Below are positions 1 through 64,000 of a stretch of 64,000 nt of DNA, one piece after another (position 1 is the first letter of the stretch; the number at the start of each line of letters is the position of its first letter). The position numbers and the translations under genes were made by a program. This stretch comes from Vitis vinifera (lineage: Eukaryota; Streptophyta; Magnoliopsida; Vitales; Vitaceae). The notes beneath the pieces were generated by a model that worked only from the letters and a program-made list of their open reading frames with translations, was not told where the DNA came from and searched no databases. Location: positions 15,258,001 to 15,322,000 of the forward strand of contig NC_081807.1 in NCBI RefSeq assembly GCF_030704535.1, read 5' to 3'.

Positions 1-1385
1 TTTTTAAAAAAAAAAAAAAAAATTAAGAACACAAAGTTTTTAAAGTTTTAAACAATCTTTTATATTTAAATCTTTTCTCTTACTATAAAAATGAGTAGAT
101 TTTATAGAAGAGTTTAAAAATAAAGCAAATAACAAATAACAAACAATAAAAAGTGCTTCCAAACACCACTTTTTTTTTTTCAATAATTTCTATTTTATTA
201 TTACATAGGGAAAGACCAGTAATTTGTTTATATTAAATATGTAGAGGTATATTATTTTTTACTTGTATTTTATTTGATTAAAACATGTATAGGAGCCACG
301 ACAAGGCAAAATCATTACAATCAAAGTTTAATTAGCATTTCATTGGAAATCATTTTTCAAATATATGTTATTGAGAAATCTCAACTGTCACAGGGAAAAA
401 AAATTGTGAAATGACTACTTGATATCATTTAATTTTGAAAGGATATCATTGTTAGAGATGTATGTTAAATATTTAAATCAATTCTATAATTGTTATAAAT
501 ATTTAAATAAAAAAACATAAATAAATTATATGATTTAACATTTTTTTTCAATCAAACTGACTATAATAAATAAGGTTGATAATCCACTCCATCCACAAAA
601 TCAATAAACAAAAAGTATAGTTTTATTTTTTTTTATTTTTTATAATTATTCATTTAAACAAACTACACTCTTTGTCTCTTACCATTTCAAATATTAATAT
701 TCATTTTAAAAATATTAGTATACATTATATTTTTTAAAGTAGTACTATTGATTTTAATTTATATATATATATAAATTGTAATAATCATTTTTAAAAGTTG
801 GTGATTTGAGAAATTTTGTTTCTAATATTCATGAATTTAAACTTATGCCTTTTTTCTCAAAATAAATAAATAAATATTATTAATTTATTATGAATAATGT
901 TATTTTTTTAAATATAATGTTTGATTATTTAATAAAAATATTGTTATTTATCATAACTTTTTAAAAATTTATTCTCTATTTTTAATTCGAAGAAATAAAA
1001 TTTTAATATTCATTTTGAAAAAATACCCAATGATGTGATGTGAAAAAATACCCAATTATAATAAAGTTTCTTTCTATTTTTACTTTTATTTTTTATTTAA
1101 ATAATTATTTAAAAAAATCTGAAACTAAAATCATTGCCACGTAGGCCATCCAAGTGAGATGCACAATATAGATGCAATAACTTGGTGGTAATAGGATGCA
1201 TATATTGAAATATTATACCGATTTAAAAATATTATTTTAAATTAATTATATGTACTATTAAGAAATTGATAACAAATTTTATTATGTAGATAAAATAAAA
1301 AATTGACTCCATTTTCATTTAGATTTTTATTTTAATTTATGTAAAAATTCAATTTAATAAAATTAATTCTCATTATTTATTTTTA
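1..1385. repeat. RLP 3'-flank duplicate, copy A
   Basis: Non-coding, very AT-rich. The stretch matches 38615-39972 almost base for base, including the tract after the poly(A) run at the start, the 'gtataggagccacgac' area near 290 and the 'cattgccacgtaggcc' block near 1132. In the other copy this sequence directly follows the broken RLP at 35259-38285, so an RLP gene probably ends shortly before position 1. A more diverged third copy is at 12513-12995. No gene is seen in it. Confidence 0.85.
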
Positions 1386-2960
1386 TTATATAAAGGGTCA
1401 AGTGATCCCCTTGTCTCTCTTAATTTATTGGACGAACACAAACTCATTTGGCCTTTAAGGAGATAGGTGGATTTAGGCCGTCTTAAATTTAGATTTGGGT
1501 ATAGAACATGACTCCAAGCTCAGTCCAGCCCAAATAGATCACATCGTATTGGGTCTCAATTTGGGCTTATTGAGTTGACCTGGGCCAACCCGATTAAATT
1601 CAATGGGAGGCAATATGGTATCATCATCACTAGTATACAGTTGCTGGTCTTATTTTAGTATTCACTCCGTTTTGGAGTTTTCTCAGTCCCAATTCGCTAG
1701 CCAACTTTTCATAGTTGTAATTGGCATTAAACTAGGTTTAATTTATAATCAAATATTATTAGCCGTAAACTCATTCCAATCTCTAGTTAAATTGGGCAAT
1801 TTTCACGTGAAAACTTATATTGTAATTTATATTATCGGGCATTATAGTAAATACTTGCAAATAACTAAATTCATGTCATGATTTAACTATGTCATATCAT
1901 ATTTAAATTAGTAAGAGACATACCAAAATGGGGAAAAAAACTCACCAACATGTACATATTTTGTTAGAAACAAATTTCTTTGATGAATTGCTCCATTTCT
2001 AGGTAGATTGTTCCATAGTTTATATGACTCTATTTTGTTTGTTTTCATTGCCTTGTATTTAGATTTGTCAGAAACAAATCTTTAAAGGTTTTGCGTCTTT
2101 CTAGTTATGGATTATTGGGATTCAACCTTATTTCAATTGGAAATCTAAAGTCTTTAAAGACTTTGAATCTCTCTAATTGTGGATTCTCAAGATCCATCTC
2201 TGCTTTGGTAGAGAACCCTACAAACTTCTCCCATAATTAGCTAGGAGTCATTCCTTCTCATGTAAATGGTTTTCAGGTATACCCTTTGTCAACTTAGGGT
2301 ATAACTTGTTCCACAGACAATTCTATTTTGGTTGTAAATGGGTTTTCAAGTCACTCCTATTGTTTTATTAGAATTTTTTTTTTTTTTTTGGCTCACATGA
2401 TGTGTTCATCATCATATGCATGAAATGGGAAGAGCTAAATGATCGGTGTGTTCATCATCATTGGTTTGAAGGCAATATTTTGACATAATATAATAAAAAT
2501 TTGTAACTAAATAATTTATACTACTTTGAAAGCTCGATCAAACACTTACTGACATAGGTGTATCATTTTCTTTATTTTTCATATTTTTTTATAATAAATA
2601 TTTTTCACTTCAACAATGGAGAACTAAGATGATTACAATTGAATTATATGAAAGAATATTTTGAGTTTTTTTTATGAGACTTTAACTGATCATCTAAAAT
2701 ATTTTACTGTAGATCAAATATTAGAAACATCATTGTTTTTTATTTTCTTTTTTGGTTTGAGATAATGTCTTCATGATACAACTATATATTCAAGGAAGCT
2801 TCTCCCATAAGAGAGAAAAGGAAATGAAAAAAAAAAAAATGGGAATTCTAAAGAAGACCACTAGTGTCTTGTGGAAATTGAGACAAAAGAAAAAAAAAAT
2901 ATCAACAAGGATAATCCAATTGAGGGAAAATTGAGAAGATCGACCTCATAATAAGCCAAT
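960..2960. repeat. Local direct duplication, unit 1
   Basis: This unit and 3205-5745 share the same order of landmarks: the 'cattgccacgtaggcc' block (1132 and 3362), the 'gttgacctgggccaacccgatt' block (about 1574 and 3970), an RLP scrap (2080 and 4410), and the 'gaagaccactagt' block (about 2852 and 5682). The period is about 2.2-2.8 kb, longer on the right because the second unit gained an LTR. Apart from the RLP scrap no gene is visible; the short reading frame at 1603-1881 lies in duplicated non-coding sequence. Confidence 0.8.
2080..2350 (+). pseudogene. RLP leucine-rich-repeat scrap 1
   Basis: About 270 bp resembles the LRR part of the intact RLP gene (around 8791-8872 joined to 9022-9165). 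Recognisable blocks are 'ggaaatctaaagtctttaaa', 'tctctaattgtggattctca' and 'gtcattccttctcatgtaaa'. Compared with the intact gene a piece of about 150 bp is missing at the same point as in scrap 2 (4410-4705), so that loss came before the local duplication. It has no open frame and no promoter, and is non-functional. Confidence 0.75.
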
Positions 2961-3204
2961 GTGACCTATGGGTCACGACTTTATGCGTATCCAAGTAAGT
3001 GAGTGTCTATTATACTTTATAAAAAAGATAAAAGCTCAAGGATTGTCATATCATGGAGACTAATTCAAATTAGATATTTCTTTCATTCCAAGTCAAACAA
3101 ACTTGTATTTGGGGCAAAAATAATAAAAAGATTTCACATAGTTTTGTCAAGGAGGTCTCTACGCTTATCCTACTTCTCCTTTTTAGCCAAAAGTTTATAA
3201 ATTA
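2361..3204. other. AT-rich spacer, no gene seen
   Basis: Contains homopolymer runs and the 'gaagaccactagtgtcttgtgg' block shared with 5682. The frame at 3003-3200 has no recognisable protein features. Nothing else is supported here. Confidence 0.6.
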
Positions 3205-4409
3205 ATATACATATAATTATTACTTATTTTCAATTCAAAGAAATAAAAATTTAATATTTATTTTGAAAAAAAAATGACCCAAGGAGGTGTTGTGGCCTTA
3301 TAATAAAGTTTCTTTCTATTTTCTATGTAAATAATTATTTTAAAAAATCTGAAACTAAATTCATTGCCACGTAGGCCACCCAAGTGAGGCCACACAACAT
3401 TGAAGCATGATAGATGTAATAACTTGGTGGTAATAAGATGCATGGATTAGAATATTATACAAATTTTATTATGTAAATAAAATAAAATAAAATAAAAAAT
3501 TGAATCCATTTTCATTCGGATTTTTATTTTAATATGTATAGAAATTCAATCTAATAATATTCTCAACATTTATTCTTATTATAAAAAAGAGACAAGTGAT
3601 CACCTTGTCTCTTTTAATTAATACCCTTGTTATTAAACTCAGCACTAATTGTAATTTTTTTTTTTTTTTAAAAAAAAGAACCCTAATGTATGCAATCTTC
3701 AGTGGGGTCCACACTACCGCCTCATGCTTCATCCATTTTTTTAAAAAAAAATATTTACTTCTACTAATTTTATATATATATTTTTATTAATAAATTAGCA
3801 TTTCTCATTTGTATGCTCGTTCTGATTAAATCCATAGATTTGTTGGACACACACGAACACATTAGGATTGAGCAAGTTTGAGGAGATAGGTGGATTTGGG
3901 CATGAAACTCCAAGCTCAATCCAAACCAAATTGCACACATCTTATTGGGTTTGAATTTGGGCCTATGGAGTTGACCTGGGCCAACCCGATTTAATTCAAT
4001 GGGAGGCAATTTGGTACCATCATCACTAGCATACAATTGTGGTCTTATTTTAGTATTCACTCGTTTTTTAGTTTTCTCAATCCCAATTCACAAGCCAACT
4101 TTTCATAGTTGTAATCGGCTTCCATATTTCCTAATCCATGAGTTTTAGACACCAATTAAATATAATTAGCATTAAACTAGGTTTGATTTATAATTAAATA
4201 TAATTAGCCTTAAACTAATTCCAATCTCTAGTTGAATTGGGTATTTTTCATGTGAAAACTTATATTGTAATTTATATTATCGAGTATCATAATAAATACT
4301 CTTAAATAACGAAATTCATGTCAAGATTTAACTATTTTCATACCATATTTAAATTAGTAAGACATATACTAAAAAAGGGATAAAAGTTCACCAACATATA
4401 CATATTTTG

Positions 4410-4705
4410 TCAAAAACAAATCTTTAAAGACTTTGGGTCTTTTTGGTTGTGGATTCTCGAGATCCATCCCTATTTCAATTGGAAATCTATATTCTTTAAA
4501 GACTTTGAATTTCTCTAGTTGTGGATTCTTATGATCCATCTTAGCTTTGCTAGAGAACCTTATAAACTTCTTCCACAATCAGCTAGAAGGAGTCATTCCT
4601 TCTCACATGTAATGAGTTTTTAGGCCTATCCTTTGTCAACTTAGGGTATCACTTGTTCAACGGGACAATATCATCTTGGTTGTAAATGGGTTTTCAAATC
4701 ATTTA
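4410..4705 (+). pseudogene. RLP leucine-rich-repeat scrap 2
   Basis: Second copy of the LRR remnant at 2080-2350, with the same internal gap relative to the intact RLP. Recognisable pieces are the LRR phrase around 4480-4545 and the 'agtcattccttctcacatg' stretch near 4592. There is no open frame of useful length. Confidence 0.75.
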
Positions 4706-4747
4706 TTCCATTGTTTTATCATAATATTTTTTTTGGCTCACATATGT

Positions 4748-5572
4748 GTCCCAAAAATTCTTTTGCAAATAAAATTATATTGTTTTTAATAATTTGTATA
4801 AGTCACTTTTATTCAATGAAAACAAATTGAAATACTTTTGTAAATAAAATTTTAAAAATTCATTCTTTTTTAGTAAAAGCAAATAAAACAATTTTTGTGG
4901 CTAAGTTGAAATTTTGTAACCAAATTGAAATTTTGTAATAAATTCTTTTGATACAATAAATCTAAATAACTTTTTTTGAAATTGAGAAAATAAGTTGACT
5001 TTTTTTTAAATAAATAAATTGAAATCATTAATTAAAAATCATTTTTTATAAAATCCTTTGAAATTTCTTGAAAACCATTTTTTTTAATACTTTTTTTTTA
5101 ATTTAGTTCAATAAATCATTTTGCATAATCCTCTTGTCATTTATTTTGTGTATTCTTGTAATTAGATTTCATCATTATTTGTGCATATTGATTTTTACCA
5201 TGACTTGTACATACTCATTTGCATGAATATTTTTCTTGGTATCCATAATTAATTAATTAATTGTAACAATTCCCTTAATTCGTTTAGTAGAGACCGTATG
5301 TATACAGGCTTAGAGGGTTGTTACGGCTCACCACCGTACCTTCCCAATAAGTAACTTGACCCCCGGACCCAGACTCGAATTTTTAGAGACCTGTTTTTTC
5401 CTTCAGGAGTCACACTTAGGGCTTTTCTTTCTTATTTTGTTTTTCCCTTAAAAAAATAAAACAAAAATAAGTGATGACTCTAAGTCTTTTTCTAAAAATC
5501 AAAATTTTCACCAATAAAAAAACGAGTTTCGTCATCGAGTGAGAACGCATTGAGCGAAATATGGGATCCACA
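4748..5572 (+). mobile_element. Solo LTR-like remnant (Gypsy-type LTR end)
   Basis: The right 320 bp (5248-5572) closely resembles 25970-26292, the right end of the LTR-bounded unit at 17316-26292. Shared pieces include 'gtagagacc', 'taccttccc', 'cagactcg', 'ggagtcaca', 'tttctttctt' and the terminal 'ccaca'. Unit 1 of the local duplication has no such sequence between its matching flanks, which marks this as an insertion. The left boundary is set by where similarity to unit 1 stops. No coding domain is present. It is an old, broken LTR copy; target-site repeats were not convincing. Confidence 0.65.
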
Positions 5573-5756
5573 CATTTTTTTTATTTTCTTTTTTGGTTTA
5601 AGATAATTTCTTCATGACAACTATATATCCAATGAAGCTTTTCCCATAAGAGAGAAGAAAATGAAAAAATAGAATTCTAAAGAAGACCACTAGTCTTTTG
5701 TGGAAACTGAGACAAAAGGGAAAAAAATTCAACAAGGATATAATAATAATAATAAT

Positions 5757-5871
5757 AAAAATTTCACATATAAAGGGATTCCACCTAGTTTTGATTAAAA
5801 ATACATAGATTCCACCTAATTTTGATTAAAAATCCATCCTCTTGCCTTATTTTTCTTTTGTAGGCAATCAA

Positions 5872-5905
<34 letters not shown>

Positions 5906-6010
5906 GTATTAATAATAATAATAAAATTTCACATATAAAGGGATTCCACCTAGTTTTGATTAAAAATCCATCCTCTTGCCTTATTTTTCTTTTCTAGGCA
6001 ATCAAAAGTT
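5757..6010. repeat. Direct repeat pair around an AAT microsatellite
   Basis: A block beginning 'aatttcacatataaaggg' and including 'attccacctagttttgatt' and 'catcctcttgccttattttt' occurs at about 5760-5865 and again at about 5925-6000. Between the two is an (AAT)n run of about 60 bp (5866-5925). The pattern fits slippage or local duplication. Confidence 0.85.
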
Positions 6011-7080
6011 TATATAATTATTTACATATAATTATAATCATGCTTCTTTTAATCTAAAATTTATTTGATCTCACTTCTATCGATTCTATAATTGGTTGGT
6101 GAATGATGCTTTAGAGTGATTCCAAATTATGACGTACCTATTATTTTTCATACATGATCTAAAAAACTATGATATGATTATAATTATTTCACTTTTCATA
6201 GAGAAAAATCCAAAGTATATGTATATATAATACTTATCTTCCTTCCAAAATTAGATTTTACTTTCACTTTGTAGTGTTTCTAAAATTGAATTCTCAAGTA
6301 CTCAATAATTCTTCTCATAACTAGTTGAATGATATGTTGGAAGTGCATTGTATGAGCTAACAATGCCTTGCTTTTTTTTTTTTATATAATTATTTTTTTA
6401 CAAAAGAAACATTTATACACTAGTACATGCAAAAACCATGACTGAAAAATGGATAAGGTATAGAATTTAATAGATGAAAAGAAAAGCAAATGTGATAATA
6501 ATGACAAATCAAAACATATAGACTATGTCTAGTTCCTAGAAAATAAAATAAAAACGAAATATGGAAGAAAAGAAAAAATTACAACACTTTTATATATATA
6601 TATATATATATATGCAAAATACAAGGAAATCATAATAAAAATAGTAATAATAATAAAGTCCAAAAATGATAAGGTAGGATACAAGATAATAACTTTTACA
6701 TTTACATATATATTTAGTTTCAAGAAAACGAAACCTTTTAGCTTTGCATTCTACTTGTATCATTTCTTTTTGTTTTTACTAGTAAAGAATCCAGTGAATT
6801 TTCTTTGTCATGGGGAGGGACCATCAAAATTGCTTTATTATAGAAAATAAAATATTAGAAATATTATTTTCTAACAAATGATGTTGATGGCTGACATCTT
6901 ACATATATTGTCATAATGGAGATATACGTGAGAGTGAAGGTAATAAATACTTTCTTCTCATTGCTATTGGTTGACGCTTTCTCATAGTCATTTTATTTGT
7001 GTTATTCATAAAAACTTCTACTTTAACCTTACGTAATATGTTTCTTTTTGAATTTTCAATATCCTACCTAATCTTACCCA
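6011..7080. other. AT-rich spacer, no gene seen
   Basis: Contains a (TA)n run at about 6589-6612. The minus-strand frame at 6529-6723 reads through this low-complexity DNA and is not called. Nothing else is supported. Confidence 0.6.
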
Positions 7081-7267
7081 TTGGACACTCCTAACTTGCA
7101 AATTTAGCTATGGTTATTAAGTCATAGAAGTCCAGCTTTGTGTTATTTTCTTCTCATCTGTCTCCTTTTTTCCACAAAATTGTGCCCTATATACGAATTA
7201 GTTAGCGGAAGATGACTTCTATGACTCAAGAGAGTCATGGGTGAATTTGCAAGTTAGGAGTTTCCAA
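7081..7267. mobile_element. Hairpin MITE with about 52-bp terminal inverted repeats
   Basis: Positions 7081-7132 (starting 'ttggacactcctaacttgca') are inverted at 7214-7267 (ending 'tgcaagttaggagtttccaa'), with some mismatches. The middle is about 80 bp. The whole is non-coding and could fold into a long hairpin, as expected of a miniature inverted-repeat transposable element. The target-site duplication could not be fixed, so the superfamily is open. Confidence 0.7.
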
Positions 7268-7282
7268 CACGGCGGGATGATT

Positions 7283-7380
7283 TTCTTGTCTTCTCTAATT
7301 CTACCAAACTATGCCTTCATGACTGGAGCCTCCTTGTGCTCCACCTTAAGAAGTCGTTATCTAATATTGACAGGCTTTTA
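7283..7380 (+). pseudogene. RLP N-terminal scrap
   Basis: The stretch from 'tcttctctaattctaccaaa' to 'ctccaccttaagaagtcgtt' matches the start of the intact RLP at about 8002-8100, which encodes the mature N-terminus (Ser-Asn-Ser-Thr-Lys-Leu-Cys followed by the Leu-rich LRR cap). It begins right after the hairpin MITE and has no signal peptide or LRRs after it. It is a fragment of another RLP copy about 550 bp upstream of the intact gene. Confidence 0.75.
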
Positions 7381-7754
7381 GATCTCATTATTTCACCAAG
7401 TGTTGATCACTACTTTTCTGGTTTGGGACCATTTCTTCCTTATATTCAAAGACGCTTTTCCAATAAGAAAGAAAAGAAAATGAAGAACTTGAAGTTTTTG
7501 AAAAAACTTAAAGAAAAATACGAAGGAAAGAAAATAGTAAAGGAAAAATAAAAGAGAAAAATGAAGAAAAAGAAGAAGATATAAAGTTAATAAATTAATG
7601 TTTATTTGGGTTTCTAACTCATTCTACTTATTTTTTATTTTTTATATAAAGATAAAATAATATAAAAAATATATAAAATTTTATTTAATTGTAATTATAT
7701 ATGATTTTTTTTTTCAAAGTGAAATCAAACAATAAAAAATCAATATTCAAAGTG
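7381..7754. other. Spacer upstream of the RLP promoter
   Basis: A-rich, low-complexity sequence (many 'gaaaagaaaa' stretches). The frame at 7336-7551 is lysine-rich low complexity that begins in the RLP scrap; I do not call it a gene. Confidence 0.6.
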
Positions 7755-7932
7755 AAAGGACACGAGAATTAATGTGTTGGAAATTCTAACAAGAAAAGTC
7801 TTGTTTAGGCTTCCCTGTTTAAGTTCAAAATTTCCAAGAGGTTTTCCACATTGAATCATTTGCGTATAAATTGGAGTGTACTCATCACCATTTCTCTCAT
7901 CTCACCACTCTCTGTCAATTGCTTTGGGAAGA
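7755..7932 (+). promoter_or_regulatory. RLP promoter with TATA box
   Basis: A block of about 170 bp is conserved in front of three RLP copies (7755-7932, 15815-15979, 35056-35258). Shared parts are 'acaattaatgtg', 'gaaaagtct', 'gttttcca', 'tgaatcattt' and the TATA box. Here the TATA box is 'tataaa' at 7865-7870, about 65 bp before the ATG at 7933, leaving a short 5' leader. The conservation across decayed copies supports a shared proximal promoter. Confidence 0.75.
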
Positions 7933-10878
7933 ATGATGTCTAGACTCCTCCTCCTCTATTTTCTTTTCTTACTCTTGTCCTCTCAGATTCTTTCCTCCTC
8001 TTTCTCTTTCTCTAATTCCACCAAACTATGCCCGCATCACCAGACCCTTGCTCTACTCCACCTTAAGCAATCATTCTCTATCAACAATTCTAGTTCTTTG
8101 GATTGCCATGCCGTTGGTGTCACGTCTTATCCCAAAACAGAGTCTTGGAAGAAGGGCAGTGATTGCTGCTCATGGGATGGGGTCACATGTGATTGGGTGA
8201 CAGGCCATGTAATTGAACTGGACCTCAGTTGCAGTTGGCTCTTTGGCACCATCCATTCCAACACTACCCTCTTCCTCCTTCCTCATATACAAAGGCTCAA
8301 CCTGGCTTTCAACAACTTTAGTGGGTCCTCTATTTCAGTTGGGTTTGGTCGGTTCTCAAGCTTGACGCATCTCAATCTCTCTGACTCTGGATTTTCAGGC
8401 CTAATTTCACCAGAAATATCTCACCTCTCCAACTTGGTTTCACTTGATCTCTCTTGGAATTCTGACACAGAATTTGCCCCGCATGGCTTCAATTCTCTGG
8501 TTCAAAATTTAACCAAGTTGCAAAAGCTTCACCTTGGAGGTATATCCATCTCTTCAGTTTTTCCTAATTCCTTGCTAAATCGATCTTCTTTGATATCATT
8601 ACATCTCTCTTCGTGTGGATTGCATGGGAGATTCCCTGACCATGACATTCACCTTCCGAAACTTGAGGTTCTCAACTTATGGAGAAATGATGATCTCAGT
8701 GGAAACTTCCCACGATTTAATGAGAACAATTCCCTTACGGAGTTGTATTTATCATCCAAAAATTTCAGTGGAGAGCTTCCTGCTTCAATTGGCAATCTAA
8801 AGTCTCTGCAGACTTTGGATCTCTCCAATTGTGAATTCTCAGGGTCCATCCCTGCTTCGCTAGAGAACCTTACACAAATCACTTCTTTGAACCTCAATGG
8901 GAATCATTTTAGTGGTAAAATTCCAAATATTTTTAATAACCTTAGAAATTTAATTTCAATAGGGTTATCTAACAACCATTTTAGTGGTCAGTTTCCACCA
9001 TCAATCGGAAATCTAACAAACCTTTATTACTTAGACTTCTCTTATAATCAGTTAGAAGGAGTCATTCCTTCTCATGTGAATGAGTTTTTATTTTCAAGTC
9101 TATCCTATGTCTACTTAGGATATAACTTATTCAATGGGATAATACCATCTTGGTTGTATACTTTGCTATCATTGGTGGTGTTACATCTTGGTCATAACAA
9201 ACTCACAGGTCATATTGGTGAATTCCAATTTGATTCATTAGAGATGATTGATTTGAGTATGAATGAGTTACATGGGCCAATTCCAAGTTCAATATTTAAG
9301 CTTGTAAACCTTAGATCTCTTTATCTTTCTTCAAATAACTTGAGTGGCGTTTTGGAGACAAGCAACTTTGGAAAACTTAGAAATCTTATTAATCTTTATC
9401 TTTCAAACAACATGCTCTCATTGACCACCTCTAGCAATTCCAACTGCATTTTACCTAAGATTGAGAGCATAGACCTTTCAAACAATAAGATTAGTGGAGT
9501 ATGGTCGTGGAATATGGGAAAGGATACACTGTGGTACTTGAATCTTTCTTACAACTCGATAAGTGGGTTTGAGATGCTTCCATGGAAAAATGTAGGAATT
9601 CTAGATCTTCATTCCAACTTGTTGCAAGGAGCACTTCCAACTCCTCCAAATTCTACATTTTTCTTTTCAGTCTTTCATAACAAATTGAGTGGAGGAATCT
9701 CACCTTTGATTTGCAAAGTGAGTTCCATCAGAGTTCTTGATTTGTCTAGTAACAACTTGAGTGGGATGCTTCCTCATTGTTTGGGGAATTTTAGCAAAGA
9801 TCTATCTGTTTTGAATCTACGAAGGAATCGATTTCATGGCACCATTCCTCAATCATTTTTAAAGGGCAATGTTATCAGGAATCTTGACTTCAATGATAAT
9901 CGATTGGAAGGCCTAGTACCTCGATCTTTGATCATTTGTAGAAAACTTGAAGTTCTAAACCTTGGGAATAATAAGATAAATGATACATTTCCCCATTGGT
10001 TGGGTACTCTTCCAGAGTTGCAAGTCCTTGTTTTGCGCTCTAATAGTTTCCATGGTCATATAGGGTGTTCCAAACTCAAATCCCCATTCATGAGCCTAAG
10101 AATCATTGATCTTGCTCACAATGATTTCGAGGGTGACTTGCCTGAAATGTATTTGAGAAGTTTGAAAGTAACAATGAATGTAGATGAAGACAACATGACC
10201 AGAAAATATATGGGGGGTAATTATTATGAAGATTCCGTAATGGTGACAATCAAGGGGTTGGAGATTGAATTTGTGAAAATCTTGAATGCTTTCGCAACAA
10301 TTGATTTATCGAGCAACAAATTCCAAGGAGAGATTCCACAGTCCATTGGCAATCTTAATTCACTTCGAGGGCTCAATTTATCTCATAACAACCTTACAGG
10401 ACACATTCCATCATCTTTCGGAAATTTGAAGTTGCTTGAATCACTGGACCTCTCTTCAAACAAGCTAATTGGGAGTATTCCTCAACAATTAACAAGTTTA
10501 ATATTTCTTGAAGTTTTGAATCTTTCCCAAAACCATCTCACTGGATTTATACCTAAAGGTAACCAGTTTGACACTTTTGGAAATGATTCATACAACGGGA
10601 ACTCAGAGTTGTGTGGATTTCCATTGTCAAAGAAATGCATAGCTGATGAAACACCGGAGCCTTCAAAAGAAGAAGATGCAGAGTTTGAAAATAAATTTGA
10701 TTGGAAATTCATGTTGGTGGGATATGGATGTGGATTGGTGTATGGATTGTCTCTTGGGGGTATCATTTTTTTAATTGGGAAACCTAAATGGTTTGTCTCG
10801 ATTATTGAAGAGAATATTCACAAGAAGATCAGAAGGTGTAAAAGGAGTACTTGTCGGCAAGGAGCAAGAAGAAACTGA
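7933..10878 (+). CDS. LRR receptor-like protein (RLP12/Cf-9 type), intact
   Basis: Intronless reading frame of 981 residues. The frame is open further left, but the codon at 7876 is GTG; the first ATG is 7933 (a second at 7936), followed at once by a Leu-rich signal peptide (about residues 1-24). Next come the LRR N-terminal cap with its Cys pair (Cys33; Trp72 to Cys86 with CCSW), then about 25 plant-type LRRs with LSxNxLxGxIP phrasing. A non-LRR island lies near residues 739-785, followed by four LRRs. The C-terminus has an acidic stretch (EPSKEEDAE), a Gly-rich membrane span (about 926-948) and a short basic tail; there is no kinase. In this family such proteins sit in the plasma membrane, recognise apoplastic ligands and signal through SOBIR1/BAK1-type co-receptors. 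The ligand cannot be told from sequence. No break was seen, so it is likely functional. Confidence 0.93.
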   Translation: MMSRLLLLYFLFLLLSSQILSSSFSFSNSTKLCPHHQTLALLHLKQSFSINNSSSLDCHAVGVTSYPKTESWKKGSDCCSWDGVTCDWVTGHVIELDLSCSWLFGTIHSNTTLFLLPHIQRLNLAFNNFSGSSISVGFGRFSSLTHLNLSDSGFSGLISPEISHLSNLVSLDLSWNSDTEFAPHGFNSLVQNLTKLQKLHLGGISISSVFPNSLLNRSSLISLHLSSCGLHGRFPDHDIHLPKLEVLNLWRNDDLSGNFPRFNENNSLTELYLSSKNFSGELPASIGNLKSLQTLDLSNCEFSGSIPASLENLTQITSLNLNGNHFSGKIPNIFNNLRNLISIGLSNNHFSGQFPPSIGNLTNLYYLDFSYNQLEGVIPSHVNEFLFSSLSYVYLGYNLFNGIIPSWLYTLLSLVVLHLGHNKLTGHIGEFQFDSLEMIDLSMNELHGPIPSSIFKLVNLRSLYLSSNNLSGVLETSNFGKLRNLINLYLSNNMLSLTTSSNSNCILPKIESIDLSNNKISGVWSWNMGKDTLWYLNLSYNSISGFEMLPWKNVGILDLHSNLLQGALPTPPNSTFFFSVFHNKLSGGISPLICKVSSIRVLDLSSNNLSGMLPHCLGNFSKDLSVLNLRRNRFHGTIPQSFLKGNVIRNLDFNDNRLEGLVPRSLIICRKLEVLNLGNNKINDTFPHWLGTLPELQVLVLRSNSFHGHIGCSKLKSPFMSLRIIDLAHNDFEGDLPEMYLRSLKVTMNVDEDNMTRKYMGGNYYEDSVMVTIKGLEIEFVKILNAFATIDLSSNKFQGEIPQSIGNLNSLRGLNLSHNNLTGHIPSSFGNLKLLESLDLSSNKLIGSIPQQLTSLIFLEVLNLSQNHLTGFIPKGNQFDTFGNDSYNGNSELCGFPLSKKCIADETPEPSKEEDAEFENKFDWKFMLVGYGCGLVYGLSLGGIIFLIGKPKWFVSIIEENIHKKIRRCKRSTCRQGARRN

Positions 10879-11689
10879 CTCATTACGCTCCCATTTTATT
10901 ATGTGTTGCATGTTACATGACTTTTACATTCTTATGTCAACAAATAATCTATATTGTCATTATACAAGTGTAATATTGTTTATAAAGTTAAAATAATGTC
11001 TTGTTTCCTTTTTATTATTATTTTTTGGTTTTGTGATAATGCAATATTCATTCATTTAGTATTTTTCCAATCAATATGGTAACTTAAAATTCAAAAAGCA
11101 ATTGTCATATCTTAGAAACCATACACTAATGAATAAATATTAAAGACTTAAGAGGCATTTGGATACATTTCCATTTTTTTATAAAAACAAGCGGTAACAT
11201 TGTATGTATGACTTTAGTTGTCCTTGATCACTTTTTAAATGACAATTAGTCTTCTCACCAATAGGGATCCAAATGAGTGAGACCCTAGGATCAACCGACA
11301 AATAACAAATCATTCAATTCTTCCAATTGACATGGTTCCAATCGATCAATTTTTTGTTTCCACCTTCCAATCCCCATGTAAGGCAAATGTAAGGAGTATC
11401 TTTTTTATCACGCTAACACTCAAATGTGATAATCCATGTGAAAGAAATGTTGATCTTTCTTGTATACCTAGTCATGAACTCTTCTTTCTTTTTCTTTGAT
11501 CGAATCCCTTGATTCCTTCTTTTAAAAAGAGTTGTCCTATACCCTTCTTTAAACAACTGTTTAGTATTTGCATTTCATCCCATTTTATTTAAGAACCTTA
11601 ATTAAGAAAAGAAAAATAATTTTTTTATATTAAAATATGTTTAGAATAGATTATTTTCAATTAGTATTTGTTTTTATCAACATTTTCAG
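10879..11689. repeat. 3' flank of the intact RLP
   Basis: The first 280 bp (to about 11150) match 38286-38500 behind the sister copy, for example 'gtaatattgtttataaa', 'tttttccaatcaat' and 'aacttaaaattcaaa'. After that the similarity fades. No gene is seen. A/T-rich signals for polyadenylation are plentiful but not specific. Confidence 0.7.
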
Positions 11690-12512
11690 AACCAAAAAAG
11701 TTATCGGTTTACTGGTCGGATCGGCGGCCGAACTGGTAATGTCATAAATATATATTTTATATATTATTAAAATTATAAAAAATTTAAAAATAAAAGTAAT
11801 AAATTCTACCTAATTTTTTTTTATCAAAGTGTAAACAAAAATAATAATTTTAATTACCATTCATCAATAAAAAAAAAAATGTCATCAACCATCATATTAG
11901 TTTAAAGAATCAAGTCATCAACAATTTTAAAAATTAAAAAAAAAAATTAAAGAATTTGAAATTAATTTTGAAATAAAAAATTTATTTAAAATATAAAAAT
12001 TAGAAATTTTAAAATTATTTAAAAATGGGAACACAATGTTTGATTTATTGATTGTTTCCAAAAATTTATTTTAATTTCTAATGCTTTTAATAATTTTATT
12101 AATTTTTTTTAAACTCAAATAGATATTTTAGAAATCAAAATAAAATTAAAATAAACTAATAAAGTAAACAAATATACAAAATCTAAACAAAACGATTCAA
12201 TTATTCAAATGGAATTTCAATGAATATTGAGATTCAAACTCAATCAGCCAACACAGAATAAAATTATAAAATATTAAATATTAAAAAAAATTGCAAGATT
12301 CCAAATGGGGGAAGAGTTAGAAAAGGGTTTATATACTGATCAAAACAACGTTGTTTCAATCCCAGATGCATCAAAATGATGTCGTTTTAATGGGAAAAAA
12401 AATTGTGAATTGATATGTTCAACTCTTGGCTGGTTCAAATGATCGAATCAAACCGAAACGATGATTGATTGACGATCAAACTGACCAATTCGGTCTGATT
12501 TTTAAAACCATG
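11690..12512. mobile_element. Non-autonomous DNA transposon-like insertion
   Basis: The left end carries 'actggtcggatcgg' and the right end carries 'gaccaattcggtctgatt' followed by 'ttaaaaccatg', which look like degenerate inverted ends. The stretch separates the 3' flank of the intact RLP (to 11689) from the conserved block at 12513-12995, which in the other copies follows closely. The interior is AT-rich and non-coding. The superfamily is not clear; hAT-like MITE is a guess from the end style. Confidence 0.45.
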
Positions 12513-12995
12513 ATTTTTATTAGGCATGTATGGGAGCCAATTTGTTCATGGCCCAATTTTGGGCTATAGCAAGATAGAATCAATACGACCAAAGGGTCGA
12601 AGCTAGCTTAACTTAAAGTCCATGAGTAAAGGCCTAAGCTCAATTGGCATTTCTTTGGAAATCATTTTTTCAACCCCATCCTTAATTCAAAGGTGTTTGT
12701 TCATTATTGAAAAAAAAAACAGAAGATTAATTGGGACCAATTGTTTCATGGTTTGCATTTGATATCTTTTAATTTGAAAAGAAATTGAATGTCTAATGTT
12801 AGCCCCATATTATTAGTGATGTATGCCAAATATTTAAATCAATTTTATACTTGTTATAGATATTTAGAGAACGAACATAACTAAATTATATGATTTAATA
12901 TTTTTCAATTAAGTTAGATTTTAATAAATAAGGATGTAGATACACTCCATGCACAAAATCAATAGATAAAAAGGAGAAGAGGTAAACTATAAAAG
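12513..12995. repeat. RLP 3'-flank duplicate, copy C
   Basis: Diverged copy of 283-620 and 38880-39200. Shared pieces include 'catgtatgggagcc', 'ggaaatcattttt', 'atttaaatcaatttta' and 'aaattatatgattta'. It shows that the intact RLP has the same kind of 3' flank as its sisters. No gene is seen. Confidence 0.75.
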
Positions 12996-13567
12996 GTATT
13001 TGAGAGCTATAATTTTAAATATTTTTTTTAAAATAATAATAATAACCTAGCTTAATTTGTTAAGAAGATGGGTTTGGATTTAAATTTTTGAATATTTGGT
13101 CAAAATAACTCAAGTTGAAAATGGATCCATGATTAATGATTGAAGAAGATAATTAATTTATAATATTATAAAAAGGATTGAAAAACAAGAAATTAATTTG
13201 GTGCATGGAATTTGAAAAATCAGTTAATGAAAAGGTTTGTCATTATATTATGCAAAGGAAATTGCACCCATTTTAATTGGTAAATAACTCTATTTTTCTA
13301 AGCTAGAAAAATATTTATGATATAGTGGTGAAATAAAAAATATTAAAATCTTTATTATTCTCATTAGGAGGTGTGGGATGACAATTTCAATCAAGAACCT
13401 TTTAAATTTAAAAAAAAAAAAATTTATATGTCATTACGAAGTAATATAAGTATTTCTTGAAAATGAAAATTAATGATTTAAAAAATTAAAATTAAATACC
13501 AAAACTCATTTTAATAAATAACCATTTTGTTTTATCATGACGTCTAATTCTTCTTTCAATATATGTG

Positions 13568-13600
<33 letters not shown>

Positions 13601-14378
13601 AATATCAAATTAAAATAAAAGGAAATTATATTTCTATTGTAATCTTTTAAAACAAATAGTAAAGTTGGGTATGAAAGTTAAGGGAAAATAAACACTGAAA
13701 AAGGTGTAGACCCAACTTTATGACACTTGGTGTAATTACAAAACAACTTAGTTTTAATTTTATTTTTTTTTGTAAAATAAACTTCAAATTTATAGAATTC
13801 GTAATCTTGTTGTCTTTGCCTAGGAAACAAAATAAAAAAAAATTACATATATTCTTTATTCTAAAAAATATCTTAGAAGAGTGTATTTATACTCTATCTC
13901 TTTTTAATATAAATTTGTTGTTATTTTCTTAGCATTTAATTTCATAAATCAAAATTTGTGCATACAAATTTTATTAATATTTGTCAATAAAATAAATAAA
14001 TTTATGATTGATAAGTTTGTTGACATTTTTTTTGTTTTTGTTTTTTTTTCTTCTCTTTTATCCTTCACAAATTAAAAAATGAAAATTTTGAAAAGTTATG
14101 AATCTTTAAATAATTTGAATAATTACATTTTAAAGTTCAACCAAATAATTGATATTAAATTTCTTTTTGTTCATTTTTAATCTTTTTGTATGTTCTTTGA
14201 TTCAAAGGGGTAATCTTTTTTTGGGGTAAAAGATGCTTTAGGAAGAAAATATCTTTGCTGTGTTGCAAATTTTTAATTAGTTTTATTGCTTTCTTGATTC
14301 GTAGAGGTCAAACTCAAGTGACATATCTCATCAAGTTATTTTTTGAAAACTACACTTTACGTAATCAGTTGGAAAAGA
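12996..14378. other. AT-rich spacer, no gene seen
   Basis: Contains an (AT)n run at about 13568-13594 and several A or T runs. The frames at 13720-13932 and 14255-14458 have no recognisable features. Confidence 0.6.
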
Positions 14379-14381
14379 TTA

Positions 14382-15653
14382 GGGCCTGTTTGTTTAGTGT
14401 TTTTAAGAACTGTTTTCTGTTCTTGAAAACAAAAAACACCAAAAACTCGTTTGGTTGAGAGAGTGATTTTTGTTTTTGTTGTTTCCCGTGTTCTCAAAAT
14501 GACACTGTTTAGAGAACAACAAAATCTTGTTTTCCCCCTTTTTTTACTGTTCACAGAACAAAATTAAACAAAAAAAAACAATCTGTTTCCCGTGTTTTTT
14601 TTTTTTTTCTTCCCGTTTTCATCTCTTCTCCAGCACAGTGGCTCGCCTCTTCTTGTTTCTCAGTTTTGATTCAAGGTTCGTGAAATTTAAATCCAATCGC
14701 ACAATAGCAAAGAGACCCCTAAAACGGATCCAGAAAACGCAGGGAGCAAAAGAAAATCCATTTTTTTGGTTTTCCTTGGGGTTTTTGCTTGGATTTTCTC
14801 GGAAATCAAACGAGGATGAATTTTCCCGGAAATCGAATGGGGGATGGGTTTTCTTGGGAATCAAACGGGGGTTGCAGGGTTTTTGCTTGGATTTTCTCGG
14901 AAATCAAACGAGGATGAATTTTCCCGGAAATCGAATGGGGGATGGATTTTCTTGGGAATCAAACGGGGGTTGCAAAAAAAAAAATAATAATAATAACATG
15001 ATTAGATTAGTACCTGTGAGGATTGAGAGTGGCAGAGGAAAATAGGGCCTTTTACGGATTCTCTCGGCTGGAGGGCAACTTAGAAAAGGGCTTCTTGATG
15101 CCCGATGAGAGAAGTGGGTGGAGAAGTGGGTGGCATTTTGAATTTTAGATTTAGTAGAGATAAAAAAAAATTAACATCATGAGAACAATTTTATCTCAAC
15201 TTAATAAAATATGCTATAATTTTTAATAAAGTTAAAGATTAAATAAAAAAATATTAATAAAAATAATTTTATTATGTTTGATTTATTTTTAAAAAATATA
15301 AAAAATATTTTTATTTTTAAATTAATAAAATAAATAATTTTTTTAATTTAAATGAACTATATATCTAAAAATTATTTATAAATTTATAATATAAAATTAC
15401 TTGAAGAAAATATTTTATTAATTAGAAAAGAAAAAAAAAATCTTTCAAACATGTTTTTTGTTTTATTTGTTCTAAATTTTCTTTTTATTAACTCAACCAA
15501 ACATGTTTTTTTGTTTTTGAGAACAAAAACTGTTTTTCAAAATTCAGTTCCCAAACATAATTTTTTTTTAAAAACACCAAAAACTGTTCTTAAAAACTAT
15601 TCTCAAAAATTGTTTTCCAGAACAGTTTTCAAAAACAGCAACCAAACAGGCCC
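14382..15653. mobile_element. PIF/Harbinger-type non-autonomous transposon
   Basis: The left end starts GGGCCTGTTTG and the right end is its inverse, CAAACAGGCCC. Similarity of the inverted ends continues for more than 40 bp with mismatches. TTA lies directly on both sides (14379-14381 and 15654-15656), the target-site duplication typical of PIF/Harbinger. The element is 1,272 bp and holds no transposase; its 172-codon frame at 14527-15045 is low complexity and arises partly from the internal 99-bp duplication. It sits between an AT-rich spacer and the orphan RLP promoter. Confidence 0.85.
14778..14975. repeat. 99-bp tandem duplication inside the Harbinger-type element
   Basis: Two units, 14778-14876 and 14877-14975, are nearly identical (one clear difference, 'gatgggttttc' versus 'gatggattttc'). 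Each also contains an internal near-repeat of 'tttctcggaaatcaaacg' and 'ttcccggaaatcgaatgg'. The near identity points to a young duplication. Confidence 0.9.
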
Positions 15654-15814
15654 TTAGTATCACTTTATTCTATTTATACATTGGAGGTTGAGAAATAGGG
15701 TATGGTGGGCATAAAGGTAATAACTCTTTGAAAGGTGAGATATAAAATTTAAAATATTTTTTTATAAAAGGTTTGTTTTTAGTTAAAACAAAAGGGAACC
15801 ACATCTTTTTGGTT

Positions 15815-15979
15815 TCTGTGTTATGAGAAATTTTAACAAGAAAAGTCGCAGCAAAAGGACACAACAATTAATGTGCTGGAAATTGTAATGAGAAAAGTCT
15901 TCTTTGGGTTTCTTCGTTTAAGTTCGAAATTTTCTTGAAGTTTTCCAAGATGAATCATTTGCTTATAAATTAGAGTGTG
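15815..15979 (+). promoter_or_regulatory. Orphan RLP promoter, cut by a Copia element
   Basis: Matches the promoter blocks of the other two RLP copies: 'gttatgagaaattttaacaa', 'acaacaattaatgtg', 'agaaaagtcttctttgggtt', 'gaatcatttgc' and the TATA box 'tataaa' at 15964-15969. Similarity stops at 'tagagtgtg', where the Copia LTR starts (15980). No RLP coding sequence follows on the far side of the element (after 31145), so the gene body has been lost or lies elsewhere. Confidence 0.8.
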
Positions 15980-16465
15980 TGTTGGGTATTTTGATAATTG
16001 TGGACCTATATATTAACTTTGTACATTAAACTATTTTATTTTAGCCTAATTAAATGTGATCAATTAAATTAATGATAGGTCTTTAAAGTATCTCTTATAT
16101 ACAATGTATGAGTTTTACAATATATAGAGACTAATTTTATTTTATTTATTTATGATGGTTCAATAAATAAAATAAAATAATAAGGGGTATAAAATGAGGA
16201 GAAAAATTTGCATATTATTCGTTACAATATTCGTTTCAGATGTGGAAGACAAGACCTTAGTACAACATTTCAATGGATTCAGGTATATTTTCCAATATTA
16301 TTATCCTATAGATTTAGCATGAGATTTTGACATATTTATCATCTAGATTATTTACTTATGGATGAGATCAAGTTTTATTATTTATCCATGAAATAAAGTT
16401 TTGTTATTTATCTAGATGATGATTAGTTTTTATAATCATTCTATATGATTTATTGTTCTTCAACA
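15980..16465 (+). repeat. 5' LTR of the outer Copia
   Basis: Starts TGTTGGGTATT and ends CA just before the primer-binding site. Its first 110 bp match the sequence after the polypurine tract at 31033, with clear differences between the two that speak for considerable age. Confidence 0.85.
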
Positions 16466-16467
16466 AG

Positions 16468-16479
16468 TGGCATCAGAGC
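16468..16479 (+). promoter_or_regulatory. Primer-binding site of the outer Copia
   Basis: The sequence TGGCATCAGAGC, two bases after the LTR end, is one base off TGGTATCAGAGC, the common initiator-methionine tRNA complement of plant Copia elements. Confidence 0.8.
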
Positions 16480-17315
16480 TACTCTTATTAAATCTATCAG
16501 GATTATATTTTTTTTTTATTTAAATTAAAGGTGTTTCATGGTGGGTGAAGTTTTTGAATCCGTTTTCCATTCATGTATCCACCCTTGTTTTTTGTGTTTG
16601 GTTGTAAGGGGAAAAAAACCCCAAATTCCCTAGATTTTCTATTATAAATAAAATTTCATAAATTATTTTTTCCTGTAAATATCAATATTTTATATCAGAA
16701 GATATTTTCTCTCAAATTTTTTGCATAATTTTTGAGAGAAAATATAAGTATCTTGAGAATTTTGGGGATACAAATAAAGTGGTTGGGTGATAATGACCTA
16801 TTTTTTTGTCATTATCTTGTTGCATATTAGTAAGTCATTTAATCTGTTGGGTCATTTATGTCATTTAATATATTGGGTCATTTGGGTTGTTGGACCTAAG
16901 TCTATTAAAGTTGGGTCAAGTGATGGGTATGATACATTTGACTGACCTATTTGACCAACCCAGTTGAAACTTTGATTAACCCAATTGAACCTTTGAATGA
17001 CCCGATTGGATCTTTAACTAACCCATTTGACCAACCTGGTTTGACCTTTGACAAAAACCAAAAAAAAAAAAACTTTCTTCGCATGTTTAAAATCCAATAT
17101 TTCAATATAAATTAAATTGAAATTATATGTCACCAAAGTGACCTCTATTATGTAAATTTGTTTATCTTGAAATATGTGGATTTTCTTAAGGAATTGTATG
17201 AATAGTATCTAAATCTATGCATAAAATAATCAACCCAAATGAAGTTTTTTTTTTTTTTTTTTTGGATTTTATATACTTGTAGTAGTAAATATGTGATAGT
17301 TTGGTAATGTCCATG
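16480..17315 (+). other. Leader of the outer Copia, no gene
   Basis: Non-coding. Between about 16850 and 17050 it holds a string of related short phrases of the type 'aacccatttgaccaacc' and 'tgggtcattt'. It ends with CCATG at 17311-17315, one copy of the target site of the nested unit. Confidence 0.7.
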
Positions 17316-19038
17316 TGTAGACCCTCCATTTTGTCCCTTTAGCACATGTTTTTAAGTTCACTTCCAGTGTTCCATAGTGTTTCTTAGATGACCCATTACT
17401 ATTTGTGTAACTTACCTTTTCTGAGCCACTTTGGAGATTTTGGTTGAGGGGTTTATCCGGCTCCACATTATGACCTTGGTTGCCCTTCAAGTTTAAATTA
17501 GGCTTCACTTAGGTGTACTTAATGGTTAGACTTAGTTAGGCCCACCTAGTCTCACCCTAGACCCGTATTAGGTATACCCGGTCCATTAGACACCCTAGGC
17601 CCATTAGGCACCTTAGGCCCACCTAGGTCACTTAAGCCCATTTAGACACCTAAGGCCCATCTAGGCCCACTTAGGCCCGCTTAAGCCCACTTGGCCTATT
17701 AGACATTCTTAGCGTGACTTGCATAGTTGCATGGCTTGTGTGACTCAATTTATTTATTTATATTTTTTTTTATTATCAATCACTTTTATTTGATCATTTA
17801 TTATGTTTTTATTTATTTATTTATTTTAATTTATTTTCATTATTATCAATCATTTTTAGTTATTTAGTTATTTATTATTCTTATTTATTTGTTTATTATC
17901 TTGTTATTTATTCATTTATCTATTATTATCATTTTATCATTCTCCGATTTATTTATTTAGTTATTTATTTATTTTATTATTTATTTATTTAATTTAATAA
18001 TTTGAAATTTTTATGGAAGAAGTCTACCATTGGAGAAGGTTTTGAAAACGGTAAGACTCTTTAGATGATATGCATGGATTGTAGGTGATGTGCATGGATT
18101 GGCATTGTTTGAAATTAAAAAAAAAAAAAAGGTTTTCTGGTGCATAAGATAAAATTTGGAGAGAGGAAGACTCCTCACGTAGAAGGACTGTTATTTGCTA
18201 TAAAAATCTCTAACAGATGGGTTTTTGAAAGAAAAAGAAAAAATAAAGATAAGAGATTCGGAGATTGTTTTGAGATATATAGAATCAAAGAAAAAAAAAA
18301 AGAAAGATAGGAGATTCGGAGATTGGTTTTTTTAGAAAGAGAGAGAGAGAGTTTTCATTGGTGAAGGGAAGGAAAGGAGGAGAAGATGGTGGAGACCAGA
18401 AGACGAAGCCAACAGAGAGAGGAAGAAGAAAGGAAATTCATCGACCTGCTTTCTTTTTGGAGGTAAGTCCTTCATTATAAAACCTATGTTCCCTCCTATT
18501 CTTTTTTTGTCTATTATTACCAGGATGTGTTTGATGATTGAATGCAACTTTCAAAGGCCATATGACTGGTGTTGGTTTTGGATTGTTATTGGATTTATCA
18601 TAGTTTGTGTTTCTTCTATTGCTTTCTGTTTATATTAAAGAATGATCTGACTTTGTTAGTTCCATTGTAATATCTAGAAGTTCCTTCTTCTTTCTTCCAT
18701 ATTCAAGCCTGTTGAAAGTGCATGTACGATACATGGCTTTGAATGATTGCCCATCTACGTGATTCCCTTCCCCATGCCATCCTTTTGCTATATTTTATCG
18801 CCTTTGTTCATGGTTTGTGGGTCGGGTTGCAAGAACGTCTTATCGTTTGCAATGATTAGCACCCGAGCCATCCTCATCTGGTTGATCAATGTCACTAGGG
18901 AAGTCCTTGGAGAGCGGTTGCTGCTATTGATATTACAGGTGGTATGGTGGTATTTGTGTGTTTTGTTGAGGGTATTTGGGTTCAGATCAAAACTGCCCAT
19001 CTGAGGTCCTGGATGAAAGAATCAATCTTGTGTCAATT

Positions 19039-22000
19039 TGATAAGGCAAAATCCTCTCCTGATTGATTCTTTCCTTGATCTTAGATTATTTGTTATTATG
19101 TATATTTATCTTTTCCTAGTTTGTAGGATCTTCCAACTATATATATACTCTATATAATGAGAAACAATTACCTCAATAATTATTGAGGATTTCAACCATA
19201 TTTTACACGGGTTCTCAAATCTTTATATGGTATCAGAGTAGGTTCTAATTTTATTTTATTTTTATCCTCTTCATGGTTGCATCGTCGTCCTCATTATCTT
19301 CACTTCCACTCAACACGATGGTGCATATGCTCACCATCAAACTAACCTCCTCTAATTATTTGTTATGGAGAAATTAGTTTATCCCTCTGTTGACAAGCCA
19401 AGATCTTCTTGGATTTCTGGATGGTAGTGTCCCAGCTCCTTCTCCAAAGGTTATTGGTTTTAACGGCACCACCTAGGTGAATCTAGCCTACATCTCTTGG
19501 TTGACTACTGATCAGACTCTCCTCAGTCTTCTCTATTATTCTCTTACAGAGGGGTCTATGAGTGAGGTACTTGGTCTTAGTCATGCACATGAGGCCTGGA
19601 CCACTCTTGAAGCCTCTTTTTCTCACAGATCCAAGACTCGAGAACTCCAACTCAAGGATGATCTTCAATTGATGTAGTGAGGCTTGAAATCCGTAGCAGA
19701 ATTTTTTTGACTCTTAAAAGGGCTCTGCGATCAACTGGCGGTAATTGGTCGTCGCATTGACGACTTGGATAAAGTCCACTGGTTCTTGAGAGCCTTAGGT
19801 CCCAATTATAAAATTTTCTCAACTACAATGCTTTCCCAGCTTCCATTACCTTCTTTTGTAGATATCATTCCAAACGCTTTGAGTCATGAGATCTTTGAAC
19901 GATCGATGCACCAACAATCTATCAACTCAACGTTCTACGCTCAACGAAACAATTCCACCAGACCAAAAAGCACCAAGAGCGGGAAGCCCAAACCTTCCAC
20001 TGCCTCTACCTCAAAATCGCCCCCTCTTCTCCTATTTATTGTAAAATTTGCGACAAAGAGGGCCACCTGGCTAAACATTGTTGGACGTTCCTTAATCTCA
20101 AGAAAAAGCAATCTACCAACCTTGCTGAGGCTTTCGTAGCTTGCTCAATTCCGGACTCCAACGAATTTGAATGGTATCCGGATTCTGGTGCAACCTCTCA
20201 CCTGACAAATAATCCCAAGGGTGTAGATGTTCCTGCTGTCTACTCTGGTAATGAACGGGTGATGGTTGGTAATGGTCAGTCCCTTTCCATTTCTCACACT
20301 GTTTCCCTTTCCACTCTTGTTCCCCAAAGCTCTTTATTTTTATGCAATGTTTTAGTTGTTCCTAGCATTAAGAAAAAGCTTATTTCCATCAGTCAACTTG
20401 CAAAGGATAAAAATTGTTGTGTCATTTTTTCTCCCTCTGGTTTTACCATACAGGATCGGGTCACAAGAGTAGTGTTAGGGGTCGGCAGATGTGAGAATGG
20501 CTTGTATGTGCTCCATCAAAATCATCATGCCCTTGCTTCCATCGTTTCTTCAAATAAGTCGTGTGTCTCTGTTCCCTTGTGGCATGCTCGACTAGGCCAC
20601 CCTAGTTTTTGTACCATTAACTCTCTTTCTAAGTCTGGTTTTATTTCTTTTAGTAATAAATTGATGGGTTTAGATTCAAGTTTATGTGTTGGATGTAACC
20701 TTGGCAATAGCCATTGTTTACCCTTTTCACTTAATAATAATCATTGTCATTTTTTGTTTGATTGCTTGCACTATGATTTATGGTGCCCTTCACTTGTTTG
20801 TTCTCTTACTAGTTTTCATTATTATGTAGTGTTCATTGATGATTATACCAGATTCAGTTGACTTTTCCCATTAAAACACAAATCTGGTTTTTTTTATTCC
20901 TTTATCAATTTTCAACATTATATTGAGACTCAATTTTCTTCTAAAATTAAGTCCTTCCAATGTGATGGTGGAATTGAATTTAAAAATAATAAATTTCGCT
21001 CTCACCTTACGTCATGTGGTATTGTGCTACGCATTGCTTGCCCCTATACATCGAGTCAAAATGGGATTGCTGAACATAAACACCAACATGTCACTGAAAC
21101 AGGTCTTACCATTATGTTTCATGCTTGTGTTCTGTTATTTCTTTGGGTTGAGGCCTTCTCAACAACTGTTTATCTCATCAACCGACTCCCATCACAAACT
21201 CTTGATGGCAAAACTCCCTATGAGCTCCTGTTCGGTAAACAACCAAACTACTCTATGCTTCATACTTTTGGATGTTTATGGTTTCCTTATTTATGAGATT
21301 ATTCTCCTAACAAATTGTCTCCCAAATCCTCATCTTGTGTCTTTTTAGGTTATAGCCCTATTCACAAGGGTTTTCGCTGTTTTGATCGTAAGACACAATG
21401 TCTTTATGTCTCTCGACATGTCCAATTTTATGAAACTATCTTTCCTTATGCGGGTGATGATATGCAACAAATTCATAATTCAACACCTTATATTACTTTC
21501 TCTGATTCTTTCGAGTCTAACGATAATATGTCTCTTGATTTGTTGTTATCTTCTCCTATTTCGAATCCTAATTGTTTGCCATGTAGTGATGACCTTCATG
21601 CTTCCTCCCATGCATCTCTGGTCATCTCTACCATTCCTTCTTCTAGTCCTCTGTCACCATCTGTTTCCATATCGACGACTTCTACCAACACTAACCCAAT
21701 GGTTACTAGAGGAAAAGCTAGTATATTTAAACCTAAGGCTTATCATGCGTTGACACTTTCACCTTTGTCTCAGTTTTTTCAGGTCATTCTTGCCATACGA
21801 GAGCCTCGGGGTTTCAAGTCTGCAGCCAAACACCCTAAATGGCTCTCAGCTATGGATGATGAAATACAAGCTTTGAAGAAGAATGATACTTGGGATCTTG
21901 TACCTTGCCCTGTCAATCATAATGTGGTTGGTTGTTGTTGGATCTTTAAGACCAAGCTCCATGCTAATGGTTCCATTGAGCGTCATAAGGCTCGTCTCGT

Positions 22001-23503
22001 GGCCAAGGGCTTCTCTTAAATTCATGGTCTTGATTTTAGAGATACATTCAATCCTGTGGTGCGTCCTGCTACTATTCGGATTATTCTATCCATTGCAGTC
22101 ACTTCTGGATGGCCCTTACATCTATTAGATGTTAAGAATGCCTTTCTTCATGGTCATCTTTCTGAAGAAGTATACATGGAACAACCACCTGGCTACACTG
22201 ATCCACAATTTCCACAACATGTGTGCCGTTTGAAACGTGCTCTCTATGGACTCAAACAAGGCCCTCATGCTTGGTTCCAACGATTCAGCTCTTTTTTTTT
22301 TTTATGAAACTTGGTTTTATTCTCAGTCAGGCTGATTCATCTCTCTTTGTCCATCATACCACAGCAGGCACAACTTATCTTTTGTTCTATTTGACAATAT
22401 GGTGCTTACTGGCACCAGTCCTGCTTTGATCAAGACTCTTATCACTCGGTTATCCAAAGAATTTGCAATGAAAGATTTGGGTTCTCTACACTATTTTCTT
22501 GGTGTTGAAGTCCAACATAACTCTCAAGGCTTATTTCTTAGCCAAACCAAGTATGCTCTTGATTTACTACAACGTGTTGACATGATTGAGGCCAAACCCA
22601 TTTCTACTCCTTTTGTTGTTGGTTAACATCTCTCCACTACAGGGAAGCTATTTTCGGTCTCTTGCAGGAGCCTTGCAATATTTGACCATCACTCGACCTG
22701 ATCTCTCTTTCAATGTCAATTCTATTTGCTAGTACATGCATGCTCCAATTGAAGATCATTTTCGAGCACTCAAACGCATATTGCGTTATGTTAAAGGCAC
22801 AGTCCATCATGGTCTTCAACTTCACTGCACCTCCTCTCATGAGTTGCTTGCTTATTCTGACACTGATTGGGCTGGTTGTCCTGATACACAACAATCTACC
22901 AGTGGCTATCTTATATTCTTTGGCCCTAATCTTGTCTCTTGGTGCTCTAAGAAACAATCTACTATTTCTCGCTCTAGTGCTGAAGCTGAGTATAGATCCT
23001 TAGCCATTACTACTGCTGAAGTTGCTTAGATTGTTCAGCTCCTTGATGATCTATGTCTTCTCTTGCCTTCCCCTCCGAAGATATTATGAGACAACAGAAG
23101 TGCTCTTTTTATGGCGGTCAATCCAATCACTCGGTCTCGATCTAAGCACATTGCGATTAATTATCATTTTGTTCGTGAATTGATAGCAAATGGTTCTTTA
23201 AAAGTCGCATTTACTTCCTCCCATCTTCAACTTGCCGATTCTTTTACCAATGGCGTCTCCAAGCCTCAGTTCCTACTTTTTCGTAACAAGCTTCATGTTA
23301 TTCCTTCTACCACACTCAACTTGCAGGGTGGTGATAAGGCAGAATCTTCTCCTAATTGATTCTTTTCTTGATCTTAGATTATTTGTTATTATGTATATTT
23401 ATCTTTTCCTTGATCTTGTAGGATCTTCCAACTATATATACACTCTATATAATGAGAAACAATTACCTCAATAATTGTTGAGGATTTCAGCCATATTTAT
23501 ATG
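19039..23503 (+). mobile_element. Ty1/Copia retrotransposon, inner nest level
   Basis: LTRs at 19039 to about 19225 and 23332 to about 23503 both begin TGATAAGGCA and share most of their length. The primer-binding site TGGTATCAGAG starts at 19228. Domains in order: gag (about 19370-20130), protease/integrase zone with the WHARLGHPS phrase near 20580, integrase core, reverse transcriptase (about 21850-22480), and RNase H with SAEAEYRSLA near 22976. The order and short LTRs suggest an Ale/Hopscotch-like Copia. It is broken several times (roughly six to ten interruptions) but looks younger and more complete than the outer Copia. It separates the sucrose synthase fragment from the left half of its host unit. 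Confidence 0.88.
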
Positions 23504-23804
23504 GTCGTCTGTCTCAGTTATCTATAAGATAGACAAGTGTCCTTATTAGCAACAGGTGAAAGAATGGGTATGCAGATAGATCCAAGCCAAGTTGGAGAGT
23601 GGTGTCGGACACGCGCTTGATGAAGGAAACATTGAGGTTCTTGGATATAAACACGGGTCCTACCATCAGATCTGATGTGACAACCAGTATGTTGTGTCAC
23701 AAGGAAGAAATATTTGAACCAATACTTCTCTGCATGACCATGTGAATTCCAAGCATATATACTCCTCGACTGGGACGACGTTCATAATGTTGACCACGTG
23801 CGAA

Positions 23805-24720
23805 CTACTTTTTGAAGGTGGGAATTTTGTGAATTCATTTCAGCGGCCAATTTTGTGTGTATTTGATCAGACTTTGAGCTATCAGTTGGAATCCAGCATG
23901 ACTTTAGTTATCGGCCGCTCATTCATGATGTGCTGGGTTTGAAGCTTAATAGGTTGGAGTATGGGGCAGACCTCTAGCACTGCTAGGTTTGCCTGACACA
24001 GGTGGACAGATTGTTTATATGCTGGATCAAGTGTGTGCCTTGGAAAATGAGATGCTTCTTAAGATACAAAAGCAAGGACTTGATGTCATTCCTAAAATTC
24101 TCATAGTTACCCGTCTTATACCTGATGCAAAGGGGACCACACGCAATCAGAGACTTGAAAGAATCAGTGGTACAGAACATACACATATTTTTTGAGTGCC
24201 TTTTAGAACAGAAAATAGCATTCTGCGGAATCTTGTTGTATGGCCATATCTGGAAACCCTTGTAGAGGATGTATCAAATGAAATTGCTGCCGAGCTACAG
24301 GGAGTTCCAGATCTGATCATTGGCAACTATAGTGATGGGAATCTTGTTGCATCTTTATTATCTTATAAGCTGGGAATTACGCAGTGCAATATTGCTCATG
24401 CATTGGAGAAAACAAAATATCCAGAGTCTGATATATATTGGAGAAAATTTGAGGATAAGTACCATTTCTCAAGCCAATTTACTGCTGATCTAATTGCAAT
24501 GAACAATGCAGATTCTATAATCACCAGTACATACCAAGAGATTGCCGGAAGCAAGAATCATGTTGGACAGTATGAGAGCCACACAGCCTTCACTCTTCCA
24601 GGGCTGCACTGAGTTGTTCATGGCATTGATTTTTTTATCCCAAGTTTAATATCATATCTCCAGAAGCAGGCATGCCCATATACTTCTCATACTCAGAAAA
24701 GGAAATGGTTGACAGTCACA
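23805..24720 (+). pseudogene. Sucrose synthase fragment, intron-less
   Basis: Translated pieces match plant sucrose synthase (UDP-glucose + fructose to and from sucrose, cytosolic). They are FEGGNFV near 23812 (N-terminal domain), [15 protein letters not shown] near 23992, GTEHTHIF followed by VPFRTENS near 24165-24215, [12 protein letters not shown] near 24308, [13 protein letters not shown] near 24386, [13 protein letters not shown] near 24568 and VVHGID near 24614. Breaks: a large gap between the first two pieces, TGA replacing an expected Arg before VPFRTE and another before VVHGID, and loss of about seven residues after SILRN. From 23990 to 24700 no intron is seen, although plant SUS genes usually have introns there, so a reverse-transcribed copy is likely. 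It lies inside the unit 17316-26292. Confidence 0.88.
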
Positions 24721-25880
24721 TGCAGAAACTCGTCCATATGGAGAACTTGAAAATATGCACATATTCCTTTTTGATCCTTGCTGCCAGTTTTCACTCAACC
24801 ACTGACCCTTTAATTTCAAAATTCATTTCGACAACTTTAGGATATCTGTAAAAAATTTCCAAAACTTGTATGACTTTCTTCACTTCTTGAACTTGAATTT
24901 AAAGTTTCTTTTGAGTTAGAAAACCATTCTGGAATAGAAGATATAAACAAGTCTTTAGGGGGGCTCCATTTTCACCCAGTTCTGGACACCCGAGTTCTTT
25001 TTGAAAAAATAAAATACCAGACGATTTTTTAAATTTGATTCAATATTTTTCCTCAATTATAGGCTTCTTGAAATTGATCTCAGGGATATAAAATATTAAA
25101 AAATATTCCTTTTTTAGGGAGAAATGATTTTTTAAATTCGTCACTACTGTGCATGCTGGAGTCTGTACATCTGATTAGATTTAGTGTTTTAAAAATATTT
25201 TTGAGTATTATACGACTCTAAATTTATTTTTTATGTGATATAGACACTTTGAAATATATGTGTCATTTTTTTTATGATTTTATGTGATCATGTATTATTT
25301 TTAAAAAATTTATTCATGCATGTCACTTTTCCTTATCTAATCTGGACTTTGTAGAATCTTTAGGTGTCTTTGTTTGTAATCTGTCCTTTGAATGAGTGTT
25401 TGGCTTTTAGTATGTTGATCTAGATGTGTAGGAATTGTCTCTTGAAATTTTTTCATAATTAAATTCCACTCTAAGACATTTTTTTAGAAATTGTTTTATG
25501 ATGCTTCCTTTTCTAACTACATGCTGATGGTTTTATACTTTACTCGAAATTGTTATTATTTTTGAAGTCATTTGATTTATCTTAGCTCAATTTTGGCTTT
25601 GACACTGTATATTAGACATAATGGATATTTTATATAATTTATTCTTGCCCTAACCACTCTAGTATTTTTTGAGGAATTTTATAAAATATACTTGCTATTC
25701 AGGTACGTTCTTTATCCTCTAATTCCAAAATTCTATGAAAATGCATGTTATCATGAGCTATATCCATGTTTTGATTTAATCATTGGGTGCTTAGATGTAT
25801 GTTTGACTTGCTTGGATAAAACGCATGTTGTGTGCTATATCTCTATACTAACTTTGATGTCTCATGATAGTGCTTGAGAG
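24721..25880. other. Spacer behind the sucrose synthase fragment
   Basis: AT-rich, no gene seen. It belongs to the nested unit 17316-26292; whether it is LTR sequence or came in with the sucrose synthase piece cannot be told. The frame at 25692-25877 has no known features. Confidence 0.55.
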
Positions 25881-26519
25881 GTAGTCCAGGTACGTACCCT
25901 AACTCTCCTTTATTGTGATTTGATCTTGTTTGGCATGTTACTTTTTGGAATCACCTAGCCTACTTAGGTACCTATAATTAACCAATTAATTACCACATTT
26001 CCCTCAACTTAGTTAGTAGAGACCTTTATAAGGTTTAGAGGGGTGCTACCTTTTAGAGGTACCTTCCCCATAGGTAACCTGATACTCGGACCTAGACTCG
26101 GGTTTTTTCAAAGATACGTTTTTTCCAAAAATTATGGAGTCACTTTTTAAGGTTTTCTTTCTTGTTTTATTTTTCCTTTAAAATAAAAATAAAATAAGTG
26201 GCAACTTTGACTTTTCCAAAAATTATTTTTTCACAAATAAAAGCAAGTCTCGCCGATCGAGTGGGGGCACACGTGAAAAATGCGGGTCCACACCATGCAT
26301 GCAATAAGTCGATCCAAAGATAGACATATTGTTGGCAAAATTTGTTATTAATATTTATTAACTACATTTTTATAATAGTACCTTTTATGAATTTTTATTT
26401 TTATCCAAAGTCTAAATATCAATGTTGTGTTAGGTATATCAAAAGAGCCCATTTTATTACTTTTATGCCATGTGTATACATGTAGTTAATTTTATTTACA
26501 CCATACATGCTTAAAGAAA

Positions 26520-29500
26520 ATGGCATTGTTGTTTATTGTGAGCTTATTATTTATTTTGCATACAATCAATGCTTCTGTTATATCTGCCAACATAAACAAC
26601 ATTCCAGTGCTTAATGGCACTAACTTTGGAAAATGGAAAGAACATATTGCCATTTTACTTGGGTGTATGGATCTAGACTATGTGATTTGGATTGAACGAC
26701 CTCCCACTCTTTACTAATGATAGTATTGTGGAGCAAAGGATTAACTTTGAAAAATGAGAGCACTCTAACCGCATGAGTCTTATGATCATCAAGCACTTTA
26801 TTCTAGATATCATTAGGGGTGCAATGCTTGAGGAGGAAAATGTTAAGAGTTTCCTAAGCTAAATAGCAGACCGATTTGTTGGATAAAAAAAGGTTGAAAT
26901 GAGCACCACTTTGTCTAAGCTCGTTTCAATGCAATATAAAGGCAAAGGGAACATAAGGAAGTACATTATGGAAATGTCTAATCTTGTTACTCAACTGAGG
27001 GCACTAAAGTTGGAGTTGTCTAATGACATTCTTATGCATCTGGTCTTGATCTCTCTCCCTACTTGTAAGATAAGTTATGATACTTAGAAGGAAAAATGGA
27101 CTCTTAATGAGCTCATTGCTCAGTGTGTGTAAGAGGAAAAAAGATTAAAATAAGAAAAAATAGAAAGTGCTCACCTAGCTACCACCTCTCATGACAATGT
27201 TGCCAATAGGAAAAGAAAAATAAATAATAATAGTAAAGAAAAAGAAGCTTCCGACAATGAGACCTCACAACCTAAGATGTAACAGAAACAAGATAAGGTC
27301 ATTACTTGTTTCTTTTGCAAGAAAGGTGGACATGTGAAGAAAAATTGTCTTAAGTATGCAAAATGGTTCATAAAAAAAGGGTAAACTTCTCAACCTTGTT
27401 TGTTCTAAAGTTAACTTAGCTTTAATACCAAATCACACTAGGTGGATAGATACAGGTGCAACTACTCACATAAGTGTGACAATGCAGGATTGTCTAAGGG
27501 GCCAAGTACCAACTAATGTTGAAAGATTCATCTATATGGGAAATAACAACAAAGCTCCTGTTGAGGCGATTGGTTTATTTAGATTGCAATTAGAATCTAG
27601 TTGTTATTTAGATTTGGATGAGATTTGGACAAATTTGGTTACTCTTGTTCATTTGGAAATGGAGAAATTAGTCTTTTTCAATATTCAAATATGATTAGTA
27701 TAAGTCCTTTGGTTGGTAATCTATATAAATTAGATATTTATGTCTCACATATTAATGAATCCTTACATACAAGTAATTGTGGTATAAAGCTTAAATTAAC
27801 TCATGAGAATTCTTCCATGTTGTGGCATAAACGTTTAGGACATATTTCTAAACAAAGGATTCAAAGGCTTGTGTCATAAGGAATTTTTTATTCCCTTAAC
27901 TTTTCAAATTTGAAAATATGCATTGAATTCATTAAAGGAAAACAAACAAATGTTAGAAAAGTTGGTGCCAGTAGGACTTCGAGTGTCTTGGAATTAATAC
28001 ATACTAATATTTGTGGTTCACTCCCTATAGCTTCTTGGAATGGTCAAAAGTATTTTATTACTTTCATAGACGATTATTCTCATTATGGGTACCTATACTT
28101 GATTCATGAGAAGTCTCAATTGTTGGACGTTTTCAAATCCTATAAAGCTAAAGTTGAAAATCAACTTGGAAAGAAAATTAAAGCCATTAAATTTGATCAT
28201 GGTAATGAGTACTATGGTAGATATGATAGATAAGGGGAATAAGGTCCAAGACCTTTTGCGAGATACTCGCAGGAATTTGACATCGTTCCTTAGTACACCA
28301 TGCCAAGAACTCCAAGGCAAAATGGTGTAGCTAAGAGACGAAATTGAACCCTGAAGAATATGGTAAAAAGTATGACAAATCATTATTCATTACCAAAATG
28401 ACTTAGGGAGAAGCCTTAAAGACTAAAATTTACATATTTAATAGAGTTTCAAGCAAAGTAGTAGCTAAAACCCCATATGAGTTATGGACTGAAAAGAAGC
28501 TTAGTATTAGGCATTTTCATGTTTGGGGTTGTCTAGCTAGGGTTAGGCCATATAGGCTTAATGAAAGAAAATTAGACTCAAGAACAATATGTTGCTACTT
28601 TGTTGGGTACTCAGAAAGGTCAAGGGGTTTCAAGTTTTATAATCCCTCAAACAAGTCCTTTTGAAAGACGGGTAATGCTAAATTCATTGAGGATGTTGAA
28701 TATGGTGGGAGTATTGGACTTAGGAGCTTTCTCTTTGAAGAGGAATATGTTATTATTCCTATAGTTGCAACTGAAAATGATTAGGTAGCTATGTTTAACA
28801 TTATTCGGGATGCAAATCTAGAAAATCTAGATACTCCTGACTTACCTCCTACTCAAACTGAAGAATCCACTACTGTTCATGAGGAGGAACACTAACAACC
28901 TCAATTGGAAATGCCATTAAGGAATCCACTAAAGAGAGGAGAACAACGATTCTAGATGATTATATCGCGTATCTCCAAGAACATGAGTTTGATATGTGAC
29001 TAGAAGATGATCCAATATCTTTTAATCAAGCCAAACAAAGTGTAAACTCTCATAAATGGATTGAAGCCATGAAAGATGAAATAAAATCAATGGAACACAA
29101 TGATGTTTGGGATCTTGTCGAATTGCTTGAAATAGAAAAATCAATTGGTTGTAAATGGATTTATAAAACTAAGCAGGATTCAAAAGGCAATGTTGAAATA
29201 AATGCGTCATGTCTAGTCACCAAAGGTTTCACTCAAAAGGAAGACATTGATTATAAAGAAACTTTCTCTCTAATTTCATTTAAAGACTCTTTTAGAATCA
29301 TTATGGCACTTGTAGCCCATTATGATTTGGAGTTACATCAAATTGATATGAAGACCATGTTTCTCAAAGGTGAAATTGAAGAAACCATATACATGGTGCA
29401 ACCAGAGAATTTTGAAACCAAAGAATTAACACATTTAGTATGCAAATTAAAGAAATTCATTTATGGTTTAAAGCAAGCATCTCATTAATGGTATCGGAAG

Positions 29501-30592
29501 TTTGATCAAGTGATTATCTCTTTTGGTTTTAAGGAAAACACTGTAGATAAATGTATTTATCATAAAATCAGTGGGAGTAAATTTATTCTTTTGGTGTTAT
29601 ATGTCAATGATATTCTACTACTAAGTAGTGATATATGCTTGTTGCATGAAACTAAGAGATTTCTTTCAAACAATTTTGAAATGAAAGATCTTGGTAATGC
29701 ATCCTTTATGTTGGGCATACAAATTTATCGAAATCGTTTTCATGGTATTCTTAGCTTATCACAAAAGGCATATATTTATAAAGTGCTTAGTAGATTTGAC
29801 ATGAAGGATTGTGCACCAAGAGATATGCCCATTGCTAAGGGTGATAAATTCTATTTGCTTCAATGTCCAAGGAACGAAATTAAGAACAAAGATATGGAAA
29901 ACATCCCTTATGCATTAGCAATAGGGAGTCTTATGTATGCTCAATTTTGTAAGCGTTCGAATGTTGCGTACATAGTTGGTATGCTTTGCAGATATTTAAG
30001 TAACCTAGGAATGGTTCATTGGAAGGCAACAAAATGGGTTATGCGGTATTCACAAAGAACAAAATATTTCATGCTCACATATCAGAGATCTGAATCATTT
30101 AGAGATCATAGGGTATTTCGACTCTAATTTTGCTAGTTTCCATGATAGCAGATATCTAGTTCTGGCTATGTTTTTATGTTGGCTAAAGAAGTTGTCTCAT
30201 GGAAGAATGTTAAGCAATCACTCATAGCTACTTCCACCATGGAAGTGGAGTTTACTGCTTGTTATGAGGCATCGAACCAAGCAATGTGGTTGCGAAATTT
30301 TATCATTGAATTGTGCATTGTTGATGGCATTGAGAGACCATTAAGGATAAATTGTGATAACAAAGCTATAGAATTATATTCTAAGAACAACAAAAGCTTG
30401 TCAAAATCAAAGCATATTGACTTGAAGTTTCTGGTTGTTAAGCAGAGAGTTCAAAGTTTTCAGGTGTCTATTGAACATACTAGTATAAACTTCATGATTG
30501 CGGATCCACTTACCAAAGGTGTACCACCTAAAGTGTTTCATGAGCATGTGGCTCATATGTGTGTGGTTCATCTTGGTGATACATATGTATAG
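26520..30592 (+). mobile_element. Gag-pol remnant of the outer Copia
   Basis: Domain traces in order: Copia gag start with the phrase LNGTNFGKWKEH near 26612; zinc knuckle (CFFCKKGGHVKKNC) near 27309; a protease-like WIDTGAT near 27445; integrase HKRLGH near 27826 and integrase core near 28060; reverse transcriptase from about 29040 with the active-site region LYVNDI near 29598; and RNase H with the ending SKHIDLKFL near 30410. This is a Copia polyprotein in fossil form with many interruptions. Confidence 0.88.
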
Positions 30593-31022
30593 TGGGAGTT
30601 TGTTAATTGATGTTTATTTGTTAATGACATTTTTTTTTATCAAACTTAAGTATTATTTTTGTTTTGTTTAGTGAAAACTCTGAAATAAAGTTATATTCTT
30701 TCAATTGCAGTTTTGCATGACGTTTGAAAGTGTGTTGAACTCTTTTGAGTTATAAAGTTGAACCGGTTGGAAATAGACATGATATGGGATCACACTACAT
30801 GAAATTTCTATACTACACATCCATACTTGATTTATGTCATTGATTGTATTAATGTAGTGATCATTGATGGGTCTAGTTACAAAATATGTAACGAAGATCG
30901 GATTGATTCTATATTGGTATAATTGATGGACCAATTTATTTTGAGATGCCTACAGTTAAGATAACAAATCTTGAGCTCACTGTTTTTGTAATGTACAATT
31001 GTTTAAAGACATATGTGGCCCA

Positions 31023-31145
31023 AGTGGGAGATTGTTGGGTATTTTGGTAATTGTGGGCTTGCATATTAACTTTGTATGTTAAGCTATCTTATTTTAGCCT
31101 AATTAAATGTGATCAATTAAATTAATGATGAGCCTTTAAAGTATC
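31023..31145 (+). repeat. Polypurine tract and 3' LTR part of the outer Copia
   Basis: AGTGGGAGAT directly precedes TGTTGGGTATT at 31033, which matches the 5' LTR start at 15980. Similarity runs to about 31145. Confidence 0.85.
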
Positions 31146-34045
31146 ATCACTCTAATAAAATTATAATCCAAAGCTAAAACTATCATCACTCTAATAAAAT
31201 AAATCCTTGTTTGGTAGGCAAAAGTCTCGAAATAATCTATATTTTTCTTTTATTTGTATCATTTAGTAATCAACCTTATCTTGTATTTTGTATAAACCCA
31301 TGAATTTTCAAATTTAGACCAATTCAAATGCCCACTTGCTTTGATATGCATTCTATTTTTTTTTTTTTTTTAGTTTAACCTATTGTACTTTATTTTATAA
31401 CGGGTTTGAGCTCAAGATAGTTTCGGATTTAGTATTCTTTTGTTACAATCTTTATTTTTTGATATTTTATTATAAATATATAAATAAACATTTACTAGGG
31501 CCATTATGAGATTTCTCATATCTTTCAATAGAAATATTATAAATATTGTTTGGATTAAGATGGTATTTCATACCTTTGAACCACATAGGTAAGCATTTTG
31601 ATATGAAATGTAATATAATTCAAAATATATAAATTCAATAAAATAATAATATTTGGATTTTGTCATGATTTGGAATAAAGAAATCTCAAGTCTTCATCAA
31701 ATTGTGTTAAAAGAAAAGATATAATCAAAGGTATAATTATATACTGTAAGAACCAAAATGTTAACCTCTTTTCCATAAAACTATGTGGGGACTAGTTGTG
31801 TTTGTTTTCTTTATGTGTCCACTTGGTTAGACTTCAATCTTTACTTTCTAATTGAGTAGGATTAATGTGTTAGGACTTCACATGTAAGTTAAACTATTTT
31901 TGGTCAAATTAAATTTTCGTTGTTTTATGCTAATTAAAAAAATAACAAAAAAAGTGAACTTATGTTTAATATATTAATAAACTATCTTTTGATTCTAAAG
32001 TGAAGGCACTAACAATGATTTTGTATTAAAGAAAGTATCCTCACTTGCACTACTTTTGGGGTCATTGATAAATAATGAAGTATACATAGACTCCAAAAGA
32101 AAAATCTGATCAAAGACTTCGGATGGAAAAAAAAATATTATTCAGTCCATTATTTTTTTCATATAATTAATGTTAAATAGTAATTATTAATTTAATCATG
32201 ACTATAAATATAGAAAATGATTATTATTTAGATGGCCTGAAATGGTCTCCAAATCCTTATTTGAAAGAAGCCTCACCAAATTCTTTTCATACAAATTAAC
32301 ATCTAATCGTTTCAACTACAAATATGAAAAAGATAATCATAGCAAATTTTAAAGAAGCAAAAAGACTCTCATTCATGTATCATTAAGACCAAAACAGTAA
32401 AATTCAATTGATGAAAAATAATATCAAAAAGAAAAAGAAAAAAGAAAAAAGAAAAAGAATATGAAAATTCATTCATGTATCATGCCAAATTTACACATTT
32501 TTTATATACATACAAAAGAAAAAGAATATGAAAATAAATAAAATTTTAACTAATATTGTATTTTTTATTTATTTTTATGTATCTTCCAAGATAAATATAA
32601 CATGAGATTTTGGATTCCTCCATGCTTATTTTCATTTTAATAGAAAGTTCTACCATCCAAGCAGGACTTAAATGATATCTACACAATATATAAGACTTAG
32701 AACACTAATCATTTAGGTCTTCCCATTTCATACACGAGCAAGTCTCAGATTTTCACATAGAAGTGTCTCAGACTTGCTTGGCAAGTAGCCAAAAAAAATT
32801 CAAGACAGTGGAAGCCTGTTTGGGAATTTCCTCAGAATTCTGTGAAAGAGGGGATCATCCTGAACATATACAGGATTTCTCTAAGCCAAATAAATCTTTT
32901 CTGATTCTTATTTCTTATTTACAAATCAATTATCTGATAGGCCTTCAAAAATGTATAGAAGATTTTAATTTCATTAAGACCTCTACATTCTCAGTATATG
33001 GTGGGGGTAATTTCTGATGAAATATTACGAAAAGCTTTGGTCATGCATGACAGTCACAGATTGATCCTCGAACATTAGGTATCATCCACAGAGCTAGTAC
33101 TCTAAATGCTGCAATTAACTACTCCATACAACATGGAATGTTTGGCCAAAGAAAAATAAGGCTATATATATATATATATAATACTAATCATCATTGTCAA
33201 AATATGTCTAGCTTAAAAGTAGAGTGCAACTTAGCCGGGTTGACCCAATACAATAAGGTTAATTCTCATAAAACATTATCATAATTTATAAAATAATATG
33301 CAATTATAAAAAATTAAATATTAAAAAAAATCATATGGTTATTTCGAGTACAACAAATTTTGAGTGCCTAAATATTAAAAATAATATGAAAGATAAACTA
33401 ACATACCATTTTATAAGCATTACATCATTATCCATTGATTCACATTTCAAATTTTAGAATTTATGACCAATCCTTTTATATTATAATTAAAACATAATTT
33501 TAGAACTTTGGATGCAACATATATATATATATATCAAGTAGGTGGCACATGCAACTTAATCACATAGCATAAATTTCTTTTATCCAATTTCATCTCCTTG
33601 TACCTCAATCCTACAAGGATATTTTTGGAATTACAATAAAATCATATCCTTAAACTCAATTATATATTTTTGCCCACCTTTTGGATTGAATTTCACACCT
33701 TTTATGGACTTGAGGCCTATTATCTTCTTTAGCTATCCTAAAGCACAATTCTCCCATGATAGAAAGGAGTGACTAATCATATTATTGCACACTTGTGCAT
33801 GGTGTATTAGTGGTTAATGAAAATTTCTTAAATTGATTTTAGTGGAAATGCTATCAACTTTTGGAATTCTATTTTTACCCTTATTTTTAGAACTTCCACC
33901 TAAGAAATCAAGGACTTGACTAGGAAATAGAGTGCTTGACTACAATGAACTTCCCCTTTCACTTTAAAGATTTGATTATTAAAATTAAAAAAAAATTGCT
34001 TTTATCTAAACCAAAAGGCAAACGTAACTTTTTGGTTTAATATGA
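31146..34045. other. AT-rich spacer, no gene seen
   Basis: About 2.9 kb. It has a 20-bp direct repeat 'tatcatcactctaataaaat' (31143 and 31180), (TA)n runs near 33162 and 33520, and an A/G-rich run near 32427-32460. The frame at 32763-33017 has no recognisable motif. The last part (from about 33985) resembles the sequence before the orphan RLP promoter, e.g. 'ctttttggttt'. Confidence 0.6.
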
Positions 34046-35055
34046 GTAGGGACGAAAATATCACGATATATCGTCGATATATTGTGTATCGGAAGGTTTT
34101 GACACGATATATCCTGGTAATATATCAGAGAGAAGAAATTTCGGTAAATATTACCAAAAAATCGTCGATATATCGATTGGAGGCGATAAATCATCGATTT
34201 TTTTCATTAATTTGTTGTCACGACAAAAAATCGTCAATATTTCTCTAATTTATTGCTGATTTTTTGGTGATAATTTTGGGGAAAAAAAAAATAAAACGCC
34301 CTCCCTCTGCCCCAGACTACTTGCCCCAATAACCTATCCCTTTGCCCAGGCTCCCCCTTCCACAGTCAAATCCCCAATCACCTGCTCGGGCTCCATTCCT
34401 TGCTTTGCCCATATATAAGACCTCCTACAACCTATGTCCACTAGGGCAATTATGCCCTTTGTTAATTTGTACCAAACGTGTGTATATATATATTAAAAGT
34501 CGACACAAAAGAATAATTTTAAAAACAAATTAATTATAATTATTACAAAAATATAAAAATTATCATCATAATTTTTTTCATAGTATTTTTAATATCATTA
34601 ATAGATTAATTAAATATTAAAAATTATACACATATTATCATTTATTTTATATCATTTAATATAATTAAATTAAATGGATCATAAATTTAATATTAAATAT
34701 ATTTTAAAATTACATATATTATAATTAAATATTATAATATTATTATGAAATAATATGTGATATAATTTAATAATAAATGTAAACTTATAAAATACATATT
34801 TTTTATCGATGCACATAATATTATTATCAAATATAATAATCATATATACATATATTAAATTCTTTAATAAAGTAACTTTAAAATATTTATTATACTTCTA
34901 ATTATATTTCAATGAGATTTTTTTAGATTTTCATGAATTTTAATCAATTTTAGGTTTATCAATATATTTTTTTCAAAATATCCGTCGATATATCTCTGAT
35001 ATATCCTTAAAATTGAAGTATCGATATATCCATGATTACTGATATTTTCATCCTT
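34046..35055. mobile_element. DNA-transposon-like element with ATATCG-rich ends
   Basis: The left end reads 'agggacgaaaatatcacgat' and the right end, inverted, reads 'aaggatgaaaatatcagtaa'. Within 150 bp of both ends are many 'cgatatatcg' type palindromic phrases, typical of subterminal repeats. The middle is AT-rich with a GC-richer stretch (34300-34450) and no transposase. It sits about 200 bp before the ATG of the broken RLP, and flanking sequence on both sides resembles the continuous stretch at 15795-15850, so it was inserted into the RLP upstream region. Target-site repeats are not clear. Confidence 0.7.
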
Positions 35056-35258
35056 CGTTATGATAAATTTTAGCAAGAAAAGTTGTAGCATGCAAGTTCC
35101 CTTTGAAAGGACACCACAATTAATGTGATGGAATTTGGAACAAGAAAAGTCTTCTTTGGGTTTCCAAGAAGTTTTCCAGAGTGAATCATTTGCATATAAA
35201 TTGGTGTGTACTCATCACCATTTCTCTCATCTCTCCACTCTCAATTGCTTTAGGAAGA
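35056..35258 (+). promoter_or_regulatory. Promoter of the broken RLP copy
   Basis: Matches the promoters at 7755 and 15815: 'gataaattttagcaagaaaa', 'accacaattaatgtg', 'aagaaaagtcttctttgggt', 'gaatcatttgc', and the TATA box 'tataaa' at 35195-35200, about 60 bp before the ATG at 35259. A transposon ends directly at its left border. Confidence 0.75.
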
Positions 35259-38200
35259 ATGATGTCTAAATCGCTCCTCCTCTTCTCTTCTCTTTTCTTC
35301 ATCTCCTGTTTTCCGCTTCTTTCCTCCTCTTTCTCTTTCTCTAATTCAACCAAACTGTGCCCGTATCACCAAACCCTTGCTTTGCTCCACCTTAAGCAAT
35401 CATTCTCTATCAACAATTCTAGTTCTTCGGATTGCCATTATAATGGTGTCATGTCTTATCCCAAAACAGAGTCTTGGAAGAAGGGTAGTGATTGCTGCTC
35501 ATGGGATGGGGTCGCCTATGATAAGGTGACAGGCCATGTAATTGGGTTGGACCTCGGTTGCAGCTGGCTCTTTGGCATCATCCATTCCAATAGTACCCTT
35601 TTCCTCTTTCCCCACCTGCGAAGGCTCAACCTTGCTTCCAATGACTTCAATGGGTTTTCTATTTCAACTGGGTTTGGCCGCTTCTCAACTTTGACGCGTC
35701 TCAACCTCTCCTACTATGTATTTTCTGGAAAAATTGCACCTGAAATCTTCCACCTCTCCAACTTGTTTCACTTTATCTATTTGGGAATTATAGAGCAGAA
35801 TTTGCCCCGCATGACTTCAATTCTCTGGTTCAAAATTTAACCAAGCTGCAGAAGCTTCACCTTGGAGGTATATCCATCTCTTCAATTTTTCCTAGTTCTT
35901 TGCTAAATTGGTCTTCTTTGATATCATTACATCTCTCTGACTGTGGATTACATGGGAGATTCCCTGACCATGACATTCACCTTCCAAAACTCGAGGTTCT
36001 TAGTTTAGAGGGAAACGTTAATCTCAGTGGAAACTTCCCACGATTTAGTGAGAGCAATTCCCTTACGGTGTTGTTTTTATCACACACAAATTTCAGTGGA
36101 GAGCTTCCTACTTCAATTGGCAATCTAAAGTCTTTAAAGACTTTGGACCTCTCCTATTGCGAATTCTCAGCTTCATCCCTACTTCAATTGGCAATCTAAA
36201 GACTTTACAGACTTTTAATCTCTTCGATTGCAAATTCTCAAGGTCCATCCCTACTTCAATTGGCAATCTAAAGTCTTTACAGACTTTGAATCTCAATTTT
36301 TCCAAATTCTCAAGGGTAGGTACTTCGCTAGAGAAACTTTCACAAATCACTTTATTGCACTTCAATGGGAATCGTTTTGGTGGTAAAATTCCAAGTGTTT
36401 TTAATAACCTTAGAAATTTAATTTCATTATCTCTTTCTAGAAAAAATTTTAGTGGGTAGCTTCCACCATCAATTGGAAATCTAACAAACCTTCGGGAGTT
36501 AGGCTTCTCTCATAACTTTAATTAGTTCAATGAGACAATACCATCTTGGTTGTATACTCTACCATCATTGGTAGTATTAGATCTCAGTCATAACAAACTC
36601 ACAGGTCATATTGGTGAGTTCCAATTTGATTCATTGAAGTATGAATGAGTTACATGGGTCAATTCCAAATTCAATATATAAGCTTGTAAACCTTGGATAC
36701 TTTTATCTTTCTTCAAATAACTTAAGTGGTGTTTTGGAGACAAGCAACTTTGGAAAACTTAGAAACCTCACTTGGCTTGATTTTTCAAACTACATGCTCT
36801 CATTGACCACCTCTAGCAATTCCAACTCCATTTTACGCAACATCCACAACCTAGACCTTTAAAATAATAAGATTAGTGGAATATGGACATGGAATATGGG
36901 AAAGGATATACTATATTACTTGAATCTTTCTTAAAACTCGATAAGTGGGTTTGAGATGCTTCCATGGAAAAATATACAAATTCTAGATCTTCATTCCAAC
37001 TTGTGGCAAGAACCACTTCCAACTCCTCCAAATTCTACATTTTTCTTTTCAGCCTCCCATAACAAATTAAGTGGAGAAATCTCATCATTGATTTGCAAAG
37101 CGAGTTCCATGGGAATTCTTGATTTGTCTAATAACAACTTGAGTGGCATGCTTCCTCATTGTTTGGGGAATTTTAACAAAGATTTCTTTGTTTTGAATTT
37201 ACGAAGGAATCAATTTTATGGCACCATTCCTCAAACATTTTTAAAGAGTAATGCTATTAGGAATATTGACTTCAACGATAATCAATTAGAAGGCCTAGTA
37301 CCTTGATCTTTGATCATTTGTAGAAAACTTGAAGTTCTAGACCTTGGGAATAATAAGATAAGTAATACATTTCCCCATTGGTTGGAAACTCTTCCAAAGT
37401 TACAAGTTCTTGTTTTACACTCTAATAGTTTCCATGGTCAAATAGGGTTTTCCAAAATCAAATCCCCATTCATGAGCCTAAGAATCATTGATTTTGCCCA
37501 TAATGATTTCGAAGGTGACTTGCCTAAAATGTATTTAAAAAGTTTGAAAGAAATAATGAATGTAGATGAAGGCAACATGACAAGAAAATATATAGGGGAT
37601 TATTATTATCAAGATTTTGTAATGGTGACAATCAAGGGGTTGGAGATTGAATTTGTGAAAATCTTGAATACTTTCACAACAATTTACTTATCAAGCAACA
37701 AATTCCAAGGAGAGATTCCAAAGTCCATTGGAAATCTTAATTCACTCCAAGGGCTCATTTTGTCTCATAACAACATTGTAGGACATATCCTAATCTTTCG
37801 GGAATTTGAAGTTGCTTGAATCATTGGACTTCTCTTCGAACAAGCTTATTGGGAGAATTCTACAAGAATTAACAAGTTTAATATTTCTTGAAGTTTCAAA
37901 TCTTTTCCAAAACAATCTCACTAGAACTATACCTCGAGGCAATCGGTTTGAGACATCTGGAAATGATTCATACAATGGGAACTCAGGGCTATATGGATTT
38001 CCATTATCGAAGAAATGCATAGTTGGTGAAACACTAGAGCTTTCAAAAGAAGCAGATGCAGAGTTTGAAAGTGGGTTTGATTGGAAAATCACATTGATGG
38101 GATATGGATATGGATTGGTAATTGGGTATTCTCTTGAGTGTCTCGTTTTCTTAACAGGGAAACCTAAATGGTTGACAATGATGGTTGAAGAGAACATTCA

Positions 38201-38285
38201 CAGGAAGATCACAAGGTCTAAAAGAAGTACTTGTAGGAAAGGAGCAACAAGAAGTAGCTTGTTTCACTCGCTTTGTATTATGTGA
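35259..38285 (+). pseudogene. LRR receptor-like protein, broken sister copy
   Basis: Parallel over its whole length to the intact RLP at 7933. The first ATG is 35259 (the frame's leftmost codon at 35181 is GTG). Signal peptide, N-terminal cap with CCSWDGV, LRRs, island (KSLKEIMNVDEGN near 37540), membrane span and basic tail are all recognisable. Breaks: a frameshift near 35770-35820; a one-base loss in the first of three tandem 72-bp LRR units (36109-36179 is 71 bp); a TAG near 36458; a loss with frameshift near 36520; stop codons near 36860, 36933 and 37304 (TGA where the intact gene has CGA); and a shift near 37790. It cannot make a full receptor. The tail differs slightly from the intact gene, ending in SSLFHSLCIM. 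Confidence 0.92.
36109..36325 (+). repeat. Tandem LRR expansion in the broken RLP
   Basis: Three consecutive LRR-encoding units start 'tacttcaattggcaatctaa' at 36109, 36180 and 36252 (71, 72 and about 72 bp, i.e. 24 residues each). The intact gene has one such unit at the matching place (from about 8782). This shows LRR gain by unequal exchange or slippage. Confidence 0.85.
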
Positions 38286-39972
38286 TACATATTACAAATG
38301 GATTTTACATTTGTCAACAATCTAATTGTTATTATAAAAGTATAATATTGTTTGTAAATTTATTTATTTTGTGACAATGCAATAGTCATAGGATTCAATA
38401 TTTTTCCAATCAATTGGATAACTTAAAATTCAAAGGGCAATTTCTATATCTTAGAAATTAACCAAACACTAATGGATGAAATATTAAAGACATAGTAGGA
38501 ATTCAAATATACTTCTAATTTTTATTCTTTTAAAAAAATAACAAAACTTTTATATAAATTTTTATATAAGTAAGGACTCACATTATGTTTTCAAAACTAC
38601 TTTTTAGTTTGTTTTATAAAAAAATTAAGAACACAAAGTTTTTAAAGTTTTAAACAATTTTTTATATTTAAATCTTCTCTCTTACTATAAAAATGAGTAG
38701 ATTTTATAGAAAAGTTTAAAAATAAAACAAATAACAAATAAAAAACAATAAAAAGTGCTTCCAAACACCACTTTTTTTTTCCAATAATTCCTATTTTATT
38801 ATTACATAGGGAAAGACCAGTAATTTGTTTATATTAAACATGTAGAGGTATATTATTTTTTACTTGTATTTTATTTGATTAAAACATGTATAGGAGCCAC
38901 GACTAAGCCAAGCTCAGGCCACGACATGGCAAAATCATTGCAATCAAAACTTAATTAGCATTTCATTGGAAATCATTTTTCAAATATATGTTATTGAGAA
39001 ATCTCAGTTGTCACATCAGGGAAAAAAAATTGTGAAATGACCACTTGATATCTTTTAATTTTGAAAGGATATCATTGTTAGTGTTGTATGTTAAATATTT
39101 AAATCAATTCTATAATTGTTATAAATATTTGAAGAAAAAAAACATAAATAAATTATATGATTTAACATTTTTTTTCAATCAAAGTGATTGATACACTCCA
39201 TCCATTAAATCAATAAACAAAAAGTATAGTTTTTTTTTTTTAATTATTCATTTAAACAAACTACACTCTTTGTCCCTTACCATTTTAAATATTAATATTC
39301 ATTTTAAAAATATTAGTATACATTATATTTTTTAAAGTAGTACTATTTATTTTAATAAAATATATATATAAATTGTAATAATCATTTTTAAAAGTTGGTG
39401 ATTTGAGAAATTTGTTTCAAATATTCATGAATTTAAACTTATGTCTTTTTCTCAAAATAAATAAATAAATCTTATTAATTTATTATGAATAATGTCCTTT
39501 TTAAAATATAATGTTTGATTATTTAATAAAAATATTGTCATTTATCACAACTTTTTAAAAATTTATTATCTATTTTTAATTCGAAGAAATAAAATTTTAA
39601 TATTCATTTTGAAAAAATACCCAATGATGTGTTGTGGCCTTATAATAAAGTTTTTTTTTCTATTTTTACTTTTATTTTCTATTTAAATAATTATTTAAAA
39701 AAATCTGAAACTAAAATCGTTGCCACGTAGGCCATCCAAGTGAGATGGCGCAAGATAGATGCAATAACTTGGTGGTAATAGGATGCATGTATTGAAATAT
39801 TATACCGATTTAAAAATATTATTTTAAATTAATTATATGTACTATTAAGAAATTGATAACAAATTTTATTATGTAAATAAAATAAAAAATTGACTCCATT
39901 TTCATTTAGATTTTTATTTTAATACATGTAAAAATTCAATTTAATAAAATTAATTCTCATTATTTATTTTTA
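38286..39972. repeat. RLP 3'-flank duplicate, copy B
   Basis: From 38615 on this is almost the same as 1-1385; from 38286 to 38500 it matches the 3' flank of the intact RLP. It lacks any gene. Similarity to the window start ends abruptly at about 39972 ('ttatttttag'), where the MULE starts; copy A instead continues with 'ttatataaagggtcaagtga'. Confidence 0.88.
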
Positions 39973-40181
39973 GGAAAATTCTACAATACCTCCTTCGGTA
40001 CAATGCCTCCATTTTTTTTCAGCCATTGGATGAAAATGATTAAATCTCAGCCATCCAAATGAAAAGGAAAAAAAAATAATTTCAAACCGGGTACCTCCCC
40101 CTCCCGTTCTCTCCCCCATCTCTCTTCCTTTTCCCCTTTTCCCCCCCTAATTTGCTCTCTTCCCGTCCATAGCTGGCTGTG

Positions 40182-40410
40182 TGGCTCTCATCTTTGTTTT
40201 CTCTCCGTTTTCCCGTTTTTCTCTCCACTCATTCTCCACAGCTGGGTGAAGACCACTGGCTCTCATCTTTGTTTTCTCTCCCTTTTCCCGTTTTTCTCTC
40301 CACTGATTCTCCACAGCTGAGTGAAGACCACGGTCGGCTCTCATCTTTGTTTTCTCTCCCTTTTCCCGTTTTTCTCTCCACTGATTCTCCATAGTTGGGT
40401 GAAGACCACG
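40182..40410. repeat. 75-bp tandem repeat, about three units
   Basis: Units begin near 40182, 40257 and 40334 with 'ggctctcatctttgttttct' and end with 'gtgaagaccac'. Reading frames on both strands through this repeat (40147-40394) are by-products of it. Confidence 0.85.
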
Positions 40411-40688
40411 GTCGGCTTCAACCAGGCCAACCTCTTCGAGGCCGACGTCCCAGACCTTATCAAAGACGTCTCCACAGCTAGGTGGAGACCACCTTCGCCG
40501 TCAACCGGGATCAAAGACGTCTTCACAGGTGGGTGGAGACCACCATCGCCGTCAACTGGGCCAACCTCCTCCAAGCCGACGTCTTTGACCTCATCAAAGA
40601 AGTCTCCCTCAAGGACCGCGAGCTCAGGATTGTGGGCGAAGTCGGTGCCAAGATCCGAGTCTTAGACTTCATTTCTCCTGATGTCCAG
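40411..40688 (+). pseudogene. Exon-like captured fragment, product not recognised
   Basis: GC-richer than its surroundings. A coding-like phrase occurs twice in degenerate form: QANLFEADVPDLIKDVS near 40423 and WANLLQADVFDLIKEVSLKD near 40555, the latter going on to RIVGEVGAKIRVLDFISPDV and ending at a good splice donor (CAG/GTCAGC at 40688). The base composition and splice site suggest a host exon picked up by the MULE and partly duplicated. I do not recognise the parent gene. Confidence 0.5.
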
Positions 40689-40953
40689 GTCAGCTATTTT
40701 TTCTGCTAGATTCTTCTTCTTGAAGATTTTATGTAAATTTTCTGAATTTTTGCTTTCTCTCCCTTCTACCCCTGCATTTTGTCACACGGAGAATTTCGGT
40801 TCTTTCACACGGAGAATTTTAGTGGAATCTTCATAACCCTTGTATTTTCTTCATATTTTATATTTTGTTTAAGAGGTGTAAGGGGGTGTTTTCAGGTTCT
40901 AAATTTAATGGTTTAAAAACCCGAATTGAAGACGTAGCTGGAAGAAGAAGAAG

Positions 40954-43900
40954 ATGACGTGTAGTACTAAGGAAAAGAAAGCTGAGAAGGACACAATTGT
41001 TTGTTACTCAAAAGGCGCTTGTATCCTAATTATTTGGCGAGTTCTATATAAAGGGAAAAAAATGTGAGTAGTAATTATGTGTTTTACAATATTGTATCCA
41101 TTATATTTCATGTTTTTTGTTAGATTTATGGATTGATTACATTATAGAAAAAGAGTGTGGTTAGATCCATTATTGACCATTGAAAAAAATTTATATGTTA
41201 ATTTTGTTATCATTTTAAATGTAAAGAGATTTAGGGAGGATGTGGTAGTTGTAATGGTATTTGTATTTTAATTGGCATATTATTGATTGTAGGAAGATAT
41301 AAATATAAAATTTATTGAAATGTGAAAAAAAACTTATGTTGAGATAATGTGGTGGTGAAAGTATGTTTGATTTATTATATCCGAAATCATATTATAAAAA
41401 TTGACTTAGATGATTTGATTTAATTTTTAGGAGCGAACGCGATGGTCTTGAAGTTGTTAGAAATCCAAAGAGGCCTATCGGTGCTTGGATACATTACTAG
41501 TAAGGGAAAATAGAAATATGTAAAATAATATGTTTTTAAATGTAATTTTTGTGGTTGTTATAGTTAAATTTGTTTGAAATTGTTTTGTAGTAACGATCAA
41601 TTAGCCATGATGAAAGAGAAGGATAAAGGAGTGAAGATAAATGATGATGTAAGGAGTAATATTGCTATGTCTAATATAATTACATTTTAAAATTAGAATT
41701 TAAATTATGTGACCAATTAATGTAGTTGAGGAAAAAATTGGGCAAGAAGTGGAATGCACTTTCAAAAGTAGAAAAAGAAAATTTCATGGCAAAGTCCAAA
41801 GAAAGTTCAAAACAATATTCACTTCAAAAGGGTGTGGTTCGAAAGGTAATTTTTTTTTGTAATGAATATTTAATTTCTTTACTTATGTATTTTTTGGAAA
41901 TTATATTAATGTAAACATGTTTGATGTTTGTGTATCTTTTCAGTTATATCTTCAAATTCGATGCTCCCCCGAGCGAGTGATTAGAGTGATTGAAAAATTA
42001 GAACCAAAGCAAAAGGCAGCCATAGAAGAAATAGGATTTGGTAGTCTCTTGCAACTTCGATGTAGGAAAATTGATCATGGGTTATGTCTTTGGTTGATAA
42101 ATAGTTTTAATCCGAACACTTATATCTTAAAGTTGTATAATACTTGTATCAAATTATCCCCCATTGATGTTGAATTTATTGAGGGATTGAGGGCAAGAGG
42201 GTTCAAGATTGGCATGAACAAAGATGTTAGCCATAAGAATGATTTATGTAAAAAATATTGTGATAAAAAAGGGCGATTGCCATTAGTGATGTTAGAAAAT
42301 CAAATTAGGGAGGATAAAAAGGGTGGAAACGATTTTAAAGTTCGTTTTGTATTATTTGTGTTGGGTGCATTATTGTGCCCAACAATGAAGCTTTTTGTGA
42401 ATCGTTCTTTCTTACATCTTATGGAAGACATCGATTCAATAAAGAAGATGAATTGGGCAGAATTTGTGTTGTCCTATCTTGTGCACGGGATTGAAGAGGT
42501 TAAGAAGAAACAACAAAGTGGGGTTTGCGGTTGCTTATTGTTTTTAATGGTAATGTCCTTGTAATTAATTTACATCATAGTGAAATACGATTTTGTTTTA
42601 ATATAATTTATGAACTAACTATATATCTATGTCAAATATACTCGTAGTTATTCTACCACGAGCATATATCGTTTGAAGAGAAATTTCTACCGCTATATAC
42701 TCGACCTTCTCCTCGGATTACTGCTTGGGGAGATGATGAAGTATTGGACAGGAAACGAAGATTGAAAAAACTTGGTGGATATGCAAATGAGAATGTAAGT
42801 TATAGTTTCGAAAGTCGTTTACTATTGATTTAAGTTTTTAGTGATTTAAAATCTGATATGTATTATATTTTGATGAATATATTGTAGCTCAAAATATGGG
42901 TGATAGAAAATGAGATAAGGGATTGCGTTGATGGAAATGCAACGATAATGGCGAGTGAGAATGAGGACGATGAGAAATTTGTAATCAATCTAAACAAAGA
43001 TGTTATTAAATGAGTAAGTTTTACAATATTCATCGTGACTATCTATATTAGCATTGAACCTTTGTATTATGATGTTATTAATCACGTTCGTATATATCAC
43101 TAGGTTGATGGTGGGAACTTAATGGAGATGGATAAAACCTTTCAACAATTAAAGACACATCTAATTGATATGGCTTATGGTGCAAGTAGTAGTAGTTGTG
43201 ATCAAATTTTGGCTAAATTTGAGGAGAATTATACTACAGTGAAAGGTCTCTTCCTTAGGTCAAGCGGAAAACCTTTGAGAATGCACGAGGAAGGAACGAA
43301 GAATGACATTCTCTCATGCGAGAGAAGTTTGGAAGATACGAACAATATGAATGTGAATGAACATTATCTTCACACTTTGTCAAATGAGAAGTTATGCACC
43401 GAGGACTTGAATGAAAAGAATGAAGATGCATGTGCTACATCAATTGAAGTGCATATCATTCCAGACGAAAATCAAAATATTTTACCACTTCCAATCAAAA
43501 GGAGTAGAAGAGATTATGGAAAGGTATGTATCATATAAAAGAAAAAATTATTTTCTTTACAACTACTTAACCATTACATAGTAAATAGATGTATATTAAT
43601 GGCATTTTCCATATTAGGAACCATTACAAGCACTATGTGGTTATCCTAATCATGTCATGAAAACACGTACATCAAGGGAGAGGAAACCAAGTAAATTCAA
43701 GGTCTCCCCATTTGTACACAATTTAAGGAAGATGGTAAAATGTGAAGCATCAGAGGTATAATACAAATAGTTTAATATCATTGTTCTTATTTTTGATACT
43801 TAACATATATAGTTAATAATTATGTCTTGTTTTCGATTTAGTCAATCCCCATGTCCATTCGTGAAGACGTGCTGGATACTCAATCATTCAATGTACTTCA

Positions 43901-45228
43901 ATCTCTTGTCGCTGATTATGTTTTCAATAAAGCATTGTCAAAAAGGTTTGTCGTGTCTAGAACATTCATAGATGTGTTGTTACAATTTTAGCCTTCATAT
44001 GCTTCCAATTTAGTCAAGTTTGTTTTAACATATTATTATTTTAGTGAGCTTCTTGTTGACTTTGGTCATGAACATGGAGTTCGTGGAGATTTTGAGTGCT
44101 TACGTCCTAGACAAAATTTGATGGATGTTGTCAGTACCTACTTCATTTATATCAAATGCGTGCTATATTAGTTAAATAAATTTATTGAAGTTATTGTTCA
44201 ACAACAGGTAATAAATCTAGAAGCCTCAAAGCTAAATTATTTTGAAAGACAATTCATATGCATACGAAGTATAAGATTCTATCTTCCCACGACATTTTTA
44301 GTAAGCTCATATTTCTCTTGTTGTTTACTTACATATTAAGTACAATATACTAATGTTCGTATTATGTTTTCTTATTAGCAAATGATTTTGTGCGGGAGTC
44401 CTCATCCTTTTTTCGATAGAAAAACATCCATCGTGAGTAAGTACATTAGCGAATTGGATGATTGCGAGAAGGTTAGTAATTATTTGTAATGTTTAATTGC
44501 ATATATGAAATTTAGAGTAGATATCGTTTTCACCTATAATATACTATATTTTTTGTGGGCCAACTCATATATATTGTTTTCCTACCTTTACAGCTATTTA
44601 TTCCAATGCATGACGATTGCCCTGGTCATTGGTATTTATGCGTCATTGACTTCAAACACTTTGATATCCAAATTTTGGATTCATTACGATCGAAGAGTCG
44701 AGATGAGTTCCGGTTTAAGAGTGTCAAAATAGTGGTATGCTTTCTGCTTTTTGTTTTCCTTTTTATTTGGTTTTTTTTTTCTCTTCTATATTTATTAACC
44801 ACTTTCAAAATAAATTAGGTTGAATTTTGTCAAACGTTCTTCAAACTGTATGACATAGGGAAAGATGTCTTCCAATTCTCCATTGATTGGGCTCCTTCAA
44901 TTCCGACCCAAGATAATGGGTTAGTATGAATACATAACTCACATTAATATTCTTTTTCTGAGGTATAATTAGACAACCATTCAATAAGTTGTTTTGCTTT
45001 TCTTTTCTCTTTCTTAGGTGGGATTGTGGAGTGCATGTCATTAGACATATGCAGAGATTCAAAAATGGTGATTCGATGACGAGCTCCGACTTTTGTAATT
45101 CTGTTAAAATACGTCGAGAAATAGCATGTGATTTAGTTTTACACGAGGGAAATAGAGAAAAACAAACCATTGTGGCTATTGTTTGTACAAAGATGTCGAC
45201 ACGAGCAATGAAAAAATTATTATTATGA
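40954..45228 (+). CDS. HMG-box / DUF1985-like / Ulp1 protease fusion, MULE-borne
   Basis: I infer 16 exons: 40954-41063, 41431-41499, 41591-41648, 41726-41845, 41944-42549, 42648-42794, 42888-43013, 43104-43523, 43618-43755, 43842-43945, 44045-44126, 44208-44300, 44379-44471, 44594-44734, 44819-44919 and 45018-45228 (about 872 residues). All introns are GT-AG with matching phase; the donor after exon 11 is weak. Residues 48-110 fit an HMG box (NPKRPIGAW at the start, LGKKWNALSKVEKE in the middle, Lys/Tyr-rich end). Residues 120-340 resemble the DUF1985 region of Ulp1-type MULE proteins (FGSLLQLRCRKIDHGL). Residues 600-872 are a C48 protease with His734 (GHWYLCVID), Asp751 (ILDS), Gln800 and Cys806 (QDNGWDCG), spaced as in yeast Ulp1. 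One oddity: TGA at 43011-43013 ends exon 7 in frame, unless the weaker donor after 'gagaaattt' (GTAATC, about 42981) is used. C48 enzymes cut SUMO from proteins; HMG boxes bind DNA. The function is not proven. Confidence 0.72.
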
Positions 45229-45499
45229 TATTTGTTATTTTTCTAATATTTATTATTTCCATCTCCACATATCGTCATGTTTATTGGGAAATTGTGAGAT
45301 TCGATGACCATACATTATTAATGATTAAGTCCATTTTATTTGAATATCCAAATACTCTTCTTTCAATATGGTAGGCAAAATGAAATTGTAATATATTGGT
45401 ATCATTCATGTTCGACATGTGTGATTTTGTACGATCTTTAACCTAATCAGATTTGTAAATATTTATTTATCTATGCTAAAAATATATAGTTAGTACATT

Positions 45500-46195
45500 A
45501 GTAGACCGGTTGACGAATGGCGTTCAGCCGGTAAGAACCAGTCCAACGATTTAGCTAAGTCCACTTTTCATAGGCATACGCATTATGCCAACCGGTTGAG
45601 AACATTCCTCATATGGATAATGACCCTATGGATGCAGTGTGAACTCGTTGAGGATTTGTCTCAACCACCTCAAACAATTTTGGATGCAGAATCACCTGGT
45701 GTCGGCATTCAATTGAGTGATTGAAGATTTTTCTAAAGGGAGTGAGCACTTTTTTGAGTTGTGGAAAGCGGTTGATCAATGAAGAAATTGTGTCAATCGG
45801 GTGACGAATGATTTGACCAGTGGGAACCGGTTGACAGATATAGCAAACCGGTTGAGAAAATTCCTCAACCGGTTGATGGTTTTTTAACTAGTGGCAACCG
45901 GGTGAAGATGGGTATCAATTAGTTAAGGAATTTGCTCAACCGGTTGAGGGTATTTTTAACCAGTGGAAACCGGTCGACCACCTGTATCAACCGGTTGAGG
46001 ATTTTTTCACCAGTGGCTACCGGTTGAGGAATTTTCTCAACCGGTTGAGGATTTTTTTAACCAGTGTCTACCAGTTGAGGAATTTTCTCAACCGGTTGAG
46101 AAAATTCCTCAACCGGTAGCCACTAGTGAAAAAATCCTCAACCGGTAGCCACTAGTGAAAAATTCCTCAACCGGTTGAGGCCAAATCTCAGTCGA
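45500..46195. repeat. CCGGTTGA motif cluster with a perfect 40-bp palindrome
   Basis: About 14 copies of a motif around ACCGGTTGAGG/AACCGGTAGCC in 700 bp, on both strands. Positions 46074-46113 are a perfect 40-bp palindrome centred on CC/GG at 46093/46094. Imperfect inverted similarity extends to about 46010-46170. It lies about 270 bp behind the Ulp1 gene and before the convergent transposase gene. No gene is present. Confidence 0.9.
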
Positions 46196-47326
46196 TTGCC
46201 TCCTGCAATGCTATTGTGCAATTTACGAGTACGACTACCGTCCACAAAAAGGGTATGAGTTGTATCAATAACTTTTCACTACGTAAACATTCGACAAAGT
46301 ACCATTAAGTTCAATTAAAAGGTTTGAAATTGATGGAAACTGCCATTACAAATTACCTAACTACGATTTACCCATTTTGAGTAAAATCACTAACTTTACC
46401 TATTTCATATGAATTACATCATATTGATTACTTTCCTATAGTTAACTCATAACCACCTAATTGTCAAACTTTAACCACAATTGAATTTAATTAAATCTGC
46501 ATAATTAACCGTTTTTTTCGACATGATATAAATGAATCGGTTTCTCCATTTACCAATCATTTTATCGCTTGTTATCAATTAAATTATAAATGTAGAGGAT
46601 ATTGCATTCTATTAATCAACTTGACTCTTGATCAAAATTCAAACTTTTCATTAAATAGTTAAGTTAAAAGTACACATTAGTGGAAGTGACAACGTCAACT
46701 AATATAAATACTGATTTAATACCTACCATCCCTTACTCTATTAAGGAATAAAAAAAAGGTTGCATATCCTTTTCATTTGGATATTTGTTTGGATCCCCAC
46801 CTTGACATGGTGTTGTCATATTTTGTTCATGTTGCTGAAATCCTGCTATCTACACATGCACATTCCATTGTTTTTTTCAGCTGTCCAATTCCATTCCAAT
46901 TAATTAAACCTAATCATTAAATAATGCATAGCTCAAATTCATGTCAAAAGTGTTTCTTTATTCCTAAACTTACATTATTAAGTTCACCACAATCTATGTA
47001 CATGTCAGATCGGTCATTCGACAAATGCTCCCCTAACATTCCCTGCATTTTTCAATAATTAAGTGTTGTCAATTATTATTGAATTAGATGTTATCAATGT
47101 TTGGAAATTATATAACAAGCCTATTGTACATACATGTACGGTTGCAAAAATGTCAACTGATGAATTTGTTGAAGGCATCATTTCCATTTGAATGTCACAT
47201 TGGGAAGACAAATTAGTTTCCTCCTACGTACTCATAATGCCATCAAAACAATTATGTTAGTTATTTATGTAAGTACAACTACAAAAATTAATCTTAGGGG
47301 TAATTTTTTATTGAATATGACATACC
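46196..47326. other. AT-rich part of the MULE, no gene seen
   Basis: Lies behind the transposase 3' end. On the minus strand a splice donor-like GTATGT follows the codon run at about 47327, so 3' exons of the transposase could lie here, but none is recognisable. The plus frame at 47188-47601 is a shadow of the transposase. Confidence 0.5.
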
Positions 47327-47373
47327 ATATAACCCAGCTGAGCATTTTGAGGGATTGTAGCTTCTGGACACTT

Positions 47374-49545
47374 TCAAATTGTGTGACCCACTCTTTTACA
47401 ACGACTACATCGTCTTCCCTTTTGAACATTCATTGCCACTTTGCCTGGATTTCCTTTAGTCTTCACAATATTTGGATCACGAACTTGGTTAGTACCTGTC
47501 GCTCCATCTGCTGCTATTTTCTTCCCTTTCAAATTATAGTTATAGAGTTCCTCCATTCTCGCCGTCAAATTTTGTATTTCATTTTTGGCCTCTATAAATG
47601 AAGATGACGTATCTGACGTAAAGTAGGAGAGCTTGTTGCACATCGAACTCAATGAACCATATCGTACAAACCGATCCATGTCGTTATCCGTCTCATTCAC
47701 TGGTACTGATCTTGTATACACCTTTGCTAACTTTGTCCACCTCTTCATAATACATGACTGAGGAATCTCTTCCAAATGCTCCACCTTCATAACAACCACC
47801 ATGTGGCAACATGGGATGCCAATTGACTCAAACATCATGCATGAGCATTTTAATGTTACAATATCCGGGCAAAATTGTACTTCCCAATTTAAGTTCGGGT
47901 GTCTAAACTTAGATAATGTGTATGCCTGCATTGAATGATCACTTACAAGACCTAACACAAAGAATAACTCTGCATTTTTCATCTCCTCACAAAATTTAAG
48001 GAAAGATTCTTTCATGTATACTGTCGCAACATGATTTTCAAGTATGGATAGTTTGGTTGAAAGCACGGGTGAAGAATTGTTCGACTCGAACTTTGCCTTT
48101 GCCTCGTTTTGCCGTATTCTCAGTATGGCTCTATCAAATTGTTGTACAAACTCATACAATCGCAAGCGAATTTTTAAGAATCTATTTAGATATGCATTCA
48201 TACTCTCACACCTTTGTGTGGTTCTCATCCCTCCAAAGAAATTTCCATGTAAATACGCCTCTGCCCATCTTTTACGTTTCCCATATATCTCGGTCACCCA
48301 ACGATTCTCATTAAGTCCCAAATTTGCAACCATTTCATGCCAAACCTTTTCAAATTCTTCTTCATTTCCACGCATGAACATGCACCTTGCAAATATGCTT
48401 GAGAAGTCCTTAATATGCACATTCGTGAATGCATTTAGTTGCAAATGCCATGAACACAATCGATGACACGTATCGGGTAATACTTTTTTAATTGCCTTAC
48501 GCATAGCTTTATCCCCATCGGTTACAACAGATATGGGTTTCTTATTCATCATTGCATCAAGAAATGTCTCCAACACCCATTCATATGTCCAAACACTTTC
48601 ATCTATCAATAACGCACAACAAAATACAACAGTTTGGTGGTGATGATTAACACCGACCAACACTACTAGAGGCTTTTTATAGGCATTTGTCCTATAAGTT
48701 GTGTCAAATGCTAGGACATCTCTAAAACACACATAATCCATTCGAGCAGTTGAATCAGCCTAAAACAAATTTGCTAGTTGACTTTCTTCATCAATGTTGA
48801 ATTTATAAAAAAATGAAGAATCCATTTCTGCCTTTCCACACAAATAAGCCAATGCCGCTTCTGCATCACCGTCTTTAATTTCACTTCTACGCATTGCATC
48901 AACGTGATTGTATATATCTTTTTGTGTGAAACCGACGTGCTCATGTCCCCCTGATTGTTTGACCATATAGTCCATAATTTGTGTGGTTGTAACACCTACT
49001 TTACGCAAAACATCAACTTGTGCCTTATCTGGACTACTTATTGTTCGATGAGACCGAAGGAATTGTGTGTTGATAGCATCGACCAAATTATGACTATGAT
49101 CTCCTATAAATTCCTTTACAATCCACTTTCGATCTTTCCTATTCAAGCCTACATGAAATGCAGCTTCACATCCAACTCCACTCAATGATCGTGGCTCACG
49201 CTGTCGCTTGTCATTTTCAATAAACTTTGTCGCTCACTGTCCTTCTCTAGAACACACCCACTTTCGAGATATTATATCTCCATTCTTGTCTCGCTTCAAA
49301 TCATCTTTTCGAATACTAAATCCGGCTACTTTTGCTAACATGTTGTAAAATGTTTTAGCCTCATCTATGCAATCGAATTGCAATTTGTAGACTTCTTCAT
49401 CTGAAATACCCTTCAACACCTTCTCTTTCAAACCGTTTCTACCCAGGTGGTAAGTGCCACCGATAAATGCATCGTCATTGACGACGTCCTCCTCCTTCAT
49501 TTCAAACTCCCGCTTGATTGTTTTCTCCTTCACCGATTGCATCAT
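47374..49545 (-). pseudogene. FAR1-type MULE transposase, three nonsense codons
   Basis: One continuous minus-strand frame from ATG 49545 to 47374. The N-terminal FAR1 zinc-binding domain shows Cys in WVCSREG, Cys in GCEAAF and His in DHSHNL. The DDE core follows: Asp in AFDTTY (48705-48703), Asp in VVTDGD (48519-48517) and Glu in RCESMN (48207-48205). A SWIM zinc finger (CSC...CCH) lies near 47830-47780, and a CCHC knuckle starts CSRCKRVGH near 47400. Breaks: TGA at 49236-49234, TAG at 48762-48760 (family members usually have Trp there) and TGA at 47376-47374 inside the knuckle; after it the frame goes on with KCPEA. No frameshift is seen. Such enzymes cut and paste MULEs in the nucleus. A domesticated FAR1/FRS factor is possible but unlikely given the stops and the Ulp1 neighbour. 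Confidence 0.88.
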
Positions 49546-49859
49546 CTACATTACATAAATAACGTAAAAAAGTGCCCCAATAATACTTTAACAAATTATC
49601 GTATCACTTTTGTATCAATTGATTGCATACTTGAAGATAAACCGAATTCGACAACGTCATCTATTCTCATTTTTGGTTAAAAATTGAGAATTTGAGAAAT
49701 TATAGAACTGGTGTAGACTGCACACGTGATAATTTCCCCATGATTTTCAATTTAAAAGGTCATATGTTGCAAAATTGATACTTGTCTGCTATACACAATC
49801 ATAAGCAAAACTTTTTAAAATCATTAAATATCACTTAAAAATCATTATGGTGAGGAAAT

Positions 49860-50350
49860 AACTTGTGAAAATGCAAATGCGACACCAATACCCTAAAAAG
49901 ATGGCGTTAGACAATGATCGACGTCTGACATCTATACAGAAACGCACCATAATTTAAATTGACCTTAGACAACCAAGTGAAGTAATAGTTAAATTCAACT
50001 TCCTAGACATGGTTCTGCTGTTGAGGCTAAGGTTGTAGTGCTTTTGGAGGTCCTTGTGCAAGAACAATATTTCAGATTGTCCAACTTTTTTGTGGTAGGG
50101 GATGGTGTTGTTGGTCTTGATGAGCATAAAAAAACAATCGCTACAATTGTTTGGTTCCTCATAAACCGAATCTATTCTCTTCCCTTGCTCTAAGCTATTA
50201 TAATGTGGAAGAAAGTGGTTGACCTACAAATTCACTGGATGCATTTTGGTGCTGCTTACAAAATTTGGCAGTGTCTACCGGTTGAGAAAATGTATCAACC
50301 GGTCTTATTTAACCGGTCGACCGGTACATGTTCACTGTTATAATATCTTA
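49860..50350 (+). mobile_element. Remnant of the plant transposon-protein family
   Basis: The stretch 'ttagacaatgatcgacgtct' (near 49908) matches the C-terminal coding region at about 54035. The stretch at 50140-50350 (a 'ggttcctcataaa' phrase, then a CCGGT cluster near 50275-50325) matches 54640-54990. So the tail of a second copy of the 52788-54990 unit lies here, much shortened and broken. Confidence 0.65.
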
Positions 50351-51429
50351 ACAGAGTAGCTAATTATTTCTTTTCGTTGTTCATTTCATTAAGGCCTTCA
50401 TTCCTTATCAGAACGTTAGAATGTTGCCCTATTTAGGCATACTATGTTAACAAAAATTCCATCATTAATCTTAGTTGTCATCTTCAAGGAGTTTGCCAGT
50501 CACAATAATTAATACCTCTCATGCACATTCTTTAAAAACATGGAAAATCACTTTTATATAATTCTATCTAAAAGCATGGAAGCTTTTGGGTACGCCGCCA
50601 AACTTATTCCAAACTTACCCCATATTGGGAGTCAATAATACACATTTCTTAAGGTTGATTCTCTTCTTTTAAGTCAGTTGAATATGTATTACCCTATAAT
50701 TTTGATGATAGTGTGATTTTTACAGCCAACATGAATCACTTATATTATATAAATTAATGTCAACTGTTCAACAGATCACTGATGCATATTACTAACAATG
50801 TGCTATAGACAATCAAAATCCAAACTCTTTAACATCATTACATACCATTTAAAAATCACTATTAGGTTTTGGGAATATTTCCCCATCCATTTGAAAGATG
50901 AGGGCATTCAGCTTAAAAAATGTATTATGGATTTGTTTACCTATTCTTTATTGAGTTAAAGATCATACCGTTAAAATGGAAAGTCCAAGTGTGATGCAGC
51001 TTGACCTGAAGATTTGTCTTCTGGATGTTTTTTGTAACCTGTTCTCTAACATATAGCAGACCTCATTCAGTCTCCAAGCTCCTTACAATATGTTCCCTTC
51101 CAAATATATACTAACATATGTATGTGGTTGGTTGATGGAGTTATTACATTTTTTAATAGGCTGCCACATGTTGAAAACCTACCACCACAATGGTACACTT
51201 AGTGGTTGATAGTTTGGATATTTGCATCAGTTTTTTAGGTGCCATTAAATATAACATTTATAGCAGGTGGGAAAGTCAGCCTAATGTGGATATTTTTTAC
51301 ACCCATTTGAAATGGATATATGTATAACTTAACAAAATATAAAGGGGAGATATGGACTTAATTGATAATATTGACATTTCTTACTGTTGTTTAGCCTATT
51401 TATTGTAACTATGTTTTCATACCGTTTCC
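50351..51429. other. AT-rich spacer, no gene seen
   Basis: No reading frame or repeat of note was recognised. Confidence 0.6.
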
Positions 51430-52400
51430 TACTTACTATATTTTTTCATCAATTAACGTGATTTATTTTTAATTAATGCTTCCTAATATATCCTAGATAT
51501 GAGAAAGGTTAGTTAATTAGACTTAGTTACGTAAAATGAGATATGTTATGATATTCTACTAATGGAAATTTTAAATAAATTCAGATTCATTAATTTATTT
51601 CACTCACCATGGTATATCGTACTTATTCGAACAATTTGTCATACAACCATAATTAATTTTAATGCCCCTATGGTAGTATATGTTAGTTAATTACAATTTT
51701 AATCTAATAGGTGTGACTATATCTTAGTGAGTTCATTATACTATATTTTTTCATGAATTAACGTAATTTATTTTTAATTAATGCTTCATAATATATCCTA
51801 GATATGAGAAAGGTTAGTTAATTAGACTTAATTACGTAAAATGAGATATGTTATGATATTCTACTAATGGAAATTTTAAATGAATTAAAATGAGATATGT
51901 TATGATATTCTACTAATGGAAATTTTAAATAAATTCATATTCATTAATTTATTTCACTCACCATGGTATATCATACTTATTCAAACAATTTGTCATACAA
52001 CCATAATTAATTTTAATGCCCCTATGGTAGTATATGTTAGTTAATTACAATTTTAATCTAATAGGTGTGACTATATCTTAGTGAGTTCATTATACTATAT
52101 TTTTTCATGAATTAACGTAATTTATTTTTAATTAATGCTTCATAATATATCCTAGATATGAGAAAGGTTAGTTAATTAGACTTAATTACGTAAAATGAGG
52201 TATGTTATGATATTCTACTTATGAAAATTTTAAATAAATTCAGATTCATTAATTTATGTCACTCACCATGGTATATCGTACTTATTCGAACAATTTGTCA
52301 TACAACCATAATGAATTTTAATGCCCCTATGGTAGTATATGTTAGTTAATTACAATTTTAATCTAGTAGGTGTGACTATATCTTAGTGAGTTTATTATAC
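51430..52400. repeat. Three-copy tandem repeat, 305-355 bp units
   Basis: Units start near 51430, 51741 and 52095, each with 'ttttttcat(c/g)aattaacgt' near the start and ending with 'ttagtgagtt(c/t)attata'. The middle unit is about 49 bp longer because 'atgagatatgttatgatatt' and what follows is doubled (51841 and 51890). Copies are nearly identical by eye. Non-coding and AT-rich. Confidence 0.92.
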
Positions 52401-52787
52401 TATATCGTACATATCAGAAAGGTTGTCATATTTTATTTTCCTTAATATAAATTTTGTGAAATTAACTTCAATTAATTTATTTAAGGTACATCAAGATATT
52501 TAATCATTTAATCCATTATAGGTTAAATGAGTTCATATGGAAACTATTAAATTAAAAGTGTAGCAAATATAATGTAAGACATTAAGTTAATTAAATTTAT
52601 TAGTTCATAAACTGGATGTCTTTCCATATACTAGGAAGGTCGACCGACGTTCAAACCACTTATAACCCTTAGCCCCTTTGTCTTCTACTCCATTATTCTT
52701 CATCCTCGTGCAAGACCTGAACCCATCCGTCTTCCACTCCAGTCTTCTTCATCCTCACGCAATACCTGAAGGCCACTCGGAATATTC
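52401..52787. other. Region upstream of the first transposon-protein copy
   Basis: AT-rich to about 52620, then GC-richer with 'ggtcgaccgacg' near 52638. No gene is seen before the ATG at 52788. Confidence 0.5.
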
Positions 52788-54188
52788 ATGGCTCCAAAAC
52801 GAGCACCGGTCGAAGCATCCTCCACCGGTAGGAAATGGAAGAGAACGGCAGTATCAAGGATGCGCAGGACCAACAAAAAGACCTCCGACCGACAACAACC
52901 CAGCGACAGCAAGCAGAACACCTCGGATGGAGCACAATGCACCACCAACAAAGGAAAATGACCGGTCGTCGAAGCAAGTCCGGAGGTTTGTAAGAAGGCC
53001 ACCTTTGATCGATCTACGTTCGCAACCCCTAACCTAGCCCAACGATTTCATTTTCACTTTGCGAATCGGACCATAATCCTGGGTAGGAACATTGATTTTG
53101 CAAAGCTCAGTTATTTCCATTTTGATGTGCTTTTCGCGAGAATGGGTTGACTTCCTATTGTCTCCGTCAAAGAGTTCCTTTATCCCAAGGTTGTCAAATG
53201 TTTCTACTCCAATATGACATTCGAAGATGAAGGACCCATTACTACCACGATTAACGGTGTACAGATCGTTTTTGATGTTGCTGAACTTTGTCGGATTTTA
53301 GAGATTCCAAATGAAGGGTTTTGTTTGTATGAAGCTAAGAAGTGGCCAAGGGTGGAAGGTTTCAAACCTGCAGAAGCTATACAGAGGCTATATGGTTACC
53401 CGAGATCTAGTAGACCAACTTCCCATTTGTTGACTGTGTTGAGTCGTATCCTACATCACATGATATCGTACATTTTCATCCCTAAAGAAGGGCACCAAGA
53501 TGATGTATCTTTCTTGGAGGCTTTTTTGGTTGACAACATTCTCACAGAAAGAAAGGTTAATATTGGTTACATAATTTTCCAACATATGAAAGCATGTTCA
53601 ATCAGCGAAGATTCAGTTCTCCCCTATGGCATGTTTATCACAAAGATTGTCAAATACTTCAATGTCAATTTGCGCAATGAGACAGACGGGAAAAAACTCA
53701 AATCATTTGATACATATGATCGGGCTTCACTTCGGCGCATGCATTTTGTTCGGATGAAAGATGGTTCATGGGCAAGGAAGTCTTTTGTTCCCCCCTCAGA
53801 GGTTGATGTGTCTTCAGACAATGGGTCCTCCGAGGATGAAGAATATGAAGATCAAGATGTGCAGGGAAGAACTTATGCAAAATCAAATGTCACACGAATA
53901 CCGTCAAGAGGTGGTGTAAGAGCTAGGGCGTTAACAAATCATCCTTCACTAATTGGACCAGACGACTCTGAGGCATCAGATAACCTCAATGCCTAGATTA
54001 ACTCCCTTGGTACCCGCTTGGAGGAGATTGTATTAGCCAATGACCGACGTTTGACATCTCTGGAGAATCGCATTGATGGTTTACACGAGGAAGTGAAAGA
54101 GGGTATGCAAGTTATACGAGGCCAGCATGATGAGATGATGGTCTTCTTGCGATCCCACTTCCCGCTTCATGGACCAGACCATATATGA
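52788..54188 (+). mobile_element. Plant transposon-protein family gene, fossil copy 1
   Basis: One reading frame of about 466 codons with about three interruptions. The core (53214-53780) contains ITTTINGVQIVFD, CRILEIPNEG, LSRILHHM, LPYGMF, FDTYDRASL and DGSWARK; an acidic tail follows. The same phrases occur in the same order at 58647-60068. It fits proteins annotated in plant genomes as 'putative plant transposon protein domain', usually part of LTR-type or large non-autonomous elements; the biochemical role is unknown. A CCGGTT-rich block lies 500-800 bp behind it. Confidence 0.75.
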
Positions 54189-54639
54189 CCCCTTCTACAT
54201 TTTGTACTAGTTTTATAGTTATTAAACTTTAATTCTGTTTTTGGACATTTGGCTAATGTAAATGACCTTTTGTAATTATGACTTCTCGTATTACTTATGG
54301 ATGTAGTGATCGGCCATTCACATAAATGGCGTAAATGTATTCGCTCAATGCTGATGATGGTATATGGATGATGTATTTTCCTCTACATGTATATATTATA
54401 TCTAGCTTATTTTGTTTATAGCTCTTGATATATAGGTTATTTTCATCTCTTTAAACCTTCTTCTATATATTTAAAATTGTTGGTGGACATCACATAATTT
54501 AGGTTCCCATTTGGGTGCCATGAATATTTTTGTGTTTTAAATATTGAGTCTGTAATCCCTAGTTTCGGATGGCAAAAGGAAGGTTATGACTATTTCCATC
54601 AAAAGCATAGAAGAATCATGCGTTAGGAAGGTTATATTG
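54189..54639. other. Non-coding tail of copy 1
   Basis: AT-rich, no gene seen. It links the coding remnant to the CCGGTT block, in the same arrangement as at 49950-50140 but longer. Confidence 0.5.
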
Positions 54640-54990
54640 AGTATTGGTTCCTCGTAAAACGTATGTATTCTCCTCCCTTGGTCTAATCTACTATAATGTC
54701 TACGAATATGGTCACCCTACTATATATTTTTTTCATAAAACTTGAGCAGTTTCAACTGGTTGAGGCAATGCATCAACCGGTAGCAAGTGCCCATTTTGGT
54801 TTTGCAAAAAAAAAAAAAAATGGCAGTGTCAACCGGTCGAGAAACAGCATCAACCGGTCGCATGTTGGATTGCAACCGGTAGCCACTGGCCATTTTGGGA
54901 CGCGCATCAAGAAATGACCAGTGTCTACCGATCGAGTGCACAGGTCAACCGGTTGCATATAACCAGTCGACCGGTTCATCATTACTATAA
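54640..54990. repeat. CCGGTT motif block, matches 50140-50350
   Basis: Contains about eight motif variants: 'caaccggtagc', 'caaccggtcg', 'gcaaccggtagcc', 'tcaaccggttgc', 'cgaccggttc'. The lead-in 'attggttcctcgtaaaa' matches 50150. The short reading frames here on both strands result from the repeat. Confidence 0.8.
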
Positions 54991-56732
54991 TAGGTTGAGA
55001 TATGCTTGCCTGCTTGCATAAATTATCGTACTAAGTTTTAGCCCTCTTTTTTCCTTATTAAAACCATTCTTGATTTACTACTTTAAATAGATTTTATTTG
55101 AGGTCCATTTGGATGTCTTATGAAAACAAATATCTCCATTGTGTTTTGCATAGATTTGAAGTTCAAATCTCAATTCTAGAATGGTGCTATCAATGAAAAT
55201 GAGATTCCTGGTAATAGGCCGATGGCATGGGAGCAATTTTGACTTCCCCAGTAGGGCCACTATTTTAACTTTTAATTTTTAATCCTCACTTGTGAGCCAT
55301 TGATTTCCATTGTTGTGAGCCTTTAAATTTCCATTACACATCCAACTGCAGCTGTAGTGTTTACTTCTGACCAACAATTTTCATGCTCAACACATGTTAA
55401 TGGTCAGATGGAATTCTACTAGCAATGGAAACTTATTGTTTGTCATGTGCATTATATACTACATACTTGCCTATTGTTATGTCCAGCACTAGGTATAGTA
55501 GTTAAGCATTTCCCATCACTTCCATTCCCACAAGTGTCATGTCTCGAACGTCAATTTTTTTTAAAGCTGATCTCAGCCTAGGAGAAATGAGGAGGGTCAT
55601 ATTGGGTTGACAATGAAAATTAAATCCTCAGTAGAAGTCTTAAATCCTCAAGAACATTTGTCTACAAAATTTTCAAGTTAGTGCATGGCCATTTGGTGTG
55701 ACAGAAGATGATTCTAGATGGGATTAAAAAAATGTGAAAAGGATAATGTATAGCTGACCCAAAATTTTAGAACTTATTTCAAGGTTCAAGATGACCTAAT
55801 GCCCTTGAGGCCTTGTTCAAGTGGTAAAGGGTTGGGGAAGGTTTGTGGGAGGTTCCAAGTTCAAGCCCCAATGGGGATTCAAGAGGACTTAGGTCTGTGT
55901 TTCAACTCAAAATTCAGAATGGTCACATTGATAATGGAATCATCCCTTTGAAAGGAAAATAGTTGACTCCATAACATTTTCTGCCTAAGTATTTTAATCA
56001 AGGAAGTGCAATTTTTTTCTTTTTTCTTTTATATTTATTTATTTGTGGGGGGTGGGGGGTGAGGAGCGTGGATGGTGTTCTCAATTGTTATGATGACCTT
56101 GCTTGGCATTTTAATTGTTGGTGTCCTGAAGAATTACCAAGTTTCGAGGATTTGATGTGATAATTTTTGTGAGTATTCAAGAAGATGCTCCAATTATCAA
56201 GATATGCTTGAGGCTTTTTTTATGGCACCATTATGTTTTATATCACTTAAGGTAGGATTGATCTGCACTAATTTTATGAAGAAAAGAAAAAAACTCTCTG
56301 ATGGATCTCCAAATTGAATATAATTCAACAGCATGAAGATTTAATCCCAAGTATTGGGGTTGGCTACATGAATCTTGGTTTTCTATTCTGCTCTTTAAGC
56401 CATACTTTTTGCTTAATCATACACCACCAACATGTTTTGTCTCTCAATTTCAACCATTCTCTAGAATTGACTATATACAATTTTATGTAAAGAAAAACAA
56501 GTAATTTTAACTTGTAATAAATAGCATGATTGCTAAAGACCTAAATGATGATACAACTTTAAAGTTGAATGGCCAAAAGACATTTATGTGGTTAACTCCA
56601 AATAGTTGGGATTTGGGCTCTGTGAGTTGAGTTGTGGAAATTTGGTAATTCAAAGCTAAGAAAATTAACCCATGCTGCTCCAATATCGGATATCTAGTAA
56701 TAGCAATTATATATTTCTTTTGAACCATGCAG
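54991..56732. other. Non-coding region with a SINE-like stretch
   Basis: No gene seen. At about 55795-55930 the phrases 'ttcaagtggtaaaggg' and 'ggttccaagttcaagcccc' look like the A and B boxes of a tRNA-derived SINE, and 56330-56370 ('cccaagtattggggttggct') also looks like a widespread plant repeat. A short G-rich run (ggggggtggggggtgagg) is near 56047. Confidence 0.45.
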
Positions 56733-56877
56733 ATATTAATGCGTGCCCTTTCCAGACCTTCATTTGGAAATTATCGTGTTTGGTGGTCTCTTGCAGATTC
56801 CAAATATGCAGGGACCGCATTGTTTGTTAAGAAGTGTTTTCAACCAAAAAAGGTCTCTTTCTCTATTGATCAAAAGG
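56733..56877 (+). pseudogene. Lone exon of an APE1L-type AP endonuclease
   Basis: An exon-like piece with acceptor 'catgcag' before it and donor 'agg/gta' after it. It encodes ILMRALSRPSFGNYR, then VWWSLADSKYAGTALFVKKC and FQPKKVSFSID. From memory this matches an internal exon of Arabidopsis APE1L (AT3G48425), a nuclear base-excision-repair endonuclease of the exonuclease III fold. Neither the preceding exon nor the following one (with the HEPDGR...LNTYAPN segment) is seen nearby, so it is a captured or left-over exon, not a working gene. Confidence 0.7.
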
Positions 56878-57944
56878 GTATTATGGATAGGATCTTTTTG
56901 TTGTTTTATCATATGAAGAATTTCTTACTTTGATCAATTGTTAATTCTTTTCATGGTTAAGTAGAAGTTAATTGGACTTTCTTCAAATTGCAATTTGCCC
57001 ATGCATTGCTTGAACATGTTTCTAGGTAATTTGTTGCATTCATCCATGTGTGTATTTATTTATTGGAATTCTTGTTATGTTTATTTGCACATGTGGGTTT
57101 AAAGAGTGGCAAACCGTACATATGATTGGCACTTAACAATAATTTCTTTTGTTGAAGATTTTACACTTTGTTTCATGTTGAGAATCACAGTTATAATAAA
57201 TTAAAATCATATAATCTTATTTATAACCTGTTAGAGTTAGTAATTAAGGATGATTTGTTGTTTTTCTTTTCCTTTTCTTTTTTTTTTCTCCTCTTTTTGT
57301 AAGTTTGAACATGGTTTGAGGGTATTATGTGTATTTTAGCTCAACATTCCATGTATATGACTGCAGCAAGTGGTTGAAAGGACAGATGAATGGATTTTCA
57401 GAAGTAAAAGAAAAATGGAAGTTTGTTTTGGCCAAACCTCTATCTCAAATAGCTAGAGATTATGAAAATTGTGTATCATAATTATTTGTGATGATGTAGT
57501 TCTTGAATAGCTTGGAATATGCAATCGGCAACTAATCTATCGTTAGTAGCCACTGCTTATTGATAAAGGCTTCTTAGTTCGGGGAGGCTATCTTAAAAAT
57601 ATGGAAAAATCGCCTCAGTGTCTAGGCTTGAGGAGAGAATGGGGCTATTTGAGAGGAAAGATAAGGGAGGACTCAGTGTGGCCCTATGGCAGTAGGATGA
57701 GGAGGCCATGCTATGGGATGTGGATTTGGGCTTCAAAGAGTGAATTGCATTCTACATCAAAACCCCAGGACCCTATCCCTTAGAATGTGGCTTCATGGGT
57801 CTTATATGGAAGATTGGATGCATGTGAGGGTCCACAGTAGTCACAGAAGGCCCTAAATCAATTACAAGATTAAGGATGCCTGCTTGATGCAAGGCTAGCC
57901 GGTCTCTAACCAAAGTTGCCATTGCTAGAATATTGGAGGTCAAA
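56878..57944. other. Spacer, no gene recognised
   Basis: A coding-like phrase occurs near 57370-57478 (WLKGQMNGFSEVKEKWKFVL) behind a 'ctgcag' acceptor-like site, but I cannot assign it. The frame at 57601-57783 is not recognised. Confidence 0.4.
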
Positions 57945-58230
57945 CATACATATAACAGAAGGATAGGTTAGCTGGTGCCATGAAAGAAACCGAATCTATT
58001 GTTGAGATGATCACTAGGTTCACTGAAATTGTCAATGGCCTTGAAGCAGTGTGAAGGGTCATAAATGAATCCGAAAAGGTGATGAAGATATTGAGGTCTC
58101 TCCCCTCAAAGTGGCATACAAAGGTCACTGCTATTCAAGAAGCTAAAGATTTGACCAAACTACCTATGGAATAGAACTCTTAGGGTCATTAATGACTTAT
58201 GAAATCAGTTTGACAAAGTAACTACAAGAG
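57945..58230 (+). mobile_element. Copia gag (UBN2-type) fragment
   Basis: Fragments in several frames read like a plant Copia gag: VMKILRSLPSKWHTKVTAIQ near 58080 and EAKDLTKLP near 58140, phrases typical of the UBN2/gag region of SIRE-like elements. It is a broken fossil piece with a handful of interruptions. Confidence 0.65.
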
Positions 58231-58646
58231 AGTGAAGACAAAAATTGGGGATTTCAACTGAAAAGGGCAGGAGGAGGAGCACGAGACAAGGAAATGGACA
58301 AAAATCAAAGCGTTGACCGCGTTGACCGTTGACCGGTTCGTCGGGGCTGAGAATTTAAAGAGCCTCCCGCGCCTCATTTTCTCACCCCTTTCTTCTGGTT
58401 CTTCAACCCTTGTGCCATTCCAGTTGCCCTAAAGGGATTTTTGACACCATTACAGCCTTTTGAGAGGTACGAATTGGATTTTGGAGGCTAGGGTTTTGGA
58501 TTTTGGGACCCAGGGCTTCGCATTTGGGCGATTTCCTCCTCAGTTGGCGCGTTAGAGCCTGCGTGAGTGTCTTCCCGCGCTTGAGGGCTTTCAGGTGTGT
58601 GTGCATCCTTCTCTTCAGCCTCGTCTCCTTCATCTCAGCATTTCGG
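58231..58646. other. Leader of the second transposon-protein copy
   Basis: GC-richer than its surroundings, with 'gcgttgaccgttgaccggtt' near 58324, a TATA-like 'gaatttaaag' near 58352 and no gene. It may be LTR or leader sequence of the element that carries 58647-60068. Confidence 0.45.
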
Positions 58647-60068
58647 ATGGCACCTAGGAGAGAGTCAGCCGCTTCCAGGGCTCAAGGCAAGCGCCCTGCT
58701 GAGCCATCTCAGCCAGATCAGTCTGAGGCTCGCTGAAAGGCGAGGTACGACACCGCTCTTTTCAGCTCTGTCGAAGACTACCAGAGATATAAACAAAAAT
58801 TCACCCAGAGAAAAGTTGTTCCAGGAAGAAGCATCAATTTCTCCCAGCTTAAGTACTTTGGATTTGAGAAGATATTTGGACGGATGAGATGGCTACCAGT
58901 GGTGACTATTTCGGAGCCTATCTTCCCGACTCTGATTCGCACTTTCTACTCACGGGTGACCTACGGGGTTGGAGGACCGATCACTTCCACTGTCAGAGGA
59001 GTTGAGATCACCTTGAGTCCGGAGAGCATTTGCCGGATTTTCGATATACCATCAGTTGGACTCAAGGTGTATGAGTCTAAGGTGTGGCCCACGGTGCTGG
59101 GATTTGAGCCCAGATAGGCTATTCAGAGGCTGTGTGGACTTGCCGATGCCCAGGGGATGGGCAAACCCTCTGCACATAGCCTGACAGTGATCAGCCGTAT
59201 TCTGCATCACATGGTCTGCTCCATTCTGTTGCCACGCGGCGGACATCGAGACGAGGTATCCTACCTCGAGGCTTTCATAGTGGATTCCATTTTGACAGGG
59301 AGACGGATTCATGTTGGGTACCTGATGATGATGCATATGATATCTTGCTGTGAGAGCAAGACCCGCGTGCTCCCCTATGGTCGCTTCCTCACGAGAGTAT
59401 TCAAGGATGCCGGGGTTGATTTGAGCAGCGAGACAGATTTCGAGGCCCCAACCACATATGACACATATGACGAGCAGTCTCTAGCGCGGATGAAGTTTGA
59501 GAAGGCCCCTGATGGCTCTTGGATCAGGAGAGTTGAGCGACCACCTGCACAGGACCAGGGGCAGGGACAGATGCATCCTGGAGATGACGAGGAGGCCGAG
59601 ATTCGAGAGATGGAGGGTGGGCTAGACCCTCATAGGGACTTTGAGTAGAGCATGCCTGAGTGTGACATTCCTCCTCTAGTTCAGACGGAAAGTGTTCAGT
59701 TTGAGGCATTCTTTCCTGAGCCGATGATATATGAGCCGGCATACACAGTTGGACCATCTGAGTCATTCTTCACTGAGCCTTCTCATGCAGAGATACCATT
59801 TCAGGCACCTCACGCACCTGATCATGCGCCTTGGATGGATTTATCCGCTCAGATCAGTTCTCTCAGGACTCGTATGGAGGAGCTTGCAGTCGTGAATGAT
59901 ACTCGTTTCCACTCTATGGAGGATCGCATAGATGAGTATCAGACCGGCTTCACCTCTCAGTTTGAGCATCTCGATTAGAGACTTGGGCGTCTTGAGGAGC
60001 GTATGGATCAGCAGCATGAGGAGATGATGGCCTACCTTCGCTCAGTGTTTCCTCCACCTCCACCTTGA
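58647..60068 (+). mobile_element. Plant transposon-protein family gene, fossil copy 2
   Basis: One frame of about 473 codons with about four interruptions. It starts MAPRRESAASRAQGKRP; the core contains STVRGVEITLSPE, CRIFDIPSVG, ISRILHHMVC, LEAFIVDSILTGRR, LPYGRFLTRVF, DTYDEQSL and DGSWIRR. The tail is coiled-coil-like (ISSLRTRMEEL, ERMDQQHEEMM). It parallels copy 1 but is much GC-richer. Behind it are GGGGGAGA-type purine tracts (60147, 60338, 60382) and a Copia-type LTR (60393), so it is probably the coding part of a non-autonomous LTR element. Confidence 0.75.
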
Positions 60069-60079
60069 TATCTTCGAGA

Positions 60080-60124
60080 CCCCCCCCCCCCCCCCCTCCC
60101 CCTCCCCCCTCCCCCCTCCCCCCC
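60080..60124. repeat. Poly-C tract
   Basis: About 45 bp of C runs with single T interruptions, the most extreme composition in the window. It lies just behind the stop of copy 2. Confidence 0.95.
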
Positions 60125-60392
60125 TTCGTTTCTTTATGATGTTGCCAAAGGGGGAGAAATTTTAGGATCTATGGGGCACACACATGCATTACATTTCCAT
60201 ATCATTAGTCTTGTGTTGTGTATATGCGATATTATTATATATGATATGATATTTTCAGAATTCACATTGTATCCGATTGAAATTTTGCATGTAATTTAAA
60301 ATTTTCGCTTTAATTGATCCATGTTTGGATTGAGGGGGAGATTTCTTCTCTCCTAGATAACCAAGGTTTGTCATCATCAAAAAGGGGGAGAT

Positions 60393-61260
60393 TGTTAGCC
60401 CAAGGGTGCCCCTAATCGGGTTTTGATGATAACAAACCATGGTTAAGTGACTAATTGTTTTAAATGTTTAAGAATCTCAGGTATAAACTCGAAAATTCAT
60501 CAAAGGACCAAATGGATACATGATCGAGACACTTGGAAGACTTGAGATCATAGGAAATGAATGTAAGATGATAGCATGAGTGCACTTAGGATGTTCATAC
60601 CTTTTCATGCATCTTAGAAAACTCGGTTTATTCTTTAAAACTTGATTTTCTTTAAAACCCGAGTTTGATCAAACATACCTTAGGCAAATTGATTCAAAAG
60701 TGGCATATTAATTCACCTAAAGACCTTTCCTAAGTAGTAGAAAAGAAAGGAATTTCAAAAGGAAGGTTTTCGGGGCCAAAAAGCTCAACCGGCCGAGGCT
60801 ATGTCCAGTCGGCTCAACCGGTTAGGAAACCGGTCGACCGGTTGACCCTGTCTGGTCGAGAACCGGTCGCGGAGTGACAAAAACACACTCTCTCATCCAG
60901 TAGCCTTCTCTTCCCGGTTGAGGTTCACACCCTTCCCGATCGATGTCCGGTCGAGGTCCGATCGATATCCGATCGAGGCAACAGTAACCTGTCATGCATT
61001 AAATGCTCCAACGGCTAGTGAACCGGTCGACCCCTACATCGACCGGACGAGGTTGCCTTTTGCTGTTTTTGACTCCCGAGCTTAGAAACCTATAAATTGA
61101 GAGATCCACTTCATTTATGACTAAACATAACAATTTTTTTGTAATTAAAAAAAAAATTTGAACACGTATTCTTAAACTTCGAAACTCCTCAGGGCATTCC
61201 CTTCAAGGGAAAAATCTCAACCCAATAAAATTCTACACTTCAATTCTAGTTGAGCAGAGC
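60393..61260 (+). mobile_element. LTR of a Copia (SIRE-like) element, 3' side
   Basis: AAAGGGGGAGAT (polypurine tract) directly precedes TGTTAGCCC at 60393, and 'ttttgatgataacaaa' follows at 60420, a usual LTR start of SIRE-like Copia elements. Inside are many CCGGTCGA/CCGGTTGA motifs (60783-61045), a TATA box ('cctataaattgag', near 61090) and polyadenylation-type sequence. The right end is not certain. It is probably the 3' LTR of the element that carries 58647-60068; the 5' LTR was not found. Confidence 0.7.
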
Positions 61261-61889
61261 CACCTACATGGTGCCTTGTGTGTGCATACCCATGTGCTAC
61301 CACCCTTATGTCACAATTGAGCCACTACCTGACACCCCTTGCATTGACAAGCTGCTTAACATCATAGGCATCCCTACTTGCCATCTTATTTTGAATATGG
61401 CATGTCAACCTGCATGTGATAGGTAGTCATGGGTGTAAACTGGCATCACATGAGGTCGTGACACCACATCAACTTAATCAAGGTGTTGATGCTTGGCCAT
61501 TATGTGAGAGGTTTTGGAAATTGACCCTAAGCCAGCCAGCCAGCCAGCTAGCTAGGGACTATGGTTGAACTTAGTCTTTCTTGGCTGAGTTTTCATTTTT
61601 CTCTAGCTTAGGTTTTTATAGGATGTGAAAAATGGTGAATCTATGCTTCTCTCATTTGGTTCTATTGAAATGCTATGACATGGCAAGTCCATATTGTATG
61701 TGCCATCTTGTGGATATATAATATATATTTTTGAGTTTTGACTGTTGCATGGGGTTTTAGAAACTTTAATGAAGATGAATGGTTACGGTTGTGTGTGATC
61801 CAAATCTACATTAGGGCTCATTTTTAAAAAATAATGGAAGATGCATTGCTAGTGGATTTGTCTCCAAATCTGTTGGATAAACTGTGCAG
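61261..61889. other. Sequence before the first visible DRP2 exon
   Basis: No exon recognised. It may be intron sequence of the dynamin-related gene. A short 'ccagccagccagctagctag' run is near 61533. Confidence 0.5.
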
Positions 61890-63975
61890 GAATACAACAT
61901 TGAAGAAATTGCTAATGAAGATGAACCCCCACCAAAAAGTTCCAAAAGTAAAAAGGAAAATGGACCAGAGAAATCACCCAATCTTGTCTTCAAAATAACT
62001 AGCAAAGTTCCATATAAGACAGTTCTGAAAGGTACGTTATTATTCTTTTGACTGTACTTCTAGTCCTGCTTGTGTACTGTTGTCATTTTCCCCTCTCCTA
62101 TTTAATTACAAGTGATTTTACACTTAAATTTTCCATTTATCATGCAGCTCACAGTGCTGTTGTGTTAAAGGCTGAGAGCGCAGCGGATAAGGCTGAGTGG
62201 TTAAACAAATTGAGAAATGTTATTCAGCCTTCAGGTCAAGTGAAGGGTGAATCTGGTCTTACCATGCGGCAAAGTCTTTCTGATGGTTCTCTTGTGAGTC
62301 CTTTTGAAATGTTTTTTCCTTTTCTTTTTGGCACAATTCTATAGCACAACTAGTTGCTTTGGAGCTTACCTGCATTTGGTCTTCTGTGTTTCTTGATATA
62401 ATTGTGGTTAATTTAGAACTTTGGTACTTCTGCCATCTTTGACTTCTGTACTGGTCCGAGAACATAAATTCTATAGTTCACATTTTTTCATTTGTTATTA
62501 GGTCTTTTGTGGTTACTGTTTGGTTGCATTAAAAATTTTATAGGATACAATGGCCAGAAGACCTACAGATCCAGAAGAACAGCTCCGATGGATGTCTCAA
62601 GCAGTGCGTGGTTATGTTCAAGCTGTTCTGAATAGCCTTGCTGCCAATGTCCCAAAATTCGGTTTGTTTTCTTAAATCCATTATGATTCATGTATTTTGT
62701 TGCTTTTGTAGTTCTCTTAGTATTCTTTATTACCTGTTGTGGTTGAGCAGGCAGTTGTTCTTTGCCAAGTAGAAAAATCCAAGGAAGATATGCTTAATCA
62801 GTTATACAGTTCTGTCAGGTTGGTACTCTTTGCCATATGGAAACACACAATTCTCTAAATACCTTAATATATATGTTATCAAAAAGAGGAAATATGAATG
62901 CTTTACTATCGGAATACTTTTGGTTGTTTGTGTTGGTAAATTTTTTTATAGATAGCAGAAACTCTCAGAGGAAGTGGCCAAGAGGGTACAAATCATGTAA
63001 AAGAGAGTGAATACTCAGATTAGGGAAACTAAAACAGAACATATAAGAGAGAAGGCAATTCAGAACTCCCTAGACCCTCTTGCTACCCAAACAACTAATC
63101 AGCTCTAGAAATATTGTCTCCAAGGAGGCCAGCATTTATGCTGGGATGCAGCACATCTGCTAGGCAATAAAGATGGGAGTAAGGAGTAAGGACTAGCCAC
63201 ATTTAGAATCCTTCAAGGATTCATCATGCTCTCATCTTTTCCATCTTAGTTATATTGCACCTCATAAAATCAATTCCAAGAAATCTCCCGCCACCTCTAA
63301 TTCCCTAACCTGGAACTAACTCACTACCTGGGTTCCACATACCACTCACTTCAATTCTGTTGATGCCTCTGCATCCCTAGTGATGGAATATGAGCACAAT
63401 ACAAAGATATTGAAGTATCTTTAGCTGTTACATAGAAATTATATATGTTATGGAATTTATTTTGGATCCATTTCTAGCAGAGAATGAGTTTTATGGGAAA
63501 AAAAATTACACCATTCTCCATCAGCATGCATGAAGAACATCTAAAGAATAAAAAGGAAAAATATCTATTCTATCCTCTTGACAGGTTGTGAGAGGGGGGT
63601 GAACTGGTATCTTAAAGATTTTTTACATGAATTGGTTGCATGATGAATGGTGTCTTTGCATTTAACACATCATGAAGCTGACACTTAAACACTACCTTAA
63701 TTATTCAATATCTTCTCTTTTCCCGTCTAAATTTTTTTTCATTAAAAAAACTGTAATTGTTTATACATTGGTTCTCAGTGCCCAAAGCACCGCAAGGATT
63801 GAAGAACTACTTCAGGAGGATCAGAATGTGAAACGAAGGAGGGAGCGTAACCAGAAACAATCCTCTCTTCTTGCGAAGCTCACAAAGCAGCTTAGCATCC
63901 ATGACAACCGTGCAGCGGCTGCTTCTAGCAGCTGGTCCAATGGTGGTGCAGGCATTATAGTTGTTACTGTTTAAC
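61890..63975 (+). pseudogene. Dynamin-related protein 2 (DRP2), 3' exons only
   Basis: Five exons match the C-terminal half of plant DRP2A/2B, large GTPases of clathrin-coated vesicle formation: 61890-62031 ([18 protein letters not shown] domain), 62148-62293 ([18 protein letters not shown], then [12 protein letters not shown]), 62544 to about 62657 ([17 protein letters not shown] start), 62751-62818 (VVLCQVEKSKEDMLNQLYSS) and from 63779 ([33 protein letters not shown]). The GTPase, middle and early PH parts are absent; their place is taken by retroelement DNA. At the end of the third exon the expected donor is missing (reads 'ccaaaattcggtttgt'; using the GT at 62662 would shift the frame). 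After SNGGA the usual Pro/Arg-rich tail is not seen: the site reads 'gcaggcatt', possibly a changed donor, and the frame stops at 63974. Further exons could lie beyond the window. I judge it a pseudogene, but a complete gene with a very long intron is not excluded. Confidence 0.75.
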
Positions 63976-64000
63976 TGACCGTTTGATCGAGCCTTAGAAT

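Follow-up and report, generated by a model that had tools for sequence, protein, structure and literature searches.

Several families of Mutator-like elements (MULEs) in grapevine, among them some that are Jittery-like, have ULP sequences downstream of their transposase, and these MULE-borne ULPs have been found in both orientations (PMC2528002; here and below, papers are cited from excerpts of their text, except where a main text is named). The same excerpts give lengths of 11.9 and 14.4 kb for Jitvine-1 and Jitvine-2, with no terminal inverted repeat (TIR) listed for either, and report gene-fragment capture for all grapevine transposon superfamilies studied. The VANC proteins of Arabidopsis, in which the domains DUF1985 and DUF287 are named, bind short motifs that are tandemly repeated in the non-coding parts of their own element and bring about loss of methylation (PMC5735166), and some VANC genes, as in KIU, carry Ulp1 (PMC13317346). 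Plant mobile domains (PMDs) have also been captured by MULEs, the authors suggesting an anti-silencing role (PMC5418596, PMC8616336), and the host PMD proteins MAIN and MAIL1 function in transposon silencing (PMC5418596). Another transposon, Sleeping Beauty, has an HMG-box protein, HMGXB4, among the host factors of its transposition (PMC10138897). The occurrence of Ulp1 in grapevine MULEs and of PMDs in some MULEs is thus already in print (PMC2528002, PMC5418596); a fusion of HMG box, PMD and Ulp1, or of HMG box and Ulp1, in a MULE was not recognisable among the matches listed from the open-licence PMC literature.

The window analysed here, 64,000 nucleotides of Vitis vinifera contig NC_081807.1, contains a predicted gene in which these domains are combined. 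Its exons are as follows.

40954-41063, + strand: exon 1; ATG start, open frame, no known domain; donor AAT/GTGAGT
41431-41499, + strand: exon 2; HMG box start (match from residue 49), phase-matched
41591-41648, + strand: exon 3; HMG box, phase-matched, inside the PF00505 match
41726-41845, + strand: exon 4; HMG box end
41944-42549, + strand: exon 5; most of the PMD (PF10536)
42648-42794, + strand: exon 6; the PMD match ends here
42888-43013, + strand: exon 7; alternative 3' ends 43013, 43001 and 42980
43011-43013, + strand: in-frame TGA beside the best-scoring exon-7 donor
43104-43523, + strand: exon 8; linker, no Pfam match
43618-43755, + strand: exon 9; linker
43842-43945, + strand: exon 10
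44045-44129, + strand: exon 11; ends at 44126, 44129 or 44133 (uncertain)
44208-44300, + strand: exon 12; starts at 44221 instead if donor 44133 is used
44379-44471, + strand: exon 13; protease domain region
44594-44734, + strand: exon 14; catalytic His (GHWYL) and Asp (ILDSL)
44819-44919, + strand: exon 15; Gln (PTQDNG)
45018-45228, + strand: exon 16; catalytic Cys (WDCG) and stop

There is strong sequence support for an HMG box, a PMD and a C48/Ulp1 SUMO-protease domain in the predicted protein. The HMG box, which a preliminary description of the locus had placed at residues 48-110, is borne out by PF00505, which matches residues 49-111 with E 3e-11 and 44.0 bits (cut-off 25.4; profile positions 1-62 of 69). 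Taken together, exons 2-4 (41431-41845) give a significant score against the same profile (E 1.3e-12); exon 4 alone scores under the cut-off (E 7.1e-5) and the exon-2 piece alone gives no HMG_box score. The closest PDB sequence is the SRY/HMGB1 chimera (E 2.7e-8), followed by Abf2 and Nhp6A. With HMGB-type proteins such as Nhp6A, HMGB1 and Abf2 the box shares the KRP and W core and a basic composition (17 K/R and 8 D/E among 68 residues), but unlike them it is fused to a PMD and a protease. DNA bending is a property of HMGB-type boxes.

Following the HMG box in phase, residues 150-351 match the PMD profile PF10536 (E 1.8e-12; 47.6 bits against a cut-off of 34.9; profile positions 1-214 of 347). 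The region had been called DUF1985-like, an assignment that we reject in favour of the PMD, since DUF1985 reaches only E 0.12 and 12.8 bits, below its cut-off of 35.1. DUF287 is absent from the Pfam matches listed for the predicted protein, and the PMD has no match among PDB sequences. The identity of this domain matters for function because the host PMD proteins MAIN and MAIL1 act in silencing. The protease region matches Peptidase_C48 (PF02902; E 2.3e-15; 57.5 bits against a cut-off of 20.7), the best stretch covering profile positions 80-204 of 217 and leaving the first 79 outside the match, and it also matches the yeast Ulp1 structure 1euv (E 7.3e-8). The His-Asp spacing of 17 and the Gln-Cys spacing of 6 are found in all six in-phase splice variants tried and are the same in the aligned Ulp1 (1euv). 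The domain, its residues and their Ulp1 spacing therefore stand as previously described, but the numbering His734, Asp751, Gln800 and Cys806 applies to one variant of the six (donors 43013 and 44126), which has a stop at codon 412.

Domain matches and splice signals lead us to predict, with moderate confidence, that the HMG, PMD and Ulp1 exons form one transcript. In the one splice variant measured, the fifteen introns are of the GT-AG type and 77-367 nt in length, and GC content is 0.36 in exons versus 0.23 in introns. The start ATG at 40954 is preceded in frame by a TGA at 40927; exon 1 is supported only by its open frame and splice sites. The sixteen exons had been reported to match in phase, and this holds only if a weaker exon-7 donor is used, because the best-scoring donor (43013; score 6.32) comes directly after the in-frame TGA and all three splice variants that use it have the stop at codon 412. 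An open frame through exon 7 requires instead donor 43001 (GAT/GTTATT; 4.42) or 42980 (TTT/GTAATC; 3.31), all three donors being of phase 0. Otherwise the frame of this copy probably terminates prematurely, downstream of the PMD. At the exon 11/12 junction the choice of splice sites is ambiguous, with donor scores of -0.38 for 44126, 3.97 for 44129 and 1.48 for 44133, the last dropping to -5.07 once it is excluded from its own scoring matrix. The best-scoring choice joins 44129 to 44208; the protein model used in the analysis has donor 44133 and acceptor 44221.

Convergent with this gene is a transposase frame, and a probable boundary of the inserted DNA lies to its left.

47374-49545, - strand: FAR1-MULE-SWIM transposase frame; 724 codons including the terminal stop, interrupted by stops at codons 104 and 262
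39973, no strand: probable left edge of inserted DNA (alignment break at 39972)

The transposase frame matches the MULE domain PF10551 with an E of 1.9e-26, and its SWIM match is above cut-off; FAR1 is split into two pieces of 30.7 and 26.0 bits (cut-off 28.1) that flank a stop. We take a FAR1-type transposase to be Jittery-like. At the left edge, 38618-39972 aligns to 16-1385 with 91% identity, rising to 97.7% across the last 86 bases, and the alignment ends at 39972/1385. The match of a third related copy likewise ends at this edge (3578/39972), while copies one and two keep matching each other up to 1428/3622, past the break at 39972; bases 1300-1800 have no match to the right of 39972 at a threshold of E 0.01. 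The right end of the element was not found, and with it unlocated the 15 best pairs in a search of 45300-62000 for a 9-bp target-site duplication were AT-rich or unconvincing. A search of 39966-40120 against 45229-64000 gave no TIR at the left terminus, the best inverted match being one of 16 bases off the terminus (score 32, against 22-28 in 20 shuffles); this lack may be compatible with a non-TIR MULE.

The earlier placement of the gene inside a MULE thus draws support from the adjoining convergent FAR1/MULE/SWIM transposase but not from TIRs, a target-site duplication or a right end. We consider the placement likely, and the grounds for it good, with the ends of the element not located. This copy looks decayed, having two in-frame stops in the transposase and an in-frame TGA in the accessory gene. 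Coding-like debris lies upstream of the gene at 40482-40709; this fragment has no Pfam match above cut-off and no PDB match. No relatives of the HMG-PMD, transposase or Ulp1 pieces were confirmed in viral contigs, nor of the transposase piece in prokaryote genomes, which says little because the collections searched hold no plants.

Comparison with the described systems shows partial likeness to each. The ULP-bearing grapevine MULEs, perhaps Jitvine, likewise have a MULE transposase and a downstream ULP gene, and Jitvine-1 and Jitvine-2 share the lack of a listed TIR and a length above 10 kb, a likeness of description and not of sequence (PMC2528002). Unlike the gene here, those MULEs have no PMD named in the excerpts of that paper, and HMG has no occurrence in its main text. 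With VANC and KIU of the non-TIR VANDAL MULEs of Arabidopsis the common feature is an accessory gene in a MULE, including Ulp1 in KIU (PMC13317346, PMC5735166). VANC-bearing elements and the present one both repeat a short motif in non-coding DNA, although the motifs differ, and VANC has DUF1985 and DUF287 where the protein predicted here has a PMD, with DUF1985 below cut-off (PMC5735166, as excerpted); HMG has no occurrence in the VANC paper PMC5735166, in contrast to the HMG box here. The PMD-C MULEs of grasses and Amborella also encode a PMD, but it is fused there to the transposase, whereas here it lies alongside HMG and Ulp1 in a gene distinct from the transposase (PMC5418596).

The reading that we favour, with a probability of about 0.45, is that the gene is an accessory gene of a FAR1-type MULE, seen here in a decaying copy, and that the protein of intact copies would be an anti-silencing factor of the VANC/KIU kind. 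We infer this function from the analogy, and propose a VANC-like accessory protein to which an HMG box has been added. Encoded by the element, the protein would be tethered by its HMG box to the element's own DNA, perhaps to hairpin-forming CCGGTT arrays; its PMD would interfere with host silencing of the MAIN/MAIL1 type, and the substrates from which the protease would strip SUMO would be chromatin silencers or the transposase. It is possible that such a protease acts on the chromatin of its own element, which would fit the VANC precedent (PMC5735166, as excerpted). The presence of Ulp1, an HMG box and a PMD in one predicted gene leads to the hypothesis that the protease is brought to chromatin and silencing undone, a combination that may help the element to escape silencing.

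A tenable, if tentative, alternative is transduplication alone, in which HMGB exons were captured in the manner of a Pack-MULE upstream of an existing PMD-Ulp1 gene, the HMG box being unselected or outside the mature mRNA. Two introns lie inside the box, presumably at positions where plant HMGB genes have introns, which we count for this alternative. Translation of PMD-Ulp1 could start at the ATG at 41917, which lies within intron 4 in frame with exon 5 (ORF 41866-42564), and the debris at 40482-40709 would suit such a history, as would the fragment capture reported across the grapevine transposon superfamilies studied (PMC2528002). The HMG box would then represent one further Pack-MULE-like capture. 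Set against this are the good exon-4 donor (score 7.26), the pyrimidine-rich exon-5 acceptor TCTTTTCAG, and the persistence of exons 1-4 without stop or frameshift in a copy that is broken elsewhere; moreover, capture and function are not mutually exclusive. The ambiguous exon 11/12 junction and the in-frame TGA, which leave parts of the sixteen-exon model uncertain, could also indicate a mis-joined model or two adjoining units with separate transcripts, one an HMG gene and the other a PMD-Ulp1 gene. This is very improbable, as exons 4 and 5 are separated by only 98 bases of 18% GC with GT-AG ends, a size class common to 13 of the 14 other introns. Somewhat less remote, but still improbable, is a role in transposition itself, whereby the Ulp1 protein would deSUMOylate its own transposase or host repair factors while the HMG box bends DNA for synapsis. 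The kept catalytic residues and the bending activity of HMGB-type boxes would be in keeping with such a role, but no TIRs were found on which HMG-assisted synapsis could act. HMGXB4 supplies a precedent for it (PMC10138897), whereas the PMD points towards chromatin silencing (PMC5418596).

A short motif is repeated in the DNA between the two genes.

45502-46178, + strand: array of TCAACCGGTTGA-like sites, including an inverted repeat
45979-46200, no strand: long hairpin in the array (RNA fold)
50274-50324, no strand: additional sites of the CCGGTTGA type, lying upstream of the transposase

The interspace, picked for counting after its repeats had been seen, contains 20 TCAACCGGTTGA sites where 0.92 are expected (maximum 5 in 1000 shuffles). 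These are not 20 independent sites, because the array is partly the product of tandem and inverted duplication; CCGG centres at 45827-46171 are spaced by 21, 29-30, 42 or 51 bases. The array resembles the motif arrays bound by the Arabidopsis VANC anti-silencing proteins, and neighbouring elements have it too. That CCGGTT arrays are the target of the predicted protein is speculative. The hairpin at 45979-46200 has a folding energy of -136.6 kcal/mol (z -18.5; none of 200 shuffles equally stable), and so strong a hairpin would suit siRNA production, that is, silencing, which counts against an anti-silencing protein. We regard as unlikely the more extended proposal that a FAR1-type MULE outside the VANDAL lineage built an anti-silencing protein from three host-like parts (an HMG box to contact DNA, a PMD directed at the PMD silencing pathway of the host and a SUMO protease as effector), that this protein would target the CCGGTT arrays lying between the element's genes and that other array-carrying elements would benefit. 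Inside the HMG-PMD-Ulp1 gene there is one TCAACCGGTTGA site (1.4 expected, 300 shuffles) and inside the transposase frame one, the latter a count without shuffle control. The motif is not private to the gene pair, an idea that we rejected because it is also dense downstream of the neighbouring Transposase_32 genes, with 8 sites at 54161-55000 and 6 at 60071-61100, recurring at 54.7-55.0 and 60.8-61.1 kb.

The product of the predicted gene at 40954–45228 contains an HMG box at residues 49–111, matched above the cut-off by both HMG_box (E 3e-11) and HMG_box_2 (E 6.4e-7), in keeping with the preliminary description. Solved HMG-box structures match it at E 2.7e-8 at best. Exon 4 by itself reaches E 7.1e-5 with HMG_box, under the cut-off, and profile search of the exon-2 piece by itself found no HMG_box match; the box is thus recognised mainly as a three-exon join. 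In the alignment, a Gly occupies the position of a Gly in box 2 of Abf2, a position held by Asn in SOX/LEF and by Ser in HMGB proteins, and this argues weakly that the box is not of the sequence-specific SOX type. The middle region had been called DUF1985-like. DUF1985 scores only E 0.12 there, and residues 150–351 match the plant mobile domain (PMD, PF10536) instead, at E 1.8e-12; the weak DUF1985 match spans profile positions 22–139 of 141 and might reflect remote kinship. The C-terminus is, as proposed, a C48 protease by its matches to Peptidase_C48 at E 2.3e-15 and to Ulp1 of yeast at E 7.3e-8; its His, Asp, Gln and Cys line up with those of Ulp1 at the expected spacings of 17 and 6. Mutator-like elements (MULEs) with Ulp1, MULEs with a PMD, and HMG boxes as such are all already known. 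Among the matches listed from the open-licence literature we found no paper on HMG, PMD and Ulp1 in one gene, and annotated, unpublished cases may exist; the main text of a grapevine transposon survey (PMC2528002) does not mention HMG.

The exons were re-derived from splice signals and reading frames. Sixteen can be joined in phase, as described earlier, but the exon-7 and exon-11/12 junctions are uncertain. In the one splice variant measured, GC is 0.36 in exons and 0.23 in introns, and the first intron is 367 nt long and the other 14 of the 15 are 77–122 nt. An in-frame stop lies upstream of the start codon, at 40927. The top-scoring exon-7 donor (43013, TGA/GTAAGT, 6.32) directly follows an in-frame TGA; donors 43001 (4.42) and 42980 (3.31) leave the frame open and lie inside the leave-one-out range of −5.07 to 9.47 for the 14 donors used, the matrix being a rough guide only, built from the very gene scored. 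Exons 11 and 12 allow three in-phase pairings, with donors 44129 (3.97, the best), 44133 (1.48, falling to −5.07 when left out of its own matrix) and 44126 (−0.38). The protein analysed uses donor 44133 and acceptor 44221, a choice that alters a few residues, none of them catalytic. The residue numbers first assigned (His734, Asp751, Gln800 and Cys806) recur in one of six variants, but that variant, with donors 43013 and 44126, includes the stop.

The gene's surroundings include the following features.

7870–10878: LRR receptor-like gene, a single long frame (Pfam LRR)
24196–24612: sucrose-synthase fragment (PF00862, E 1.1e-70), with frames judged by eye to be retrotransposon on either side
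35.1–38.3 kb: second LRR receptor-like region, several shorter frames
45229–47373: interspace between gene and transposase
49545–47374, minus strand: transposase frame of 724 codons (terminal stop counted), with FAR1, MULE and SWIM matches
53151–53993: Transposase_32 gene
58737–59645: Transposase_32 gene, in pieces

The LRR receptor-like regions, frames judged by eye to be copia-type, the sucrose-synthase fragment and short GT-AG introns give the window the look of nuclear plant DNA. The gene and the transposase (MULE match, E 1.9e-26) are convergent. The transposase frame is interrupted by stops at codons 104 and 262; since the FAR1 match runs on past the first (profile 1–39, then 46–89, the second piece barely below the cut-off), this stop is taken as a nonsense codon rather than an intron. 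The LRR receptor-like gene is duplicated with flanking DNA (7753–11179 with 35104–38523; 16–1385 with 38618–39972). The latter pair matches at 91% and the match stops at 39972, whereas the copy at 16–1385 and a third near 3.2–3.6 kb still match each other beyond this break, which is therefore the probable left end of an inserted element. Bases 1300–1800 gave no match at E 0.01 to sequence right of 39972, and the right end was not located. No inverted counterpart of the left terminus was found in 45229–64000. The grapevine Jittery-like families Jitvine-1 and -2 are TIR-less, and some Jittery-like families carry ULP, according to excerpts of the survey (PMC2528002); the element would fit Jitvine-1 and -2.

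Counting TCAACCGGTTGA-like sites with up to three mismatches (the CCGGTT motif) gave 52 in the window. The interspace holds 20, where 1000 shuffles gave 0.92 on average and 5 at most. This region was picked after the repeats had been seen, and its sites are not independent, having arisen in part by tandem and inverted duplication. The gene has one (mean 1.4 in 300 shuffles) and the transposase frame one; the others lie at 49546–50400 (4), 54161–55000 (8), 60071–61100 (6), in the left 39972 bases (6) and in the remaining stretches (6). CCGG centres at 45827–46171 are spaced by 21, 29–30, 42 or 51 bases. Within this array between the convergent genes, 45979–46200 is predicted to fold into a very stable hairpin, about 200 nt long (z −18.5; none of 200 shuffles as stable), which could be a source of siRNA. 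Just upstream of the MULE transposase, 49899–49946 and 50151–50342 are remnants related to the Transposase_32 unit at 54.0–55.0 kb, namely to its 3′ part and the region downstream. Since motif clusters (54752–54978 and 60785–61043) lie downstream of the two Transposase_32 genes and 50151–50303 is related to 54644–54781 (70%), the motif is common to different neighbouring elements.

By analogy with VANC and KIU genes, we propose that intact relatives of the gene encode an anti-silencing factor. Excerpts of published work describe VANC targets as short motifs, tandemly repeated in non-coding parts of their own element (PMC5735166; PMC10398659), and KIU genes as VANC genes with a Ulp1 domain (PMC13317346). 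The PMD adds weight, since MAIN and MAIL1 act in silencing and MULEs captured PMDs, for which the authors, in the parts consulted, suggest an anti-silencing use (PMC5418596; PMC8616336). Affinity for DNA would come from the HMG box; expression of the gene, binding to the CCGGTT arrays and protease activity are all inferences. Against the VANC analogy, the VANC domains named in an excerpt are DUF1985 and DUF287 (PMC5735166), whereas here DUF1985 is not significant and the profile search lists no DUF287 match. The main rival to an anti-silencing role is that HMGB exons were simply transduplicated and have no function.

Upstream of exon 1, 40181–40709 comprises three 75–78-bp repeats followed by a coding-like stretch that contains a 51-bp duplication; this stretch, with no Pfam match above the cut-off and no PDB match, is perhaps captured gene debris. 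The stretch 51434–52405 holds 2–3 tandem copies of a unit about 305–354 bp long.
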